A stretch of DNA of 64,000 nucleotides, from assembly GCF_002946835.1 (NCBI RefSeq), contig NZ_CP026652.1:558001-622000 (forward strand), given 5' to 3'. Positions within the stretch are counted from its first letter, which is position 1, and every line of letters begins with the position of its first letter. This document shows, in pieces, positions 1-64,000 of the stretch. The translations under genes and the position numbers were made by a program. Below the pieces are notes generated by a model. It was not told where the DNA came from and did not search any database. It saw only the letters and a list, made by a program, of their open reading frames with translations. This DNA comes from Streptomyces dengpaensis (lineage in GTDB: Bacteria; Actinomycetota; Actinomycetes; Streptomycetales; Streptomycetaceae).

Positions 1-1030
1 GTGGGAGCAGATGTCGCAGGAGTTCCTGGACGCTCTGGGCAAGGAGTTCAACTTCACCCCGCCCAACCACCACGGCCTGGACGCCATCCACGGCATACGC
101 GCCATGTACGAGAAGCGCGCCAGGTTCTTCCTCGGCGTCGCCGGCAACTTCGTACGGGCCACCCCTGACAGCGACGTCACCGAGCAGGCCATGCGCAACT
201 GCAGCCTGACGGCGCACATTTCGACCAAGCTGAACCGCTCCCACACGGTCTGCGGTGAGACCGCGCTGATCCTGCCCACCCTGGGCCGCAGCGACAAGGA
301 CTTCCAGGCCACCGGCGAGCAGTTCATCACCGTCGAGGACTCGATGAGCGACGTGCACGCCTCCCGGGGCAAGCTGCCGCCGGCCTCCCCGCACCTGCTG
401 AGCGAGGTCGCCATCATCAGCCGGATAGCCCTCGAGACCATCGGTGACAAGTACGGCATCCCGTGGAAGGGCTTCGAGAACGACTACAACACCATCCGCG
501 ACCGGATCTCCCGCGTCGTCCCGGGCTTCGAGGACTTCAACGCCCGCGTCTCCAAGCCGGGCGGCTTCAACCTGCCCAACCCGGCCAACAACGGGGTCTT
601 CAACACCCCGAGCGGCAAGGCCGTCTTCACGCAGAACGAGTTCACGATGCCGCACGTGCCCGAGGGTCACCTGCTGCTGCAGACGCTGCGCTCGCACGAC
701 CAGTGGAACACCATCTGGTACGCCCCCAACGACCGCTACCGGGGCATCCACAACGCCCGCCGCGTCGTGATGGTCAACCCGGCCGACCTCAAGCTCCTCG
801 GCATCGAGGACGGCGACATGGTCGACCTGGTCAACGTCTGGCACGACAACAGGGAGCGCCGCGCCGAGAACTTCAAGGTCGTCGCCTACCCCGCGAGCCC
901 CGGCTCCGCCGCGGCCTACTACCCGGAGACGAACGTCCTGGTCCCGCTGGACAGTGTCGCCGACATCAGCAACTGCCCCACCTCCAAGGGCGTGGTGATC
1001 CGTCTGGAGCCCGCGCGCCATTCCGGCTGA
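1..1030 (+). CDS. Molybdopterin oxidoreductase, formate dehydrogenase alpha-like (3' part)
   Basis: This is the C-terminal ~342 residues of a gene whose start lies left of the window; the frame is open from base 2. It belongs to the FdhF/YdeP-type bis-MGD molybdoenzymes, which oxidise formate or related small substrates. What is visible is the end of the catalytic domain and the C-terminal dinucleotide-binding domain (about the last 120 residues), including NTPSGKAVF and LRSHDQWNT, typical of this branch. The downstream MFS transporter, the maturation gene fdhD and a LysR gene support a formate/C1 role. A perfect 10-bp hairpin follows the stop. The substrate is inferred from family and neighbours; the Fe-S and molybdenum-ligand residues are outside the window. 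Confidence 0.85.
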   Translation, partial: WEQMSQEFLDALGKEFNFTPPNHHGLDAIHGIRAMYEKRARFFLGVAGNFVRATPDSDVTEQAMRNCSLTAHISTKLNRSHTVCGETALILPTLGRSDKDFQATGEQFITVEDSMSDVHASRGKLPPASPHLLSEVAIISRIALETIGDKYGIPWKGFENDYNTIRDRISRVVPGFEDFNARVSKPGGFNLPNPANNGVFNTPSGKAVFTQNEFTMPHVPEGHLLLQTLRSHDQWNTIWYAPNDRYRGIHNARRVVMVNPADLKLLGIEDGDMVDLVNVWHDNRERRAENFKVVAYPASPGSAAAYYPETNVLVPLDSVADISNCPTSKGVVIRLEPARHSG

Positions 1031-1053
1031 GCCCTCACACGGCTCCCCCCTGA

Positions 1054-1082
1054 CTGTCCGGGTCGTGCCCGCACCCGGACAG
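1054..1082 (+). terminator. Hairpin after the molybdoenzyme gene
   Basis: A perfect 10-bp inverted repeat (1054-1063 with 1073-1082, 9-nt loop) starts 24 bp after the stop codon of the molybdoenzyme gene. There is no strong U-tract, as is usual in high-GC actinobacteria. It probably separates that transcript from the MFS gene starting at 1217. Confidence 0.6.
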
Positions 1083-1216
1083 CCGGTCTTACCTCGCGGC
1101 GGTCGGCATCGTCGTGCGGCGGCCGCCCCTGCGCACCGTCGTCGGGCCGGGGCCGTCCGGCGGGACCGTACACATACAGAACAAGAAGCTCCGCGTTCAG
1201 AAAGGTACTGCCCTGC

Positions 1217-2410
1217 ATGACCGCATCTCGCGCCGCGTGCGATTGGCTTCCGGCGGCGGCTGCGGTGTCGGCCGCCGGGTGGGGCGCGAACCAGTTCACC
1301 CCGCTCGCGGTGGTGTACCGGACACAGGAACGCTGGCCCCCTCTCCCGGTCGCCGCCATGTTCACCATCTACCTTCTGGGGCTCCTCCCCGGTCTGCTGC
1401 TCGGTGGCCCCGCAGCGGACCGACTCGGGAGAAGGCGCGTGGTGCGGCACGCGCTGGTACTGACCGCCGCCGCCAGCACCCTCCTGGCGGCGGCGGTTGT
1501 GTCCCAGACTGCCGTGTACATCAGCCGGCTGGCCACCGGCGTCGCGGCCGGCGTCATCCTGACCGCGGGAACCAAGTGGCTGCAGGAACTGTCCGCCAGG
1601 ACCGGGCACCCCGAGGCCGGCCGCCGGCGCGCGACGTACGCCACCGGTGGCGGCTTCGCCGCCGGAGCCTTGGCGGCGGGCGCCCTCGCCGAATGGCTGC
1701 CGCAGCCGATGGTGCTGCCCTGCCTCGTCCACGCCCTGCTGGCCCTGCTGGTGTTGGTCGCAACCGCCCAGGTGCCGGAGACCAAGCCGTCATCCCCCAT
1801 CACCCTGTGGGAGCCGCGCGCCGCGGGCCTGCGCCGGGCGGCCGTCATGAACCCCCGCTTCGTGCGGGTGGTGCTTCCGGCGAGCCCGGCGGTCTTCGGC
1901 GCCGCCACCGTGGCCTACGTCGTGCTGCCGCCGCTGGTGGCCGACCGGGTCCCGGGCTACGCGCCGGTGTTCAGCGGCCTCGTGACGGCGCTGACGCTCG
2001 TCGTCGGCATGGCCGTTCAGCCCCTGGCCGCATGGCTGGACCACGCGCACAGCGCGCGGGCGACACTTGTCTCCATGGTCACCGTGATCGGCGGACTTCT
2101 GGTGGGAGCTTTCGCCGTGTACTGGAACTCCGCGGCCGTGGTGCTGGCCGCGGCGGTCCTCCTGGGCGCGGGGTACGGCCTCACCCTGGCCTCGGGACTG
2201 ATGGAAATCGAACGGCTGGCGCCACCAAAGGCCCGCCCGTCCAGGGCCTTCGTCTACCAAGGGGCCACCTACAGCGGCTTTCTCACACCACTCCTGCTCG
2301 CCGTCACCGCCGGGGCCGCACCGTACCCCACCCTCCTGACCGGCCTCGCCGCCGTGGGCGGGCTGTGCCTGGTGATCACGGCACGGTACAGCCGCCGGAA
2401 TCTTCCGTGA
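1217..2410 (+). CDS. MFS transporter
   Basis: A 397-residue protein of the length and hydrophobic pattern of a 12-helix major facilitator. The loop after the second helix carries a motif-A-like GGPAADRLGRRR (about residues 60-71), and the remaining sequence alternates long Ala/Leu/Val helices with short polar loops. ATG 1217 follows an AAAGGT ribosome-binding site at 1200-1205. It lies between a formate-dehydrogenase-like gene and fdhD in the same orientation, so transport of formate or another small acid is possible, but the sequence itself does not identify the substrate. It has no kinase or regulatory domains. Confidence 0.8.
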   Translation: MTASRAACDWLPAAAAVSAAGWGANQFTPLAVVYRTQERWPPLPVAAMFTIYLLGLLPGLLLGGPAADRLGRRRVVRHALVLTAAASTLLAAAVVSQTAVYISRLATGVAAGVILTAGTKWLQELSARTGHPEAGRRRATYATGGGFAAGALAAGALAEWLPQPMVLPCLVHALLALLVLVATAQVPETKPSSPITLWEPRAAGLRRAAVMNPRFVRVVLPASPAVFGAATVAYVVLPPLVADRVPGYAPVFSGLVTALTLVVGMAVQPLAAWLDHAHSARATLVSMVTVIGGLLVGAFAVYWNSAAVVLAAAVLLGAGYGLTLASGLMEIERLAPPKARPSRAFVYQGATYSGFLTPLLLAVTAGAAPYPTLLTGLAAVGGLCLVITARYSRRNLP

Positions 2411-2564
2411 TGGCGTGGGAACACGGCGGGGTACGCCGCAGGTCATATGGTCGGCCGTCGGGCCGGGACCGGTCGCCCTGGGGCGAGGCCCGGCCTGCCC
2501 GACCGTCGCATCAGCTCAACCGCACAGGACCGTCGGAGCAGAGCTCCGAGGAGAGGAGTACAGC

Positions 2565-3401
2565 ATGGGTCGAGTGACCGTACGGCGACGGGTGCTACGC
2601 GTCCGGGACGGGGCCGGTTCGCATCGCGCGGACACCCTGGCCGCCGAGGAGCCGATGGAGATCCGGGTCGGTGGGCGCCCGCTCACCGTGACCATGCGAA
2701 CCCCTGGCGACGACTTCGACCTCGCTGCCGGATTCCTGGTGAGTGAGGGTGTGGTGCACAAGGCCGACGACGTGGCCGGGATCCGCTACTGCGCGGGCGC
2801 CACGTCCGACGGCGGCAACACCTACAACGTCGTGGACGTCGTCCTTGGCCCGGGCGTGACCGCCCCCGACGCGTCGCTGGAGCGGAACTTCTACACCACG
2901 TCGTCGTGCGGACTGTGCGGCAAGGCCAGCCTGGACGCCGTACGCACCACGGCCGCGTGGTCCGTTGCCGAGGACCCGCTGTCCATCGAGCCGAAGGTGC
3001 TGACGGAGCTGCCCGACCGGCTGCGGGCGGCCCAGAAGGTGTTCGACAGCACCGGTGGTCTGCACGCCGCCGGGCTCTTCTCGGTTGACGGGGAACTGCT
3101 GTGCCTGCGCGAGGACGTCGGCCGGCACAACGCCGTGGACAAGGTCGTCGGCCACGCCCTGCGGGAGGGACTGCTGCCGCTGCGCGAAACGGTGCTGATG
3201 GTGAGCGGGCGGGCGTCCTTCGAGCTGGTGCAGAAGGCGGTGATGGCCGGGATCCCCATGCTGGCGGCCGTATCCGCGCCGTCCTCGCTGGCCGTCGATC
3301 TGGCCGAGGAGAGCGGGCTCACCCTGGTCGGTTTCCTGCGCGGTTCCTCGATGAACGTCTACACCGGCGCCGAACGCCTGCAAGGGGTGCCCGCGGTCTG
3401 A
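2565..3401 (+). CDS. fdhD: Formate dehydrogenase accessory sulfurtransferase FdhD
   Basis: A 278-residue FdhD. FdhD passes sulfur from a cysteine desulfurase to the molybdenum cofactor so that formate dehydrogenase becomes active. The sulfur-carrying CGLCG motif is clear at about residues 115-119 (SSCGLCGKAS), and the conserved GGLHAAGLF and REDVGRHNAVDK blocks follow. ATG 2565 is chosen because GAGGAGAGGAG stands just upstream; the frame is open further 5' but that stretch does not look like FdhD. It is on the same strand as the molybdoenzyme gene at 1-1030, its likely client. A very strong hairpin follows. Confidence 0.95.
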   Translation: MGRVTVRRRVLRVRDGAGSHRADTLAAEEPMEIRVGGRPLTVTMRTPGDDFDLAAGFLVSEGVVHKADDVAGIRYCAGATSDGGNTYNVVDVVLGPGVTAPDASLERNFYTTSSCGLCGKASLDAVRTTAAWSVAEDPLSIEPKVLTELPDRLRAAQKVFDSTGGLHAAGLFSVDGELLCLREDVGRHNAVDKVVGHALREGLLPLRETVLMVSGRASFELVQKAVMAGIPMLAAVSAPSSLAVDLAEESGLTLVGFLRGSSMNVYTGAERLQGVPAV

Positions 3402-3441
3402 CCGGCCCGCCTCTCGAACCACGGAGGTGGCAGACCGAGTT

Positions 3442-3502
3442 CAGCGGGATCAGCCGCTCTGCGGCGGGGCCTGCGCCCGCCGCAGAGCGGCTGATCCCGC
3501 TG
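3442..3502 (+). terminator. 27-bp perfect hairpin downstream of fdhD
   Basis: Arms 3442-3468 and 3476-3502 are exact reverse complements over 27 bp with a 7-nt loop (GCCTGCG). The hairpin starts 40 bp after the fdhD stop and 122 bp before the LysR start. It is far longer than most intrinsic terminators and should block read-through in either direction. Confidence 0.8.
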
Positions 3503-3623
3503 CCGGTGCCTGCTCCCGCGCCCGCCGCGCGTCGCAGATCAGGTGCGCCCGCGCATCGCGCGTGCTCGCCGCGGCGTGCGGCCCCGATTGGCTTTCCGAC
3601 GAACGGTCGGGTAGACCCATGGC

Positions 3624-4553
3624 GTGCTGTTTCGCCAACTCGAATACCTGGTGGCCCTCTCCCGGGAGCATCATTTCGCCCGTGCCGCCCAGGTCTGCCA
3701 TGTCTCCCAGCCCGCTCTGTCCGAGGCGATCCGGAAACTGGAGGAGGAGCTGGACGTGCCGCTGGTCCGGCGCGGCCGCAAGTACGAAGGGCTCACACCC
3801 GAGGGCGAGCGCATCGTGGTGTGGGCGCAGCGGATCCTGGCCGACCGCGACGCCCTCAAGGACGAGGTCGGCGCCCTGCGCACCGGACTGAGCGGCAGGA
3901 TGCGGATCGGCTTGGTCCCGACCGCCTCCGGCGCCGTGGGCCTTCTGACCGCCCCGTTCTGCGCCGCGCACCCGCTGGTCACCGTGGAGGTCATAGCGGA
4001 CCTCCAGTCGGAGGACATTCTCCGGCAGCTGCAGAATTTCGAGATCGACGCCGGAATCACCTATCTGCACAAGGGGCTTTCGGAGAACTTCCAGTCGGTC
4101 CCGCTGTACGAGGAACGGTATGTGCTGCTGACCGACGCCGCCGACGGTCTGGCGCAGGGGACGACGGCGACCTGGGCGGAGGCGTCACGGCTGCCGCTGT
4201 GCCTGCTGACCGGTGTCATGCAGGGGCGTCAGGTGCTGGACGAGGTGTTCACCGAGGCCGGGCTCCGGCCGTCGCCGCGGGTCGAGACCGATTCGGTGGC
4301 CGCCCTGTTCGCCCACGTCAGGACCGGCCGGTGGGCCAGCATCGTGCCGCACACCTGGCTTCACGTGTTCGGCGTCCCGCACGGAATGCGTGCGGTGCCG
4401 CTGGTCGAGCCTGCCCGGACGGTGCCGGTCGGGCTGGTGGTCACCGCCCGGGAACCGGGTTCGGTGATGGCCCGCGCCCTGACGGACATCGCCCAGCACG
4501 CCGATGTCGCCGCCGCGTTGGAACGCCTCCCCGGGGACACCGGCCCGCAGTAA
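3624..4553 (+). CDS. LysR-family transcriptional regulator
   Basis: A 309-residue LysR-type regulator of normal length. The N-terminal winged helix is clear: QLEYLVALSREHHFARAA, then the recognition segment around VSQPALSEAIRKLEEEL at about residues 30-46. The effector domain (about residues 90-300) begins GRMRIGLVPTASGAVGLL. The start is GTG 3624; no good ribosome-binding site precedes it, so the message may be leaderless or nearly so. It is separated from fdhD by a strong hairpin, which suggests its own promoter. It may control the adjacent fdh block, by position only. The next gene begins 64 bp after its stop. Confidence 0.88.
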   Translation: MLFRQLEYLVALSREHHFARAAQVCHVSQPALSEAIRKLEEELDVPLVRRGRKYEGLTPEGERIVVWAQRILADRDALKDEVGALRTGLSGRMRIGLVPTASGAVGLLTAPFCAAHPLVTVEVIADLQSEDILRQLQNFEIDAGITYLHKGLSENFQSVPLYEERYVLLTDAADGLAQGTTATWAEASRLPLCLLTGVMQGRQVLDEVFTEAGLRPSPRVETDSVAALFAHVRTGRWASIVPHTWLHVFGVPHGMRAVPLVEPARTVPVGLVVTAREPGSVMARALTDIAQHADVAAALERLPGDTGPQ

Positions 4554-4617
4554 GTGCCGAGCCGACTGCCGGCCATGGCGGCATGCCTTCCCCTTCGGTC
4601 GTCTCCTGGAGGTTCGC

Positions 4618-5223
4618 ATGACGACCACCGCCCGGCTGCGGGCCTTCGTCGCCCTCGCCGAGACCGGGTCCGTGAAGGCGGCGGCACAGCTCCTCGTGGT
4701 GACGGAGTCCGCCGTCTCGGCGGCTGTCGCCGCTCTCACCCGGGAGATCGGTGTCCCGCTGGTGGAGCGGGTGGGAAGAGGCGTGTGCCTCACACCTTCC
4801 GGGCAGACCTACGCCGGCTACGCCCGCACCATCCTCGGCCTGCACGAGGAAGCGCTGACCGCCGCGCGCGGTGACATCGGGGGCGAGGACGGGGACGCCG
4901 AGCGCGGTGACGAGGCCGTCGTCGACCTCATGGAGACCACGGCGGAGCGTCGTGCGGAGCTGGCCGCGCGCCTGCCGCAGCACGCGGTCCTCGCCGCCCA
5001 CATCGGCAAAGACACTCAGCGCGCCGGCACCGACCCGGCCGCCCTGCTCGGTCCATGGAGCTCCGGCCGGCGGCTCGCCGTCGCGGGCGGGCTCACCGCC
5101 GACGACCTGCCCGGGTTCGCCGGCGCCGGTGACATCCGGGTCATCGTCGGATCGGCCGTCACCGCCGCCGCCGATCCCGCGGAAGCGGCCGGTCGCCTGG
5201 CCCGGGCGGCAGGCCGCAGCTGA
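4618..5223 (+). CDS. Chimera: LysR N-terminus fused to 3-hexulose-6-phosphate synthase C-terminus
   Basis: A 201-residue open frame with two unrelated halves. Residues 1 to about 90 are a LysR DNA-binding region (RAFVALAETGSVKAAAQLL, then TESAVSAAVAALTREIGVPL). From about residue 100 it matches the C-terminal half of 3-hexulose-6-phosphate synthase (HxlA, an OMP-decarboxylase-fold TIM barrel of the RuMP pathway): VDLMETT, HIGKDTQRAGTDP, VAGGL and VIVGSAVTAAADP. An internal deletion seems to have joined a lysR gene to hxlA in frame at about 4885-4915. ATG 4618 has TGGAGG just upstream. Neither half is complete: the LysR effector domain and the N-terminal half of the synthase barrel are absent, so synthase activity is not expected. 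A wrecked hxlB follows. Confidence 0.72.
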   Translation: MTTTARLRAFVALAETGSVKAAAQLLVVTESAVSAAVAALTREIGVPLVERVGRGVCLTPSGQTYAGYARTILGLHEEALTAARGDIGGEDGDAERGDEAVVDLMETTAERRAELAARLPQHAVLAAHIGKDTQRAGTDPAALLGPWSSGRRLAVAGGLTADDLPGFAGAGDIRVIVGSAVTAAADPAEAAGRLARAAGRS

Positions 5224-5271
5224 CCATCCGCCTCAACGGATGCGCCTCAACGGACAGTAGAGACAAGGCAG

Positions 5272-5720
5272 TTGCACGCAATAACCGACCACCTCACCGA
5301 AGGACTGAGGAAGCAGATCCTCGCCGAGATCGACGGAGTCATCGCCCTCGTCGACGACGCGCTGGAATCCCTGGCCATGACCCTGCGGAACGCGGAGCGC
5401 ATCTTCGTCACAGGGGAAGGGCGTTCGGGACTCATGGCGAAGGCCTTCGCCATGCGGCTGATGCACCTCGGACTGCCCGTGCACGTCATCGGCGAGACCA
5501 CGACGCCAGCCGTCGCCCAGGGCGACACCGCGCGGGCACCGTCCGGGTCGCCGAACAGGCCGTGCGGGCAGGCTCCCGTGTGCATGCGGTGACCACGGCA
5601 CCCGAGTCGCCCCTCGCCACACTGGCCGAGTCCACCTTGGTGATCCCGGCCGCCACCAAGTACCGGCGCCCCGGCGTGCGGCAGAGCCACAGAACGCCGG
5701 CCAGGCCGGTGGTCGCCTAG
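5272..5720 (+). pseudogene. hxlB: 6-phospho-3-hexuloisomerase (PHI) pseudogene
   Basis: The TTG start at 5272 opens an SIS-domain frame that matches 6-phospho-3-hexuloisomerase up to [13 protein letters not shown] (about residue 85), including the [18 protein letters not shown] block. The frame then shifts. Family sequence resumes one frame over from about 5535 ([19 protein letters not shown]) and runs through TKYRRPGVRQ to a stop at 5718-5720. About ten codons that normally carry the second SIS motif are missing, and the C-terminus is lost. Intact PHI is about 190 residues. With the chimeric synthase upstream, the formaldehyde-fixing RuMP pair is dead at this locus. Confidence 0.78.
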
Positions 5721-5729
5721 TGTGGAGGT

Positions 5730-6866
5730 ATGGGCGGCGGCGTAGTGACGCTGTTCCTGTGCGGCGATGTGATGCTCGGGCGCGGCGTCGACCAGATCCT
5801 CCCGCACCCCGGAGATCCGGAGCTGCGGGAGTTCTACGTCGAGGATGCCCGGTCGTACGTGGAGCTGGCGGAGCGGGTGAGCGGCCCGATCCCCGCCCCG
5901 GTCACCCCCTCCTGGCCGTGGGGCGAGGCGCTCCGGTTGCTGGACGGGGCGGCTCCGGACGCTCGGATCGTGAACCTGGAGACGGCCATCACCCGCTGCG
6001 ACGCGTTCGCGCCCGGCAAGGGGATCCACTACCGGATGCACCCGGCCAACGTGCCCGCCGTGGCGGTGGCACGCCCCGACGTCTGCGTCCTGGCCAACAA
6101 CCACGTACTCGACTTCGGCCGCCCCGGCCTCGAGGAGACGCTCGAGTCGCTGGCCCGGGCGGGGCTGCGGGCGGCAGGCGCGGGGCGCACCGCCGACGAG
6201 GCGTACGCGCCCGCGACGGTTCCCGTCGGTGACGGCGCCCGCGTCCTGGTCTTCGCCCTCGGGACGGCGTCCAGCGGCGTTCCCTCCAGCTGGGCGGCGG
6301 CCTCGGACCGGCCCGGAGTCGCCTACGTGTCCGAGCCGTCCGCCGCCGCGGCCGACAGGGTGATCCAGCGGGTACGCCGGGCGAAACGCCCGGGTGACAT
6401 CACGGTGGTCTCGGTGCACTGGGGCTCCAACTGGGGATACCGCGTCCCCCGGCACCACGTCCGCTTCGCGCATGCGCTGATCGACGGCGGCGTGGACGTC
6501 GTGCACGGGCACTCTTCGCACCACCCCCGTCCCCTCGAGGTGTATGGCAACCGGCTGATCCTGTACGGCTGCGGGGACTTCATCGACGACTACGAGGGCA
6601 TCAACGGCTACGAGGAGTACCGCGACGACCTTCGGCTCGCCTACCTGCTCTCGGTGGAGCGGGGCACCGGGCGACTGACCGGCCTGCGCATGACACCGCT
6701 TCAGGCGCGCCGTATGCGCCTGGAACCCGCGACCGTCGAGGACCAAACCTGGCTGCGAGCGACGCTCGACCGGATCAGCCCCGGCGTCCACATCACCCCC
6801 GGTCGCGATGGCGCGCTCGAGTTGGTGCACCCGGCGGTCACCCATGGGGCAGGCAGCGATACCTGA
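5730..6866 (+). CDS. CapA-family metallophosphatase-like protein
   Basis: A 378-residue CapA/PgsA-type protein. The calcineurin-like fold is signalled by FLCGDVMLGRGVD (residues 9-21), IVNLETAIT, LANNHVLDFG, VVSVHWGSNWGY and HGHSSHHPRP, all carrying the usual Asp/Asn/His metal ligands. Relatives are linked to poly-gamma-glutamate or other polymer export, but many actinobacterial copies stand alone and have no assigned substrate. No signal peptide or N-terminal membrane helix is seen, so a cytoplasmic location is possible. TGGAGGT precedes ATG 5730. The gene starts 9 bp after the dead hxlB frame. Confidence 0.85.
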   Translation: MGGGVVTLFLCGDVMLGRGVDQILPHPGDPELREFYVEDARSYVELAERVSGPIPAPVTPSWPWGEALRLLDGAAPDARIVNLETAITRCDAFAPGKGIHYRMHPANVPAVAVARPDVCVLANNHVLDFGRPGLEETLESLARAGLRAAGAGRTADEAYAPATVPVGDGARVLVFALGTASSGVPSSWAAASDRPGVAYVSEPSAAAADRVIQRVRRAKRPGDITVVSVHWGSNWGYRVPRHHVRFAHALIDGGVDVVHGHSSHHPRPLEVYGNRLILYGCGDFIDDYEGINGYEEYRDDLRLAYLLSVERGTGRLTGLRMTPLQARRMRLEPATVEDQTWLRATLDRISPGVHITPGRDGALELVHPAVTHGAGSDT

Positions 6867-6963
6867 GCGGCGCCCCACGCGGGAGGGAAACCGGACCGCT
6901 GATCCCTCGCGAACCGGGGCGGGCGCTGTGCGCAGGGGACGGCTGCGCGCCCCCGAGCGCCGC

Positions 6964-6993
6964 TTGTCACCACCAGCTGTGACGCACTAATGT
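6964..6993 (+). promoter_or_regulatory. Candidate promoter of the cbi operon
   Basis: TTGTCA at 6964-6969 and TAATGT at 6988-6993 are separated by 18 bp, a good sigma-70-like (HrdB) arrangement. It lies just before the cobalamin riboswitch, as expected for its transcript. Confidence 0.5.
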
Positions 6994-6997
6994 CGCC

Positions 6998-7155
6998 ACG
7001 CCTTGGTGAACGGGAAATCCGGTGTGATGCCGGTGCGGCCCTCGCCACTGTGATCGGGAAGTCCGGCTCCAGCCCTCGCGGGCAGCCACTGGGTCCTCGG
7101 ACCCGGGAAGGCGGAGTTCGGGCGGTGTCACCCGTCAGCCAGGAGACCGGCCAAG
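6998..7155 (+). ncRNA. Cobalamin (B12) riboswitch
   Basis: The 5' leader of cbiM shows the ordered landmarks of an AdoCbl riboswitch: TTGGTGAACGGGAA at about 7003, CCGGTGTGATGCCGGTGCGG, CCCTCGCCACTGTGA, the B12-box region GCAGCCACTGGG at 7082-7093, then CCCGGGAAGG, and a closing GTCACCCGTCAGCCAGGAGACC ending near 7150. It sits upstream of a cobalt importer, the classic location. Binding of B12 is expected to lower expression of cbiMNQO. The edges are approximate. Confidence 0.92.
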
Positions 7156-7199
7156 GCGCGTCAACCATCCACGAGGTGCTGGAGAGGGTCTGCTGAGCC

Positions 7200-7898
7200 A
7201 TGCACATAGCCGAGGGTTTTCTTCCTCCGGCGCACGCGGTCGCCTGGGGCGTCGCGTCAGCGCCATTCGTCGTCCACGGAGTCCGGTCACTCACCCGTGA
7301 GGTCAGGGAGCACCCCGAGAGCACCCTGCTCCTCGGCGCCTCCGGAGCCTTCACCTTCGTTCTGTCCGCGCTGAAGCTGCCCTCGGTGACCGGGAGTTGC
7401 TCACACCCCACCGGCACGGGGCTGGGTGCCATTCTCTTCCGGCCGCCGATCATGGCGGTGCTGGGCACCATCACTCTGCTCTTCCAGGCGCTGCTGCTCG
7501 CGCACGGCGGACTCACCACGCTCGGCGCCAACGTGTTCTCCATGGCGATCGTCGGGCCGTGGGCCGGGTACGGGATGTACCGGTTGCTGCGGCGGTACGG
7601 TGTGCCGCTCATGGTCGCGGTGTTCTTCGGCGCGTTCGTCGCCGACCTGTTCACCTACTGCGTCACCAGTGTGCAGCTCGCGCTCGCCTTCCCCGACCCG
7701 AGCAGCGGATTCCTGGGCGCACTCGGCAAGTTCGGGTCCATCTTCGCCGTCACGCAGATTCCGCTGGCGGTGAGCGAGGGGCTCCTCACCGTCCTCGTCA
7801 TGCGGCTGCTCGTGCAGTCCAGCAAGGGCGAACTGACGCGGCTCGGGGTGCTCCTGACGAAGAAGGACGCCCGCACCGGCAGCGAGGCGATGGCCTGA
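7200..7898 (+). CDS. cbiM: Cobalt ECF transporter substrate-binding permease CbiM
   Basis: A 232-residue CbiM, the S-component that binds cobalt and passes it into the cell for B12 synthesis. The N-terminus [10 protein letters not shown] is diagnostic: the His at position 2 and the N-terminal amine are metal ligands in the family. About six or seven membrane helices follow. It starts 45 bp after the end of the cobalamin riboswitch and its stop overlaps the cbiN start (ATGA), so M and N are translationally coupled. Regulation by B12 through the leader is expected. Confidence 0.95.
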
Positions 7899-8359
7899 TG
7901 GACGAGAAGAGCCTGACGGACAAGAAGATGAGCAAGAGCGCGAAGACCAACCTCCTTCTGGTGCTGGCCGTGATCGCGCTGGCCGTGCTGCCGCTGGCCC
8001 TCGGTCTCGGCGACGACAAGGAGGAGCCGTTCACCGGGTCCGATGGCCAGGCCGAGACGGCGATCACCGAGATCGAGCCGGACTACGAACCCTGGTTCTC
8101 ACCCCTGTACGTGCCGCCGTCCGGCGAGATCGAGTCGGCGCTGTTCGCCCTCCAGGCGGCCATCGGCGCGGGCGTCCTCGCCTACTACTTCGGACTCCAC
8201 CGGGGACGCCGTCAGGGCGAGGCGCGGGCCCGGGAACGGCAGCAGGCCGAAAGTGCCGCGAGCGGCGCCGGGGAGTCCGGGGCCTCACAGGTCCCTGAAC
8301 CCTCACAAGTTCCCGGGGCCTCACAGGTTCCCGGGGCCTCTCAGGTCCCCGAGGCCTGA
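7898..8359 (+). CDS. cbiN: Cobalt transport protein CbiN
   Basis: A 153-residue CbiN, the small two-helix partner of CbiM. Helix one (NLLLVLAVIALAVLPLALG) lies at about residues 19-37 and helix two near residues 85-100 (ALQAAIGAGVLAYYFGLHRG); the loop between them contains the family motif EPWFSPLYVPPSGEIESALF. ATG 7898 overlaps the cbiM stop; the in-frame ATG at 7928 is an alternative start. The C-terminus is extended beyond usual CbiN by a charged stretch and four tandem hexapeptides of the SQVPxA type (8285-8356), encoded by 18-bp repeats. Confidence 0.92.
   Translation: MDEKSLTDKKMSKSAKTNLLLVLAVIALAVLPLALGLGDDKEEPFTGSDGQAETAITEIEPDYEPWFSPLYVPPSGEIESALFALQAAIGAGVLAYYFGLHRGRRQGEARARERQQAESAASGAGESGASQVPEPSQVPGASQVPGASQVPEA
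8285..8356 (+). repeat. Four 18-bp tandem repeats at the 3' end of cbiN
   Basis: Units 8285-8302, 8303-8320, 8321-8338 and 8339-8356 are near-identical 18-mers encoding SQVPEP, SQVPGA, SQVPGA and SQVPEA. They lie directly before the stop codon and keep the frame, so copy number can vary without harming CbiN. Confidence 0.9.
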
Positions 8360-8364
8360 GCCTC

Positions 8365-9114
8365 GTGCTGCCGATCGACGCGGCGGCGCACAGCAGTCGC
8401 TGGCGCCGCCGTCATCCCGTGGACAAGGCCGTGCTCGGGCTGGGGCTCACCGCGCTGGCGATCTCGCTGCCGCCCTGGCCGGGGGCCGCGCTGGTACTCG
8501 TGACGGCCGTGGCCGTGCTGCTCGGACCGGCGGGTGTGCCAGTGCGCAGGCTGTGGCGTGCCTACCGGGTGCCGCTGGGCTTCTGTGTGACGGGTGCGGT
8601 GACGCTGCTCGTGCAGGTCGGTGGTCCCGGCGGGTTCGTGGCGCTGGCCGACGGCGGGGCCGTACGGGCCGGTGAGCTGCTGTTGCGCTCCTCGGCCGCT
8701 TCCCTCGGCGTCCTGCTGTTCGCGTTCACGACGCCGATGTCCGACCTGCTGCCGCGCCTGGTGAAGGCCGGGGTGCCCGCGCCGGTCGTGGATGTGGCCC
8801 TGGTGACGTACCGCATGAGCTTCCTGCTGCTCGACTCCGTACGGCTGATCCGGGACGCGCAGGCCGCGCGGCTCGGGCACACGACCCGGGCCGCACAGTG
8901 GCGTTCCCTGGCCGGGCTCGGCGCCACCGCATTCGTCCGGTCCTTCGACCGGGCCGCGCGGCTCCAGGCCGGGCTCGCCGGACGCGGCTACGACGGGACA
9001 CTGCGTGTTCTGGTGCCCGAGGCCCATGTCTCCGTCCGGTTCACCGGGGCGAGTGTCGCCCTGCTCGCGGCACTGGCCGCCCTCACCTTCGTACTCGAAA
9101 GGCCGCTGACATGA
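8365..9114 (+). CDS. cbiQ: Cobalt ECF transporter T component CbiQ
   Basis: A 249-residue CbiQ/EcfT-type membrane coupling protein that links the ATPase to CbiM. It shows several hydrophobic helices followed by the cytoplasmic coupling helices; Ala-Arg-Gly-like signatures are visible around QAARLGHTT (about residues 168-176) and QAGLAGRGYDG (about 202-212). The GTG start at 8365 is only 5 bp after the cbiN stop. Its end overlaps the cbiO start by 4 bp (ATGA). The third gene of the riboswitch-controlled operon. Confidence 0.93.
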   Translation: MLPIDAAAHSSRWRRRHPVDKAVLGLGLTALAISLPPWPGAALVLVTAVAVLLGPAGVPVRRLWRAYRVPLGFCVTGAVTLLVQVGGPGGFVALADGGAVRAGELLLRSSAASLGVLLFAFTTPMSDLLPRLVKAGVPAPVVDVALVTYRMSFLLLDSVRLIRDAQAARLGHTTRAAQWRSLAGLGATAFVRSFDRAARLQAGLAGRGYDGTLRVLVPEAHVSVRFTGASVALLAALAALTFVLERPLT

Positions 9115-9974
9115 GCGAGCCCGCGCTGGTCGCCCTGCGGGGCGTGTCCTTCGCCTATGAGGACGGCCCCGCCGTGCTCAGCGATCTCGATTTCGCGGTG
9201 CGTGAGGGGCGCGCACTCGCTCTGCTCGGGCGCAACGGGAGCGGCAAGACGACGCTGATGCGGCTGCTCAGCGGCGGACTGCGGCCACGCTCCGGGGAGT
9301 TGGTGGTGGAGGGGCGGGCGGTCCGGTACGACCGCAAGGGGCTGACCCGGTTGCGGACAGCGGTCCAGCTGGTCGTCCAGGACCCGGACGACCAGTTGTT
9401 CGCCGCGTCCGTCGCCCAGGACATCTCGTTCGGGCCGCTGAACCTCGGCCTGCCCGACATCCAGGTACGGGCACGCGTCGCGGAGGCGCTCGCGGCCCTG
9501 GACATCACCGCTCTCGCCGACCGGCCCACCCACCTGCTCTCCTACGGGCAGCGCAAGCGGACGGCGATCGCGGGTGCCGTCGCCATGCGGCCGCGCGTCC
9601 TGATCCTCGACGAGCCGACCGCGGGGCTCGACCCGGACGGCCAGGAGCGGCTGCTCGCCACCCTCGACGGGCTGCGCGAGGGCGGCACCACCGTGGTGAT
9701 GGCCACGCACGACGTCGACCTCGCCCTGCGCTGGGCCGACGACGTGGCCCTGCTGACCCCGTCCGGCGTGCACACCGGGCCCGCGGCCCCGACGCTGGCC
9801 CGCACGGACCTCCTCCATCAGGCGGGGCTGCGCCTGCCGTGGGGCATCGCGGCGGCCGAAGTGCTGCGTGCGCAGGGCCTCCTGGCCGACACCGTTCCGG
9901 GACCACGCACCCCGGCCGAACTGGCCGCCCTGTCCCTGCCGCACAACACGCCCCGGATACCGGCCGATGGCTGA
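9111..9974 (+). CDS. cbiO: Cobalt ECF transporter ATPase CbiO
   Basis: A 287-residue ABC ATPase that powers cobalt import by CbiMNQ. Walker A is GRNGSGKTT at about residues 41-49, the Q-loop region is VQDPDDQLF, the signature is LSYGQRKR (a form typical of ECF ATPases) and Walker B plus D-loop is VLILDEPTAGLDP; the H-loop is MATHDVD. Canonical ATP-hydrolysis residues are all present. ATG 9111 overlaps the cbiQ stop. It is the last gene of the cbi operon; the following 189 bp up to the next gene show no convincing coding sequence. Confidence 0.95.
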   Translation: MSEPALVALRGVSFAYEDGPAVLSDLDFAVREGRALALLGRNGSGKTTLMRLLSGGLRPRSGELVVEGRAVRYDRKGLTRLRTAVQLVVQDPDDQLFAASVAQDISFGPLNLGLPDIQVRARVAEALAALDITALADRPTHLLSYGQRKRTAIAGAVAMRPRVLILDEPTAGLDPDGQERLLATLDGLREGGTTVVMATHDVDLALRWADDVALLTPSGVHTGPAAPTLARTDLLHQAGLRLPWGIAAAEVLRAQGLLADTVPGPRTPAELAALSLPHNTPRIPADG

Positions 9975-10163
9975 CGCACCCCGCACCGTCCGCATCGTGG
10001 ACATGCTGCTCCGCCGGATCGCACCGGCGGTTCCGGCTCACCACCAGCAGGGTGCGGCCCAACACGCAGATCCACGCCCACAGAACGTCCCCGCCGAGGC
10101 GACTCCTGGCGCGGCAACTTCACGGCCTCGGATGGCAGCGGCGGCCTGGACGTCGCGGACTCC

Positions 10164-11051
10164 TCACGTGGTCGGCTCGTCGAAGCTGGCGAAGTACGCG
10201 GCCGCCATGTCCTCGTCCGCGTGGCCCTGCGCGGCGGCGCGCTCCATCCGGGCGGCGCTCGCGGCGGCCACGTCCAGGCGCACGCCGCTCCGCTCACCCG
10301 CCTCGACGATCAGGCGGGCGTCCTTCGCGGCGGTGCCGACGGCGAACTGCGGCGGGGTCAGCTGGTCGTTGAGGATCAGCCCGGACTTCGCCCGCAGGTA
10401 CCCCATGTCCAACGGGCCGCCCTCGATGGCGTCGAAGAAGCTCTGCGGGTCCACGCCGAGCGCCTGCGACAGGGCCAGGACCTCACCCGTCGCGGCCGTG
10501 GCCGCGATGACCCAGCTGTTGGCCACCAGCTTCAGCCGGGTCGCGCTGCCGGCCGCACCGTCGTCACCGGTCCACACCGTACGGGCGCCGACCGCGTCGA
10601 ACACCGGCCTCACCTTCTCCCGGCCCTCCGCCGGTCCCGCGGCCAGGACCAGCAGCTGACCGGCCTCGGCGGGCTGCCGCGTGCCCAGCACCGGGGCGTC
10701 GTAGAAGGTCAGGTCGTGCTCGCGGGCGAAAGCGGAGAGGTCGGCGATCGCCTCGATGCCCGCGGTGGTCGACTGCACCCACGCGGTGCCGGGGCGCAGA
10801 GCCGGGGCGGCCTCGCGCATCACCTCGAGGGCGGAGGGACCGTCGTAGAGCATGGTCAGGACGACGTCGGCGCCCTGCACGGCCTCGGCGGGGGTGTCGG
10901 CAACGAACGCGCCGTCGTCCGCCAGCGGTTCGGCCTTGGCGCGACTGCGGTTCCAGGCGCGGACGGTGTGTCCGGCCCTGGCGAGGTTACGGGCCATCGC
11001 GGCGCCCATGATCCCGGTGCCCAGGACGCTCACGGTGAATTTGTCGGTCAT
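10164..11051 (-). CDS. NAD(P)-dependent beta-hydroxyacid dehydrogenase family protein
   Basis: A 295-residue member of the 3-hydroxyisobutyrate dehydrogenase/imine-reductase-like family. The Rossmann motif GTGIMGAAMARNLARAGH lies at about residues 10-27, followed by AWNRSRAKAEPL. The substrate loop DAPVLGTRQPAEAGQL and the catalytic-lysine region KLVANSWVIAATAATGE are both recognisable (Lys in the family position). The start is ATG at 11051; the frame stays open upstream but the sequence there is not family-like, and AGGGAAG stands a few bases before the chosen start. The physiological substrate is unknown. It may be a glyoxylate/succinic semialdehyde-type reductase. Confidence 0.88.
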   Translation of the reverse strand: MTDKFTVSVLGTGIMGAAMARNLARAGHTVRAWNRSRAKAEPLADDGAFVADTPAEAVQGADVVLTMLYDGPSALEVMREAAPALRPGTAWVQSTTAGIEAIADLSAFAREHDLTFYDAPVLGTRQPAEAGQLLVLAAGPAEGREKVRPVFDAVGARTVWTGDDGAAGSATRLKLVANSWVIAATAATGEVLALSQALGVDPQSFFDAIEGGPLDMGYLRAKSGLILNDQLTPPQFAVGTAAKDARLIVEAGERSGVRLDVAAASAARMERAAAQGHADEDMAAAYFASFDEPTT

Positions 11052-11093
11052 GACGTCAACTTCCCTGTCCGTGCGAGGTGGTGAAGGCCGAGG

Positions 11094-11127
11094 CCCGGGT
11101 GCGCCCTGAAGGCCGGGCGCACCCGGG
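11094..11127 (-). terminator. 13-bp perfect hairpin upstream of the dehydrogenase
   Basis: Arms 11094-11106 and 11115-11127 are exact reverse complements (13 bp, 8-nt loop). On the minus strand the hairpin stands 14 bp beyond the stop codon at 11141-11143 of an otherwise unassigned minus-strand frame, so it may be the terminator of a gene that has been deleted. Confidence 0.6.
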
Positions 11128-11347
11128 GGCTCGGTGGTGGTCAGGCACCGAGCATGCCGGAAGCGACGCGGACCAGGCCGTCCAGCCGGGCTTGGCGGCC
11201 CGTGTGGCTGCATCGTCGCCACTCGGGTGGGCGGTCGCCACCCGGCGACGTCCACGACACTAGGCCGGACACCCATCCGAGGGCCGACACGACTGAGGCC
11301 CGGGCGGCCGGCGGCTCCCGCCAGCCGGCCCGGCCGAGCTCCTGTGT

Positions 11348-11932
11348 GTGCGGGTGCTGCCCGCACTCGCGCCGCTCGTCACGGACGGCGTGCAGCTGCG
11401 CGTCACGACGGGTCTGACCGATCAACTGCTCGAAGAGCTCAAAGCCGGACGCCACGACCTGGTCATCGCCACCACCCGCCCGCGTGGCCGGACCCTGACG
11501 GCGGTACCCCTGATGGACGAGGAGTTCGTCCTTGTCGCCGCCCCGGAGTGGGCCGATCGTCTCGCCGGCGGTGTGACCGCCGAGGGGCCGCGCGTCCTGC
11601 ACACCGTCCCCCTGATCACTTACGCCGAGGACGTTCCCATCGTCCGCCGCTACTGGCGCCACGTCTTCGAGCAGCGTCTGAACTGCCGTGCCGCCGTCAC
11701 CATGCCCGACTTGCGCGGCGTCCTCGCGGCAGTCACCGCCGGGGCCGGCTTCACGGTCCTCCCCCGGTATCTCTGCCAGGACGAACTCGCCTCCGGTGCC
11801 CTCGTCACCCTCCACGAGACCGACGACCCGCCCATCAACACGGCCTATCTCGTCCAACGCCCCGCCACCCCCGGAAATCCCCACGTCACCCTGGTGCGGG
11901 ACCGGCTCCTTGGCCTGGGTCCGTCCTGGTGA
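11348..11932 (+). pseudogene. LysR-family effector domain, N-terminus deleted
   Basis: The 194 residues from GTG 11348 match only the C-terminal effector-binding domain of a LysR regulator: RVLPALAPLVTDGVQLRVTTG at the start, DLVIATTRPRGRTL, then AVTAGAGFTVLPRYLCQ near residue 140. The helix-turn-helix region that should occupy about 90 residues upstream is absent; the preceding bases give no HTH in any frame. There is no ribosome-binding site at 11348. The 3' end overlaps the tail of the convergent Tap-like gene by 47 bp, so the local sequence looks rearranged on both sides. Confidence 0.75.
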
Positions 11933-13427
11933 CGTGGCCGACCGTGTACACGTCCTTGACCTTCACCTCGGCGACACCGCGGCCCTCCGGGAACACCCCG
12001 CGCCACTCCCCGGTCACGTGCAGCTCGTCGGTGCCCATCACGCGGACGACCGTCAGGCCCTCGTCGTATGCCTTGTAGGCCTTCATCCAGAGGTTGGCGA
12101 AGGCCTGGGAGCGGATGAGGTGCATCCAGTCGGGGCGGTACAGCTCCCGGTTGTAGTTCGACTCCCCCATCGTGGAGACGAACTTGGAGTACATCGCCTT
12201 CACATACTCCAGCATCATCTCGTCCTCGTCCGCGATGGCCCGGTCCCGGGCGTCCTTCAGCGCGACGCGGAACTTCTCCAGCAGGCCCTCCGTCGCCCCC
12301 GACGTGAACGACTCGTGGATTTCGGGCGGGTCGCACAGACCGTACTTCGGTGAGGACAGACGCAGCAGTAGGCGGAGGGTGGGTTCGGTCACCCACAGCG
12401 GCCCCGGCTCGTCCCTGTTCCCCAGCGGGTTGGGCAGGATCGCCTCGTGCTCCCACGCGGGCGGGGTGATCAGGTGGACGCCCGCGCGGCGGCGGTCGTG
12501 ATCGCCTCCCGTGGAGTGTTCCAGCTGGCCGATCGGCAAATGCGTCTTGAGCGCGGACAGGTAGGCGCCGTTGATGTCGAGCGCGGTCACCTCGTGCGCG
12601 CCGGGCGGGAGTTCCTCGCGCGCCCACTTGGGGCGGGCCTCCCAGATCTGGTCGGAACCGCGGGCGGACTGCTTGCGCAGGATGTCCGGGATCCAGGGGT
12701 GCGCCACGATGTCGTACCGCCCGCCCTTGCGGGTGGCGTCCAGCAACGCCATCGCGTCCGGGATCGCGCGCTTCAGCAACGCCGCTGTCGCCTCGTCGAC
12801 GTCGCCCTCGTGCTGGGCGAGCGCGGCCGCGACGGCCTCGCCGATCGGGTCGGGGGTGTCGGACGCGGCCCGCAGACGGCGCCCGGCGGGGACGACCTTC
12901 ACCGGCGTGTGCGGACCGGTGCTCTCGGACGGGTTGCCGGGCCTCGCGGGCCGCTTCGGCTGATCGGCCGCTGCCGTACGGCACTCGGCGGGGTCCAAGT
13001 GCTGCGGGAAGCCGGCGACCTGGTGGCGGGCCGGGCTGCCGCACAGAACGCAGGGTTCGGGCGCCGGGAGGGCTTCGACCTCGTCGGCGCCCCCTTCGTC
13101 CGCCGCGGCCTCACTGGCGCTGTCGTCGGTATCGGAGGCTGCGCAGGTGCCGGCGGGCGGAGCGCTGGCCGGTTCCTCGCGCTGGGCCTCCAGCTTGGTG
13201 CGGGCCCCGTCGAGGAAGTACGCGTACTTCTCGCGGACTTCGCCGCTCGGGTCCCGCCCGGACTCCCAGCCGCCGACCGTGGACGGGCTCACTCCGAGGA
13301 CCTGGGCCACCTGCGTGCGCGACACGTTCAACCCCTCACGCAGCGCCCGCCGTTCCTCCGCGGGTGGCAGCGGAACCTCCTGCCTGGCGCCGGCCAGCAG
13401 GGCGTCGATCGCGTCGAAGTCCGTCAT
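11886..13427 (-). CDS. Tap-like (telomere-associated protein family) HTH protein
   Basis: A 513-residue protein. Residues about 25-60 form an XRE-type HTH (NVSRTQVAQVLGVSPSTVGGWESG). A low-complexity linker follows with a possible zinc pair (EPCVLCGS). The C-terminal half contains ALDINGAYLSALKTHLPIG, LPNPLGNRDEPGPLWVTEPT, RPDWMHLIRSQAFANLWMKA and RVMGTDELHV, which I recognise from Tap, the Streptomyces protein that binds linear-replicon telomeres and recruits the terminal protein; it also recalls family-B polymerase-like DxN motifs. Tap is about 740 residues, so this copy is short. Its last ~15 codons are antisense to the LysR stump, suggesting loss of the true C-terminus. It is coupled to the HTH gene at 13424-13735. 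Assignment is from memory of the family. Confidence 0.55.
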   Translation of the reverse strand: MTDFDAIDALLAGARQEVPLPPAEERRALREGLNVSRTQVAQVLGVSPSTVGGWESGRDPSGEVREKYAYFLDGARTKLEAQREEPASAPPAGTCAASDTDDSASEAAADEGGADEVEALPAPEPCVLCGSPARHQVAGFPQHLDPAECRTAAADQPKRPARPGNPSESTGPHTPVKVVPAGRRLRAASDTPDPIGEAVAAALAQHEGDVDEATAALLKRAIPDAMALLDATRKGGRYDIVAHPWIPDILRKQSARGSDQIWEARPKWAREELPPGAHEVTALDINGAYLSALKTHLPIGQLEHSTGGDHDRRRAGVHLITPPAWEHEAILPNPLGNRDEPGPLWVTEPTLRLLLRLSSPKYGLCDPPEIHESFTSGATEGLLEKFRVALKDARDRAIADEDEMMLEYVKAMYSKFVSTMGESNYNRELYRPDWMHLIRSQAFANLWMKAYKAYDEGLTVVRVMGTDELHVTGEWRGVFPEGRGVAEVKVKDVYTVGHVTRTDPGQGAGPAPG

Positions 13428-13735
13428 CGTACGGCTCCCTGCTCCCGTACCGGCCGTACGGCGGCGCCGCGCCGGGCGGCCGTGCGGCGGCGGTCCTCCG
13501 GGAGGGCTTCGGAGGCCTGGGTCGGGCCGGCCATGAGGTCCAGATCGCTGATACCGAAGTGCGTGGCCACGGCCTCGCAGTCGGCCAGGCTCCAGGCGGC
13601 GGAACCGGACTGACGGCGGCTCACCTGGGCCTGGCTGACGCCCAGGGCGGCCGCCAGGTCGGTCTGCGACTCACCCGTGGCATGCAGAAGCGCTGCCACC
13701 GCCGATCGCACCCGTGCTTCCAGACTCATCCGCAT
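13424..13735 (-). CDS. Small XRE-family HTH regulator
   Basis: A 103-residue protein with one Cro/C1-type helix-turn-helix at about residues 18-45 (ESQTDLAAALGVSQAQVSRRQ) and a short basic tail. It overlaps the Tap-like gene downstream by 4 bp (stop 13424 over start 13427), so the two are one operon on the minus strand. Such pairs occur on actinomycete plasmids and integrative elements. No integrase, excisionase or attachment repeat was found nearby, so this may be a relic. Its 5' side faces the SWIM-like gene, giving a divergent intergenic region at 13736-13918. Confidence 0.75.
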   Translation of the reverse strand: MRMSLEARVRSAVAALLHATGESQTDLAAALGVSQAQVSRRQSGSAAWSLADCEAVATHFGISDLDLMAGPTQASEALPEDRRRTAARRGAAVRPVREQGAVR

Positions 13736-13918
13736 ACCGCCGAATCTACCACTTGAATCCCATTGGCCATGCGAATTACGAATACCAGGGTCTTCGTCTC
13801 AGGAGTGCGCTGCGCGGTCGCCCGTCCCTGATCCGGCGTTGTCAGTGGTCGCCACTATGTTCAGTCGTGTCCCGCCGTTGTGGCGCGGAAGTCCCTTTGG
13901 TGCAGAGGAGATGACGCA

Positions 13919-14422
13919 TTGTCAGATGGGGAGAAGTCGAGCACGGCACGGGTGATACCACCCGCACGGCCACGCAAGCTCGCCAAGGTCCCGTTCGTCG
14001 AGTTGGCCGACGGACGTCTGCAGGGCGTGGTGTCCAGCGGCTCGGACATCGAGCGGGTCTATGTCTCGTCGGTCGCGGCGGGCACCTACGCGTACGCGTG
14101 CAGCACCAACAACAACCGGCCGTGCGGCGGTGCGCGGGGCTCGTTCTGCAATCACATCCGGGCCCTGATCAACGAGGCGGTGCTGCAGTACGGCGCCGAG
14201 CGCGTCGCCCGCTACCTGAGGGTCGAGACCGTGGACGGGGAGCCGAGCGCGCACACCATCGCGTACGGCATGACCAGCGCCCGTCCGCCGCAGGGAGACA
14301 CCAAGGCCGCCGCGACCGTCTTCAGCAGGTTCCTGCGCCACCTGGCCTACCTCGAACTCGCCCCGACGACCGCACCGTTGCCGGAGATGCAGTGGTTTCC
14401 GCCGACCAGGGCGGCGGCGTGA
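13919..14422 (+). CDS. SWIM-like zinc-binding protein of the MoxR/VWA/DUF5682 cluster
   Basis: A 167-residue protein starting at TTG 13919, chosen because GAGGAG stands 8 bp upstream; a GTG at 13880 is in frame but poorly supported. Cys61, Cys69, Cys77 and His79 give a C-x8-C-x7-C-x-H arrangement resembling a SWIM zinc finger, within YACSTNNNRPCGG and SFCNHIRALI. The rest is mixed alpha/beta with no other recognisable domain. SWIM proteins are thought to bind DNA or protein. Its stop overlaps the next start (TGATG), so it is the first gene of a tightly coupled five-gene operon. The function of the whole set is unknown. Confidence 0.7.
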   Translation: MSDGEKSSTARVIPPARPRKLAKVPFVELADGRLQGVVSSGSDIERVYVSSVAAGTYAYACSTNNNRPCGGARGSFCNHIRALINEAVLQYGAERVARYLRVETVDGEPSAHTIAYGMTSARPPQGDTKAAATVFSRFLRHLAYLELAPTTAPLPEMQWFPPTRAAA

Positions 14423-15810
14423 TGCGGGCCGACCTGCTGATGGAATCCATCGACGGGCTCGACGAAGCCCTGGCGGCCGTCGACGCCCTTGACCGGGTGC
14501 TCGTCACCGGTCTGCTCCGCCCCCAGCCCGCTCAGGCCGCCGGCCTGACCGAGCTCGCCCACGCCGTGGCGGGGACGCCGCTGGCCGCCAGGGTCGCCGA
14601 GGCGGCCGAGAAGGCGGCGGCCGGAGCCGCGAGCGAGGACCACTTCGTCGTCCTCGCCGCCGCCCGCACCGCACTGCTCGGCTCCGTTCACGACGCGCTC
14701 ACCGCCCGCGTGGACGAGGCCACCGGCCGGACCCGCGGCGAGGAAACCGACCCGGCGCCCGGCGGGCAGCAAGCGGCGAACGTGCTCGCCGCCGCCCGCG
14801 CCTGGCTGTCCGACCTGGCACGCTCCGGGTGGCAGGGCATGGACCACGACCTGGTCTCCGGATCGGCACAAGTCGTCTCCGCGATGCTTCCGGACCCGGC
14901 GCTGCGCCGCCTGGCGACGCTCCTCGACGGCTTCGCCGCCGAACTCGCCGCATCCTGCCCGGGCGCGGCCCTGGAACGGATCCCGGTACGCCGGTGGGCC
15001 GACCTGTGGTCGCGCGCGATGCTCCTCACGCTGCCCGGCGCCGCGGACGCGCCCGCGACCAGTACGGTCACCGGCCGCCTCCTGCCCCTCGGCATCGATG
15101 TGCAGGAGCACACGACCGCCGTACAGGCCCAGGTCCACGCGGTGTTCGAGCCCGCGGACGGCGGCCCGTCCCTCCTGGTGCGTGCCGGTGTGTCGGCGCC
15201 GAAGCCCGACACGGTCGTCGGAGCCGGCCTCTGGCAGCTGCTCCGCCCCCACATGTCGCTGCTGGCGGCGGTCAGTGAGGGCCGCTCGATGGAGCTCGCA
15301 GACATGCCGGTCACCTCCGAGGGCGACCTGGTCTGGAGCGACGAGCACGCACGCCCGGGCGAGCCCGCCGACGCCTTCGTGACCGCCCGCGTCGCCCTGC
15401 CCACCGCCGCCGACTCGGCAATCGCACCGCTGGACCGACACCCGGCCCGCATCGCCGTGCCTGTCTTCCTGGAGGGCTATACGGCCCAGCAGGACGACGG
15501 CACGCTGACGTTCGGCGTCGCCGGACACCCGCTCGCCGTCGACACCGATCGCATGCCGACCGCCGGCCCGCTCACCCCCAAGGACGTCGCGGCGTCCGGC
15601 GCGTGCATCGGGCTGCTCCGGTGGGACGCGGGGGTTTTCAGCGTCCAGCCGCTCGCCGTCGAGACCACCGTGCGCAAGAAGGCCGTCGCGGTCCACGCCG
15701 GGGCATGGGCCGGCGGCACCACCGACAAGGCCGGAGCCAAGGCCGAGAAGGCCGCCACCGATGCCGTGACCGTGTTGCGCGAGCGCGCCGGAAGGCTGCT
15801 GCGGAAATGA
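14422..15810 (+). CDS. Uncharacterised 462-residue protein of the MoxR/VWA/DUF5682 cluster
   Basis: An Ala/Leu-rich, largely helical 462-residue protein that I cannot assign to a characterised family. No signal peptide, membrane helix, Walker motif or metal cluster is visible. The middle (about residues 130-300) holds helical segments such as RAWLSDLARSGWQGM and LRRLATLLDGFAAELAA; the C-terminus is rich in Ala and Lys (KKAVAVHAGAWAGGTTDKAGA). ATG 14422 overlaps the preceding stop (TGATG), with an in-frame GTG at 14419, and the stop overlaps the next start (ATGA). Co-translation with VWA and MoxR genes suggests a scaffold or adaptor role, which is inference. Confidence 0.7.
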   Translation: MRADLLMESIDGLDEALAAVDALDRVLVTGLLRPQPAQAAGLTELAHAVAGTPLAARVAEAAEKAAAGAASEDHFVVLAAARTALLGSVHDALTARVDEATGRTRGEETDPAPGGQQAANVLAAARAWLSDLARSGWQGMDHDLVSGSAQVVSAMLPDPALRRLATLLDGFAAELAASCPGAALERIPVRRWADLWSRAMLLTLPGAADAPATSTVTGRLLPLGIDVQEHTTAVQAQVHAVFEPADGGPSLLVRAGVSAPKPDTVVGAGLWQLLRPHMSLLAAVSEGRSMELADMPVTSEGDLVWSDEHARPGEPADAFVTARVALPTAADSAIAPLDRHPARIAVPVFLEGYTAQQDDGTLTFGVAGHPLAVDTDRMPTAGPLTPKDVAASGACIGLLRWDAGVFSVQPLAVETTVRKKAVAVHAGAWAGGTTDKAGAKAEKAATDAVTVLRERAGRLLRK

Positions 15811-17282
15811 CCCATCCGACCACTGCCCCGGCGACCGACCCGACGATCGCGCAGACCTCCGAGGCGGACGCGCACGACAACCGCCGCCAAGTCCTGTACT
15901 GGCGGCTCCTCGCCCGCCTCTTCGACCACGAGGAGCAGGCCACGCTGGAATCGTCGAGCCTCGCCGTCGTCGAGGACATCGGTCTGCCGTCCGCGCTCCT
16001 CGACCCGCAGGCCTCCGTCGACTCGATCGTGCAGCGCCACCCGGAGCTGGCCGCCGAGTTCGACGGTCTGATGGCGCCCGAGCCCGAGCCCGACACCAAC
16101 GGCGACACCAACGGCGACGGCGACGCTGCCGGACGCGACCGGGCCGCCGAAGTCCGGCGCGCCGCGCTCGTCTCCAAGGTGCTGCTCAACGTCTTCGCCT
16201 CCGGCTCCGGCACGGTCACCGCAGGGCAGCTGGCGCGCTGGCAGTCCGACGCGGGCTGGCTGGAGCGCGCGCTCGGCTGCCGGCCGGGCGAGCTCCGCGG
16301 CGGCCGCGCCGCGGGAGGCGGGGCGGGCGCAGGCGTCAGCCCGACCGGCACCGGCGGCCGGGGCACGACGCCCGATCTCAGCCGGCTGATTCCGGCGATC
16401 GGCCCGGAACTCGGCGCCATCGAGGCCGAGCTCGTCAAGCGGATGCACCTGCGCGAGGTGCTCGCCGACCCCAAGCTCGCCGCGCAGCTGACCCCGAGCA
16501 TGTCGCTGATCGAGCAGTTGCTGCGGGACAAGAACAATCTCTCGGGTGTGGCCCTGGCCAATGCCAAGGCCCTGATCCGGCGCTTCGTCGACGAGGTCGC
16601 CGAAGTGCTGCGCACGCAGGTGGAGAAGTCCGCGGTGGGCGCCCTGGACCGCTCGGTCCCGCCCAAGCGGGTGTTCCGCAACCTCGACCTCGACCGCACG
16701 ATCTGGAAGAACCTCACCAACTGGAGCCCGGAGGAGGAGCGGTTGTACGTCGACCGCCTCTACTACCGGCACACCGCGCGCAAGACGACACCCCAGCGGC
16801 TGATCGTCGTCGTGGACCAGTCGGGCTCGATGGTCGACTCGATGGTGAACTGCACCATCCTGGCGTCGATCTTCGCCGGGCTGCCGAAGGTGGACGTCCA
16901 CCTGATCGCGTACGACACACAGGCGCTCGACCTCACGCCATGGGTGCACGACCCCTTCGAGACCCTGCTGCGCACCAACCTCGGGGGCGGCACCGACGGC
17001 ACGGTCGCCATGGCACTGGCCCAGCCGAAGATCGCCGAGCCCCGCAACACGGTCGTGGTGTGGATCTCCGACTTCTACGAATGGCGGACCGAGCCGCTGT
17101 TCGAGTCCATGGCCGCCATTCACCGCTCGGGGGCCAAGTTCATTCCGGTCGGCTCGGTGACCAGTTCCGGCCGCGGCAGTGTCAACCCGTGGTTCCGGGA
17201 GCGCTTCAAGGACCTCGGTACGCCGGTGCTCTCCGGCCACATCCGCAAGCTCGTCCACGAACTCAAGACGTTTCTCGCTTAA
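15807..17282 (+). CDS. VWA-domain protein, MIDAS intact
   Basis: A 491-residue protein. The C-terminal ~170 residues are a von Willebrand A domain with a full MIDAS metal site: Asp337-x-Ser339-x-Ser341 in VDQSGSM, Thr396 in GGGTDG and Asp422 in WISDFYE. The N-terminal half is helical with a Gly-rich linker near residues 165-190 (GRAAGGGAGAG). VWA proteins of this type act as partners of MoxR AAA ATPases, binding substrates through a divalent metal. ATG 15807 overlaps the previous stop by ATGA, and the moxR gene starts 29 bp after its stop. No signal peptide, so cytoplasmic. Confidence 0.9.
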   Translation: MTHPTTAPATDPTIAQTSEADAHDNRRQVLYWRLLARLFDHEEQATLESSSLAVVEDIGLPSALLDPQASVDSIVQRHPELAAEFDGLMAPEPEPDTNGDTNGDGDAAGRDRAAEVRRAALVSKVLLNVFASGSGTVTAGQLARWQSDAGWLERALGCRPGELRGGRAAGGGAGAGVSPTGTGGRGTTPDLSRLIPAIGPELGAIEAELVKRMHLREVLADPKLAAQLTPSMSLIEQLLRDKNNLSGVALANAKALIRRFVDEVAEVLRTQVEKSAVGALDRSVPPKRVFRNLDLDRTIWKNLTNWSPEEERLYVDRLYYRHTARKTTPQRLIVVVDQSGSMVDSMVNCTILASIFAGLPKVDVHLIAYDTQALDLTPWVHDPFETLLRTNLGGGTDGTVAMALAQPKIAEPRNTVVVWISDFYEWRTEPLFESMAAIHRSGAKFIPVGSVTSSGRGSVNPWFRERFKDLGTPVLSGHIRKLVHELKTFLA

Positions 17283-17311
17283 GACTTTTCCTGACTCAGA
17301 AAGGCCCTGTT

Positions 17312-18424
17312 ATGTCTGACCTGTTGCGCGCCCCTGCCGAGATCAAGTTCGCCGAGGAGCTGGACTGGCTGGAGTCCGTCGACGACAACCCCAAGCCCTT
17401 CTCCTGGCGCCTGTCCCCGAAGATGGTCCGCCTGTTCGTCCTGGGCTCCGAGCGCTCCGACGGCCTGGACCGGGAGATCTCGCAGAAGTGGTTCGGCGAC
17501 CGCAGCTTCGTCGAGCGCTCCATCGTCACGCTGGCCTCCGACCGCGGACTGCTGCTGATCGGCGACCCCGGCACCGGCAAGAGCTGGCTGGCCGAGCTGC
17601 TGTCGGCCGCGATCTCCCGCAATTCCACCCAGGTGGTGCAGGGCACGGCCGGCACCACCGAGGACCACATCAAGTACTCCTGGAACGTGTCCATGGTCAT
17701 CGCCAAGGGCCAGTCGCGGGAGTCGATGATCCCCTCGCCGATCATGACGGCGATGGAGACCGGCACGATCGGCCGTTTCGAGGAACTCACCCGCTCCACC
17801 AGCGACGTCCAGGACGCGTTGATCTCGATCCTGTCCGAGAAGTACATCTCCGTGCCGGAGCTGGACAGCGACAACATCGTCTTCGCCAAGCCCGGCTTCT
17901 CGGTCATCGCCACCGCCAACAGCCGCGACCGGGGCGTCAACGACCTGTCCTCGGCGCTCAAGCGCCGCTTCAACTTCGTCCGCATTCCGGTGGTCACGAA
18001 CAAGAAGAGCGAGGCGGAGATCGTCCGCTTCCGCACCGAGGAACTGCTGCGCCGCCACCAGATCGAGCTGGATGTGCCGCCGACGCTGCTCGACGTGCTG
18101 CTGCAGAGCTTCGCCGACCTGCGTGCCTCGGCGGCCGCGGCCGGCAGCGACGACGAGAAGCTGGAGTCCGCGCTGTCCACCGCCGAGCAGATCGGCGTAC
18201 TGGAGGACGCGATCCTGCACAGCAACTTCTTCGGCGAACGTGCCCTGACCGCCCACACGCTGGCCTCCTCGCTCGTCGGATCGCTGGCGCGCCGCGAGCC
18301 GGAGGACCTGGCCATCCTCAACAAGTACCTGCACGGCGTCGTCGAGCCACGCAGCAAGGAAGAGGGCGGATCCTGGCCGGAGTTCCTGGAGGGCGGCCGC
18401 GACGCGATCGCCACCCTGTCATGA
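17312..18424 (+). CDS. MoxR-type AAA ATPase
   Basis: A 370-residue AAA+ protein. Walker A is GDPGTGKS at residues 84-91. The Walker B region reads GRFEELTRSTSDVQDAL, with the acidic pair FEE in place of the usual DE. Sensor 1 is VIATANSRD, and the arginine-finger region is SSALKRRFNFVRIP. It is therefore expected to hydrolyse ATP and remodel or activate a partner, as MoxR proteins do together with VWA proteins. The start is ATG 17312, after AGAAAGG. The stop overlaps the start of the DUF5682 gene (ATGA). It is the engine of the five-gene cluster. Confidence 0.9.
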   Translation: MSDLLRAPAEIKFAEELDWLESVDDNPKPFSWRLSPKMVRLFVLGSERSDGLDREISQKWFGDRSFVERSIVTLASDRGLLLIGDPGTGKSWLAELLSAAISRNSTQVVQGTAGTTEDHIKYSWNVSMVIAKGQSRESMIPSPIMTAMETGTIGRFEELTRSTSDVQDALISILSEKYISVPELDSDNIVFAKPGFSVIATANSRDRGVNDLSSALKRRFNFVRIPVVTNKKSEAEIVRFRTEELLRRHQIELDVPPTLLDVLLQSFADLRASAAAAGSDDEKLESALSTAEQIGVLEDAILHSNFFGERALTAHTLASSLVGSLARREPEDLAILNKYLHGVVEPRSKEEGGSWPEFLEGGRDAIATLS

Positions 18425-21246
18425 GCGGCACCGACGGCCGCACGCTCACGAGCGGCGCAGACGAGGGGACGTTCACCGGGCTCCGTACTCAACTCCAGGA
18501 AGCCGCCCAGACGTTCGCCGACGGACCGGACGCCCTGGAGGGCATCCTCCTCGGCATCGTCGACGACGTCGACCGCGCGGTGCGCGAGCCGCTGGAGATC
18601 TTCCCCGTCTGCCACCACTCGCCCGCCTCCGCGCTCGCGATGGCCCGCCGCCTGCGGGAGAAGCAGCCGAAGGTCGTGTACCTGGAGCTGTGCGAGGACA
18701 TGGCGCCGCTGCTGACCGAACTGCGCAACTGCAAGCTCCCGGTGGCGGTCCAGGCGTTCGCGTCCGAAGTCGACGGCTTCCCGGCCGAGTGGTCCCCGCT
18801 GTCGGTGGTCGCGCCGATCACCGAGGCCTCGGCCGAATACCAGGCGATCGCCTACGCACTGGACACGCCGGGCGTCGAACTGGTCCTCGTCGACCGTTCC
18901 TCCGATCACGTCTTCCAGTGGGACGCACGCGCGGAGCACTCCGAGGGGCCGGCCGACCCGGACGCACCGGCCGCCGAGGAGGAGGCCGCGCTGCACGGCG
19001 ACGCGGTCGGCGTCGAGATCGGCGACCTGCGGCCGCGCTTCGCCGAACTGGAGGAGCACCTGCTGCGTCACGGCAGGGTGCGGCACTGGTCGGAGTGGTG
19101 GCACCAGTACGTCGAACTGCCGCTCGGCGACAGCGACCACGACACCTACCGCCAGGTCATGCTCCTGATCGGCAGCCTCTTCCGGCGCCTCGCACCCGGC
19201 GACCCCCATCGGGTGCGCGTGGACGAGGACCGCGAGCGCTACATGTGGACCAGGATGCGCGAGCATCTGACCGCGACCGGCACCGATCCCGCGGACTGCC
19301 TGTACGTCTGCGGCGCCTTCCACGCGGCCAGCCCCGTCGAGGAGTTCGGCGTCCACGGCTCCGGCACCTTCGAGATCAGCCCGCGCAGTGCCACCAAGTG
19401 GCAGCACGGCCTGATTCCGTCGAGCCACGCGGCGATCGAGGCGCAGTTCGGCCTCGCCGCGGGCTCGGTGTCGATCGCTGAGACCGTCTGGGCGAAGAAC
19501 GTCAGGCGCACGCGCGTGGAGCCGTACCGCCTGGCGGGACAGGCAGGTGCGAAGAAGTCGAAGGCCAAGAAGAAGACGGCGGCCGCTCCCGTGCAGGAGG
19601 TCGCTCCGTCCGACAAGCTGACCGGCTTCCTGCGGCGACCGCCCGTGCTGGACCGGCTGGACGAGGCCGAACTGCTCGGCTGGTCGGTGGAGATCGTGCG
19701 CGCCACGCGCCGCAACGGCTATCTCGCGTCCACCGCCGACGCCATCGCGGTGTTCGAGACGTCGATCCTGCTGGCCGGGATGCGCGACCGGGCCAAGCCG
19801 ACGCCGTACGACTTCCAGGACGCGGCCGTCACCTGTATCGAGAAGGACACCGTGCCCGGCCGACGCGACGTCCGCCGCCTGGTCGAGATCATGATGGGCG
19901 GCGACCGGATCGGCCAGGTCGGCTACGACGCGCTGCCACCCCTGGCCCGCGACGTGCACGACCGGCTCGCGCCGCTGAACCTGAAGCTCCAGCAGCGCGG
20001 TGTGCAACGGGCGCTGCTGGACATAGCGTCCCAGCCGGAACTGGGGCAGTGCTCCGACGTGCTGTGGATGCTGCGGTACCTGATGCCGCAGGGCGCCGCT
20101 CGCCCGATCATGGGCGAGCGGACACTGGACGAACGGCCGATCCAGGAGTCGTGGGACCTGGCGCTGGGCACCCACCAGCGTGCGCTCATCGAGCTCGGCT
20201 ACGAGGGCGTCAGCATCGAGCAGGTCCTGGAACAGCGCCTGCGCCGCACGGCGTACGGCCCGCAGGCCACCGCGGCGACCGTCCTGCAAGCCGTCGAGGA
20301 CGCGACGCTGTACCTGCGCAGCCGGCGTCTCGCCGACGAGCTGGGCACGCGCGCTCTGGAGGTGCTGTCGGCCGAACGCAGCGTCGACGGCGCGCCGGAG
20401 GTGCTGCGCCGGGTGCGGCGGCTGCTGGCGTACTACCGCACCAGCGAGCCGTTGCTGCCACCGTGGATCGAGTCCTTCGTCAAGACCGGGTACGCGCATT
20501 ACTGCACCCTGCTGCCGACGGCGTTCACCGACGAGGACGCCACTGTCCGTCAAGTGGCGGCGATGCTGGGCTTCTTGTTCAGCATGGAGAGCCTGGCGCT
20601 GTCGCTGGGGTGCGACCGGACCCAACTGGAGCTGGCGGTCGCCCAGTCGCATCCGGAGGATCCGTCGAAGACGGCGCTGCTGTGGGCGGCTCAGACGCAG
20701 CTCGGGTACCTCTCCCGCGCGGACCTTCGGGCGCGGTGCGACGAACTGCTCGGCAACCCCTTGGTGGTGCCCGCCTATCCGCGCTACCTCAGCGGCTTCG
20801 TCCACGCCCTGGAGCCCGTCCCGGGCCTCACCGACTTCGTCGTGGAGGCAGTGTCGAACGCGTTCGGACGGCTGCCGGACCCGGTGCTCCTGCCGTGGCT
20901 GCCGACCCTGATCAGCACCCTGCGTTCCGGGGGCGCCGACCTGGCCCCGCTGCTGATCCGCGAGGCGGGACGGATCTTCCCCGGCCGGCTCGCGGCGCTG
21001 GACGAGTGGGTGCCGCCGTGGCGCGCGCGGCCGGAGCCGCTGTCCGTGCGTCCAGCCCGGCGCGCGGACGTCGGCCCGGGTGCCGCCCTGCTCGCCGCCC
21101 ACCCCGCGACGTGCGACGCGGTGGCGACTCTGCTGGGCTGCGACGGGACATGGGAGACGGCGGATCCCGGCCCGCAGGGCGCGGCACTGCTCGGTCGCCA
21201 TCCGGACACGGCGGTGGCACTGGAGGCGCTGCTGGCCGTCCGGTGA
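18421..21246 (+). CDS. DUF5682 family protein
   Basis: A 941-residue protein, the last gene of the cluster. The N-terminal part recalls the TraB/TIKI/EreA-ChaN superfamily: FPVCHHSPASALAMARRL with His65-His66, then VVYLELCEDM about 25 residues on, and a second site YVCGAFHAA with His301. Those His/Glu positions are where superfamily members bind metal or catalyse hydrolysis, so a hydrolytic activity is possible but unproven. Residues about 370-390 are a Lys/Ala-rich linker (AKKSKAKKKTAA). The remaining ~550 residues are helical and repeat-like. ATG 18421 overlaps the moxR stop. A hydrolase-like head joined to a large helical body suggests a target recognised through the C-terminus. Confidence 0.82.
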   Translation: MSGTDGRTLTSGADEGTFTGLRTQLQEAAQTFADGPDALEGILLGIVDDVDRAVREPLEIFPVCHHSPASALAMARRLREKQPKVVYLELCEDMAPLLTELRNCKLPVAVQAFASEVDGFPAEWSPLSVVAPITEASAEYQAIAYALDTPGVELVLVDRSSDHVFQWDARAEHSEGPADPDAPAAEEEAALHGDAVGVEIGDLRPRFAELEEHLLRHGRVRHWSEWWHQYVELPLGDSDHDTYRQVMLLIGSLFRRLAPGDPHRVRVDEDRERYMWTRMREHLTATGTDPADCLYVCGAFHAASPVEEFGVHGSGTFEISPRSATKWQHGLIPSSHAAIEAQFGLAAGSVSIAETVWAKNVRRTRVEPYRLAGQAGAKKSKAKKKTAAAPVQEVAPSDKLTGFLRRPPVLDRLDEAELLGWSVEIVRATRRNGYLASTADAIAVFETSILLAGMRDRAKPTPYDFQDAAVTCIEKDTVPGRRDVRRLVEIMMGGDRIGQVGYDALPPLARDVHDRLAPLNLKLQQRGVQRALLDIASQPELGQCSDVLWMLRYLMPQGAARPIMGERTLDERPIQESWDLALGTHQRALIELGYEGVSIEQVLEQRLRRTAYGPQATAATVLQAVEDATLYLRSRRLADELGTRALEVLSAERSVDGAPEVLRRVRRLLAYYRTSEPLLPPWIESFVKTGYAHYCTLLPTAFTDEDATVRQVAAMLGFLFSMESLALSLGCDRTQLELAVAQSHPEDPSKTALLWAAQTQLGYLSRADLRARCDELLGNPLVVPAYPRYLSGFVHALEPVPGLTDFVVEAVSNAFGRLPDPVLLPWLPTLISTLRSGGADLAPLLIREAGRIFPGRLAALDEWVPPWRARPEPLSVRPARRADVGPGAALLAAHPATCDAVATLLGCDGTWETADPGPQGAALLGRHPDTAVALEALLAVR

Positions 21247-21381
21247 TCCCGGCACCGGTTCACCGCGGAGGGCGCTCGTCCGCTTCACCCGCGGCAGACC
21301 GGTGCCGCATGTCGGACGCCTCGCGCGCGCTCTCCGCTGACGTACGGTTACCGGGAGCGGCCGGTCACCGAGGGGGCCGAA

Positions 21382-22318
21382 ATGGCGGATGTCCAGGGCG
21401 AGTTAGTGCGGGCGCTGCCCGGCACCTTGCGGGAGCACGCGGCACGGCGGGGCGGCAAGACCGCCCACCGGGACGCCCGTCGCGCCGTCTCCTACGCGGA
21501 GTGGGAGGAGCGCACCGGCCGGCTGGCGGGGCACCTGGCGCGGCTCGGGATCCGGCGCGGGGACCGGGTCGCGATCCATCTGGGCAGCCGGGTGGAGCTG
21601 GTGGAGAGTTGCCTCGGCGTGCTGCGGGCCGGCGCCATCGGCGTACTGCTCAATCCCGGCGCGTCGGACGAGGAGTTGGCGTACCTCCTCGACGAGAGCG
21701 GCGCGGTCCTGGTCGTCACCGAGGAGCCGCTGCTGCCGCGGGTCGCCCGACTGGCCGCGTGGCGGCCCGGGTTACGGGTGGTGGTCGCCACGTCGGGCCC
21801 GTCCCGGCCGAAGCGCTCACCTCCCCGGCCGACACGCTCGCCTCCCCCGCCGACACGCTCACATCCCCTGCCGACACGCTCACCTTCGAGGAGCTGGCCG
21901 GAACGGATCCGGGCCTGGCGCCCCGGGACGATCTCGGCCTCGACGATCCGGCCTGGATCCTCTACACCTCAGGCACCACGGGCAAAAGCAAGGGCGCCAT
22001 CTCCACGCAGCGTTCCGCCCTGTGGGCGGTGGCCGCGGCGTACGTACCGGCGTTCGGGCTGCGGGAGCGGGACCGGCTGCTGTGGCCCCTGCCGATGTTC
22101 CACGCCTACGCCCACTCGCTGTGCCTGCTGGGGGTGGTCTCGGTCGGTGCGAGCGCCCACCTCCTCGACCGGGGCGCGAACGTCGCTCAGGCACTCGCGG
22201 CGCAGCCGTTCACCATGCTGGCCGGAGTGCCCGCCACCTACCGCCTGCTGCTGGACTCGCTGCGCGAGACGCCGGCACCCGTGCCCCCTTCTCTGCGGGT
22301 GTGCCTCACCGGGGGCGC
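21382..22318 (+). pseudogene. Acyl-CoA/AMP ligase, frameshifted and 3'-truncated
   Basis: The frame from ATG 21382 encodes the N-terminus of an ANL-superfamily ligase (VSYAEWEERTGRLAGHL, RRGDRVAIHLGSRVELVES) up to about residue 135. Family sequence then continues one frame over from about 21790, with the AMP-binding P-loop YTSGTTGKSKGA and LPMFHAYAHSLCLLGVV, until CLTGGAA near 22310, where it stops abruptly. The C-terminal hinge, catalytic lysine and the rest are missing. A 3x21-bp tandem repeat lies next to the frameshift. What follows is a thioesterase fragment, so this looks like a loading-module ligase left after a polyketide synthase collapsed. Confidence 0.75.
21819..21881 (+). repeat. 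Three 21-bp tandem repeats in the ligase remnant
   Basis: Units 21819-21839, 21840-21860 and 21861-21881 are near-identical 21-mers. In the ligase frame that resumes at about 21790 they encode TSPADTL, ASPADTL and TSPADTL. They lie just 3' of the frameshift. Confidence 0.85.
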
Positions 22319-22805
22319 GGCGCCACCTCGGCGACCGCCCGTACGTCGTCGTGGGTCACTCCATGGGCGGAACGGTCGCACACGCCATCGCCACACGTCT
22401 GGCGGCCGACGGCACGCCCCCGGCCGGGCTCGTCCTGGTGGACTCGTACCACATCACCCCTGACCGGGAGGCCGAACCGTGGCTGCTGGCCCTGCCCGCC
22501 CGGATCCCGCTCACCATCGGTGACGGTTCGACACCGCGGTGGACGACCTGACGCTGCTGTCACTGGGCGCGTACACCCGGATCTTCCGCGGCTGGCATCC
22601 GGAGCCGACGGATGTTCCCACGCTGCTGGTGCGCGCCACGGAGCCACTGCCGCACATGCCGGATCAGTGGCAGTCCTCCTGGCCCGGCCCGCACGACACG
22701 GCGGACGTCCCCGGCACCCATCTGAGCATGCTCGAGAACCACGCCACGACGACGGCCGAAGCCATCCGCGGATGGATCGAAGCGCTCGGCCCGGCGGCCG
22801 GGTGA
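22319..22805 (+). pseudogene. Polyketide-synthase-type thioesterase fragment
   Basis: Starting at about 22319 the sequence abruptly becomes an alpha/beta-hydrolase thioesterase as found at the end of type I PKSs: HLGDRPYVVVGHSMGGTVAHA with the GHSMG nucleophile elbow, then LAADGTPPAGLVLVDSY. A one-base shift near 22520-22526 breaks the frame. The family continues from about 22527 as FDTAVDDLTLLSLGAYTRIF, through WPGPHDTADVPGTHLSML, which carries the catalytic-His region, to a stop at 22805. The nucleophile Ser and active-site His therefore lie in different frames, and the enzyme cannot be made. Joined head-to-tail with a ligase remnant, it suggests that a large multimodular gene between them was deleted. 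Confidence 0.75.
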
Positions 22806-23012
22806 CGCCGGAGTACGAGCGTGCGAAAGCGACGGTCACCCGGTCGGCGCCACCGCGCCCCGATTACCGAAGTCAACCCGGTCGGCGCCCTCGACGGGGC
22901 ACCTGCCGGTGTGGACGGCTCCCACGTCTGTACGAAAAAGATGGACAACTGCTTATGAGACGCGCCGCCACAGTTCTCGCACAGAGCGGCACAAAACGTG
23001 TGTTATTCGGTC

Positions 23013-24767
23013 ATGGACAAACACACGCGGCGCACCTTGCTCGGTACCTCGATCGTGGCCATCGGCTCGGGAGTCCTGGCCGCCTGTTCCAGGGGGGGTT
23101 CGCCCTCAGGAACCGGTTCGCACTCGGCGGCCGCCTCCCCGCCCGGGGCCGACCCGCACACGGGGGCCAACCCGTACGCGGCGGGTGACCCGTACGCGGT
23201 GGCCAGCCCGCACGCGGGGAGCGGCCCGCACGCGGAGGCAGGCCCGCACGCGCGGGGCAGGGCCTTCCGCGAAAGCGGCGGCACCTTCGTCCCCAAGGGA
23301 CCCAAGGGATACGTGAACCCGTCCGATCCCGAGGTCATCGCCGTCGAGAAGGAACGCGGGCCCGGACCCGTCCGCAGGTTCAGGCTCATCGCCACCGAGA
23401 CGTCCCTCGACCTGGGCGGCCCGACCGTCAGGACATGGGCGTACGGCGACAGGCTGCCCGGCAAGGAGATCCGGGTAACCGCGGGCGACATCCTCGATCT
23501 CACACTCGCCAACCACCTGCCCGAGGCGACGACGCTGCACTCGCACGGCATCCGGATGCGCTGCGACATGGACGGCGTACCGGGCCTGACCCAGTACTCC
23601 ATCAGGCCCGGTGCGGACTTCAACTACCGCTTCGCCGTGACGCACCCAGGCACGTACTGGCTGCATTCGCACTCGGGACTGCAGGTCGACCGGGGCCTGT
23701 ACGCCCCACTGATCATCGAGGACCCCCGGGAGCCGCTGTCCTACGACAAGGAGTGGGTCATCGTCCTGGACGACTGGGTGGACGGCGTGGCCGGTTCGAC
23801 CCCGGACGGGGTGCTCGCGCAGTTGCTCGACGGCAAAAAGATGGCGCACATGGACATGGGTGAGGGCACCTCGCACGACGGTTCCCGACACGCCGACGAG
23901 GGCGCCCGCTGGCACGCCGACAAGCACGCCGGACCCTCCCGCGTGCTGCACGGTTCCCGCAGCCGCATGCTGCAGGGAGAGGGCGGCAACGTCGACTACC
24001 CGTTCTACCTGATCAACGGCCGCCTCCCGCACGCCCCTTCGGTGTTCCGGGCCCGCCCCGGCGAGCGCATCCGGCTGCGGATCATCAACGCCGGGAGCGA
24101 GACGGCGTTCCGGGTGGCCCTGGGCGGCCACAAGATGACGATCACGCACACGGACGGCTACCCGGTCCAGCACGCGAGGACCGACGCGCTGCTGATCGGC
24201 ATGGCCGAACGCTACGACGTGCTGATCACCGCCAAGGACGGAGTGTTCCCGCTGGTCGCGCTCGCCGAGGGCAAGGACGCACGAGCCATGGCCATCCTGC
24301 GCACCGGCGGCGGGGCCCCGCCCCGGTCCGTACATCTGCGGGAGCTCAACGGCCAGGTCGTACCGGCCAGACGCCTGGTACCGCAGGATTCCGTGGCCCT
24401 CTGCAACCGCCGCCCGGACCGCGAGCTGCGCTTCAGGCTGACCGGCGGCCACAGGAAGTACGACTGGAGCTTCGACCACCAGCCCTACTCCGTGACACAA
24501 CGCCATCCGATCCGGCAGGGCGAGCGGGTCCGTCTGACCCTCATCAACGCCACCGATATGTTCCACCCCGTGCACTTGCACGGCCACACGTTCGCCCTGA
24601 AGGGCTTCGGCGCGGTCGGAGCCCGCAAGGACACCTCCCTGGTCCTGCCGCACCGCAAAATCGTGGTCGACTTCAACGCCGACAATCCGGGCCTGTGGAT
24701 GCTCCACTGCCACAACCAGTACCACTCCGAATCCGGCATGATGACCATCCTCGGCTACCGGAAGTGA
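23013..24767 (+). CDS. Exported multicopper oxidase (lipoprotein-type)
   Basis: A 584-residue multicopper oxidase. The four copper-ligand motifs are present in order: TLHSHGIRM, YWLHSHSGLQ, HPVHLHGHTF and HCHNQYHSESGM, the last carrying the type 1 Cys and Met. The N-terminus has a twin arginine (TRRTLLGTS) and a lipobox-like VLAAC, so Tat export followed by lipidation is likely. Six hexapeptide repeats then form a linker (23148-23255). A His/Met-rich stretch around residues 275-310 (KMAHMDMGEG, HADEGARWHADKH) resembles copper-sensing segments of CueO-type enzymes. ATG 23013 is used; a GTG 15 bp upstream is in frame. A copper resistance or phenol-oxidising role is possible. Confidence 0.9.
   Translation: MDKHTRRTLLGTSIVAIGSGVLAACSRGGSPSGTGSHSAAASPPGADPHTGANPYAAGDPYAVASPHAGSGPHAEAGPHARGRAFRESGGTFVPKGPKGYVNPSDPEVIAVEKERGPGPVRRFRLIATETSLDLGGPTVRTWAYGDRLPGKEIRVTAGDILDLTLANHLPEATTLHSHGIRMRCDMDGVPGLTQYSIRPGADFNYRFAVTHPGTYWLHSHSGLQVDRGLYAPLIIEDPREPLSYDKEWVIVLDDWVDGVAGSTPDGVLAQLLDGKKMAHMDMGEGTSHDGSRHADEGARWHADKHAGPSRVLHGSRSRMLQGEGGNVDYPFYLINGRLPHAPSVFRARPGERIRLRIINAGSETAFRVALGGHKMTITHTDGYPVQHARTDALLIGMAERYDVLITAKDGVFPLVALAEGKDARAMAILRTGGGAPPRSVHLRELNGQVVPARRLVPQDSVALCNRRPDRELRFRLTGGHRKYDWSFDHQPYSVTQRHPIRQGERVRLTLINATDMFHPVHLHGHTFALKGFGAVGARKDTSLVLPHRKIVVDFNADNPGLWMLHCHNQYHSESGMMTILGYRK
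23148..23255 (+). repeat. Six 18-bp tandem repeats in the multicopper oxidase linker
   Basis: Six consecutive 18-bp units encode ADPHTG, ANPYAA, GDPYAV, ASPHAG, SGPHAE and AGPHAR. They form a Pro/His/Gly-rich spacer between the lipobox and the catalytic domain. The His residues may bind metal weakly. Confidence 0.8.
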
Positions 24768-24842
24768 CGAAGACGTCCCAGGGGATGCGCTGCCTGGGGA
24801 CGGTGTGAGCTTTCTTCGCCCCCGCCGCCCCTACGCGTCCCG

Positions 24843-24966
24843 TACCTGGGGGCTGCCGCCCCCAGACACCCGCTGTCGCGCTGACGCGCTCGTCCTCGAA
24901 CGCCGGACGGGCCAAACCCTTTCAGCCCGCTCCGGCGTTCGAGGAGCGGGGTCCGGGGCGGAGCCC
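24843..24966. repeat. Palindromic intergenic element, bidirectional terminator
   Basis: In the gap between the convergent oxidase and transhydrogenase genes, a short hairpin (24846-24853 with 24858-24865) is followed by an imperfect inverted repeat of about 24 bp (24887-24912 with 24925-24948) and a GGGGTCCGGGGCGGAGCCCC block. This combination, with cores CTCGAACGCCGGA and TCCGGCGTTCGAG, is a dispersed Streptomyces intergenic repeat that I recognise. It most likely terminates both transcripts. Confidence 0.65.
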
Positions 24967-25004
24967 CAGGTGCGGGACGGGTACCTTCGGAGGCGGCGCG
25001 GCGG

Positions 25005-26408
25005 TCAGTCCCTGAGGCGGTCGATGTGGCGGATCTTGTTGGTCGCGTCCAGGGCGGCGACCTTGTAGGACTCCGCGAGTGTCGGGTAGTTGAACACGGC
25101 GTCGACCAGGTAGTCGACCGTGCCGCCGCAGCCCATGACGGACTGGCCGATGTGGATGAGTTCGGTGGCGCCGGTGCCGAAGCAATGCACGCCGAGCAGT
25201 GTGCGGTCCTCAGGGGAGACCAGCAGCTTGAGCATGCCGTGCGAGTCGCCGATGATCTGGCCCCGGGCCAGTTCGCGATAGCGGGAGATGCCGACCTCGA
25301 ACGGCACGCGGTCCTCGGTGAGTTGGTCCTCGGTCCGCCCGATGAAGCTGATCTCCGGGATGGTGTAGATGCCGATCGGCTGCAGGTCGTGCATCCGGTT
25401 CACCGGCTCGCCGCAGGCGTGGTACGCCGCCGTTCGGCCCTGCTCCATCGACGTCGCCGCCAGCGCGGGGAAGCCGATGACGTCCCCTACGGCGTAGACG
25501 TGCGGCACCTCGGTGCGGTAGTGCTCGTCAACGGTGATGCGGCCGCGCGCGTCGGCGGACAGGCCCGCCTTGTCCAGGTCGAGTTCGTCGGTGAGGCCCT
25601 GGCGGCCCGCCGAGTACATCACGGCGTCCGCGGGGATCTTCTTGCCACTCTCCAGAACCGTGAGGGTGCCTCGGGGATGACGTTCGACCGCGGCGACGGT
25701 CTCTCCGAACCGGAAGGTGACGGCCAGCTCCCGCAGGTGGTACTTCAGCGACTCGATCACCTCGACGTCGCAGAAGTCGAGCATGCCGGGCCGCTTCTCG
25801 ACCACCGTGATCTTGCTGCCGAGGGCGGCGAACATGGAGGCGTACTCCATGCCGATCACCCCCGCCCCGACGATGACCATGGAACGCGGCACCTGCTCCA
25901 GGTTGAGCACATTGTCCGAGTCCATGATCGTCCGCCCGTCGAACTCGACGCTCGCGGGCCTGGCCGGACGGGTGCCGGTGGCGATGACGATGCGCTCGGC
26001 GGTCAACTGCCGTTCGTTGCCGTTCACTTCGCGCAGGGCGATCGTGTGGTCGTCGAGGAAGCGGCCGGTGCCCGCGAAGAGAGAGACGTGGTTGCGTGAC
26101 AACTGGCTGCGGATGACGTCGACTTCCCGGCTGACCACGTGCTCGGTGCGCGCGGTCAGATCGGCGACGGTGATGTCCTCCTTGAGGCGGTAGCTCTGGC
26201 CGTACAGATCCCGCTGGGTGAGGCCGGTGAGATACAGAACCGCCTCACGCAGGGTCTTGGAAGGGATGGTCCCGGTGTGGATGGAGACCCCGCCGACCAT
26301 GTCGGGGCGGTCGATGACGGCGACCCGACGGCCGAGCTTGGCCGCCGCGATGGCGGCCTTCTGGCCGCCCGGGCCGGATCCGATGACGAGCATGTCGAAG
26401 TCGGGCAC
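25005..26408 (-). CDS. sthA: Soluble NAD(P)+ transhydrogenase
   Basis: A 467-residue flavoprotein of the disulfide-reductase fold matching soluble pyridine nucleotide transhydrogenase, which equilibrates NADPH and NADH in the cytoplasm. The FAD motif is [19 protein letters not shown] at residues 7-25 and the NAD(P) motif is [19 protein letters not shown]. The redox-active region reads [16 protein letters not shown], so both cysteines of the lipoamide-dehydrogenase CxxxxC are absent, which fits a transhydrogenase. The C-terminal dimer domain has [13 protein letters not shown]; the family base His is replaced there. An IS630-type element begins about 31 bp upstream of the start at 26408, cutting the gene off from its original promoter. 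Confidence 0.9.
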
Positions 26409-26439
26409 GCTCCGGAGTCTGTCAGGCCGAGACCTTCCC

Positions 26440-27680
26440 TAGTGCTGTGACCGCATAGGTTCGCCGGGTTGGTGGTCGTGGCGGTTGGATGTGCGGTGAC
26501 ATCCGATCTGATCGCTGGAGGCGTGGTGGCTGAGCCTGTCCGTGTGCGCAGACTGACCGACCAGGAGGGGCGGCGTCTGCAGCAGATCGTGCGCCGTGGC
26601 AGTACGAGTTCGGTGCGCTATCGGCGGGCGATGATGCTGCTGGCCTCGGCCGGCGGGAACCGTGTGCCGGTGATCGCCCAGCTGGTGCAGGCCGACGACG
26701 ACACCGTGCGCGATGTGATCCACCGGTTCAACGAGATCGGCCTGGCCTGCCTGGACCCTCAATGGGCGGGAGGCCGTCCCCGCCTGCTCAGCCCTGACGA
26801 CGAGAACTTCGTCATCCAGACGGCCACCACCCGCCCCGCCAAGCTCGGCCAGCCCTTCACCCGCTGGTCGCTGCGCAAACTCGTCGCCTACCTGCGCAAA
26901 GTCCACGGCCGGGTGATCCGAATCGGCCGCGAGACCTTACGCGGCCTGCTCGCCCGCCGCGGCGTGACCTTCCAGCGGACCAAGACCTGGAAGGAGTCCA
27001 CCGACCCTGAGCGCGACGCCAAGCTCGACCGGATCGAGTACGTCCTGGAGAACTTCCCCGACCGCGTATTCGCTTTTGACGAGTTCGGCCCGCTGGGCAT
27101 CCGCCCCACCGGGGGAGCCTGCTGGGCCGGGCAGGGCCGCCCCGACCGAGTCCCGGCGACCTACCACCGCACCCACGGCGTCACCTACTTCCACGGCTGC
27201 TACTCGATCGGCGACGACACCTTGTGGGGCGTCAACCGCCGTCGCAAGGGAGCGGCCAACAGCCTGGCCGCACTCAAGTCCGTCCGGGCCGCCCGCCCGG
27301 ACGGCGCCCCGATCTACGTGATCCTGGACAACCTCTCCGCGCACAAGGGCACGAAGATCCGCCGGTGGGCGCAGAAGAACAAGGTCGAGCTGTGCTTCAC
27401 CCCGACCAACGCCTCCTGGGCCAACCCGATCGAGGCGCACTTCGGGCCACTGCGGCAGTTCACCCTCGCCAACTCCCACCATCCGAACCACACAGTCCAG
27501 ACCCGTGAGCTGCACGCATACCTGCGCTGGCGCAACACCAACGCCCGCCACCCCGACGTCCTGGCCGCCCAACGCAAAGAACGCGCCCGCATCCGCAGCG
27601 AGAAAGGCATCCGCTGGGGCGGACGCGCCCTCGCCGACGCGGCCTGACCCAACCGGCGAACCTATGCGGTCACAGCACTA
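26440..27680 (+). mobile_element. IS630-family insertion sequence
   Basis: A 1.24-kb element bounded by near-perfect inverted repeats of about 28 bp: TAGTGCTGTGACCGCATAGG at the left end and its reverse complement at the right end (27653-27680). The flanks read C-TA ... TA-G, that is, a CTAG target with TA duplicated, the hallmark of IS630. One transposase gene fills it. It has landed between the divergent sth and acyl-CoA ligase genes, 31 bp before the sth start codon. Confidence 0.93.
26469..27647 (+). CDS. IS630-family transposase
   Basis: A 392-residue transposase, apparently intact. An N-terminal HTH region (about residues 40-130) precedes the DDE domain. The first Asp lies in FAFDEFGPLGIRP, the second in VILDNLSAHKG and the Glu in ASWANPIEAHFGPLR, the normal DDE order and spacing of IS630. 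The frame is open from 26469; GGAGG just before GTG 26526 makes that an equally good start, shortening the protein by 19 residues. No frameshift or stop disturbs the gene, so the element is probably still active or a recent arrival. Confidence 0.93.
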   Translation: MVVVAVGCAVTSDLIAGGVVAEPVRVRRLTDQEGRRLQQIVRRGSTSSVRYRRAMMLLASAGGNRVPVIAQLVQADDDTVRDVIHRFNEIGLACLDPQWAGGRPRLLSPDDENFVIQTATTRPAKLGQPFTRWSLRKLVAYLRKVHGRVIRIGRETLRGLLARRGVTFQRTKTWKESTDPERDAKLDRIEYVLENFPDRVFAFDEFGPLGIRPTGGACWAGQGRPDRVPATYHRTHGVTYFHGCYSIGDDTLWGVNRRRKGAANSLAALKSVRAARPDGAPIYVILDNLSAHKGTKIRRWAQKNKVELCFTPTNASWANPIEAHFGPLRQFTLANSHHPNHTVQTRELHAYLRWRNTNARHPDVLAAQRKERARIRSEKGIRWGGRALADAA

Positions 27681-27849
27681 GGAAGGGTGAGCCGGGGATC
27701 AGAAGGGACGGCGCCGGGACGGGAATTCGGCGGCGGGCGAACTGATCGGTGAATCGTGCGCGGCCGTCGCCCTTCTGGGCTACATTCGAGAACCCTCGCA
27801 CCGGCGCCTGTGGGGTGCGGCCACGTTGAGGAGAATTCCGGAGCGGCGC

Positions 27850-29751
27850 ATGCACCAGTCCGACCTTCCTCCACCGGCGACAACACCGCTGCAGGGGGGA
27901 CTCGCCGACAGTCTCCTCGAAACGGCACACCGCACCCCTCACCTTCCGCAGATCGCGCGCCGCCTCGATGCCTCCTCCCCGGTCTGGGTGCCGGTGACCG
28001 CCGTCGAGTTGTGGGACGAGGTTTCCGACCTGGCGCGCGGGCTCGTCGTGTCGGGGTTACGCCCGGGCGACCGCGTGGCCATCATGGCGCGTACCCGCTA
28101 CGAGTGGACCGTGCTCTGCCATGCGCTGTGGTCGGTGGGCGCGGAAGTCGTTCCGATCTACCCGACGTCGTCGCACGACCAGGTCGGGTGGATCCTCAAG
28201 GACGCGCACTGCGTCGCCGTGGTGGTCGAGGACGAGCAGGGCGCCATGACGGTCGGCTCGGCGTGTGCCGAGCTCCCGTTCCTGCGCCACGTCTGGCAGT
28301 TGGACACCGGGGCGCTGTCGCACCTGGCCGACCGGGGCCAGGCGATACCGGCGACGACGGTCGACTCGCTGCGCCGGATCGTGCTGCCCGATTCGACCGC
28401 GGTCATCGCCTACACGTCCGGCACGACGGCACACCCCAGGGGCTGCGCCCTGACGCATCGCAACGTGGCGAGCCTCTGCGACACGCTGCTCGCAGGCTGG
28501 AGACAGACGACGGCTCCTCCGGGAGAGCAGCCCGCCATCCTCGCCTTCCTCCCCTTCTCCCATGTGTACGGCCTCTTGGTCCAGGGGATCTGTCTGCGCG
28601 GCGGCGTCCTGATGGGACATGAACCCGATCTGCGGGTGGAGGCGCTCTCCGCGGCCTTCCGGTCCTTCCGGCCGACCTTCCTGTTCGCGGTTCCGTTCGT
28701 CTTCGAGAAGATCTACAAGAATTTTCTGCGAACGGCCCAGCAGACGGGCCGTGGGGCGCTGTTCGAGCGTGCCGTCCGCACCGCGCAGGACTTCGCCGCC
28801 GCCGAAGAGCGTCACCGCCTGGGCGCCGGTCCCGGCCCCGGCTTCGACCTGCGGCTGCAGCACTCCCTCTACGAGAAGACGGTGTACAAGAAGCTGCGCG
28901 CGACGCTGGGCGGGAGGGTGTGCGGCGCCGTGTCGGGTGGTTCGCCCCTGAACCGTGAACTCGCCCTCTTCTACGCGGGAATCGGGATCTTCGTGCACGA
29001 CGGATACGGGCTGACGGAGACGAGCGGAGGCATCACGGCGCAGCCGGTGGGGCGGGGGAAGATCGGAACGGTCGGACAGCCCTTGCCGGGCACGGAGGTG
29101 CACGTGGCCGACGACGGGGAGATCTTCGTCTGGGGGCCCTCGGTCTTCCAGGGATACATCAATGACGTCCAGGCCAATCAGGAGACGTTCCACAACGGTT
29201 GGCTGGCCACCGGGGACATCGGCCGTCTGGACTCCGAGGGTTATCTGACCATCACCGGGCGCAAGAAGGACATCATCATCACGAGTGGCGGCAAGAGTGT
29301 GGCTCCCGCCGCTCTCGAGGAGCGCCTGCGGGCCCACCCGCTCGTCCATCATGCCGTGGTGGTGGGCGACAACCGGCCCTGCGTGGGGGCCCTCATCACG
29401 CTGGATCCCGAATTCGTCGCGCACTGGCGTGCGTCCCGGGCCAAGGGTGATACACCGGTCCGGGACGCGCGCGAGGAGAACGAACTGCGGGAGGAAGTCA
29501 GACGCGCGGTCGGCGCCGCCAACAGCACCGTGTCCCGCTCGGAATCCATTCGGGTGTTCCGCGTCCTCCCGGAGCTCTTCGATCTGTCCAACGGATTGCT
29601 CACGCCCTCGATGAAGTTGCGCCGCGATGAGATCACTCGGCGGTTCGCCGCCGAGATCGAGGCGATGTATCAGGGGTCGTCGCGGGTTCCGCGGGAGTAC
29701 GCGACCAGTGAGCCGTCGCTCTGGGAGGACTCGGACAACGTTTTCCGGTGA
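27850..29751 (+). CDS. Long-chain acyl-CoA ligase (AMP-forming, FadD15-like)
   Basis: A 633-residue ANL-superfamily enzyme that activates fatty acids with ATP and CoA. Motifs: AYTSGTTAHPRGCALTH (P-loop) near residue 190, FLPFSHVYGL, VFEKIYKNFLRTAQ (typical of the FadD15/FAA branch), GYGLTETSGG, WLATGDIGRLD and GRKKDIIITSGGKSVAP; LTPSMKLRR near the end supplies the catalytic lysine. ATG 27850 is preceded by GGAG at good distance; a TTG at 27826 is in frame. It is divergent from sthA, and an IS630 element now occupies the shared upstream region, so its promoter may also have been altered. Confidence 0.92.
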   Translation: MHQSDLPPPATTPLQGGLADSLLETAHRTPHLPQIARRLDASSPVWVPVTAVELWDEVSDLARGLVVSGLRPGDRVAIMARTRYEWTVLCHALWSVGAEVVPIYPTSSHDQVGWILKDAHCVAVVVEDEQGAMTVGSACAELPFLRHVWQLDTGALSHLADRGQAIPATTVDSLRRIVLPDSTAVIAYTSGTTAHPRGCALTHRNVASLCDTLLAGWRQTTAPPGEQPAILAFLPFSHVYGLLVQGICLRGGVLMGHEPDLRVEALSAAFRSFRPTFLFAVPFVFEKIYKNFLRTAQQTGRGALFERAVRTAQDFAAAEERHRLGAGPGPGFDLRLQHSLYEKTVYKKLRATLGGRVCGAVSGGSPLNRELALFYAGIGIFVHDGYGLTETSGGITAQPVGRGKIGTVGQPLPGTEVHVADDGEIFVWGPSVFQGYINDVQANQETFHNGWLATGDIGRLDSEGYLTITGRKKDIIITSGGKSVAPAALEERLRAHPLVHHAVVVGDNRPCVGALITLDPEFVAHWRASRAKGDTPVRDAREENELREEVRRAVGAANSTVSRSESIRVFRVLPELFDLSNGLLTPSMKLRRDEITRRFAAEIEAMYQGSSRVPREYATSEPSLWEDSDNVFR

Positions 29752-29837
29752 ACCGGTCCGGCGCCGTCGCGGCGGGATTGATCATGCGTCGACCTTGACC
29801 GGCACGGTCGACCTCGACCGCACACAGGAGGGACTAG

Positions 29838-30464
29838 TCAGGTCGCCGGTGCCACCGTGTCCCGCGTACGCACCCATCCGAGCAGGGCCACCGAGCTCAC
29901 CGCCGCGAACGCGCACCACGTCGAGACGAACTCCAGCTCCCACAGCGCCCAGCAGATCACCGCCCCCACCGCCACCAGGGCGCCGAGCGACAGCAGTCCG
30001 CGATCGCCGGAGAGCAGCAGCGCGCCGACGGTGGCGAGGAGGTAGCCCGCGACGAGCAGTTCCGGGTGGGACAGGTCGATGACGTAGCCGACGGTGTGGC
30101 CGCGGATCTCGGCCGTCACGGGACCGGTGGCGAGGGCGTACGCGAGGGCCGCCGCGGTCGCGAGGCCGGACGCGAGCGGGAGCGTCAGCCGGCGCCGGGC
30201 ACGCCCCGGCACCGCGCACACCACGCCCGCCGGCACCCACACCGCCAGCAGCGGAAGGGCGATCACAGCCCAGGCGACGGTGGCGGGACCCGTCCCTCCG
30301 CCCGCGTCCCAGACCACGGACTCGATGATCTGGTGGGCTCCGAGCAGCAACGGCAGCGCGGCCAGCGGGAGATCCCCCCAACTGCGCACCTGCGTCACAC
30401 AAGCCACTCCGACAGCGGCGATCCCGGCACCTGCTGCCAGATCGGCCGTCGCACTCCAGCACAT
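29838..30464 (-). CDS. DUF6629-like integral membrane protein
   Basis: A 208-residue protein beginning MCWSATADLAAG, a start I know from a family of small actinobacterial membrane proteins of unknown function. About six or seven hydrophobic helices alternate with short loops; the first loop region contains LGAHQIIESVVWD, with polar residues inside a helix that might be functional. ATG 30464 is chosen since the conserved MCWSATAD begins there; a GTG 12 bp upstream is in frame. Its 5' side opens on the low-complexity region 30465-31235. No enzymatic motif is visible. Confidence 0.75.
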   Translation of the reverse strand: MCWSATADLAAGAGIAAVGVACVTQVRSWGDLPLAALPLLLGAHQIIESVVWDAGGGTGPATVAWAVIALPLLAVWVPAGVVCAVPGRARRRLTLPLASGLATAAALAYALATGPVTAEIRGHTVGYVIDLSHPELLVAGYLLATVGALLLSGDRGLLSLGALVAVGAVICWALWELEFVSTWCAFAAVSSVALLGWVRTRDTVAPAT

Positions 30465-30847
30465 CGCGTCACCCACCGCGTCAACAGGGGTCCGGCGTCA
30501 CAAGATCGCGCCTTTCGGTGCACCACGCTAGGCCGCCGCACCGCGATGCCCGTCGAGGACACGAGCCTGGCCCGATGTGCCGCGCGGCCGAACTCGCGCG
30601 CCCGCAACTCGGCGAAGCCGACCGCGCCATCCGCACCGCCCGCACCGTCCTCGCCACCGGCGCCATCCGCACCGCCCGCGCCACCGGCGCCACGCGCACC
30701 GCCCGCGCCACCCGCGCCGTCCGCCCGCAGCCCGACGAAGCCGCTCCCCTCGTCCGCCCCGCGCGGCTCTGCGAAGCCGCCCGCCCCGCCCGTGCCGGAG
30801 CCGTCTCCTGCGCCGCATGTGTCGCCGGTGGTCTCAGTCGTCCCCAT
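30395..30847 (-). CDS. Possible collagen-like repeat protein (weak)
   Basis: A 150-codon minus-strand frame whose residues about 43-75 read as Gly-x-y triplets (GAG GAR GAG GAG GAD GAG GED), collagen-like. GGAGGGGG lies about 5 bp before ATG 30847, which is a strong ribosome-binding site, but such G-runs are common here. The end overlaps the start of the DUF6629-like gene by 70 bp. No signal peptide or other domain is seen. The repetitive DNA may itself create the open frame, so coding status is doubtful. Confidence 0.25.
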   Translation of the reverse strand: MGTTETTGDTCGAGDGSGTGGAGGFAEPRGADEGSGFVGLRADGAGGAGGARGAGGAGGADGAGGEDGAGGADGAVGFAELRAREFGRAAHRARLVSSTGIAVRRPSVVHRKARSCDAGPLLTRWVTRCAGVRRPIWQQVPGSPLSEWLV

Positions 30848-31235
30848 CGTCGCCCCCTCCGCCTCGACCGGGCCCGCGGCCTGCCCGACGGACCTGCTGC
30901 CGCCCGGCCCTCATCATCCGCCGGTACGGTCCGCGCCACAGGTCTTCTCAACCCCTGAAGCTTCAACAAAGCCCTGCGTGGCCGCTCCCGCCCCGGGAGC
31001 GGCCACGCCAGACTCGGCGCGTGGTGCGCGGGGAGCCGAGGCGGGGGATGCTTGTAGCTGATGGGACAGCGGATACGCAGGTGCTAGTGATGCCGTCGGG
31101 GGCCTTCCGGTACGGGAGGCCTCCTCTGGCTATGGCTGGGCTGATCCCGGAGGTATGCCGAGGGCCTCTTCCGGCAGGCACCCGCGCCATCGACCCGCGA
31201 CCGCTGCCGGCCAGTGACGTCAGGACGGTACGGCG
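30465..31235. other. 771-bp region: low-complexity repeats and hairpins
   Basis: From about 30626 to 30715 the DNA is a degenerate tandem array based on GCCATCCGCACCGCCCGC (units start at 30626, 30662 and 30689). A perfect 15-bp hairpin with a 3-nt loop follows at 30976-31008, and a weaker 8-bp hairpin at 31101-31121. Apart from the doubtful collagen-like frame no convincing gene is seen. The last ~100 bp should hold the promoter of the VOC gene at 31236. Confidence 0.6.
30976..31008. terminator. Perfect 15-bp hairpin, no assigned gene
   Basis: Arms 30976-30990 and 30994-31008 are exact reverse complements around a CCC loop. In stability it looks like a strong intrinsic terminator, yet no confident gene on either strand ends into it. 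Confidence 0.5.
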
Positions 31236-32039
31236 ATGAAGAGCTATGGAAACCGCCACGGTGGAGTCGTCACCAGTCAGTCGGTGTTCGGAGCGCCGTG
31301 CTGGGTCAGCCTGACCACACGCGACCTGCGGGCCGCGGAGGACTTCTACCACGCCGTACTGGGCTGGGAGTGGGACTCCGACAGCAAGATGGGCGAGCAG
31401 TACCGGATCGCCCGCGTCGACAAGGTCCCCGTCGCGGGGCTCTCAGAGGTGGACTTCGTGGCCAGGACGGCGGTCGCCTGGACCGCCTACTTCGCCGTGT
31501 CGAGTGCGAACGAGACGGTAGCCCGTAGCCAGGAGCGCGGGGGTACGACCGCGGTGGGCCCGATCTCACTGCCGCCGGGCCGGGCGGCACTGCTGGCCGA
31601 CCGGGACGGGGCGGTCTTCGGTATCTGGGAGGGCGAACTGGTGTCCGGCTGGGAGACGTGGCGCCGCGCGGCACCCGTCTTCATACGGCTGCACACCCGC
31701 GACGCCTTCGACGCCGCCCTGTTCTACGGAGAGGTTCTGGACTGGGCATCCTCGACCCCCGGATGCTGCGAGGTCCGCTACGAGGAGAACGAGGTCGTCC
31801 TGCGCAGTCAGGAGCAGGTCGTGGCCAGGATCCACTCGGGCGCGGTGGGGGCGGCGCCCGATCCCACCATCCGGCCGCACTGGCAGATCCACTTCGCGGT
31901 CTCCGACGTGGAGGCCTGTGCCCGGGCCGCGCGAGCGCACGGCGGCACGGCCCATCAGCAGGGGGTCGGCTCGACGGAGGCGGTCCTCAGCGACCCCGAC
32001 GGGGCGCACTTCACCGTGACCTCCAAGGCCGCCGTATAG
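31236..32039 (+). CDS. Two-domain VOC (glyoxalase/extradiol dioxygenase fold) protein
   Basis: A 267-residue protein with two vicinal-oxygen-chelate repeats. The first (about residues 17-130) contains LTTRDLRAAEDFYHAVLGWEW and the second (about 145-265) RLHTRDAFDAALFYGEVLDW, each ending with a DRDGAVFGIWE or DPDGAHFTVTS strand. Metal ligands are not well conserved, so it may be a binding protein for drug or metabolite resistance or an enzyme of unknown substrate. ATG 31236 is preceded by AGGACGG. A 15-bp stretch at its 3' end (32018-32032) is repeated right after the stop (32040-32054). Confidence 0.82.
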   Translation: MKSYGNRHGGVVTSQSVFGAPCWVSLTTRDLRAAEDFYHAVLGWEWDSDSKMGEQYRIARVDKVPVAGLSEVDFVARTAVAWTAYFAVSSANETVARSQERGGTTAVGPISLPPGRAALLADRDGAVFGIWEGELVSGWETWRRAAPVFIRLHTRDAFDAALFYGEVLDWASSTPGCCEVRYEENEVVLRSQEQVVARIHSGAVGAAPDPTIRPHWQIHFAVSDVEACARAARAHGGTAHQQGVGSTEAVLSDPDGAHFTVTSKAAV

Positions 32040-32046
32040 GACCTCC

Positions 32047-32165
32047 AAGGCCGCGTCCCGTCCTGCTCCCCCAGCTGCCAGCGCCTCCCCCAGCGCCGTG
32101 CGCCCGTACAGGACGTAGAGACCCCGCCGGTGCGACACCAGCAGCTCCGCCTCGCGCAGCACGGA
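32047..32165 (-). pseudogene. ArsR-family regulator, C-terminal stump
   Basis: Read on the minus strand, this stretch gives SVLREAELLVSHRRGLYVLY followed by GRTALGEALAAG. That is the wing and C-terminal helix of an ArsR/SmtB regulator (usual form: HLRVLREAGLV-RRGRHVLY). The HTH core and N-terminus are missing at the 32165 side, where the sequence changes directly into a plus-strand MFS fragment. No stop follows in frame for a long way, so the 3' end is altered too. A single deletion appears to have removed the middle of a divergent arsR-MFS pair. Confidence 0.6.
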
Positions 32166-32563
32166 GGGCGAGCCTGACCGTGCCGGTAGTGGCCCAGGCC
32201 ATGGCCCTGCTGGGCCTGTACGCGGGCGGGCGCAGCCAGGCGGTGGTGGTCGCCATGCTGATGCTGCTGGGGGCGTCGGTGGGCCCCTTCGTCATGGCCA
32301 CGCAGAGTGAGGTGCTGCGCGTCGCGCCCGGGCGGACGGAGCCGGCCCTGGCGGCGAACTCGGCCGCCTTCAACGCGGGCGTCGCGGCGGGCGCGCTGAC
32401 CGGAGGCGCCCTGCTGTCCGCCATCGGGGTGCGCGGAACCTTCCTGGTCGGGGGGCTGCTGACGCTCGCGGCGCTGGCGGTGCTGACGTGGCCGGCGCAT
32501 ACGCGCCCGGAGGAAGTCACCCCGCCCACGACGCGACGGAATCCGCGGATCGGGCTCCAATAG
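32165..32563 (+). pseudogene. MFS transporter, C-terminal fragment
   Basis: About 130 codons matching only the last four helices of an MFS permease: VAQAMALLGLYAGGRSQAVV, GASVGPFVMATQSEVLRVAP, ALAANSAAFNAGVAAGALTG and TFLVGGLLTLAALAVLTWP. There is no start codon with a ribosome-binding site, and the first eight helices are absent. The left edge coincides with the cut end of the ArsR stump on the opposite strand. Confidence 0.72.
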
Positions 32564-32639
32564 AGGGTGATGGGATTCAACCGGTACGACAGGTGCCGCC
32601 GAGCCGCGCGTCATGGCGGCGGTGCGATGGAGGTCCGCG

Positions 32640-33098
32640 ATGTCCACTGCTCTCCGGCTCCTGCCCGCCCTCTCCCGCGAACATCGCGAACGGCTGATGA
32701 GCGTGGCCCGCGAGGTCGCGTTCCCCGAGGACGGGAGGATCTTCGAGGCAGGCGGAACCGCGGACCGTTTCTGGGTGGTCCGCTCCGGAACGGTCTCCCT
32801 CTACCAGCAGGTCGTCGCGGACAGACGCATCTCCGTGGCGACCCTCGGGCCAGGTGATCTGCTCGGCTGGTCCTGGCTGTTTCCGCCCCACACATGGGAT
32901 TTCGGCGCCGAGGCCTTCAGTCCCGTACGCGCCTACGAGTTCGACGCCGCTCGGGTACGCACCCTGTGCGACCAGGATCCGACGCTGGAGCTGTCCCTGA
33001 CCCGGACGATCGGCGCCATCCTGGCCCACCGGCTCGAGACGACGCGAGCGGCGCTGATCGAGCACTACGCGCGGCACGGAAGAAGTGGCGACGGCTGA
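32640..33098 (+). CDS. Cyclic-nucleotide-binding-domain protein
   Basis: A 152-residue protein consisting of one Crp-type cupin domain and a short helix, with no DNA-binding HTH. Visible signatures include EVAFPEDGRIFEAGGTADRF, FWVVRSGTVSLYQQ and GPGDLLGWSWLFPP. The canonical phosphate-binding FGE-x-R motif of cAMP receptors is not seen, so the ligand is unclear; such stand-alone domains may sense redox state or small molecules. ATG 32640 is preceded by GGAGG at 32628-32632. The next gene, on the same strand, starts 38 bp after the stop. Confidence 0.8.
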   Translation: MSTALRLLPALSREHRERLMSVAREVAFPEDGRIFEAGGTADRFWVVRSGTVSLYQQVVADRRISVATLGPGDLLGWSWLFPPHTWDFGAEAFSPVRAYEFDAARVRTLCDQDPTLELSLTRTIGAILAHRLETTRAALIEHYARHGRSGDG

Positions 33099-33136
33099 GG
33101 GCAGGACAGGAATCGAGCCTGGGATAGGAATCTCGT

Positions 33137-33937
33137 ATGGACGACACCCCCGATTCCTTCGAGCTCCTCCCCGGCGCGGTCGACTCGCCCGTGATCCTGC
33201 ACGTGCCGCACTCCTCGCGGCACCTCCCGGTGCCGGTGCGCGACGGCATCGTGCTCGACGACGCGGCGCTGGAGCGCGAGTTGGACCACATCACGGACGC
33301 GCACACCGCGGAGCTGGCCGAGGCCGTGGCCGAGGCGGCGGGACGCACGCCGTGGCGGTTCGTCAACCGGCTGTCCCGGCTGGTCATCGATCCCGAACGC
33401 TTTCCCGACGAGCGCGAGGAGATGCTGGCCGTCGGGATGGGCGCGGTCTACACACGCACCACGCATCGCAGGCCCCTGCGGCCCGCGGACGTGGATCCGC
33501 GGCCGCTGATCGACCGTTACTTCCACCCGTACGCACGGGCGATGACGGCGGCGGTCGCCGACCGGCTAGCCGCCACCGGGCGCGCCGTGATCGTCGACGT
33601 CCACTCGTATCCGTCGGCTCGGCTGCCGTACGAGCTGCACGGCGACGGGCCGCGGCCGCACATCTGCGTCGGGACCGACGCCTTTCACACGCCGCCCGAG
33701 CTGGTCACCCTCGCGGAAAAGGCGTTCGCGGTCCTCGGCGATGTGGGGTTCGACAGCCCGTTCTCCGGTGCGTACGTACCGCTGAGGTTCTACGAGAGGG
33801 AGCCGCGGGTCACCGCCCTGATGGTGGAGATCCGGCGGGACACGTACATGACCGAACCGGGAGGGCCTGCGGGCCCGGGGTTCGCACGGCTCGCCTCGGC
33901 GCTGACGGCTCTCGTCGATGCCGTGGTCAGCGGGTGA
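33137..33937 (+). CDS. N-formylglutamate amidohydrolase family protein
   Basis: A 266-residue member of the HutG2/FGase family, which hydrolyses N-formylglutamate to formate and glutamate in histidine degradation, although many relatives act on other formyl or amide substrates. Motifs: VILHVPHSSRHLP near residue 20 (metal-binding His), VNRLSRLVIDPERFPDE, VDVHSYPSARLPYE (second metal site) and LMVEIRRDTYM. ATG 33137 is preceded by GGATAGGAA. No hut genes are adjacent, so the role is uncertain. Confidence 0.85.
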   Translation: MDDTPDSFELLPGAVDSPVILHVPHSSRHLPVPVRDGIVLDDAALERELDHITDAHTAELAEAVAEAAGRTPWRFVNRLSRLVIDPERFPDEREEMLAVGMGAVYTRTTHRRPLRPADVDPRPLIDRYFHPYARAMTAAVADRLAATGRAVIVDVHSYPSARLPYELHGDGPRPHICVGTDAFHTPPELVTLAEKAFAVLGDVGFDSPFSGAYVPLRFYEREPRVTALMVEIRRDTYMTEPGGPAGPGFARLASALTALVDAVVSG

Positions 33938-34107
33938 AGCGCCAGCGGGTCTGGCTGAAGCGCTCGCCCCTGCCGACCCGAAGACGGTGTCGGGCGCCAC
34001 CGCGAAGACCACGGCGCGGCCCGCGTCCGTGGTCTCCTCGGTCGGCGTTCCGGCGGCCGGTCGCGCAACGGCCTGTCCGTGGAGCGCGGATACCCCTAGG
34101 GTCGGGG

Positions 34108-34121
34108 TAAGCAACCGCTTA
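34108..34121. promoter_or_regulatory. Palindrome TAAGC-N4-GCTTA upstream of the amidohydrolase gene
   Basis: The 14-bp site TAAGCAACCGCTTA is a 5-4-5 palindrome ending 27 bp before the start codon at 34149. AAGC-N4-GCTT palindromes are common operators of TetR-family repressors of acyl-CoA and related catabolic genes in actinobacteria. The cognate regulator is not identified. Confidence 0.4.
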
Positions 34122-34148
34122 GCCACAGACTCGGGAAGGCACGGAATC

Positions 34149-34973
34149 ATGCCGGTCGTCGACGCCTGGATGCAGCACCCCACCCTCCGCCACTCCAACC
34201 ACGAGATGTTCGAGTCGCTGCGCCGCTGGACGGGCATGGGAATGCTGGAAGAACCCCTGCCGGTCAAGACCACGGTGGCGGCGCTGGCGGCCGCCGACGT
34301 GGAGATCGGGCTGTCCGCGGCCTGGTACGGGCCGCAGGGGCCGCTCATCAGCAACGACGAGGTCGCCGAGTTCGTCGCCCAGTCCGAGGGGCGGCTGCGT
34401 GGCGTGGCGTGCGTGGATCTGGCGAAGCCGGTCGCCGCCGTACGAGAACTGCGGCGGGCCGTCGAGGAACTCGGGTTCGTGGCGCTCAGGATCGTGCCGT
34501 GGCTGTGGCAGCTGCCGCCCACCGACCGGCTCTACTACCCGCTGTACGCCGCCTGCGCCGAGCTCGGCGTCCCGTTCTGCACGCAGGTCGGGCACACCGG
34601 ACCGCTGCGCCCCTCGGAGACCGGCCGGCCGATCCCGTACATCGACCAGGTCGCCATCGACTTCCCCGAACTGACCATCGTCTGCGGGCACATCGGTTAC
34701 CCGTGGACCACGGAGATGATCGCGGTGGCCGACAAGCACCCGCGCGTCTACATCGACACCAGCGCGTACACCGCCCGCCGCTACCCGCCCGAGCTGGTGG
34801 AGTATCTGCGCGGCCGGGGACGCCGGAAGGTCCTCTTCGGCTCCAACTACCCCATGATCACGCCGGCTCAGGCGCTGGAGCACCTCGCCGACCTGCGCCT
34901 GGACGATGAGACCACCGAGCTGTTCCTGTCGGGCAACGCCCGGTCCGTCTTCCGCCTCGGGAATCAGTCGTAA
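34149..34973 (+). CDS. Amidohydrolase-2 family protein
   Basis: A 274-residue metal-dependent hydrolase/decarboxylase-like TIM-barrel protein. It has FCTQVGHTGPLRPSE (His on a barrel strand), TIVCGHIGYPWTTEMI, VYIDTSAYTARRYPPEL and VLFGSNYPMITPAQAL, the normal end-of-barrel motifs. The N-terminal H-x-H metal motif is replaced (VVDAWMQHPT), which is frequent in this branch and may mean altered metal binding. Decarboxylases of aromatic acids and 4-oxalomesaconate hydratase-like enzymes belong here; the substrate is unknown. ATG 34149 is used because family similarity begins there, downstream of the palindrome at 34108. Confidence 0.82.
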   Translation: MPVVDAWMQHPTLRHSNHEMFESLRRWTGMGMLEEPLPVKTTVAALAAADVEIGLSAAWYGPQGPLISNDEVAEFVAQSEGRLRGVACVDLAKPVAAVRELRRAVEELGFVALRIVPWLWQLPPTDRLYYPLYAACAELGVPFCTQVGHTGPLRPSETGRPIPYIDQVAIDFPELTIVCGHIGYPWTTEMIAVADKHPRVYIDTSAYTARRYPPELVEYLRGRGRRKVLFGSNYPMITPAQALEHLADLRLDDETTELFLSGNARSVFRLGNQS

Positions 34974-35162
34974 GGCGCGGCCCCCGGGCGGGCCCCACGG
35001 TCCGCGACACCCTGCCGCCCCGGGCGGACACCCTCGCGCCCTTCGCGTGAGCGCCCGGATTCCGAGCAAAGGTGACCGATCGTACATACGATTGAGCCGT
35101 AAACCGGCCGAACCGCGTACGCGCGGCCGGGACGACACCGACCCGCTCGGGGTGGGAGGCGT

Positions 35163-36839
35163 ATGACACAGGCCGCCGGTCCGGCGCGGACCGTCATTCT
35201 GACCGTGGATGACGATCCCGGGGTGTCGCGTGCCGTGGCCCGCGACCTCAGGCGCCGCTACGGCGAGGCGCACCGGATCGTCCGCGCCGAATCCGGGGAG
35301 ACCGCGCTGGACGCGCTGCGGGAGCTGAAGCTGCGCGGCGACCAGGTGGCGGTGATCCTCGCCGACTACCGGATGCCGCAGATGAACGGCATCGAGTTCC
35401 TGGAGCAGGCGCTCGACGTGTATCCGGGCGCCCGGCGCGTGCTGCTGACCGCGTACGCGGACACGAACGCGGCGATCGACGCGATCAATGTGATCGATCT
35501 CGATCACTACCTGCTCAAGCCGTGGGATCCGCCGGAGGAGAAGCTCTATCCGGTCGTGGACGATCTCCTGGACGCGTGGCGGGCCAGCGACTACCGGCCC
35601 GTGCCGATGTGCAAGGTGGTCGGGCACCGGTACTCCGCGCGCACCTCGGGCGTCCGGGAATTCCTGGCCCGCAACCAGGTGCCCTACCGCTGGTACGCGT
35701 CCGACACACCGGAGGGGCAGCGGCTGCTGGCCGCCGCCGGGCAGGACGGGGGGCGGCTGCCGCTGGTGATCACGCCGGACGGTACGCCGCTGGTGGAGCC
35801 CGAGGACCCGGATCTGGCGGCGCGGGTGGGGCTGGCCACGACACCGACGGAGGAGTTCTACGACCTCGTCGTGATCGGCGGCGGTCCGGCCGGTCTCGGG
35901 GCCGCCGTGTACGGCGCGTCGGAAGGGCTGCGGACCGTCCTCGTCGAGCGGTCGGCGACCGGCGGGCAGGCGGGACAGAGCTCGCGGATCGAGAACTACC
36001 TCGGCTTCCCGGACGGTGTGTCCGGGGCGCAGCTCACCGACCGGGCGCGGCGGCAGGCGGCGAAGTTCGGCGCCGAGATCCTCACCGCGCGCGAGGTGAC
36101 CGGTCTCGAGGCCACCGGGGCGTCGCACACCATCCGCTTCTCCGACGGTTCCGCGATCGCCGCGCACGCCGTGATCCTGGCGACCGGTGTGTCGTACCGG
36201 CAGTTGGAGGCGCCCGGTATCGCGGACCTGACGGGTTGCGGGGTGTTCTACGGTTCGGCGCTGACCGAGGCGGCCGCCTGCCAGGGGCACGACGTGTACA
36301 TCGTGGGCGGGGCGAACTCGGCCGGGCAGGCCGCCCTGTACCTGGCGCGGGGCGCGAAGTCCGTCACCATCCTCGTCCGCGGCTCCTCGCTGTCCGCATC
36401 GATGTCCCACTATCTGGTCCAGCAGATCGACGAGGCACCCAACATCACGGTGCGCACCGGTACGGTCGTCGAGGCAGCGCACGGCACGGACCATCTGGAG
36501 CAGCTCACCCTCCGCGATGTGGCGAGCGGGCACACCGAACTCGTCGACGCGCAGTGGATGTTCGTGTTCATCGGCGCGGCCCCGCTCACCGACTGGCTGG
36601 AGGGGACCGTCCTCAGGGACGAACGCGGGTTCATCATGGCCGGCCCGGACATGACGCCCGACGGACAGCCGCCCCCGGGCTGGGAGCTGGACCGGCCGCC
36701 GTACCACCTGGAGACCAATGTGCCCGGCGTGTTCGTCGCGGGAGACGCGCGCGCCGAGTCCGCGAAGCGGGTCGCGTCCGCGGTCGGAGAGGGAGCCATG
36801 GCCGTCATGCTCGTCCACCGTTATCTGGAGCAGTCATGA
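35163..36839 (+). CDS. Response-regulator receiver fused to thioredoxin-reductase-like FAD enzyme
   Basis: A 558-residue fusion. Residues 10-135 are a receiver domain: acidic pocket VDDDP (16-18), phospho-acceptor Asp68 in LADYRMP and conserved Lys119 in LLKPW. Residues about 145-225 look like a glutaredoxin-type thiol domain (MCKVVGHRYSARTSGVREFL) with one Cys. From residue 230 a thioredoxin-reductase fold follows: GGGPAGLGAAV at 239-249, VERSATGGQAGQSSRIENYL, VGGANSAGQAALYLARGAK and GVFVAGDARAES. The CxxC of true reductases is replaced by TGCGVFYG, so disulfide reduction of thioredoxin is unlikely. It starts an operon with a histidine kinase and a zinc-finger gene, suggesting phosphorylation-controlled redox activity. 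Confidence 0.88.
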   Translation: MTQAAGPARTVILTVDDDPGVSRAVARDLRRRYGEAHRIVRAESGETALDALRELKLRGDQVAVILADYRMPQMNGIEFLEQALDVYPGARRVLLTAYADTNAAIDAINVIDLDHYLLKPWDPPEEKLYPVVDDLLDAWRASDYRPVPMCKVVGHRYSARTSGVREFLARNQVPYRWYASDTPEGQRLLAAAGQDGGRLPLVITPDGTPLVEPEDPDLAARVGLATTPTEEFYDLVVIGGGPAGLGAAVYGASEGLRTVLVERSATGGQAGQSSRIENYLGFPDGVSGAQLTDRARRQAAKFGAEILTAREVTGLEATGASHTIRFSDGSAIAAHAVILATGVSYRQLEAPGIADLTGCGVFYGSALTEAAACQGHDVYIVGGANSAGQAALYLARGAKSVTILVRGSSLSASMSHYLVQQIDEAPNITVRTGTVVEAAHGTDHLEQLTLRDVASGHTELVDAQWMFVFIGAAPLTDWLEGTVLRDERGFIMAGPDMTPDGQPPPGWELDRPPYHLETNVPGVFVAGDARAESAKRVASAVGEGAMAVMLVHRYLEQS

Positions 36840-36867
36840 GCGGGTACCTGGAGCGGTCATGAGCGGG
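36822..36867 (+). repeat. 23-bp tandem duplication at the reductase/kinase junction
   Basis: Copies 36822-36844 and 36845-36867 differ at only two positions. Each contains CATGAGCGGG, so the coupled stop-start TCATGA occurs twice. The first ATG (36836) opens an eight-codon frame that ends in TCATGA at the true kinase start, 36859. Confidence 0.85.
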
Positions 36868-38301
36868 CGCCCGATGCCGTGCGATGCGGCCGAGCTCAGC
36901 ACGCTGTTCCTGTTCGAGAAGCTGAACACTGAGCAGCTCGACCGGCTGTGCCGGGAAGGCCGGGTGGAGATGTTCGAGCCCGGCGATGTGTACCGCGAGG
37001 GCGAGCCCGCCACCTGCTTCTTCGTGCTCCTCGAAGGCACCGTCGTGATGTCGCGCCTGGTCGGCAGGGACGACGTGGAGATCAGCCGCAGCTCCCAGCG
37101 CGGGGTGTACGCGGGGGCCATGCAGGCGTATCTGGCCGGCCAGGACCAGGCGGTCTACAAGGGCTCCATGCGGGTCATCGAGCCCTCGCGGTTCTTCGTC
37201 CTGCCCGCCCAGACGTTCTCGGCGATCCTGCGCGACTGGTTCCCCATGGCCGTGCATCTGCTGGAGGGGATGTTCTTCGGCAGCCAGAAGACCCAGCGGA
37301 CGATCGGTCAGCGCGAGCGGCTGCTGGCGCTCGGCTCGCTGGCGGCCGGACTCACGCATGAGCTCAACAACCCGGCGGCCGCCGCGGTCCGGGCCACCTC
37401 GGCGCTGCGCGAGCGGGTGGCCGGCATGCGGCACAAGCTGGGCATGATCGCGGCGGGCCCGTACGCGCGCGACGCTCTGGAGACCCTCGTCGAGATCCAG
37501 GAGCGCACGGCAGAACAGGTCGCCAAGGCCACGCCCTTGAGCCCTCTGGAGGCGTCCGACCGGGAGGACGCCCTCGCCGACTGGCTCGACGACCACGGCA
37601 TCGCGGGCGGCTGGCAGTTGGCACCGACGTTCGTGCAGGCGGGTCTCGACACGGACTGGCTGGACCAGGTCGCGGCCGCTGTCGACGAGCAGTCCCTCGA
37701 CGGCGCGGTCCGGTGGCTCAACTACACCGTGGAGACCGAGCTCCTGATGAACGAGATCGAGGACTCCACGGCCCGTGTCTCGCACCTCGTGAACGCGGCC
37801 AGGCAGTACTCGCAGCTCGACCGGGCGCCCTACCAGGTCGCCGATCTGCACGAACTGCTGGACAGCACGCTGATGATGCTCTCCGGCAAGATGGGCCCCG
37901 GCGTCAAGGTCGTCAAGGAGTACGACCGTACGCTGCCGAAGATCCCCGCCTATCCGGGCGAGTTGAACCAGGTATGGACCAACCTCATCGACAACGCCGT
38001 GTCGGCGATGGACGGCGAGGGGACGCTGACGGTGCGCACGGCGCTCGACGGGGACCAGGCGCTCGTCGAGTTCCGCGACACCGGGCCCGGGGTGCCCGCC
38101 GAGATCCGCGACCGCATCTTCGACCCGTTCTTCACCACCAAGCCGGTCGGTGAGGGCACCGGGCTCGGCCTGGACATCTCGTGGCGGATCGTCGTCAACA
38201 AACACCGCGGGAGCCTCCAAGTGCGGTCCGTGCCCGACGACACCCGTTTCCAGGTACGTCTTCCGCTGACCGTCACGGACACCTCCGAGGAGCCGTCATG
38301 A
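36859..38301 (+). CDS. Histidine kinase with N-terminal cyclic-nucleotide-binding domain
   Basis: A 480-residue cytoplasmic kinase. Residues about 12-140 are a Crp-like cupin (FLFEKLNTEQLDRLC, EPGDVYREGEPATCFFVLLEG). The H-box is LAAGLTHELNNPAAAA with His167 as phospho-acceptor. The GHKL ATPase has LNQVWTNLIDNAVSAM (N-box), FRDTGPGVP (G1) and FFTTKPVGEGTGLGLD (F/G2). It has no membrane helix. It lies directly after the receiver-reductase fusion, its obvious phosphotransfer partner, and is coupled (ATGA) to the zinc-finger gene. The start is the second copy of a duplicated junction, ATG 36859. Confidence 0.9.
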   Translation: MSGRPMPCDAAELSTLFLFEKLNTEQLDRLCREGRVEMFEPGDVYREGEPATCFFVLLEGTVVMSRLVGRDDVEISRSSQRGVYAGAMQAYLAGQDQAVYKGSMRVIEPSRFFVLPAQTFSAILRDWFPMAVHLLEGMFFGSQKTQRTIGQRERLLALGSLAAGLTHELNNPAAAAVRATSALRERVAGMRHKLGMIAAGPYARDALETLVEIQERTAEQVAKATPLSPLEASDREDALADWLDDHGIAGGWQLAPTFVQAGLDTDWLDQVAAAVDEQSLDGAVRWLNYTVETELLMNEIEDSTARVSHLVNAARQYSQLDRAPYQVADLHELLDSTLMMLSGKMGPGVKVVKEYDRTLPKIPAYPGELNQVWTNLIDNAVSAMDGEGTLTVRTALDGDQALVEFRDTGPGVPAEIRDRIFDPFFTTKPVGEGTGLGLDISWRIVVNKHRGSLQVRSVPDDTRFQVRLPLTVTDTSEEPS

Positions 38302-38648
38302 CCACCTCGACCGGAATCGACCCCACCGTCCCGCCGAGCGGCACCGGCTGCGTCGAGTGCGACGCCGTCGGCGGGTGGTGGTTCCATCTGCGGCGCTGCG
38401 CGCAGTGCGGTCACATCGCCTGCTGCGACGACTCGCCTGCCAAGCACGCCACCGCCCACGCGCGGAGCACCGGGCACCCCGTCATCCGCAGCTTCGAGCC
38501 GGGCGAGAGCTGGTTCTGGAACTACGACACGTCCGAGCTGTACGAGTCGGGGCCCGGCCTCGCTCCCCCGGCGAGCCACCCGGCCGACCAGCCCACCCCC
38601 GGACCGGCCGGACGCGTTCCGGCGAACTGGGCCGAGACGCTTCGCTGA
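38298..38648 (+). CDS. UBP-type zinc finger protein
   Basis: A 116-residue protein with a ZnF-UBP domain at residues about 15-75: CVECDAVGGWWFHLRRCAQC, GHIACCDDSPAKHATAH and GHPVIRSF, giving the usual Cys/His zinc ligands. In eukaryotes this fold binds the ubiquitin C-terminus; bacterial copies are small stand-alone proteins whose partner is unknown. The C-terminus is Pro-rich. It overlaps the kinase stop by ATGA, making it the third gene of the operon. Its stable association with the receiver-reductase and kinase genes suggests a role in the same signalling unit. Confidence 0.88.
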   Translation: MTTSTGIDPTVPPSGTGCVECDAVGGWWFHLRRCAQCGHIACCDDSPAKHATAHARSTGHPVIRSFEPGESWFWNYDTSELYESGPGLAPPASHPADQPTPGPAGRVPANWAETLR

Positions 38649-38766
38649 GGGAGCACGCTGCGGGGGTGCGCTGCTGCGGGGACGTCCTGCGGGGCGGGGT
38701 TCAGCGCCGGACGATGTTGGGCAGGGTGCCCTGTTGAGCCATGGCCATGCGGAAAGGTTGACTGCG

Positions 38767-39735
38767 TTGACTGCCTTGATCGGTATCCCGGAGATCCGGA
38801 CCATGGCCGAACGGATCGCCGGCCATGTCGTGCGAACACCCACGGTGCCGAGTCCAGGGCTGTCGTCGCTGCTGAACGCACCGGTCACGGTGAAACTGGA
38901 ACTGCTGCAGCGCACAGGGTCGTTCAAGGCGCGTGGCGCGACGGCAAAGCTGCTCGCGCTGAGCGAGGCCGAGCGCGCGGCGGGTGTCGTGGCGGTGAGC
39001 GGCGGCAACCACGGGATCGCGCTCGCGGTGATGGCCGCCGCGCTCGATGTGAAGGCGACCGTGGTGATGCCGCGGTCGGCCCCGGCGCGGTCCGCCGAGA
39101 TCGTGGAGTCGACCGGCGCCCTCCTGCGACTGACCGACGGCATGGACGAAGCGTTCGCGCTCATGGAGCGGTTGCGGGACGAGGGGCTGACGCCCGTCCA
39201 CCCCTTCGACGATCCGCTCGTGATCGCCGGACAGGGCACCGTCGGCCTGGAGTTCGCCGACGACGCCGGCGAACTGACCGACGTGCTCGTCAGCATCGGG
39301 GGCGGCGGGCTGATCTCCGGTGTCGCCGCGGCACTGCGCACGCTGCGGCCCGGGGTGCGGATCTGGGGTGTGGAGACGGAAGGCGCGCAGGCCATGTCGG
39401 AGGCGTTGGCCGCGGGCGGTCCGGTACCGGTGGCACTGTCGTCGATCGTGACCACGCTCAGCGCACCCGCCGTCTCGCACCTGACCTACGACCATGTGTC
39501 CGCCCTGGTCGACGACGTGCTCGTGATCCCGGACCGCGAGGCGGTCCAGGGCATTCTCGACCTCGCCGACCACGCCAAGGTGTGGGCCGAACCGGCCGCG
39601 GGCTGTCTGCTGCCCGCGGCCCGGCGGGTACGGGAACGTGTGGGTGACGGGGCGCGGCTCGGGCTGGTGCTGTGCGGGGGCAACGCGGCCCCCGGAGACG
39701 TCATGTCCTGGGCGGAGCGTTTCGGCCTGAACTGA
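38767..39735 (+). CDS. PLP-dependent serine/threonine dehydratase-like protein
   Basis: A 322-residue fold-type II PLP enzyme. The PLP-lysine motif is GSFKARGA near residue 58, the substrate loop is VSGGNHGIALAVMAAAL and the phosphate-binding Gly-rich loop is SIGGGGLISGVAAAL. These match threonine/serine dehydratases or racemases without a C-terminal ACT domain, so feedback control by isoleucine is not expected. TTG 38767 is chosen for GGAAAGG 9 bp upstream; the frame stays open 5' to 38734. The sequence does not tell dehydratase from racemase. Confidence 0.85.
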   Translation: MTALIGIPEIRTMAERIAGHVVRTPTVPSPGLSSLLNAPVTVKLELLQRTGSFKARGATAKLLALSEAERAAGVVAVSGGNHGIALAVMAAALDVKATVVMPRSAPARSAEIVESTGALLRLTDGMDEAFALMERLRDEGLTPVHPFDDPLVIAGQGTVGLEFADDAGELTDVLVSIGGGGLISGVAAALRTLRPGVRIWGVETEGAQAMSEALAAGGPVPVALSSIVTTLSAPAVSHLTYDHVSALVDDVLVIPDREAVQGILDLADHAKVWAEPAAGCLLPAARRVRERVGDGARLGLVLCGGNAAPGDVMSWAERFGLN

Positions 39736-39899
39736 GCATGTGCGGTCCGCCGAGTACCTGTGCGCAGCACCTCCGCGGAGCACCTCCGCGTACGGGCCGA
39801 GGCGTGAGCGCTTGATTCTGAATTCAACCACTGGAAGGTTGCCGTCGAGGGTGCACCCGTCCGGATGCGCGTCGCCGCACTCAGGACGATGCTGGAAAC

Positions 39900-40115
39900 A
39901 TGTCCGGACGCGCACCCCTGATCGTGCATCCAGCGTTGGGCACCGGCGGCCGCCAGGTGACCGCGCGGGGTGAGAATCTCGGCGTGGCCTTTTCGGACGA
40001 GGACCTGCTGGAGTTTCTGGGCCGGGCAGGCCTGCCGGACGCGGAAGATCTCCTGGACGACCCGGCCTGGGTGAAGTGGCGTGGGGGGCAGGCGCACTAC
40101 TACGGGGCCGCATAG
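39900..40115 (+). CDS. Small hypothetical protein (71 aa)
   Basis: A 71-residue acidic protein with no recognised domain. It shows a polar N-terminus (APLIVHPALGTGGRQVTARG), an acidic helix (FSDEDLLEFLGRAGLPDAED) and a Trp/Tyr-rich end (WVKWRGGQAHYYGAA). Amphipathic composition and ordinary codon use support a real gene. ATG 39900 follows GGAAAC. Conserved small proteins of this style occur across Streptomyces, but I cannot name one. A downstream gene on the same strand begins 141 bp later. Confidence 0.5.
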   Translation: MSGRAPLIVHPALGTGGRQVTARGENLGVAFSDEDLLEFLGRAGLPDAEDLLDDPAWVKWRGGQAHYYGAA

Positions 40116-40256
40116 GAGTCACACGACTTGGGGCACCCCGCCCGCGGGGGCCTCGCTGTGCGATGGCGTTGCTCCGATCGGGGGGCGCACTCACCCGACT
40201 CGGTGGGCGGCGGCAAGCGCGCGTACCACCGGCGTGGACGCGGACGTTGCCCCGGC

Positions 40257-40577
40257 ATGGACAGCACTCACACAGCACTGCGGCGCGTTACGACCCGTCT
40301 GCGCACGGGCAGCCCGTGCGCCGAACTGACCAACGACTACCGGAGCCATCCGCCGATCTACGCCCAGCTCGTCGTGGAGTGGCGAGCCAAGGGCCGCCTG
40401 GTCCCGGAGCGTCGCGAGGCGCGTGAGGTGCTGTGGGCTTCCTTCGCCGCGCCGGCTCCGCAGGCGGACGAGGCCGACCCCGAATCCGAATCCGAACCCC
40501 AGCCCAGCCCCGGGCCCGTGCCCGCGGTTCCCGTGCCCCGCGGCCTCCCGCGCTGGGTGAGGACTACTCCTCGCTGA
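40257..40577 (+). CDS. Small hypothetical protein (106 aa)
   Basis: A 106-residue protein. The first ~60 residues form a compact helical unit (STHTALRRVTTRLRTGSPC, ELTNDYRSHPPIYAQLVVEW); the C-terminus is a Pro/Glu/Ser-rich tail (DPESESEPQPSPGPVP). There is no known domain, but the N-terminal unit reads like a conserved Streptomyces protein. ATG 40257 is used; a GTG at 40128 is in frame. Its 3' end overlaps the convergent gene at 40564-41031 by 14 bp. Confidence 0.55.
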   Translation: MDSTHTALRRVTTRLRTGSPCAELTNDYRSHPPIYAQLVVEWRAKGRLVPERREAREVLWASFAAPAPQADEADPESESEPQPSPGPVPAVPVPRGLPRWVRTTPR

Positions 40578-41031
40578 GCGGCGCCAGGACGGCCAGCGTT
40601 CCGTTGGCCTGACGCAGCGCCAGCTCCAGGGGGAGGGCGGGGTGCAGGGCGCCGGTCCCGTCCGGAGGGATGATCCACTCCAGGAATCCCGCGGACCGGT
40701 ACGGAGGCGGTACGGCGACCCACGAGCCCTTGCCGAGGTGGCGCAGGCCCGACCCCTCCCAGCGGCTGGCGGGATCGGGCGGCAGGAAGAAGCCGACGCG
40801 GTGGGCCGCGCAGTCCACCAGCGTGGGCCCCGGTACCTGAAGCGGTTCGCACCACAGGATGTCCAGGGCGAGCAGGCCCAGCGGTTCGGGAACGCTCAGC
40901 ACGTCCCAGAAGCGCCCGGCTTCCAGGAGCACGCCACCGTTGCCGTGATCCCACTCCCATTTGCACGCCCGGGGGTCCCTGGCGGCCGCGGCCAGCCACT
41001 CCACGCTTTGCATCCACATCGCGTTCGTCAT
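40564..41031 (-). CDS. Hypothetical protein (155 aa)
   Basis: A 155-residue protein beginning MTNAMWMQSVEWLAAAARDP, with CKWEWDHGNGGVLLEAGRFW, VDCAAHRVGFFLPP and FLEWIIPPDGTGALHP. The pattern of small beta strands and conserved Trp/Gly recalls Streptomyces proteins distantly like the N-terminal region of prim-pol-type DNA primases, but no catalytic acid cluster is visible, so no function is assigned. ATG 41031 is preferred to upstream in-frame starts because similarity of style begins there. It converges on the 106-residue gene. Confidence 0.6.
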   Translation of the reverse strand: MTNAMWMQSVEWLAAAARDPRACKWEWDHGNGGVLLEAGRFWDVLSVPEPLGLLALDILWCEPLQVPGPTLVDCAAHRVGFFLPPDPASRWEGSGLRHLGKGSWVAVPPPYRSAGFLEWIIPPDGTGALHPALPLELALRQANGTLAVLAPLSEE

Positions 41032-41332
41032 GGCCCACTCCCGGATATTCCACTCCGCTCGGCAGACGCGGAGAAAGACACAGCCAGCGGGCCCGCGACG
41101 GCGCATCAGCCCCTGGGCATATGCATGGTGGTAAATATTTCTATGCGGCGGAAGGGGTGGCGCGCCCTGGCGTTTTCCCGCGGCCGGTCAAAGCGAGGGC
41201 AACGCTGCGTGGAGCGGGTGCGGTGGACCGCCACGCAAGCGAGGCGCGTGCCCCCGTGCGATGAACGTGTGCTCGACGAGTTCCGCCCGAGGGGGATGTC
41301 CGGCGTTGACGGGTCACCGTCATAATGCTCGG
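41032..41332. other. Divergent intergenic region, hypothetical gene / pobA
   Basis: About 300 bp without a convincing gene. A relatively AT-rich patch at 41115-41150 (around CATATGCATGG and TAAATATTTC) is the most likely promoter or operator area for one or both flanking genes. No hairpin terminator is seen. Confidence 0.4.
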
Positions 41333-42544
41333 GTGATCACCCCCTCCCCCACAGCCGTACAGCGCGTCCCCGTCGTCATCGTCGGCGCGGGACCGGCCGG
41401 TCTCACCCTCGGCAACATCCTGCGCGCCGCGTCCGTCGACTGCGTGGTCCTGGAGAACGAGAGCCGGGAGTTCATCGAACAGCGGCCCCGGGCGGGGTTC
41501 ATCGAGGAGTGGGCGGTGCGCGCCCTGCACCAACGGGGGCTGGCCGACCGGCTGGTGGAGCGGGCGCAGCCGCACAGCGAGTGCGAGTTCCGGATCGACG
41601 GCGAACGTCACCGGTTCGGGTACGCCGAGCTGACCGGGGACCGCCACTTCGTCTATCCGCAGCCGCTGTTGGTGACCGACCTGGTGCGCGAGTACGCCGA
41701 TGTGCGCGGCGGCGACATCCGGTTCGGCGTACGGGATGTGGCCCTGCACGCGATCGACAGCGACCAGCCCTCGGTGCTGTACACGGATCCGGCCACGGGT
41801 GAGCGCCGGCGCATCGTGTGCGAGGTGATCGCCGGCTGCGACGGCGCGCGCGGAGTGACCCGCACCTACGTGCCGCCGGAGAGCGGGTCGATGGCCCGGT
41901 ACGACTACGGGGTCGGCTGGCTGGCGCTGCTCGCCGAGGCCCCGCCGTCCTGCGACTGTGTCGTCTTCGGTGTCCACCCGCGTGGATTCGCCGCGCACAT
42001 GGCCCGCAGCCCCCAGGTCACCCGCTACTACCTGGAGGTGACACCCGGCGACGACCCGGAGAACTGGCCGCACGAACGGGTGTGGTCGGAGCTCCACGCC
42101 CGGCTGTCGGTGCCGGGGGCTCCACCGCTCACCGAGGGACGGCTGACCGAAAAGCGGGTCCTCGACATGCACAGCTACGTCGTGGAGCCGATGACGTACG
42201 GACGGCTGTTCCTGGCCGGCGACTCCGCGCACCTCGTGGCACCGATCGCCGCGAAGGGCATGAACCTGGCGCTGTACGACGCGCTGCTCCTGGCGGACGC
42301 GCTGATCGCCTGCTTCGGGACGGGTGACGCCGGCGGGCTGCGCGACTACTCGGCGGCCTGTCTGCGGCGCGTGTGGGAGTACCAGGAATTCTCGCAGTGG
42401 TTCGCGGAGTTGCTGCACGGGCCGTCGTCGGGCGATCGCTACCGGGCGGGGGCCGCGGGCGCGCGGCTGCGGCGGATCCTCGGCTCACCCGCCGCGGCGG
42501 CCACCTTCGCGGACTCGTACATCGGCAAGGGCACGGGTCTCTGA
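41333..42544 (+). CDS. pobA: 4-hydroxybenzoate 3-monooxygenase
   Basis: A 403-residue class A flavoprotein hydroxylase matching PobA, which converts 4-hydroxybenzoate to protocatechuate with NADPH and O2. The FAD motif is VVIVGAGPAGLTLGNILRAA at residues about 14-33. Further matches are FIEQRPRAGFIEEWAVRAL, ELTGDRHFVYPQPLLVTDLV, VIAGCDGARGVTR and the second FAD motif RLFLAGDSAHLVAPIAAKGM, followed by LALYDALLLADAL. The start is GTG 41333; an ATG 72 bp upstream is in frame but precedes unrelated sequence. No protocatechuate-branch (pca) genes are in the window. Confidence 0.92.
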   Translation: MITPSPTAVQRVPVVIVGAGPAGLTLGNILRAASVDCVVLENESREFIEQRPRAGFIEEWAVRALHQRGLADRLVERAQPHSECEFRIDGERHRFGYAELTGDRHFVYPQPLLVTDLVREYADVRGGDIRFGVRDVALHAIDSDQPSVLYTDPATGERRRIVCEVIAGCDGARGVTRTYVPPESGSMARYDYGVGWLALLAEAPPSCDCVVFGVHPRGFAAHMARSPQVTRYYLEVTPGDDPENWPHERVWSELHARLSVPGAPPLTEGRLTEKRVLDMHSYVVEPMTYGRLFLAGDSAHLVAPIAAKGMNLALYDALLLADALIACFGTGDAGGLRDYSAACLRRVWEYQEFSQWFAELLHGPSSGDRYRAGAAGARLRRILGSPAAAATFADSYIGKGTGL

Positions 42545-42703
42545 CCGTCACGGGCGGCTGGCCTGTTCCTTTCGCACACGTGGGCGCCCGTAGGGAAGTT
42601 CGGGGAAAACAGGCCCCTGGAACCGTCGGCCGTTGAGTGCTCGACGTCACACCCTCCGTATGTCCGGGAAAAGGTGAGAGCCCGGTGCGCAGCGAGGGAT
42701 GAC

Positions 42704-44299
42704 ATGGTCAACGTGCAAGACTCTACGGGCGAGTTGGTCGCCGGGAGATACCGGCTGCTCGAAGTCGTCCTCCAGGAAGAGGGGCGCGTCGGCTGGCACG
42801 GCCAGGACGTGGAGTTCGACCGGCCGGTCACCTTGATCCGGTCGCGGGTCCCGGAGCAGTGGCGCGAGGAGGCGGAGCGCCACAGGGCCGCCCGGATCCT
42901 GCGCGAGTCCGAACTCCTGGGGCTGGACTGTCCCGGCCGAGTGGCCACGGTCGTCGACGTGATCGAGGAGCACGAGTTCGTCTGGACGGTCACGGAGCGG
43001 TCCCCGGGCGACCCGCTGACCGACCTCCTTGGACGCGGTCCCGTGAACTGCGTCCGGGCGGCCCGCATCGGGCTCGGCATCCTCGATGTCCTCGCGGCCG
43101 CCCATCGCAAGGGGCTGACGCACGGCGATCTCAGCCCCGGCCACGTCAGCGTGCACGAACGGGGCGCGGTCACGGTGAGCGGATTCGGCCTCATGGGGGC
43201 CACCGGCTCGCCGCGCGTCACCGCGCCGTCGTACGCCGCTCCCGAGCAGGCCCGTGGCGAGGGCACAGGACCGGCGGCGGACCTGTGGGCGCTGGGCGCG
43301 ATCCTGTACGCGATGGTCGAGGGCCGGCCGCCCATCCAGGACCGTGGGCGGCTCGACGCCACACTCCGCGCGGTGGACCGGCTGCCGATCCGGGCCCCGC
43401 TGAACGCAGGACCGCTCGGTCCGGTCATTCAGGGTCTGCTGCGCAGGGATCTCGGGGAACGGGTGCCCGAGCCGGTCGTACGCGAGGCCCTGACCCGCAT
43501 CCTCAAGGAGGACTTCGCCAGTGCGAGGTCTACGGCGCCCCTGCCCTTCTTCCTGGACGTCGGCGTCATCGCCCGGCGATCGGCACGGGTGTGGCGCGGA
43601 CGATCCGTCAGCACGCCCGTGCTCGTGGGTGGGGCGCTGGCCGTGACGGTCGTCTGTTTCGCCGTGCTCACCGCTGCGGGCGGACTGCCCGACGGGGAGA
43701 CCTCCGCATCCGGCGCGGCTCCCTCACCGACCGCTCCCGGCCACCCGTCGCCCGGCTCGTCCGGTGTCGCCACGCTCCCCCCGCGGACACCACCGGCGTC
43801 GCCCACTCCGTCCCCCTCCTCCACCAGCGGGGAGAAGGCCACGGCCGGCTTCTCCCTCTACCGCGCGCCCGAGGGCTTCTCCCTCCGCCTCCCCGATGGC
43901 TGGAAACCCCTGCGGACCAAGAACGCTGACGACCAGTCCTACCGGATCACCTTCGGCGCGAGCGGTGACCCGCGCACGCTGGCCGTCACCTACAGCACCC
44001 GGCTGGGAACGGATCCGGTCGCTGTCTGGAGTGAACTGGAGCCGTCCCTGCGCAGCGCCTCCGCGGGCTACAAGCGGGTGGGTGACATCCGTGCCGTGGA
44101 CTATCGCGGCTACCAGGGGGCCGACATGGAGTGGCTGTCCGTATCCGACGGGGTCCGCGAGCGCACCTTCGGCCGGGGCTTCCTCATCGGCGACAACCGG
44201 GGCTTCTCCCTGCGCTGGACGACCCCGGCCGACGACTGGAACACCTCCGGCAACCAGCGAGCGCTGGACGTCTTCCTGACGACCTTTCAGGCAACGTAG
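42704..44299 (+). CDS. Membrane-anchored serine/threonine pseudokinase
   Basis: A 531-residue protein with a kinase-like fold (residues about 10-275), one membrane helix (about 304-325, TPVLVGGALAVTVVCFAVLT), a Pro/Ser/Thr linker and an extracellular domain of about 170 residues (FSLYRAPEGFSLRLPDGW and GDIRAVDYRGYQGADMEW). The kinase lacks its catalytic residues: no Gly-rich loop, no VAxK lysine (VTLIRSRV instead), HRDLKPxN is HGDLSPGHV (His140-Asp142) and DFG is SGFG (159-162). Only YAAPEQARG of the activation segment is normal. It should therefore act as a sensor or scaffold. ATG 42704 follows GAGGGATGAC. It converges with the tgm pair. Confidence 0.88.
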   Translation: MVNVQDSTGELVAGRYRLLEVVLQEEGRVGWHGQDVEFDRPVTLIRSRVPEQWREEAERHRAARILRESELLGLDCPGRVATVVDVIEEHEFVWTVTERSPGDPLTDLLGRGPVNCVRAARIGLGILDVLAAAHRKGLTHGDLSPGHVSVHERGAVTVSGFGLMGATGSPRVTAPSYAAPEQARGEGTGPAADLWALGAILYAMVEGRPPIQDRGRLDATLRAVDRLPIRAPLNAGPLGPVIQGLLRRDLGERVPEPVVREALTRILKEDFASARSTAPLPFFLDVGVIARRSARVWRGRSVSTPVLVGGALAVTVVCFAVLTAAGGLPDGETSASGAAPSPTAPGHPSPGSSGVATLPPRTPPASPTPSPSSTSGEKATAGFSLYRAPEGFSLRLPDGWKPLRTKNADDQSYRITFGASGDPRTLAVTYSTRLGTDPVAVWSELEPSLRSASAGYKRVGDIRAVDYRGYQGADMEWLSVSDGVRERTFGRGFLIGDNRGFSLRWTTPADDWNTSGNQRALDVFLTTFQAT

Positions 44300-44329
44300 C
44301 CGCGATCCCGAATCCCCTTCCCCTCGGCG

Positions 44330-45286
44330 TCAGAAGTGCCGTTCGGGGATGCGGAGTTCGGGTCGTCGCTGCGACAGCCAGAGGGCGACCTCGTCGGCGA
44401 TGGGCTGGCCGGTCTCCAGCTCGATGAAGCCGAACTGGCCGCCCTGGTTGCCCTCCAGGAACCACCAGACGCCCGCCTCGTCCTCGGCGAAGTCGAAGGC
44501 GGCGTACGCGAGTCCGGTGAGGGCCAGATAGTCGTGGACGGAGCGGGCGATACGGTCCGGCACCGCGACGGCCTCCCAGACGTGTCCGGTGTCGCCGAAC
44601 CGCCCGTCGATCTGCCCGGGCACGGCGGCCTTCCGGGCGGCGAACAGGCGGGTGCCGACGCCGGTCAGCCGGATGTCGGCACGCTTGGGAATGTACTGCT
44701 GGAGCAGCGCGGGACCGGCCGCGACCCCGGAGAAGTCCGCACCGGGTCCGATGAGCGTGGTCGGCAGGGCCGCCGGCGGCTCGCCGGGCGGTGGCCCCGA
44801 GGCGGACTTCACCACCACGTCCCGGTACTCCTCGACGAATTGCCGGGCCACCCGCGGAGCGGTCGTGATGACGGTCGGCGGCACCGCGAAGCCGCTGCTG
44901 TGGGCGACCCGCAACTGCCAGGGCTTGTGCCGGGCCTGCTCGGCACGGCGCGGGTGGTTCATCCAGCGGGTGGAGGCGGAGTAGAGCATGCCGAACAGGG
45001 CCTGACGGGTCTCGGCCGTGAGCCACGGCGAGGGCTCGGCGGCGTGCGCGGCGGGCTCACCCGGCCTGCGCACCCACACGGAGCGCAGGCCACCCATGCT
45101 GAGCACATGGCCGTTGACCGACAGATAGCCGTCGAAGTCACCGTGGGCGTAGTCGGCCGACAGCACCGCCTTTCCCGGCAGATCGGCGGGGTCGAGGCGC
45201 ACCATGGGCACGCCCCGTTCATGCAGTTTGGCCACCACCATGTCGGCGGTGACGTCCTGCTCGGCCGTGAGAATGAGTACGGTCAT
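44330..45286 (-). CDS. tgmB: ATP-grasp ribosomal peptide maturase (TgmB-like)
   Basis: A 318-residue ATP-grasp ligase that macrocyclises a precursor peptide through side-chain ester or amide bonds. The N-terminus VLILTAEQDVTADMVVAKL is a pre-ATP-grasp Rossmann start. KPWQLRVAHSSGFAVPPTVI, VVVKSASGPPPG, LLQQYIPKRADIRLTGVG and YAAFDFAEDEAGVWWFLEGN supply nucleotide and Mg binding, with the Glu-Asn pair in FLEGNQGG. It starts 15 bp after the precursor gene on the same strand. The methyltransferase often third in such loci is absent. It is convergent with the pseudokinase. Confidence 0.9.
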   Translation of the reverse strand: MTVLILTAEQDVTADMVVAKLHERGVPMVRLDPADLPGKAVLSADYAHGDFDGYLSVNGHVLSMGGLRSVWVRRPGEPAAHAAEPSPWLTAETRQALFGMLYSASTRWMNHPRRAEQARHKPWQLRVAHSSGFAVPPTVITTAPRVARQFVEEYRDVVVKSASGPPPGEPPAALPTTLIGPGADFSGVAAGPALLQQYIPKRADIRLTGVGTRLFAARKAAVPGQIDGRFGDTGHVWEAVAVPDRIARSVHDYLALTGLAYAAFDFAEDEAGVWWFLEGNQGGQFGFIELETGQPIADEVALWLSQRRPELRIPERHF

Positions 45287-45301
45287 GTGCTCGGTCGGCC
45301 G

Positions 45302-45493
45302 TCAGTCGTCGAAGTGCGTCTGGGAACCGGCCGTGGACGTCGTGGTGCCCATGGCCATGAGGAGCGCGCGATCGCTGACCGCGGGGCGTCCGTCGGGCAG
45401 CACATTCAACTGCAGGGACACATCGAAGTGGTACGGGGGCACTGCGGCCGACTGCCCCGTGGGCAAGGCATAGTTGAGGGTGAACGGTCGCAC
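45302..45493 (-). CDS. tgmA: Graspetide precursor peptide (TgmA-like)
   Basis: A 63-residue peptide. The leader begins MRPFTLNYALPTGQ (the family's PFxLNYA maturase-recognition motif), followed by YHFDVSLQLNVLPDGRPAV. The C-terminal core is MGTTTSTAGSQTHFDD: Thr/Ser donors and acidic acceptors at the end, as expected for omega-ester linkage. GTG at 45493 is chosen because GGAAGGA lies 6 bp upstream and the leader motif starts there; an ATG 39 bp upstream is in frame. It is followed immediately by the ATP-grasp maturase gene. The ring topology cannot be read from sequence. Confidence 0.85.
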   Translation of the reverse strand: MRPFTLNYALPTGQSAAVPPYHFDVSLQLNVLPDGRPAVSDRALLMAMGTTTSTAGSQTHFDD

Positions 45494-45770
45494 GAGGGAT
45501 CCTTCCGCGGTCTCACGATGCTCGACGCCCACCCGTACGTGTCATGACCGTAAGAAACTCATTACTTTCGCCACATCGGGTTGCAGGTCATCACATCGCG
45601 TCGTTGCCCGCTTGCTCGATTCCGATCAACTGGTGTGTCCGCTTGGTTCAGGTCCAGTCGTCCGTACTAGTGGTTCCGCGTGTCTGTCTGCTCGATTCGC
45701 CAGCCCGAACCTTCGGCCAATGCTTCATTCTCCGTAGCCCCAACGCCCCACGATCCCAGGAGAGTTCCCG
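45494..45770. other. Divergent intergenic region, tgmA / DUF2238
   Basis: About 280 bp. It contains an AT-richer patch near 45545-45580 (AAACTCATTACTTTCG) that may hold the tgmA promoter on the minus strand, and AGGAGAG just before GTG 45771 on the plus strand. No gene is seen. Confidence 0.4.
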
Positions 45771-46418
45771 GTGCGCGCAAACCCTTTCGTGACGCGTCGG
45801 CCCACCCTCGCCATCGGTATCCGCGTCCCGCCACGATGTGGTGAGTCGGCCTGAGGCGCGGTATCGGCGTCACCGCCGATCCATTTCCTCAGGGAGACCG
45901 TGTGGGTGCTGGTCGGGCTGCCGTTGATCGTACTGACCCGGCGGCGGTTTCCGCTCACGACCCTGCTGTGCTGTCTGCTCGCGGCCCACGCACTGGTGCT
46001 CGCCGTCGGGGGCCACTACACGTACGCGCGGGTCCCGTTGGGCGACTGGGTGCGGGACGGGCTGGGGCTCGACCGCAATCCGTACGACAGGTTCGGGCAC
46101 CTCATGCAGGGCTTCGTACCCGCCATCCTGGTGCGGGAGTTGCTCAGCCGGACCTCACCGCTGCGCGGCAGCCGCTGGCCGGCTCCACTGACCGTGTGCG
46201 TCTGTCTCGCCTTCAGCGCGGTCTTCGAGATGTTCGAGTGGGCGGCGGCGGTGATCGGCGGACAGGCGGCAGACGACTTCCTGGCCACTCAGGGCGATGT
46301 GTGGGACACCCAGTGGGACATGTTCTGCGCCCTGATCGGAGCCACCCTTTCGGTGCTGCTGCTGAGCCGCCTGCACGACCGGCAGCTCGGCGCACTCGCG
46401 GCGTCGGGCCGGCGGTAG
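45771..46418 (+). pseudogene. DUF2238 (YjdF-type) membrane protein with broken N-terminus
   Basis: From 45900 the frame encodes most of a DUF2238 membrane protein: VWVLVGLPLIVLTRRRFPL, VGGHYTYARVPLGDWVRD, DRFGHLMQGFVPAILVREL and WDTQWDMFCALIGATLSVLL. The expected start lies upstream: GTG 45771, with AGGAGAG before it, opens MRANPFVTRRPTLAIGI, a fitting N-terminus in the same frame, but TGA at 45852-45854 interrupts it. Between the TGA and 45900, IHFLRET continues the family sequence. The gene may be dead or may restart at GTG 45900 without its first helix. Two near-duplicate segments (45823-45835 and 45861-45877) sit at the damage. Confidence 0.62.
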
Positions 46419-46430
46419 CAGCAGGACAGC

Positions 46431-46466
46431 GGCAGGCAGCGGCAGGCAGCGGCAGGCAGCGGCAGC
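46431..46466 (+). repeat. 10-bp tandem repeat GGCAGGCAGC
   Basis: The unit GGCAGGCAGC occurs three times in a row plus six bases, directly after the DUF2238 stop and before the shared hairpin. Confidence 0.85.
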
Positions 46467-46468
46467 GC

Positions 46469-46508
46469 GAACGGGTGGGCGCCCCCCAGTAGGTGCGCCC
46501 ACCCGTTC
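46469..46508. terminator. Bidirectional terminator, DUF2238 / aldo-keto reductase
   Basis: Perfect 14-bp arms (46469-46482 and 46495-46508) with a 12-nt loop lie in the gap between two convergent genes; the stem is symmetric, so it can serve both. Confidence 0.8.
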
Positions 46509-46522
46509 TCGTGTCGGTCGTC

Positions 46523-47506
46523 CTACCAGCGGCCCTCCACCTGCTCCTTGATCCGCCGCTCGTAGAGGTCCTCGATCGCGTCCAGCGTCTTCTGCGACAG
46601 CTCAGGCAGCTTCGCGGCCGCCGCGTTGGCGCGGGCCTGTTCGGGTGAGCGGGCGCCCGGGATCACCGTGGTCACGCCGGGCTGCTGGATGATCCAGCGC
46701 AGTGCCAACTGGGCCGGGGTGTAACCCTCCGGGGCGAGGGCGGAGAACTCGGCCGCCGCCTCCACGCCGGCCGCGAAGTCGACTCCGGAGAAGGTCTCGC
46801 CCTGGTCGAAGGACTCTCCGTGGCGGTTGTACGTCCGGTGGTCGTTCTCCGCGAAGACCGTGTCCTTGGTGTACTTGCCGGAGAGCAGGCCGGAGGCGAG
46901 CGGTACGCGGGCGATGATGCCGACGCCCGCCTCCCGGGCCGCCGGAAGCACCTGCCGCAGCGGCTTCAAGCGGAAGGGGTTGAGGATGATCTGGACGCTC
47001 GCCACGTTCGGGCGGGCGAGCGCGGTCAGCGCCTCGTCGCACGTCTCCACGCTCACGCCGTACGCGGCGATCCGCTCCTCGTCGACCAGTGTGTCGAGGG
47101 CGTCGAACACCTCGTCGGAGGAGTAGACGGGCGTCGGCGGGCAGTGCAGCTGCACCAGGTCGACGCGGTCGACACCGAGATTGCGCCGGGAACGGTCGTT
47201 CCAGGCGCGGAAGTTGTCGAGGACGTAGTTCCGCGGGATCTGCTCGACGCGGCGGCCCATCTTGGTCGCGACCAGCACATGCAGGTCCGGCCTGCTCCGC
47301 AGGAACGTGGCGATCGTCTCCTCGCTCCGCCCGTCGCCGTACACGTCGGCCGTGTCGAAGAAGGTCACCCCTGACTCGGCGGCCGTCTCCAGCACGGCCA
47401 GGGCGTCCCGATCACTCACATCGCCCCAGTCGGCACCCAACTGCCAGGTGCCGAGACCGACGACCGAAGCATGCTGACCTGATCTGTCGAATACGCGCTC
47501 TTCCAT
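46523..47506 (-). CDS. Aldo/keto reductase
   Basis: A 327-residue NADPH-dependent AKR TIM barrel. The catalytic Asp and Tyr are in FFDTADVYGDGRSEETI (about residues 49-65), the Lys is in LVATKMGRR and the His is in VQLHCPPTP, completing the Asp-Tyr-Lys-His tetrad. The cofactor-binding end IPGARSPEQARANAAAA is normal. Members reduce aldehydes and ketones; the substrate here is unknown. ATG 47506 begins the canonical N-terminus (MEERVFDRSGQHASVVGLGT). It shares a hairpin terminator with the convergent DUF2238 gene. Confidence 0.92.
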   Translation of the reverse strand: MEERVFDRSGQHASVVGLGTWQLGADWGDVSDRDALAVLETAAESGVTFFDTADVYGDGRSEETIATFLRSRPDLHVLVATKMGRRVEQIPRNYVLDNFRAWNDRSRRNLGVDRVDLVQLHCPPTPVYSSDEVFDALDTLVDEERIAAYGVSVETCDEALTALARPNVASVQIILNPFRLKPLRQVLPAAREAGVGIIARVPLASGLLSGKYTKDTVFAENDHRTYNRHGESFDQGETFSGVDFAAGVEAAAEFSALAPEGYTPAQLALRWIIQQPGVTTVIPGARSPEQARANAAAAKLPELSQKTLDAIEDLYERRIKEQVEGRW

Positions 47507-47608
47507 GCCTCAGTCTGACACCTCCCCTCCCTCCGGCAGGACGTCAACGCCCTGCCGTGGCACATGCGTCCGTGCGGGCTCTCCTTGCGCGCCGCAGCGC
47601 GTCGGCGT

Positions 47609-48007
47609 TCATACGACCCCGGTGGCGGGCGCCGGGGTGCTGTCCACCCGTAGCCGGACCTGGACTTCCTGATCACCGGCCTCCTCGGTTCTCTCCTGCA
47701 CGGTGAACGCCTCGTCCAGCACGTCCCGGAGGCGCTGGACGGCGCCCGGAGTGCCCTGCGCCTCCAGTGACACCGGACCCGACAGACGTGCGGTGGGCTT
47801 TGCGGTGCTCTTGGGCGCGGTGGCCGTGTCGAACGTTCCGGACCAGACCGTGGGGCGATGTTCCGCGCGCTCGTGCGGCTCGTCCTCGGCGCAGCGATCG
47901 GAGCTGAATTGACCGCACAGCACGGCGAACAGGCGCCCGGCGTCCTCCGCGGAGCAGTCGCTGAGCACTACCTGAACCTGCGATGCGGGCAGCGGACCCT
48001 CACTCAT
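47609..48007 (-). CDS. Hypothetical protein (132 aa)
   Basis: A 132-residue soluble protein with an N-terminal alpha/beta unit (ASQVQVVLSDCSAEDAGRLF, VLCGQFSSDRC), a Thr/Lys-rich middle (ATAPKSTAKPTARLSG) and a C-terminal unit with PGAVQRLRDVLDEAFTVQER and QEVQVRLRV. There is no known motif. ATG 48007 is chosen for GGAGAGGA upstream; the frame is open further but the sequence there is unconvincing. It is divergent from the RpiR-type regulator at 48193, across 185 bp. Function unknown. Confidence 0.6.
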   Translation of the reverse strand: MSEGPLPASQVQVVLSDCSAEDAGRLFAVLCGQFSSDRCAEDEPHERAEHRPTVWSGTFDTATAPKSTAKPTARLSGPVSLEAQGTPGAVQRLRDVLDEAFTVQERTEEAGDQEVQVRLRVDSTPAPATGVV

Positions 48008-48192
48008 CGAAATCCTCTCCCTCTCGGTTGCGGACGGGCCGACCCCGCGTGTGGACGGGCAGGCCGGCCGCGCGTGTACGGGCAGGCCGTCCTGCTGTCG
48101 CGGGTACCCCGAGGCGGCGGGCGAAACGAGGGCCGCGCCCATCGCATGCAGTGATACACGCCCAGGTCAACACGGTCCGTGAGCTATGTTGA

Positions 48193-49146
48193 ATGCTTGT
48201 GGGACAAGAAGAAGGCGCATCGGTGCCATCGTCGCAGCAGGCACGCGCGCAGGCATCTGCGATCACCTCGGGGAAGACCGGCCCTGAGGCGGGCGCGGCA
48301 CCGATGTCCCAGCTCAGGGGGCTGTTCGACGGGCCCCGGCTCTCTCCGGGGCAGCGGCGTATCGCCCAGTATCTGATCGAGCACATCACCGAGGCGGCGT
48401 TCCTGTCGATCACCGATCTCGCCGAGCGGGTGGGGGTGAGCCAGCCCTCGGTGACCCGTTTCGCCGCGGCGGTCGGCTTCAGCGGTTACCCCGCGCTACG
48501 GGAGAAGCTCCAGTCGATCGCGCTCGGCATCCTCGGCAGCACGCCGGGCACGCCCGCGGAGGCCACGAGCAACGAGCTGCAGGCCGCGGTGGACGCCGAG
48601 ATCGAGAACCTGGAGAACCTGCGGCGGGACTTCGCGGAACCGGACGAGGTGATCCGCGTCGGCCGGGCCCTGTCGCAGTCGACGCCACTGACGGTCCTGG
48701 GCCTGCGGATCTCCGTCTCGCTGGCCGAGTACTTCGCGTACGCCGCGCGCCGCATCCACCCGGACGTACGGCTGGTGACCCGGGGCGGCAGCGTCGCCTA
48801 CGACGCGCTGCTCCAGTCGCGCGAGGCGGGCGGCACCTGGGTGCTTGCCTTCGGGATGCCCCGGCACGCCCAGGAGACGCTCACGGCCCTGCGCGTCGCC
48901 CGCAACGCGGGTCTCCAGGTGGCCCTGATCACCGACCAGGGGCTCGGGCCGCTGGCGGACGAGGCCGACGTGACCTTCACCATCGGCACCGGTTCCCGCC
49001 TCGTCTTCGACTCCTACTCCGCGCCCGTCGTCATGTCGGCGGCGCTGCTGCAGGCCATGACCGACGCCGATCCGGAGCGGACGCAGGCCCGCCTGGAGGA
49101 GTACGAGCAGGTCGCCGACCAGCACCACTTCTTCCTCAGGGACTGA
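48193..49146 (+). CDS. MurR/RpiR-family transcriptional regulator
   Basis: A 317-residue regulator: an N-terminal HTH_6 domain (RRIAQYLIEHITEAAFLSI, LAERVGVSQPSVTRFAAAVG) joined to a SIS sugar-phosphate-binding domain (about residues 150-290, with VLGLRISVSLAEYFAYAAR and LVTRGGSVAYDALLQS). It probably senses a phosphosugar or related ligand. ATG 48193 has no clear ribosome-binding site; GTG 48223, 7 bp after AAGAAGG, is an alternative. It is divergent from the hypothetical gene at 47609. An AT-rich island with a palindrome lies just downstream (49198-49213). Confidence 0.88.
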   Translation: MLVGQEEGASVPSSQQARAQASAITSGKTGPEAGAAPMSQLRGLFDGPRLSPGQRRIAQYLIEHITEAAFLSITDLAERVGVSQPSVTRFAAAVGFSGYPALREKLQSIALGILGSTPGTPAEATSNELQAAVDAEIENLENLRRDFAEPDEVIRVGRALSQSTPLTVLGLRISVSLAEYFAYAARRIHPDVRLVTRGGSVAYDALLQSREAGGTWVLAFGMPRHAQETLTALRVARNAGLQVALITDQGLGPLADEADVTFTIGTGSRLVFDSYSAPVVMSAALLQAMTDADPERTQARLEEYEQVADQHHFFLRD

Positions 49147-49448
49147 AGTCCGCCGCCTGCCCCCACAGCATCACGGGATCATTCACAACAAACCACGCAT
49201 GAATGTTTTCATGTTCTTGCGCATCCAGCCGCATATATAAATACTTCTCGCGGATCGTTGACCAGGATGCCTCCGGGTCACGTCCCACGATCGCCCGGGG
49301 CCGTCCGCTCCTACCCGCATCGGGGTCCCGGGTGTTCGGACGGGCCCCGCTCGCGCGAGCGCCCGTGGCGGCGGCCCCGGCCATCCCCTAGACCGGGGCC
49401 GTCCCAGACTCCCCCCACGCCCGTCCCCGCCGACGTGACCCGGAAGCG
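49147..49448. other. 302-bp intergenic region with AT-rich island
   Basis: Around 49185-49260 the sequence is strikingly AT-rich for this genome (for example CATATATAAATACTTC). It contains the palindrome described separately. A minus-strand frame from 49234 down to 49136 (MRLDAQEHENIHAW, about 32 codons) is readable but unsupported. The rest is ordinary GC-rich spacer. Confidence 0.45.
49198..49213. promoter_or_regulatory. Palindrome CATGAA-N4-TTCATG
   Basis: CATGAATGTTTTCATG is a 6-4-6 inverted repeat inside the AT-rich island 52 bp after the RpiR gene. RpiR-type regulators use similar TGAA/TTCA palindromes, and arginine-repressor boxes also look like this. The regulated transcript could be on either strand. 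Confidence 0.4.
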
Positions 49449-49835
49449 ATGAACATGGCCCTCACGACTTACTCACCGATCACCTCGGACTGGCCGCGCC
49501 AGGTCAAGACCCCTGGCAGCTTCGACTGGGAGCGGTCGGCGGTCACGTGGCTGCGTGAGCTGGTGCCGGCCCGCTACGCGAGCTACCCCGTTCTGCGCAA
49601 GCACCCCGTGCTCCTCGCCCGCCACGCGCAGATCCAGGTGCAGCACGAGATCCGGGTCGCCCGGACCGCCCTGCAGACCGCGCGGGCCGAACTGCCCGCC
49701 CTCGGCCTGCACGAGGGCGCCATCGAACACACCATCAAGCTGTACGCCGCCGAGGTCATGCAGCTCCAGCACATCGCCCGCAGCATCCGCGCGGTGACCC
49801 AGGCTCTCGTGGACCACAGCGCCACGCGGAACTGA
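49449..49835 (+). CDS. Hypothetical helical protein (128 aa)
   Basis: A 128-residue, largely helical soluble protein. The N-terminus is aromatic (TTYSPITSDWPRQVKTPGSF) and is followed by WLRELVPARYASYPVLRKHP. A long amphipathic helix (HEIRVARTALQTARAELPAL) and a Gln/His-rich helix (AAEVMQLQHIARSIRAVTQA) complete it, suggesting a coiled-coil or four-helix-bundle protein. ATG 49449 follows GGAAGCG; an ATG two codons later is also possible. I do not recognise a characterised family. Confidence 0.65.
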   Translation: MNMALTTYSPITSDWPRQVKTPGSFDWERSAVTWLRELVPARYASYPVLRKHPVLLARHAQIQVQHEIRVARTALQTARAELPALGLHEGAIEHTIKLYAAEVMQLQHIARSIRAVTQALVDHSATRN

Positions 49836-49936
49836 ACGCGCCCCGGACCAGGGCGATACGAGCCGCGCGGGCGGGAAGAGGTAAGGGGAGACGGCCCCGC
49901 CCGGTCGGCCGTCCTCCGAGAGCCCTGGACGGACCC

Positions 49937-50203
49937 ATGGATTCCACGCTCTGGACGGTGGTCGTCATCGGCGCGGTCCTGGGCGCCGTCGCGCTCGGGA
50001 TGGCGCTGGTGCTCCTGGTCCGGCTCGTCCGTGCCCGCCGTGATCTGCGGCGGGCCGGGCTTCCGACGGGGCCGCGCTGGGTCTTCTGGGGCGCCGTCGC
50101 CTATCTCGTGCTGCCGGTCGATCTGCTGCCCGACCCCGTCTATCTGGACGACATCGGCGTCCTCCTCCTGGCCCTTCGCTCGCTGCGCGCCGTACCCCGG
50201 TGA
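49937..50203 (+). CDS. YkvA/DUF1232-type small membrane protein
   Basis: An 88-residue protein with an N-terminal helix (VVIGAVLGAVALGMALVLL) and a DUF1232 core: WVFWGAVAYLVLPVDLLPDP followed by YLDDIGVLLLALRSL. The PxDLxPD motif is the family hallmark. The role of these proteins is unknown. ATG 49937 follows CCGAGAGCC. Its stop is 117 bp before the next gene. Confidence 0.82.
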   Translation: MDSTLWTVVVIGAVLGAVALGMALVLLVRLVRARRDLRRAGLPTGPRWVFWGAVAYLVLPVDLLPDPVYLDDIGVLLLALRSLRAVPR

Positions 50204-50319
50204 TCGATGCCGCGCCGGTCACGGGAACCCTCGCGTACCGGCGGGCCGTTGACCACGTGACGGCCCGTGACGACAGGGCCCAGAGGTCGCTACGAATCAA
50301 CGCGTCGACGGGGGGCACC

Positions 50320-51123
50320 ATGAGCGAGCTGGTTCCCGGGGGCAACCTGCCCCTGCCGGGCGGCACCCTGACCCTCGGGGTGCCCGGCCCCTTCGATGTG
50401 TTTGCGCTCATCACCGACGACAGCGGAAAGGTGCGCGGCGACGGCGACTTCGTGTTCTACAACCAGCCGAGCGCGCCCGGCGCCCGGCTGGCGGGCGAGC
50501 ACCTGACGATCGATCCGATGGGACTGCGGCCCGGAGCGAGCCGCGTCACCGTGGTCGTCAGCCCCGCCGACCCTGAGCCGGCTGCCCGCGCCCACCCTGC
50601 ACATCACCGCGCCGAGCAGTCCCGGCGCACGCTGTGCGACCCCGTGTTCAGCCAGGGGGGTCTGGCTTACGTCGCCGACCGCCGCTCCGGCGATATGTAC
50701 TGGACGGCGCTGTGGGCGCGGCCCTTCAGTCCCGCGGATCTGCGGCGGACGGCGAGTGAGGTCATCGCGCTCACCAACGCCGAGCGGACGGCGTGCGGCC
50801 TGCCACCGCTGTCGCCCGACTCCCCGCTCACCACCGCGGCCCAGGCACACAGCGCCGACATGGTGGCCCGCGCCTTCTACTCCCACACCTCCCCCGACGG
50901 CAGCCGGCCCTGGGACCGTGCCGCAGCCGCGGGCTGCACCCGCCGCACCATCGGCGAGAACATCGCCTGCGGGCAGCGCTCCCCCGCCGAGGTCGTCCGC
51001 GGCTGGATGAACAGCCCCGGCCATCGCGCCAACATCCTGAAACCCGACTTCACCCACATAGGCATCGGCCTCGCCGGGGGCGGCAAGGCGGGCACGTACT
51101 GGACGCAGCTCTTCGGCGGCTGA
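50320..51123 (+). CDS. TerD-like domain fused to CAP/SCP domain
   Basis: A 267-residue fusion. Residues about 1-85 match the start of a TerD/tellurium-resistance fold (GGNLPLPGGTLTLGVPGPFD, DGDFVFYNQP, IDPMGLRPGASRVTVVVS). Residues about 148-265 are a CAP/SCP-PR1 domain (IALTNAERTACGLPPLS, AHSADMVARAFYSHTSPDGS, IGENIACG, WMNSPGHRANILKPDF, HIGIGLA) with the usual His/Glu pocket. Between them, about 18 codons (50572-50625) make poor sense in frame but read LPAPTLHITAPSSPGA one base over, suggesting two compensating frameshifts. No signal peptide is present, which is unusual for a CAP protein. ATG 50320 follows GGGGGG. Confidence 0.72.
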   Translation: MSELVPGGNLPLPGGTLTLGVPGPFDVFALITDDSGKVRGDGDFVFYNQPSAPGARLAGEHLTIDPMGLRPGASRVTVVVSPADPEPAARAHPAHHRAEQSRRTLCDPVFSQGGLAYVADRRSGDMYWTALWARPFSPADLRRTASEVIALTNAERTACGLPPLSPDSPLTTAAQAHSADMVARAFYSHTSPDGSRPWDRAAAAGCTRRTIGENIACGQRSPAEVVRGWMNSPGHRANILKPDFTHIGIGLAGGGKAGTYWTQLFGG

Positions 51124-51225
51124 AACCCACCGCCCTCGTGCCGCGCCTTCCGATGCGCCCTTTCTGATTCACCGTTTCTGATTCACCCTCGGGCAATGCA
51201 GCCCACGCGCCCCTCGAGCACGTAG

Positions 51226-52509
<1,284 letters not shown>

Positions 52510-52585
52510 AACCGTCCGGGAGCACGAGGACATCGCACCCGCCATCGCCCGCGACTGACCTCGCGGGCCGCGCCTCACCCCTGCC

Positions 52586-52614
52586 GGCCGGTGGCAGGCG
52601 CCACGCCACCGGCC
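52586..52614. terminator. Bidirectional terminator, hydrolase / SnoaL-like gene
   Basis: Perfect 10-bp arms (52586-52595 and 52605-52614) around a 9-nt loop lie between two convergent genes. Confidence 0.7.
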
Positions 52615-52624
52615 CTACGGCGGG

Positions 52625-53020
52625 TCAGTCGCGCGGGAACGAGTGGTGCTCGTGGGCGACCGTCCACCGTCCGTGTTCCTTGCGCAGTCCGAGGGTGAGC
52701 CTGAGGCGCAGGTCGGGATCCTCGGCGAACTCCTTCGCGGTTCCGCAGCGCAGGAGGGCGTGCGCGTACGCCACGTCGTCGCCCGCGGTGATGTCGAGGG
52801 ACTCGATCTCGAACGTCGCGCCCTGTGACTGCCATTCGAAGAACGGCGGCCAGGTCTCGCGGTACCCGTCGATGCCATGGACCCCCTCGTAGGGCGGCGG
52901 CACGTCGTACATCACCATGTCGTCCGCGTGGTCCACCAGCACGCCGTCGAGGTCGGCGCGGTTCACGGCGGCGGCCCACTGCTCGATCAAGGTGCGGATC
53001 TGCTGCTCGTCTTCGTTCAT
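52625..53020 (-). CDS. SnoaL/NTF2-like protein
   Basis: A 131-residue cone-shaped NTF2-fold protein. It has QIRTLIEQWAAAVNRADLDG, DDMVMYDVPPPYEGVHGIDG, WPPFFEWQSQGATFEIESLD and WTVAHEHHSFPRD, matching DUF4440/SnoaL-like proteins. Relatives are cyclases, hydrolases or ligand binders. ATG 53020 is chosen where family similarity begins. It is convergent with the beta-lactamase-like gene and divergent from the DUF6191-like gene at 53085. Confidence 0.82.
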   Translation of the reverse strand: MNEDEQQIRTLIEQWAAAVNRADLDGVLVDHADDMVMYDVPPPYEGVHGIDGYRETWPPFFEWQSQGATFEIESLDITAGDDVAYAHALLRCGTAKEFAEDPDLRLRLTLGLRKEHGRWTVAHEHHSFPRD

Positions 53021-53084
53021 GGGCGATCTTTGCCCCGTCCCGCCCGCGCCTTCCCATCCGGGCCTCCATACGGATACTGGGGCC

Positions 53085-53405
53085 ATGCGTGTCGCCGTCT
53101 TCATGACCCTGCCCGGCCTGGTCATCCTGCTGACCGTGCTGGCCTTCGCGGATCAGCTGCTGCTGCGGGCCGGCCTGGCGGGCCTGCTGCCCTGGCGCAA
53201 TGGTGCGCGCCAGGGCCAGATCTCCGCGACGGGGTTCGAACAGCTGCACGCGAGTCTGTCGCCGGGCAAGCAGAACGAGCTGAAGGAACGGCAGTCGGCG
53301 CTGCTGACGCGGGACGACGAGGAGGACGGGGCGCCGTCGAACCGGACGACGGTCGATCTGGACGGCGGGACCGCGGTCGTCCGGATGCCGCGGGCCGAGC
53401 AGTAG
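53085..53405 (+). CDS. Small membrane protein (DUF6191-like)
   Basis: A 106-residue protein with one N-terminal membrane helix (FMTLPGLVILLTVLAFADQL) and a soluble tail with a conserved patch (SATGFEQLHASLSPGKQNEL) then KERQSALLTRDDEEDGAP. This is the pattern of a Streptomyces family of single-pass proteins without known function. ATG 53085 begins the helix. The AGGAGG for the next gene overlaps its stop region, so the two are probably co-transcribed. Confidence 0.7.
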   Translation: MRVAVFMTLPGLVILLTVLAFADQLLLRAGLAGLLPWRNGARQGQISATGFEQLHASLSPGKQNELKERQSALLTRDDEEDGAPSNRTTVDLDGGTAVVRMPRAEQ

Positions 53406-53416
53406 GAGGGGCAGCG

Positions 53417-54148
53417 GTGGAGCGGGAAGCCGGGAAGCCCGGCGGCGCGCAGATGACCTTCGACGACCTCCTGGAGCGCGCGGCTTCGCTCGTACGTCCC
53501 GGACGGCGCGCCCTCCTCGGCATCACCGGCAGCCCCGGAGCGGGCAAGACGACGCTCGCCGAGCGCCTGGTGCGGCGGCTGAACGGTGCCGGGCCCGACT
53601 GGGTCGCGCACGTGCCGATGGACGGATTCCATCTCGCGGACGTCGAGTTGGACCGACTCGGCCGCCGCGACCGCAAGGGCGCCCCCGACACGTTCGACGC
53701 GGCGGGCTACGCGGCACTGTTGCGCCGGCTGCGCGAGAACGAGGACGAGCTCGTCTACGCGCCCGGCTTCGAGCGGACCCTCGAACAGCCCCTGGCCAGC
53801 GCCATCCCCGTGCCCCGCACCGCCCGGCTGGTCATCACCGAGGGCAACTATCTCCTCCTTCGCGACGCTGCCTGGGCTCGCGCGCGGTCGCAGCTGGACG
53901 AGGTCTGGTTCTGCGAGCTCGACGAGGCCGAACGCGTACGGCGACTTGTGGACCGGCACGAGGAGTTCGGCAAGGACCGCGACACGGCGGTGGCATGGGT
54001 GCTCGGCACGGACCAGCGCAACGCCGACCTGATCGCCGCGACACGGGACCGCGCCGACCTGGTCGTCGGAGCGTCGGTAAGCGAGGGTGGAGCGCCAGTT
54101 CCGGTTCCCCACGCTCATCGCCCGCGGGATCGCCGATCGGTGCGGTGA
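53417..54148 (+). CDS. Uridine-kinase/PanK-like P-loop nucleoside kinase
   Basis: A 243-residue P-loop kinase. Walker A is GSPGAGKTTLAERL at about residues 36-49; then HVPMDGFHLADVELDRLGRR (the DGFH substrate motif), YAPGFERTLEQPLASA and VITEGNYLLL (Walker-B-like), and a LID-like VRRLVDRHEEFGKDRDTA. It phosphorylates a nucleoside or related alcohol; the sequence groups with the fructose/uridine-kinase-like family. GTG 53417 is preceded by AGGAGG. Family members end near residue 218; the last ~25 residues (SVSEGGAPVPVPHAHRPRDR) look like read-through. Confidence 0.85.
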   Translation: MEREAGKPGGAQMTFDDLLERAASLVRPGRRALLGITGSPGAGKTTLAERLVRRLNGAGPDWVAHVPMDGFHLADVELDRLGRRDRKGAPDTFDAAGYAALLRRLRENEDELVYAPGFERTLEQPLASAIPVPRTARLVITEGNYLLLRDAAWARARSQLDEVWFCELDEAERVRRLVDRHEEFGKDRDTAVAWVLGTDQRNADLIAATRDRADLVVGASVSEGGAPVPVPHAHRPRDRRSVR

Positions 54149-54281
54149 ACGCCGAGCCGCTGGTCCGGCGAGCGCGGCACGTCCGTGTCCGAAACCCGCC
54201 GGACGCAGTGCCGGGCAGGCGGCAAAATAGCTGGTGAGGCGATGTCGACACCGCCGGAAGACGCTCGAAAGGACACCTCCG

Positions 54282-54788
54282 ATGACTGTCTGCACGACCA
54301 TCGACAGCCCCCTGGGCGAGCTGCTGCTGGTGGGCGAGGAGTCGGCCACCGCGAAGGGCGGCACGGCACTGGCGTCGCTGTCCATGCCCGGCCAGAAGCA
54401 CGGAGTCGCCGTCGAGGACGGCTGGGTCGAGGACGCGGACGCGTTCGCCGAGATCGCCGCCCAGCTGCGCTCCTACTTCGACGGCACGCTGACGCACTTC
54501 GACATCGAGTACGTCACGCGCGGCAGCGATTTCCAGCAGCGGGTATGGAAGGCCCTGGAGGCCATCCCGTACGGGACCACGCTCAGCTACGGCGACGTCG
54601 CGGCGCGGATCGGCGCATCGCGGGCCGCGGTACGCGCCGTGGGTACGGCGATCGGCGCGAACCCGCTGCTGGTCGTACGCCCCTGCCACCGGGTGATCGG
54701 CGCGAACGGGGCGCTCACCGGGTACGCCGCGGGCCTGGAGCGCAAGCGGCAGCTCCTGGATCTGGAGAAGGTGCCCCTGCCCTTCTGA
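54282..54788 (+). CDS. ogt: O6-alkylguanine-DNA alkyltransferase
   Basis: A 168-residue methylated-DNA-protein-cysteine methyltransferase. The suicide cysteine is in RPCHRVIGANG (Cys near residue 135). The DNA-binding HTH precedes it (GTTLSYGDVAARIGASRAAV) and the Asn hinge GTAIGANP is normal, as is the end GYAAGLERKRQLL. The protein repairs O6-methylguanine by transferring the methyl group to itself. ATG 54282 has AAGGA upstream; the frame opens 48 bp earlier but that part is not family-like. There is no Ada domain, so it is not auto-inducing. Confidence 0.93.
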   Translation: MTVCTTIDSPLGELLLVGEESATAKGGTALASLSMPGQKHGVAVEDGWVEDADAFAEIAAQLRSYFDGTLTHFDIEYVTRGSDFQQRVWKALEAIPYGTTLSYGDVAARIGASRAAVRAVGTAIGANPLLVVRPCHRVIGANGALTGYAAGLERKRQLLDLEKVPLPF

Positions 54789-54900
54789 TCAAGGCCGGGC
54801 ACGACGCGCAGCCTCTGCGCACGACCCGTACCCCGCTCGTACAACGTGAAGAATGGGCGTCACGGGGTAAGACCACCTTCGGGGAGCGGAGAGGGTCGCA

Positions 54901-57363
54901 GTGGGTGCGAGCGAGGAACGAGACGTGCTGGCCCGCGGACGCTTCGACATGGCGGACGCCGCGCCACTGCTGCTCGATGCCCGGATGGCGGTGACCAGCT
55001 GGACCGCGGACGCCGAGCGGCTGCTCGGGTATCCGGCCGCCGACGTGCTGGGACGGCGCGCGGCCGAGCTGCTTGTCCCCGAGGACGCGGCGAGGATCCC
55101 GGAGCTGGTCGAGCGGTGCCGCGAGGAGAGCAGCTGGACCGGCCTGCTGTCCGCCCGCCACCGGGACGGGCACCCGGTCCTGATGATGGTTCGGGTCGTT
55201 CCGGTGCAGCACCGCGGGAACCCGGCGCGCTGGGTGGTGCTGATCGCCGATCTGGGGGACGGTCCGGGCTGGGACATGAGCCGGTCGGTGCTGGAGCGGC
55301 TGGCCGCGCGCTCGCCGGTGGGCATCGCGATCGTGGACACGGACCTGCGGTATGTGTGGTCGAACGCCGCGCTTCAGCAGTTCGGCGGCGGCCCGCCCCA
55401 GCAGCGCCTGGGACGGCGGCTGGCCGAGGTCCAGCCCGGCCTGGACGCCGAGCGGCTCGAAGCGCAGATGCGCCGGGTACTGGAGACCGGCGAGTCGGTC
55501 GTCGCCTACGAGCATGTGGGCCGGGTACAGTCCGCGCCGCACCGCGAGTCGGCCCACTCGATGTCGTTCATCCGGCTGGAGGACGACCACGGCAACCCGA
55601 TCGGCGTGTACTACACCGTCGTCGACGTCACCGAGCGCCACCGGGCGCGCAAGCGGCTCGCCCTCCTGGACCGGGCCGGTGACCACATCGGCCGCAGCCT
55701 GGACGTCCTGCAGACCGCCCAGGAGCTGGCCGACGTCGCGGTTCCCGGGATGGCCGACTTCGTCACGGTGGACCTGCTGGAGTCCGTGCTCAAGGGAGCC
55801 GAACCGCCGCCCGGTCCGCAGAGCGACGCGGACGCGGTGCCACTGCGGCGCGCCGGACAGCAGTCCGTACGGGCAGGGGTCCCCGAGACCGTCGTGGACA
55901 TCGGCGACGTGGCCGCCTATCTGGCCGGGTCTCCCCCGGTCCGGTGTCTGGCCGACGGCGAGTCCTGGCGCGAGGAGCGGCTGGATCCGCTGGCCACGGT
56001 GTGGGCCACCGGCACGCCCGAGAGCCGGGCCGCCTCCTTCCTCGACCTCGGGCTGCACAGCGTGATGATCGTGCCGATCCGCGCCCGGGGCATCACGCTG
56101 GGCATCACCACGTTCTTCCGGCGCACCCGCCAGGACCCGTTCGACGAGGACGACCTGAGCCTCGCCGAGGAGTTCGTCGCCCGGGCCGCCCTGTGCGTCG
56201 ACAACGCCCGCCGCTACAGCAGCGAACGCGACGCGGCCCTCGTCCTGCAGCGCAACCTGCTCCCGCACGGCTTCCCGGAGCAGGACGCGGTGGAGGTCGC
56301 GGCCTGCTACCGGCCCGCCGACGAACTGACAGGTCTGGGCGGCGACTGGTTCGACGTCATTCCCCTGTCCGGGGCCCGGGTGGCGCTGGTGGTGGGCGAG
56401 GTCGCCGGGCACGGCATCGACGGCGCCGCCGCGATGGGACGGCTGCGGGCCTCCGTGCAGACCCTCGCCGACCTGGACCTGCCCCCCGAGGAGGTGCTCG
56501 CCCACCTCGATGATCTGGTCAGCCGCGCCGCCCGCGAGGAGGGCTCGGGTGCGGACACCCATACGAGCGGCATGCAGGCAGTGGGCGCGAGCTGTCTGTA
56601 CGTGGTGTACGACCCGGTGAGCGGGGGGTGCGCCATGGCGAGCGCGGGCCATCCCGCACCCGCGATCGTCGCCCCGGACGGCACCGTGACGTTCGCCGAG
56701 CTCCCTTGCGGCCCAGCGCTCGGCATGGGCGGACTGCCTTTCGAATCGGTCGAGTTGGACCTGACGGAGGGCACCGTGCTCGCCCTGCACACCGACGGTC
56801 TGATCGCCACACCTGGTACGGGGCGGAACCCGGAAGCGGGCCGGGAACGGCTGCGCCGCGCGCTGGCGGCGCAACCGCAGCCGCTGGACGGACGGTGCCG
56901 CACCATCGTGGACGAGCTCGTGCCGACGCGTCCGTACGACGACGTGGCGCTGCTGATGGCCCGCACCCGGCGTCTGGGGGCCGAGCGGGTCGCGACCTGG
57001 GACCTGCGCGTCGACCCGGCCGTCGTCGCCGACGCGCGGAAGGCGACGACCGCGCAGTTGACGGCCTGGGGCCTGGACGAGCTGGCCTTCACCACCGAAC
57101 TGATCGTGAGCGAACTCGTCACCAACGCCATCCGGCACGCCAGCGGCCCGATCCGGTTGCGGCTCATCACCGAACAGGCCCTCATCTGCGAGGTGTCCGA
57201 CGGCGGCACCACCTCCCCGCACCTGCGCCATCCGAAGACGACCGACGAGGGCGGCCGCGGTCTCTTCCTGATCTCCCAGTTCACCCAGCGGTGGGGCACC
57301 CGCTACACCCCGGACGGGAAGATCATCTGGGCCGAGCAGTCCCTCACGGAGCCACCGGTCTGA
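54901..57363 (+). CDS. PAS-PAS-GAF-SpoIIE phosphatase-HATPase protein
   Basis: An 820-residue sensor protein. Two PAS domains (about residues 15-115 and 130-250; the second ends in VYYTVVDVTERHRARKRLAL) and a GAF domain (about 265-445) precede a PP2C/SpoIIE phosphatase (about 455-660) with GGDWFDVIPL (metal Asp), GEVAGHGIDGAAAMGRLR and LHTDGLIATPG. A C-terminal anti-sigma-type HATPase (about 685-815) has ELIVSELVTNAIRHA (N-box) and DEGGRGLFLISQF. Such proteins set the phosphorylation state of anti-anti-sigma factors. There is no membrane helix. GTG 54901 follows GGAGAGGG. It stands alone, without an anti-sigma/anti-anti-sigma pair beside it. Confidence 0.92.
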   Translation: MGASEERDVLARGRFDMADAAPLLLDARMAVTSWTADAERLLGYPAADVLGRRAAELLVPEDAARIPELVERCREESSWTGLLSARHRDGHPVLMMVRVVPVQHRGNPARWVVLIADLGDGPGWDMSRSVLERLAARSPVGIAIVDTDLRYVWSNAALQQFGGGPPQQRLGRRLAEVQPGLDAERLEAQMRRVLETGESVVAYEHVGRVQSAPHRESAHSMSFIRLEDDHGNPIGVYYTVVDVTERHRARKRLALLDRAGDHIGRSLDVLQTAQELADVAVPGMADFVTVDLLESVLKGAEPPPGPQSDADAVPLRRAGQQSVRAGVPETVVDIGDVAAYLAGSPPVRCLADGESWREERLDPLATVWATGTPESRAASFLDLGLHSVMIVPIRARGITLGITTFFRRTRQDPFDEDDLSLAEEFVARAALCVDNARRYSSERDAALVLQRNLLPHGFPEQDAVEVAACYRPADELTGLGGDWFDVIPLSGARVALVVGEVAGHGIDGAAAMGRLRASVQTLADLDLPPEEVLAHLDDLVSRAAREEGSGADTHTSGMQAVGASCLYVVYDPVSGGCAMASAGHPAPAIVAPDGTVTFAELPCGPALGMGGLPFESVELDLTEGTVLALHTDGLIATPGTGRNPEAGRERLRRALAAQPQPLDGRCRTIVDELVPTRPYDDVALLMARTRRLGAERVATWDLRVDPAVVADARKATTAQLTAWGLDELAFTTELIVSELVTNAIRHASGPIRLRLITEQALICEVSDGGTTSPHLRHPKTTDEGGRGLFLISQFTQRWGTRYTPDGKIIWAEQSLTEPPV

Positions 57364-57372
57364 CGTACGCGC

Positions 57373-57402
57373 GTGGGGGCCGCTTCGCCGAACGGCCCCC
57401 AC
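57373..57402. terminator. Bidirectional terminator, SpoIIE-type gene / rpmF
   Basis: Perfect 10-bp arms (57373-57382 and 57393-57402) with a 10-nt loop lie in the convergent gap, 10 bp after the phosphatase stop. Confidence 0.75.
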
Positions 57403-57473
57403 ACACCTACCGGGTCAGCGCGCGCGAGCGGGACGGCGCTCAGCCGGCGGTCGCCCCGAGGGCAGCGCGCACA

Positions 57474-57644
57474 TCAGCCCTCCGGGCGTAGCAGCCCGCG
57501 CTCGTACGCCTTGGCCAGCCGCTGCGGGACGCGATACGACGAGCCGTCGACGGTGATCGGCACGAGCTGCGGCGTGGTGGCCTTCCACTGTGCGCGGCGG
57601 TGACGGGTGTTGCTGCGGGACATCTTCCGTTTGGGGACGGCCAT
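57474..57644 (-). CDS. rpmF: Ribosomal protein L32, cysteine-free form
   Basis: A 56-residue L32. The N-terminus [20 protein letters not shown] is canonical. After it, where ordinary L32 carries a four-Cys zinc ribbon, this protein reads [20 protein letters not shown] with no cysteine at all. Cys-free ribosomal paralogues replace the zinc forms under zinc starvation and are repressed by Zur in actinobacteria. A candidate Zur-type palindrome sits in its promoter (57684-57711). AGGAGA precedes ATG 57644. It converges with the SpoIIE-type gene through a hairpin. Confidence 0.92.
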
Positions 57645-57970
57645 GGGGGATCTCCTGGATGGATGAGCTGATGGAGCCCGTACGCTATATGAAAATGGAT
57701 CCCATTACCAAGCCTGTCTGTCGACGGCACGCAGCCGCGGGAATCTGAACATCGACAGCCTTACGGGTGGGTCGAGTCGGCGGCCGACCAGACCCGGCCC
57801 TCCGGAAGGCCGAGCACCCCAGGACCGTCAGCCACGGACGGGTGAACCGGACGGCCCGAAGCCGAACAGCCATACCGTTCGCGCGTATATCCGGACATTC
57901 GTGCGCTACAGCCCAGTTACGACTTCCCCAAGTCTTGGTGGCCAGGGGGTGAGCTCGCCATGATGGCAAC
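57645..57970. other. Divergent region, rpmF / DUF5519-like gene
   Basis: 326 bp. It holds the rpmF promoter and palindrome at 57684-57711 and ordinary GC-rich spacer from 57720 to 57880. A mildly AT-richer patch at about 57880-57930 (CGCGTATATCCGGAC) may contain the promoter of the plus-strand gene. Confidence 0.45.
57684..57711 (-). promoter_or_regulatory. rpmF promoter with palindrome in the spacer (possible Zur box)
   Basis: On the minus strand TTGGTA (57711-57706) and TATAGC (57689-57684) are spaced by 16 bp and end 40 bp before the rpmF start. The spacer contains the palindrome AATGG-GAT-CCATT within the run TTGGTAATGGGATCCATTTT. A repressor bound there would block polymerase. Zur is the obvious candidate because the gene encodes a zinc-free L32, but the match to known Zur boxes is only partial. 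Confidence 0.5.
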
Positions 57971-58330
57971 ATGACGTTGGCGTTGAGAGCCATGACGCGC
58001 CTGGCGGACTGGCCGGACCTCGCGGAGGCCCGGCCGAGCTGCGGCACGGGGCGGGCCCTGTGCTCTGCCCAGAGCGAGATCATCCACTTCCATACGGACC
58101 GCGACGTGGACCTGCACCTCACGGACCGGGCCATCCGGCGCTTCGAGGACCACCTCAGGGACTCGACCGCGGTCCGCATGGTGCCCGGCTCGCGCTGGGT
58201 GACCATCCACCTCGAAGTCGACTCGGACATCGACCTGTTGCTGACCCTGGTGAGCGTTGCCCTCAAGGCCCACCAGTCATGGCCGGTTCCGGGCGATGGG
58301 CCGGCGTCGGGGTGCAATGATCGCCCATGA
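57971..58330 (+). CDS. DUF5519 (luciferase-domain-like) protein
   Basis: A 119-residue protein. Conserved features include RAMTRLADWPDLAEARPSCG, EIIHFHTDRDVDLHLTDRAI and VRMVPGSRWVTIHLEVDSDI, then LLLTLVSVALKAHQ. These match a small actinobacterial family related to a luciferase-like domain of unknown function. The catalytic residues of true luciferases are absent. ATG 57971 is used. A short possible gene overlaps its 3' end. Confidence 0.72.
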   Translation: MTLALRAMTRLADWPDLAEARPSCGTGRALCSAQSEIIHFHTDRDVDLHLTDRAIRRFEDHLRDSTAVRMVPGSRWVTIHLEVDSDIDLLLTLVSVALKAHQSWPVPGDGPASGCNDRP

Positions 58331-58448
58331 ACGCGCCGAGGCCGAGCGGGTTCGTGTGACTGCCGAGCGGGTTCATGTGGCCGCCGAGCGACTTCATGTG
58401 GCTCAGGCCGCGAGCAAGGAACTGAGTTCCCTCCTTCGTGTGCACTGA
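58317..58448 (+). CDS. Possible small heptad-repeat protein (43 aa)
   Basis: A 43-codon frame from ATG 58317, overlapping the end of the DUF5519-like gene. Residues 9-29 are three heptads, AERVRVT, AERVHVA and AERLHVA, that would form an amphipathic helix; the end reads QAASKELSSLLRVH. It is encoded by a 3x21-bp tandem repeat (58341-58403). There is no ribosome-binding site of note. It may be only repetitive spacer. Confidence 0.25.
   Translation: MIAHERAEAERVRVTAERVHVAAERLHVAQAASKELSSLLRVH
58341..58403 (+). repeat. Three 21-bp tandem repeats
   Basis: Units at 58341, 58362 and 58383 begin GCCGAGCGGGTTC or GCCGAGCGACTTC and end GTGACT, GTGGCC or GTGGCT. They lie between the DUF5519-like and TetR genes. 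Confidence 0.85.
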
Positions 58449-58455
58449 GTGCCAT
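58443..58455. promoter_or_regulatory. Operator-like site upstream of the TetR gene
   Basis: CACTGAGTGCCAT, part of the palindrome GCACT-G-AGTGC, ends 31 bp before the tetR start. The identical 13-mer occurs at 59333-59345 before the next gene. Confidence 0.55.
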
Positions 58456-58486
58456 CCCCTTCGCTTCGAGATGCTAGTTTCCGTCC

Positions 58487-59215
58487 ATGGACGAGGGACC
58501 CCGGCTCCGCGAGCCCGCCGACGCGACGAGCGTGAAGCCGCCCATGCGGGACGCCCTGGTCGCGGCGGCCTTCCAACTGTTCCTGGAGCGCGGTTACGAG
58601 CAGACCACGGTCGACGACATCGTGGCGCTCGCCGGGGTCGGCCGCCGCTCGTTCTTCCGCTACTTCCCGTCCAAGGACGACGTGGTCTTCCCGGACCACG
58701 AGCGCTGCCTGGCCGACATGAAGGCGTTCCTGGGCGACCCGGCCGAGGCGGACGACGACCCGGTGCAGCGGGTCTGCGACGCCGCCCGGCTGGTCATGCG
58801 CATGTACGCCCAGAACCCGACGTTCTCCGTCCAGCGCTACCGCCTCACCAAGAAGGTCCCGGGCCTGCGCGCCTACGAGTTGTCGGTCGTCTGGCGCTAC
58901 GAACGCGCCCTCGCCGAGTATCTGCGCGGGCGCTTCGCCGGCCTGCCCGACGGCACATTGCGGGCCGACGTCATCACCGCGGCCGTGGTCGCCGCACACA
59001 ACAACGCCCTGCGCTCCTGGCTGCGTTCGGACGGGCAGGGAGACGCGACGGCGGCGGTCGACCACGCGCTCGGGTACGCGCGGGACACCTTCGGGAGCCC
59101 GCCCGGAGACACGGCGGCCGAGGAGCGCGAGGACGTGGTCGTCGTCATCTCCCGGCGCGGAGCGCCGATGTGGCGGGTCGTCCAGGAAATCGAGTCCACG
59201 CTGGGACGGGACTGA
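58487..59215 (+). CDS. TetR-family transcriptional regulator
   Basis: A 242-residue TetR regulator. The HTH is clear at about residues 22-65: RDALVAAAFQLFLERGYEQT, DDIVALAGVGRRSFFRYFPS. The ligand domain is helical (VMRMYAQNPTFSVQRYRLTK, ITAAVVAAHNNALRSWLRSD), without a recognisable ligand pocket. ATG 58487 is used. A 13-bp sequence in its own upstream region recurs before the DUF35 gene at 59412, so it probably represses itself and that gene. Confidence 0.9.
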   Translation: MDEGPRLREPADATSVKPPMRDALVAAAFQLFLERGYEQTTVDDIVALAGVGRRSFFRYFPSKDDVVFPDHERCLADMKAFLGDPAEADDDPVQRVCDAARLVMRMYAQNPTFSVQRYRLTKKVPGLRAYELSVVWRYERALAEYLRGRFAGLPDGTLRADVITAAVVAAHNNALRSWLRSDGQGDATAAVDHALGYARDTFGSPPGDTAAEEREDVVVVISRRGAPMWRVVQEIESTLGRD

Positions 59216-59332
59216 TCACACCCACCGCTCCGACAGTTTGATGGCCCCTGCTCCGACCGGGCTGAGGAGCACTCCGATCCGGCCGAGAGCCACTCCGGCC
59301 GGATTGAGGGTACCGAGTGCCTTTACTGGTGA

Positions 59333-59345
59333 CACTGAGTGCCAT
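59333..59345. promoter_or_regulatory. Operator-like site upstream of the DUF35 gene
   Basis: The same 13-mer CACTGAGTGCCAT as at 58443, here overlapping a promoter-like pair (TTTACT 59322-59327, TAGTCT 59344-59349, 16-bp spacing), 66 bp before GTG 59412. Confidence 0.5.
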
Positions 59346-59411
59346 AGTCTGGGGTCGTGCACGGCGATCCGGGCACCTTCAAACTCCGGCCGAGCGCAGG
59401 GAGATGACATC

Positions 59412-59828
59412 GTGTACCACCCAGGAACCGCCCTTCATCCGGAGCCCGGAACCGCGCCGGACGTACTCGACGCGGTCCCTGCGGAGCAGCAGGCGGACGC
59501 CCTCCTCTTCCAGCGTTGCCACTGGTGCGCTACCGCGATGTACCAGCGCCTCCTCTGCCCGGTCTGCGCGGGCAGCGACCTGCGGACGGAAGCGAGCGCG
59601 GGGACGGGCATCGTGCGTCATTCCACGGTCATCCACCGCAACACCCCGGCGGCGCGCAACGTGTCCCTCATCGAGATGACCGAGGGCTTCACCGTCCGGG
59701 GCAGGGTCATGGGCGTGCCCGGCGACGTCCACAGCGGCGACCGCGTCCAACTCGCCACCGCCCAGGACCCGGTGCGCCGACAGCCGGTGTTCCAGCTGGT
59801 CGACGGCCCCTACCGGGGCTGGGTCTGA
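59412..59828 (+). CDS. DUF35 zinc-ribbon/OB-fold protein
   Basis: A 138-residue protein with an N-terminal rubredoxin-like zinc ribbon (LLFQRCHWCATAMYQRLLCP followed by VCAGSDL, two CxxC pairs) and a C-terminal OB fold (TVIHRNTPAARNVSLIEMTE, RVMGVPGDVHSGDRVQLATA). DUF35 proteins are acyl-CoA-binding partners of thiolases, hydratases or HMG-CoA-like synthases; none is adjacent here. GTG 59412 follows AGGGAGATG. It sits 196 bp after tetR with the shared operator between them. Confidence 0.83.
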   Translation: MYHPGTALHPEPGTAPDVLDAVPAEQQADALLFQRCHWCATAMYQRLLCPVCAGSDLRTEASAGTGIVRHSTVIHRNTPAARNVSLIEMTEGFTVRGRVMGVPGDVHSGDRVQLATAQDPVRRQPVFQLVDGPYRGWV

Positions 59829-59875
59829 CACTCCCGGCCGACGCCCCTCCCGCCGTGCTGCACCACGCGGCTCCG

Positions 59876-60262
59876 TCAGGGAGTCAGCGAGATGCGGATG
59901 CCCACCGTGCCGCTCACGCCGCGGCGCAGACGGCTGCCCAAGAGGGTGAGACGGCCGATCAACCCGTACTTGCGGGCGATGAGTTGCCGGTAGCGGGCGG
60001 TCTCGGCCGCGTCGAGGATCTCGGCCGTGGCCGGAACCTGGTCGCCGGTCGGCCTGCCCCTCATGTCGCAGGGGCCCACCAGGACATCGGCCCTGTTGCG
60101 GATCCGCTTCACCTTCCAGGAGTCCGCGGCGGTCCAGGCGCCGAGCGCCGCACCGTCGGGCACCACCCACACCGGAGTCGCGACGCCCGTTCCGTTCTTG
60201 CGGTAGCTGGTGATGAGCAGGTACTGCCCCGAACCGAGCGCGCCCAGCGTGTTCTCGTCCAT
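59876..60262 (-). CDS. PPOX-class F420-dependent oxidoreductase-like protein
   Basis: A 128-residue split-barrel protein. YLLITSYRKNGTGVATPVWV at residues 14-33, then WKVKRIRNRADVLVGPCDMR and ARYRQLIARKYGLIGRLTLL, match the actinobacterial PPOX/deazaflavin branch that uses F420H2 or a flavin. The substrate is unknown. ATG 60262. It lies 53 bp downstream of the HAD phosphatase gene on the same strand, possibly in one transcript. Confidence 0.83.
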   Translation of the reverse strand: MDENTLGALGSGQYLLITSYRKNGTGVATPVWVVPDGAALGAWTAADSWKVKRIRNRADVLVGPCDMRGRPTGDQVPATAEILDAAETARYRQLIARKYGLIGRLTLLGSRLRRGVSGTVGIRISLTP

Positions 60263-60315
60263 GCCGGAAGTCTAGGCGGCCCGGTTGCGAGCCCCGGGCC
60301 GCCCAGGTGGTTCGG

Positions 60316-60954
60316 CTAGGACAGCTGGCCGTTGTAGTCGGGCAGCTTGAAGGTGCGCTCGGCGTGGCCGCCGACGACGTCGGTGGTGTTGTTGCCGACG
60401 TTGGCGATGATCGTGTAGCCGAGGGACTCGATCTGCGCCCGCTTGCTGGTCTTGTAGGCGCCGACCTCGTCGAAGAGGTCCGGCAGGTCACGCACGTAGA
60501 GGCCGGAGACCGGGTAACCGACCGTCTGCAGGTTCCACTTGGTCTCGCCGTAGAGAATGCCGGGGCGCGCGGTCACGAAGAAGATGGCGACGCCTCGGGC
60601 GTGCGCGTAGCGGGCGAGCTCCAGGGAGGCCGTGACCGCCGGGGTGGGGAGTTGATACCAGGGGTGGAAGTCCGTCTCCAGCGTGGTGTTGTCGATGTCG
60701 AAGACGAGGGCCAGCTTCTGCCCGTCGGCCTGTGCGGTGCGCTGCTCGACGTACGGCATCGCCTGGTCGATGACGGCCTGGACGTCGCGCTGCCAGGTTG
60801 CGTAGTCGACGTCGGCCGCTGCCGCCGTCGTGCTCGCCGTCACCTGGGCCGGAGCCGCGGCCGCGGACCCGGCGGTGGTGACCGTCCCTCCGATCCCCAG
60901 CGCCACGACGGCCGAGACCGCGCCGATCCTGCGCCCCATACGGCGTCCTGTCAT
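60316..60954 (-). CDS. Exported HAD-superfamily class B-like acid phosphatase
   Basis: A 212-residue phosphatase. The N-terminus has a twin-arginine style signal (RRMGRRIGAVSAVVALGIGG) ending near SAAAA. The HAD motif I is VFDIDNTTLET (near residue 87), motif II is FFVTARPG and the C-terminal Asp motif is ANVGNNTTDVVGGHAERTF. It belongs to subfamily IIIB with acid phosphatases and vegetative storage proteins. The start is ATG 60954, preceded by AGAAGGGGGCAGG. It is divergent from NDH-2. Confidence 0.88.
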   Translation of the reverse strand: MTGRRMGRRIGAVSAVVALGIGGTVTTAGSAAAAPAQVTASTTAAAADVDYATWQRDVQAVIDQAMPYVEQRTAQADGQKLALVFDIDNTTLETDFHPWYQLPTPAVTASLELARYAHARGVAIFFVTARPGILYGETKWNLQTVGYPVSGLYVRDLPDLFDEVGAYKTSKRAQIESLGYTIIANVGNNTTDVVGGHAERTFKLPDYNGQLS

Positions 60955-61248
60955 GCCTGCCCCCTTCTCAGTACTCACGTACTCACGTCGGAGCGGCGAG
61001 GGTGCCTCGTCCCTCGCCGCGCGGGACATGATCGTGCCCGGTGATGTACGCGAGGGGAAGCGGTAGTTACCGATCGGTAGTAATCTCGCCGCCCCGGTCT
61101 CGCCCCGTCGCGGGGTGGCAAGCGCGGGCGTCCCGTGTGAGCCTGGGCTCGCGGCCGGCGTGCCGCGGCGTCGGCTCAAGGAGCTCGAGGAACTCACGCT
61201 TCACGGGGTTCCAGGAGCTCAGGGAGCTCAAGGAAAGAGGCTGCTCGG

Positions 61249-62595
61249 ATGGACGCACCGAACATCGTCATCGTCGGCGCGGGTTTCGCCGGAGTCGAGG
61301 CCGCCCGGGGGCTCGAGCGGGCGCTCCTCCCCGGCGAGGCCCGGATCACCCTGGTCAGCCCGACCGACTACCAGCTCTATCTGCCGCTGCTGCCGCATGT
61401 CGCCGCCGGTATCCTCACCCCCCAGTCCGTGGCGCCCTCGCTGCGCCGGCTCCTGCGCCGCACCGTGCTGGTGCCGGGTGGGGTGGTCGGCGTGGATCCG
61501 GGGGCCAAGATGTGTGTCGTCCGCAAGATCACCGGGGAACTCGTCGACCTGTCGTACGACTACCTGGTCCTCACTCCGGGCAGTGTGACCCGCACCTTCG
61601 ACATCCCCGGGCTGCTGAACGAGGCGCGCGGCATGAAGACGCTCGCCCAGGCCGTGTATCTGCGCGACCATGTGATCGCCCAACTGGACCTGGCGGCAGC
61701 CACGTTGGACGAGGAGGAGCGGGCGGCGCGGCTGCAGTTCGTGGTGGTCGGCGGCGGTTACGCGGGCACCGAGACCGCGGCCACTCTGCAGCGCCTGACC
61801 ACCGCGGCGGCGAAGCGCTACCACCCCCGTCTCGACCCCCGCCTCATCAAGTGGCATCTGGTCGACATCGCCCCCAAGCTGCTGCCGGAGCTCGGCGAGA
61901 AGCTGGGCACGAGCGCGATGCGCATGCTGATGGAACGCGGGATGCGGATCTCCCTCAAGACCTCCGTCGCCTCCGTGACCGAGGACTACGTCACTCTCAC
62001 CGACGGCCGGGTGCTGCCCTCCCGGACGCTGGTGTGGACGGCGGGTGTCGCGGCGAGCCCGCTGGTCGATTCGCTGGGCGCCGAGACCGTACACGGCCGA
62101 CTGCTCGCCCAGCCCGACTTCCGGGTGCTGGGACTGGACGGGGTGTTCGCTCTGGGCGACGCGGCGGCCGTACCCGACCTGGCCAAGGGTGACGGCTCAT
62201 ACTGTGTGCCGACCGCCCAGCACGCCGCCCGGCAGGGCCGGCACGCGGCGAAGAACCTGACGGCGCTGCTGCGCGGGGAGCCCATGACGCCGTACAAGCA
62301 CAAGGACCTCGGTCTCGTCGTCGACCTCGGCGGCCGCGACGCGGTGTCCAAACCGCTCGGCATCGACCTCAAGGGGGTGCCCGCGCAGGTCGTGGCCCGC
62401 GGATACCACCTGTACGCCCTGCGCACGGGCGCGGCCCGCTTCCGTACCGGAGCCAACTGGCTCCTCAAGGCGGTCGCGGGCTACGACTTCGTCCGCACCG
62501 GCTTCCTCGCCGACCGCAAGGGAACCCTGCGGGACTTCGAGCACACCGATGTCTATCTCACGCCGGAGGAGGTGGCCGCCCGCACGCGCTACTGA
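61249..62595 (+). CDS. Type II NADH dehydrogenase-like flavoprotein
   Basis: A 448-residue two-Rossmann flavoprotein. The FAD motif is VIVGAGFAGVEAARGLERAL at residues 7-26 and the NAD(P) motif is FVVVGGGYAGTETAATLQRL; VFALGDAAAVPD binds the FAD ribityl chain and YCVPTAQHAARQGRHAAKNL is the quinone-site region. The C-terminus carries the membrane-binding tail typical of NDH-2. It oxidises NADH and reduces quinone without pumping protons. ATG 61249 follows AAGGAAAGAGG. Upstream, GAGCTC occurs several times in short direct repeats (61176-61227). Confidence 0.9.
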   Translation: MDAPNIVIVGAGFAGVEAARGLERALLPGEARITLVSPTDYQLYLPLLPHVAAGILTPQSVAPSLRRLLRRTVLVPGGVVGVDPGAKMCVVRKITGELVDLSYDYLVLTPGSVTRTFDIPGLLNEARGMKTLAQAVYLRDHVIAQLDLAAATLDEEERAARLQFVVVGGGYAGTETAATLQRLTTAAAKRYHPRLDPRLIKWHLVDIAPKLLPELGEKLGTSAMRMLMERGMRISLKTSVASVTEDYVTLTDGRVLPSRTLVWTAGVAASPLVDSLGAETVHGRLLAQPDFRVLGLDGVFALGDAAAVPDLAKGDGSYCVPTAQHAARQGRHAAKNLTALLRGEPMTPYKHKDLGLVVDLGGRDAVSKPLGIDLKGVPAQVVARGYHLYALRTGAARFRTGANWLLKAVAGYDFVRTGFLADRKGTLRDFEHTDVYLTPEEVAARTRY

Positions 62596-62709
62596 CGCCC
62601 GCGCTCATCCGCCGAAGCCGCATGGTCGCCAACAGCGAACTGCTTCGCCATGGCCGCTCTTTTCGCTCCGCGTGCCCTCGCGCGGCGGCCCGATCAGGCG
62701 CTTGGTCCG

Positions 62710-63570
62710 TCAGGCAGTCGCGGACCGTACGTAGATGCGCCCGTCGTCGACCTTCACCTCCCAGCTCGGCTCGTCGACCGACGCCGGTCCGCGCATCGCT
62801 TTGCCGTCCTCAAGCCGGAAGACGCTGCCATGCCAGGGACAGATGAGACAGCCGTCGTGAGCGACCTTGCCTTCGTCGAGCGGGCCTCCGGCGTGGGTGC
62901 AGGTGGCCGAGAGCGCGTACACCGCCCCCTCGTGCCGGACCAGTACCACCGGCACTCCGCCCGGCGTCACCCGGAGGGGCTTGCCGTCGCCCAGGGCGGA
63001 CAGCGCCGCGACGTCGGTCCAGTCGGTGACAGGCTCCTGGAACGCGGTGTGGTTGACACCCATGCCACGAACGAGCGTCAGATACCCGCCCAGGTAGGCG
63101 GCGCACACGGTGATGCCGAGCCCCACGCCGCTCAGTGCCACCCCGGTCCGATGCCGTCCCCGTCGCCGGGCCACCCAGGATGCCGCCTGGAGCGCGGTCG
63201 CCGCCGCGTTGGACACGGCGTGTACGAAGCCCACCCGCTGCGTCGCGCCGTAGGCGTCGGACCAGTCGGACGCCCCCGCAGCCGCGGTCGGCAGCGTGGC
63301 GATCAGTCCGACGCCGACAAGGCGACGCGCCGAGGTGGCCCCGGTCCTGCCCGCGGTCACGTCCAGAGTGGACGCCATGATCCATGCGCCGATGGGCAGG
63401 TCCGACAGTACGGGGTGCAACGGATGGCCCAGCCAGGTGCCCGACAGCGCATTCTTGACCGCGCCGGAACGGGTGGCCCGCTGCACCCATCCGCCGGCCG
63501 TGCCGGATATTCCGTCGAGCGCCTTGAGGCCCCCGATGCGTTCGATGACGTCTTCGATCTGCTGGGGCAT
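62710..63570 (-). CDS. Rieske [2Fe-2S] protein with DUF2231-type membrane domain
   Basis: A 286-residue protein. The N-terminal half has membrane helices and the motif SGTWLGHPLHPVLSDLPIGA, a DUF2231 signature; the C-terminal half is a Rieske domain with CTHAGGPLDEG and CPWHGSVFRL supplying the two Cys and two His cluster ligands. It may transfer electrons at the membrane to an unknown partner. ATG 63570. It converges with NDH-2 (114-bp gap), which may be a functional link or only position. Confidence 0.88.
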   Translation of the reverse strand: MPQQIEDVIERIGGLKALDGISGTAGGWVQRATRSGAVKNALSGTWLGHPLHPVLSDLPIGAWIMASTLDVTAGRTGATSARRLVGVGLIATLPTAAAGASDWSDAYGATQRVGFVHAVSNAAATALQAASWVARRRGRHRTGVALSGVGLGITVCAAYLGGYLTLVRGMGVNHTAFQEPVTDWTDVAALSALGDGKPLRVTPGGVPVVLVRHEGAVYALSATCTHAGGPLDEGKVAHDGCLICPWHGSVFRLEDGKAMRGPASVDEPSWEVKVDDGRIYVRSATA

Positions 63571-63887
63571 GGTGGTCGCTCCTCATCGCAGATGGACAGG
63601 GTGAGCGGCTTCCCGAACGCTACCGACTCATGGTCGCAGGGGGCCGGGGTGTCGGCCAACTCGTGCATCTCACCGAGCATGCCTGACCAGCAGAAGTGTG
63701 GCTTTCGGATCTCGCCGGCGTGGGCGCTGCCCCGGTCCGCCTGTGCACGGGCAACCACTGCCATGGCGATCGACGAACCGGGTGGCCGGTGGCGGACCGT
63801 CCTCCGGCATCCGATGCTGGTTGAGGTGGGTTGCCAACGCACCGGAGAACACACCGTCGCAGACGCATGCCGCTCACCGGGAGAGAC
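63571..63887. other. Divergent region, Rieske gene / right-edge gene
   Basis: 317 bp without a convincing gene or hairpin. Promoters of both flanking genes must lie here, but I can point to no clear elements. Confidence 0.35.
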
Positions 63888-64000
63888 ATGGACCAGATCG
63901 CCACGCAGACAGTCCCCGGCAAGCAAGCCATCGATACCGAGCCGCAGTACATCGACGCGCCGCTCACCGCGTCGGCGGCCTTCCTGGTGCTGGTCATCAA
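63888..64000 (+). CDS. 5' end of an unidentified gene (possibly Dyp-type peroxidase)
   Basis: ATG 63888, with GGGAGAGAC just upstream, opens a frame that runs off the window after 37 codons. It reads DQIATQTVPGKQAIDTEPQY, then IDAPLTASAAFLVLVI. The EPQ-x-PLT-x-x-AxFLV pattern recalls the start of Dyp-type heme peroxidases, but too little is present to be sure. Confidence 0.4.
   Translation, partial: MDQIATQTVPGKQAIDTEPQYIDAPLTASAAFLVLVI

Follow-up and report, generated by a model that had tools for sequence, protein, structure and literature searches.

The question raised by this locus is what task would be served by encoding together a MoxR ATPase, a VWA protein, a small SWIM-like zinc protein, a 462-residue protein and a large DUF5682-like protein. 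The window, which is the whole 64,000-nt stretch of Streptomyces dengpaensis DNA that was analysed, carries these five genes co-oriented on the + strand, and an earlier note on the sequence had proposed them as an undescribed molecular system with a role in conflict or stress defence. Our preferred answer, to which we give a probability of about 0.6, is that the cassette is a predicted protein-remodelling machine of the YehL/YehP/YehM kind, driven by ATP, inducible by DNA damage and equipped with a hydrolase-like subunit.

Organization of the locus

The five open reading frames are confirmed, as are the tight junctions between them and the motif positions that the earlier note had given for the VWA, MoxR and DUF5682 translations. 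The first gene encodes the SWIM-like zinc protein of 167 amino acids (13919-14422, +) from a TTG start that lies inside a conserved stretch; the alternative start is a GTG at 13952, which would give 156 amino acids. It overlaps at a TGATG (14420-14424) with the gene for the 462-amino acid protein (14422-15810, +), which has a helical middle and a C-terminal beta region and whose database form starts 10 codons earlier, at 14392, with 472 amino acids. An ATGA (15807-15810) leads into the gene for the CoxE-type VWA protein of 491 amino acids (15807-17282, +). A gap of 29 bp (17283-17311) then precedes the YehL-type MoxR AAA+ ATPase of 370 amino acids (17312-18424, +), and a further ATGA (18421-18424) joins this to the DUF5682-like protein of 941 amino acids (18421-21246, +). 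Across the five genes, third codon positions differ 2.5 to 10.2 times as often as second positions, the pattern that proteins under selection should show.

The MoxR and VWA proteins and their relation to yehLMPQ

The MoxR protein harbors GDPGTGKS from residue 84, matches PF07728 (AAA_5) with 126.5 bits and is 40.5% identical over 343 amino acids to Escherichia coli YehL (E 3.9e-74), which represents one of seven recognised MoxR subfamilies (PMC3893208). The VWA protein finds its best match in the CoxE model (PF05762, 102.4 bits against a cut-off of 26.4) and is 31% identical to YehP over 257 amino acids (E 1.8e-38). Its MIDAS residues are D337, S339, S341, T396 and D422. Residue conservation was scored on the window plus 80 relatives (plus 78 for the SWIM-like protein), and D337, S339, S341 and D422 are identical in 81/81 rows; position 396 is Thr in 62/81 and Asn in 19/81, so this MIDAS position is not invariant. 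The DUF5682 protein aligns with YehM in hhalign at a probability of 94.4% (E 8.9e-8).

On these comparisons, the MoxR, VWA and DUF5682 proteins are homologous to YehL, YehP and YehM of E. coli, respectively, and the cassette is the same kind of system as yehLMPQ. To this extent the kind was already known by sequence and the word undescribed calls for qualification. A search of largely open-access literature, which earlier work may have escaped, found no function for yehLMPQ or for YehL and its partners. The same search, with the same scope, returned no publication on DUF5682 or on an operon combining a SWIM zinc finger with MoxR. In E. coli K-12 the MoxR protein YehL, the DUF5682 protein YehM, the VWA protein YehP and the SWIM protein YehQ are likewise clustered, together with yehI. 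The cassette of the window differs in its gene order, in the length of DUF5682 (941 amino acids versus 759 for YehM), in having the SWIM-like part as a separate 167-amino acid gene with a C-x7-C spacing, and in lacking a YehI/DUF4132 gene. No LexA-like box of the form CTGT-N8-ACAG was found in the 22-kb yeh region of E. coli.

Another parallel is the canonical actinobacterial DUF5682 cluster, which the same genome also carries (L004). It shares MoxR, DUF5682 and VWA with the window, as well as a SWIM protein by homology to that of another locus (L151), and it has the same damage-type promoter, in both directions. It differs in having DUF5691 and in its occurrence in 9/9 Streptomyces sampled, whereas the window type is patchy; between the two clusters MoxR is 44% and VWA 31% identical. 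NorQ-NorD, RavA-ViaA and CoxD-CoxE also combine a MoxR ATPase with a MIDAS-bearing VWA partner, but they act on different clients, and the parts of the literature on them that were covered describe no TIKI-like or SWIM partner.

The SWIM-like and 462-amino acid proteins

The earlier note had described the first gene product as a zinc protein. The candidate ligands C61, C69, C77 and H79 (14099-14155, +) are present and form a putative zinc site identical in 79/79 rows; the spacing is C-x7-C-x7-C-x-H rather than CxC...CxH, and the Pfam SWIM family (PF04434) is not matched. An AlphaFold2 model of a fused homologue predicts strands at 47-53 and 59-63 and a helix at 78-91, at modest pLDDT. Natural fusions of the SWIM-like and 462-amino acid proteins, of which Streptomyces noursei (L050) provides one example, are 617-690 amino acids long, compared with 614 for YehQ. 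In hhalign the pair gives non-significant E values of 0.035 and 0.14 against YehQ, at colinear places, and another comparison gave nothing useful. Profile-profile comparison of the 462-amino acid protein with YehQ, DUF5691, the 639-amino acid protein of type C clusters, the 442-amino acid SWIM protein of L151 and a protein of L040 also gave nothing significant. Residues ~210-425 of the 462-amino acid protein (15049-15696, +), placed from 390-605 of the fused homologue, are predicted to form a tandem OB-like region, with structural matches of middling Z.

The DUF5682 protein

The DUF5682 protein matches PF18934 with 98.7 bits against a cut-off of 26 (positions 3-472 of 727), although a plain hmmscan listed no family. 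The earlier note had likened its start to the TIKI/EreA hydrolases. Residues 44-316 (18550-19368, +) are predicted to form an alpha/beta domain whose best structural match is TIKI/TraB/Ere-like, and residues 601-854 (20221-20982, +) a HEAT/ARM-like helical repeat region. H65-H66 and GAFHA with H301 are present, and the conserved set comprises H65 H66, E89, R271 E272 xx M275 and G298 xx H301. H65, H66, E89, R271 and H301 are identical in 81/81 rows. A set of 29 DUF5682 rows includes five with truncated starts and two pairs from the same locus; in 24/24 of its rows that have all the motifs a Glu occurs at +24 and RE..M 24-30 residues before the His. Ere proteins have R[DE]xxM in 10/14, at 28-33 before the His where both are found. 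The superfamily pattern of His after strand 1, Glu ending strand 2 and Arg ~24-33 before a C-terminal His is thus present, and its order and spacing are those of RRSP, Bcr135 and TraB; an alpha/beta fold is tentatively predicted. TraB has a GTxH motif.

The catalytic set in TIKI proteins is 2His/2Glu (ExH, E, H; PMC6254334). In DUF5682 the first Glu is missing, the position two before the first His being I or V, and an additional adjacent His66 and a large helical C-terminus also set it apart. Profile comparison of DUF5682 with Ere and TraB gave P 0.29 and 0.30, a test without power, since the Ere-TraB comparison scored no more than 0.57 and the unrelated Ere-VWA control 0.11. By its conserved His, Glu, Arg and His residues and the modelled match, the DUF5682 N-terminus resembles the TIKI/TraB/Ere domain, but one catalytic Glu is absent and the profile comparison shows nothing. 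Searching PDB sequences with DUF5682, MoxR and VWA gave no match, Foldseek against viral structures gave no E under 0.001, and E. coli YbaP, compared with PDB sequences to name a Tetrahymena chain, gave no useful match. The TraB family was detected in 0/21 relatives and 1/119 genomes of the phylum, and the ChaN-type family in 0/119.

Conservation and distribution

The five genes form a cassette. They occur complete and in the same order in 78/80 named loci, the remaining two being cut by contig ends, and in 22/22 genomes with a full-length DUF5682 in an even genus sample, so that the co-inheritance proposed earlier is borne out by the survey. The named loci are the best 80 of at least 557 relatives by similarity and consequently under-represent distant taxa; the two sets are not independent, because at least six of the 22 apparently also occur among the 80. 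The first two genes are called as a single ORF in 19/80 loci, and the flanks of the cassette vary between loci. The DUF5682 tree is weakly resolved, with non-Streptomycetaceae rows sitting within the Streptomyces radiation; it has four label changes, one of them forced by starred branches, against a shuffled mean of 8.7, which suggests possible transfer. A plasmid collection holds five matching records, of 0.93 to 11.9 Mb.

A DNA-damage-type promoter

Just outside the stretch covered by the earlier note, ahead of the SWIM-like gene, lies the element TTGTCAGTG-N8-TATGTT (13839-13861, +). It is an exact match to tTGTCRgtg-8nt-TannnT, the consensus of the mycobacterial RecA-independent, PafBC-type DNA-damage promoter (PMC5656591). 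Among 79 upstream regions (the window and 78 named loci, L070 and L080 being left out as having no SWIM gene) the element is exact in 64, has one mismatch in 13 and two mismatches in one, and is absent from one (L083); the reverse strand of the same regions gave 0 matches and shuffles a mean of 0. In the even genus sample it precedes the SWIM gene with at most one mismatch in 22/22 loci (18 exact), versus a single such match in 12 control stretches totalling 238,812 bp. In L037 and L038 it has one mismatch and stands ~150-175 nt from the start rather than ~60.

Other clusters share the element. It is present with at most one mismatch at 8/9 canonical Streptomyces loci, and the type A (L146) and type C (L144, L145) clusters also carry it. 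Outside Streptomyces it is exact at Streptoalloteichus, Sphaerisporangium and Actinophytocola loci and has one mismatch at those of Saccharopolyspora and Amycolatopsis. No element with at most one mismatch was found in L147, L148, L150 or L151, in L126, which ends 38 bases past its MoxR gene, or in L133-L143, several of which are short and may end before the promoter.

The window's own genome (8.7 Mb) contains 32 exact sites and none of the reversed pattern. Such sites also precede recA, uvrB, ruvC and dnaX, and two further ones are located at the two DUF5682 clusters. A Pfam scan of 20 first genes behind sites identified 10 as repair, replication or DNA-precursor genes, the other 10 being not obviously repair genes. 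The distance from site to first gene is sometimes large, up to 1337 nt. The ssb gene comes after rpsF. Ahel et al. (2002) reportedly described a TTGTCAGTGGC motif in the Streptomyces rimosus recA promoter. All 61/61 Streptomyces genomes contain between 11 and 44 copies of the motif, versus at most one of its reversed form. In the window's own genome, an adjacent pair of WYL proteins of 341 amino acids each (C1:7056570 and 7057549) is a candidate PafB-PafC.

The promoter match suggests that the operon has a putative place in a PafBC-type damage regulon, a promoter match being distinct from induction. The exact promoter consensus is common to the mycobacterial regulon (PMC5656591), in which ClgR is also reported to recognise the same promoter, but the Streptomyces regulator is only putative. 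PMC9380542 reports that an initial search with the Mycobacterium smegmatis PafBC motif detected no conservation in S. venezuelae, and it left unresolved whether Streptomyces has a RecA/LexA-independent damage response. Of the role in stress proposed earlier, what stands is this damage-type promoter, seen at 78/79 loci and not noticed before. Upstream patterns for LexA, CIRCE, HAIR, SigR and others were as frequent as expected or nearly so. A Zur-like pattern was observed in 4/79 regions against 0.9 expected.

Proposed mechanism and alternatives

In the mechanism that we propose, a RecA-independent damage promoter ahead of one operon would switch on all five genes, and the YehL-type MoxR ATPase would work with its CoxE-type VWA partner. 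By analogy with the NorQ-NorD model (PMC9976466), the VWA domain may plug the MoxR hexamer while its MIDAS grips the target, so that ATP hydrolysis would change the target's shape. Structural models suggest that the SWIM-like and 462-amino acid pair could recognise this target, perhaps a nucleic acid or nucleoprotein bound through the tandem OB-like part, and that DUF5682 might dock through its helical repeats and use its TIKI/TraB/Ere-like domain (H65/H66, E89, R271, H301) to hydrolyse a bond in the opened target; alternatively, DUF5682 itself may be the client that is switched on. The expected outcome would be survival or recovery after DNA damage. A more specific form, offered tentatively as possible rather than probable, treats this machine, present in four architectures in organisms as far apart as E. 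coli and Streptomyces, as an unrecognised AAA+-powered complex for DNA-damage tolerance. Its SWIM/OB subunit would bind DNA and, with a TIKI-class hydrolase, the complex would open and cut nucleoprotein that is damaged or stalled; the Streptomyces members of every architecture would belong to a PafBC-type regulon with recA, uvrB and ruvC.

Whether the TIKI-like domain is catalytic at all can be disputed. It may be a binding module within a regulated scaffold or disassembly machine for stalled nucleoprotein, as the replacement of the Glu two before the first His by I or V would allow and as PMT illustrates, a TIKI-fold protein without the catalytic set (PMC6254334). We regard this as rather doubtful, given that HH, E, RE..M and GxxH are invariant across the four architectures while DUF5682 is otherwise roughly 26-35% identical, a pattern that points to a site for catalysis or ligand binding. 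Unlikely, too, is a maturation chaperone of the CoxD-CoxE/NorQ-NorD type, in which MoxR and VWA insert metal into, or remodel, a single client, DUF5682, and the damage promoter is one of several controls. The CoxE model as best match of the VWA protein favors it, as does the position of DUF5682, the sole enzyme-like member, next to MoxR in all 22 genus and 80 named loci. In type A clusters a WGR/DUF4132 gene adjoins MoxR, and MolR, which we take to map to the yeh region, has that WGR domain. A link between MolR and the use of molybdate by E. coli has been reported (as cited in PMC8533742 and PMC4245954). The flank clusters include no family of redox enzymes or cofactor genes that co-travels with the cassette, however, and the damage-type promoter occurs at all four architectures in Streptomyces.

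An antiphage conflict system, with DUF5682 as effector and a threshold set by MoxR-VWA, is highly improbable, and no test supported the conflict role suggested earlier. Conflict systems of MoxR, vWA and a third protein are published (PMC7159879), and the window type is patchy (22/100 other genomes of the genus), changes position and occurs in many mycelial actinomycetes. Yet no VMAP, iSTAND or bpMoxR component exceeds the Pfam cut-off in the window (PF20030 reaches 13.9 bits against 27, nSTAND3 and nSTAND6 are below cut-off on the MoxR protein, and no VMAP family is listed), and MoxR is YehL-type. The VWA protein ends at the same place in 77/81 rows and one residue later in 4/81, which leaves no variable effector domain at its C-terminus. 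Median MoxR identity is 95.7%, and nearly all E. coli genomes (5162/5426) carry the homologue. No match was found in 50,697 phage records, and none of 72 pattern matches in viral contigs was a relative. PADLOC assigned 41 families to flank genes (149/150 genes lying no more than 4 kb from the cassette at 22 loci) versus 14 to control genes (130/172, from stretches ~100 kb distant in a subset of these genomes). Among the matches listed, which cover 25 of the 41 flank families, 20 are PD-T4-6 models, each matched by two or three of the same few genes, and the other five are mad2, mad3, mad6, MkoA and a kinase model. Among control genes, mad2, mad3, mad8 and an AbiEi/AbiEii pair were matched. PD-T4-6 is presumably a kinase family. 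By this coarse test, no convincing defence families distinguish the flanks from the control, and the defence-island reading is set aside as neither supported nor disproved.

Significance

For the DNA-damage-inducible remodelling machine that we favor, the conserved damage-type promoter before four architectures provides a concrete and cheap hypothesis for an unexplained bacterial system. The presence of the motif throughout the Streptomyces genomes surveyed also bears on the possible existence of a RecA/LexA-independent damage response in this genus.

The five-gene cassette

The SWIM-like, 462-residue, VWA, MoxR and DUF5682 genes lie at 13919-21246, all on the forward strand and with the junctions described in the earlier note, in a window that starts at 558 kb of an 8.5-Mb contig. 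With hmmscan, genes 3 and 4 belong to the Pfam families VWA_CoxE and AAA_5, and genes 1, 2 and 5 gave no Pfam family above cut-off. Despite this, gene 5 scores 98.7 bits (cut-off 26) against the DUF5682 model in a genome profile search; the same search turned up another DUF5682, a canonical one of 998 bits, elsewhere in the genome.

The five genes form a cassette. The co-inheritance on which the earlier note depended is borne out, as all five occur in the window order in 22 of 22 genus loci and in 78 of the 80 named loci (the best 80 of at least 557); the other two, L070 and L080, are interrupted by contig ends. Gene calling merges the SWIM-like and 462-residue genes into a single ORF in 19 of these 80. 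The flanks share no gene family at more than four of 24 loci compared, or at more than ten of the 80 best named loci, and the directly adjacent gene is without relatives around the remaining named loci in 42 of 78 cases upstream and 51 of 79 downstream. In the window, two helix-turn-helix genes (11886-13427 and 13424-13699, reverse strand) diverge from the operon and lack relatives at all 23 loci with which the window was compared. Directly downstream, on the forward strand, is an ORF with an AMP-binding N-terminus and a thioesterase-like C-terminus (21382-22551), followed about 5 kb from the cassette by a DDE_3 transposase (26526-27647). The forward-strand stretch 7200-9974 encodes a CbiM-type metal uptake component (7200-7898) and an ABC ATPase (9111-9974).

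Among 100 other genomes drawn evenly from the genus (101 with the window's own), the full-length window type occurred in 22 of the 100 and any DUF5682 match in 25 of the 101, own genome included, the extras being one canonical-cluster member and a short remnant at locus L039. In this remnant (9873-10028), 53 residues match the DUF5682 C-terminus and the rest of the cassette is absent, which probably reflects cassette loss. Among the matches listed, the closest named relatives are Streptomyces; hosts among the best 80 of at least 557 loci include Saccharopolyspora, Streptoalloteichus, Sphaerisporangium and Amycolatopsis, and further close relatives bear the names Nocardia, Actinomadura, Nonomuraea and Micromonospora. 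A phylum-wide sample held the full-length window type in 5 of 296 genomes, three of them within the genus.

Related DUF5682 systems

DUF5682 systems are divided into four architectures. Type A, found in E. coli and at locus L146, combines a WGR/DUF4132 (YehI-like) protein, MoxR, DUF5682, VWA and a YehQ-like protein; type B, at L151 and at L004 in the window's own genome, combines SWIM, DUF5691, MoxR, DUF5682 and VWA. Type C (L144, L145, L147) has a 1584-1683-residue protein, MoxR, a DUF5682-VWA fusion (at L144, one 1242-residue protein at 8344-12072) and a 616-639-residue protein; the 1683-residue protein of L144 gave no Pfam match. Type D is the window cassette. All nine Streptomyces sampled carry a DUF5682 copy of 973-1005 bits, and three of them also carry the window type, at 98.6-99.1 bits.

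In E. coli K-12 the corresponding genes are yehL (MoxR), yehM (DUF5682), yehP (VWA) and yehQ (a SWIM protein). Identity to YehL is 40.5% over 343 residues for the window MoxR, to YehP 31% over 257 for the VWA protein, and to YehM 30% over 104 for the DUF5682 N-terminus; a profile comparison of DUF5682 and YehM gave an E value of 8.9e-8 over 435 columns. yehLMPQ is near-core in E. coli, at least 80% of it being held by 5162 of 5426 genomes.

A damage-type promoter element

A scan of upstream regions found one recurrent 8-mer, present at 67 of 79 loci. In the window it forms part of a promoter element, TTGTCAGTG-N8-TATGTT, at 13839-13861, 57 nt upstream of the TTG start. The sequence tTGTCRgtg-8nt-TannnT is described as the consensus for LexA/RecA-independent damage induction in mycobacteria (PMC5656591), and the RecA-NDp motif as the route of PafBC action (PMC6789036). 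The element is exact in 64 of the 79 upstream regions, has one mismatch in 13 and two in one, and is missing from one. It occurs with at most one mismatch at all 22 genus loci, at least six of which are on the same contigs as named loci, and is exact in 18; at L037 and L038, the most divergent of the 22, it lies about 150-175 nt from the start. Judged from this sequence, DNA damage is the most likely inducer of the operon.

The same element is present at the remaining three architectures in Streptomyces: type C at L144 1063 (+) and L145 1041 (+), type A at L146 3939 (+), and type B at L004, where the divergent promoter carries it in both directions, at 12257 (+) and 12218 (-), the MoxR-facing copy having CA in place of TA in its -10. 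At canonical Streptomyces loci it stands beside MoxR in the divergent region, with at most one mismatch, in eight of nine; at the ninth, L126, the sequence stops short of that position.

Probable induction and proposed function

The window's own genome contains 32 exact sites, compared with none for the reversed pattern. Twenty of the first genes behind them were scanned with Pfam, and ten act in DNA repair, replication or DNA-precursor supply: RecA, ThyX, DnaX, AlkZ-like, MGMT, UvrB, RuvC, MgsA, a DEAD helicase and a RecD2-type HHH-domain protein. The remaining scanned genes encode ribosomal protein S6, two YjbR, a sigma factor, SUKH-4, an isochorismatase, three DUF proteins and one protein that matched no family; two of the 12 further sites are the DUF5682 clusters. 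Genes preceded by the element include several not known to act in DNA damage: two YjbR, one SUKH-4, one DUF4253 and one DUF2797 gene.

Outside actinobacteria, the DUF4132 protein DRA0166 is reported among the genes raised on depletion of DdrO, the Deinococcus damage-response repressor; the same source states that these genes did not rise in irradiated cells lacking irrE, and describes MolR as a LexA regulon member (PMC8533742). These data are indirect and compatible with a damage link there.

By analogy, the MoxR and VWA proteins may work as in NorQ-NorD, in which the hexamer pore is the place assigned to the VWA finger (PMC9976466). DUF5682 may be an active hydrolase, and we infer that the machine would act on a target. 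The conflict-defence role proposed earlier gained no support from phage records, viral contigs, defence families among flank genes (a coarse test), VWA C-terminus variability or the spread of the E. coli homologues. The DNA-damage promoter offers the better account.

The pattern occurs in 61 of 61 Streptomyces genomes, with 11 to 44 sites each and at most one match to the reversed pattern. Streptomyces has a compact set of TTGTCRGTG-N8-TAnnnT sites across the genus, which conflicts with a remark from 2022 that S. venezuelae does not conserve the PafBC motif (PMC9380542).
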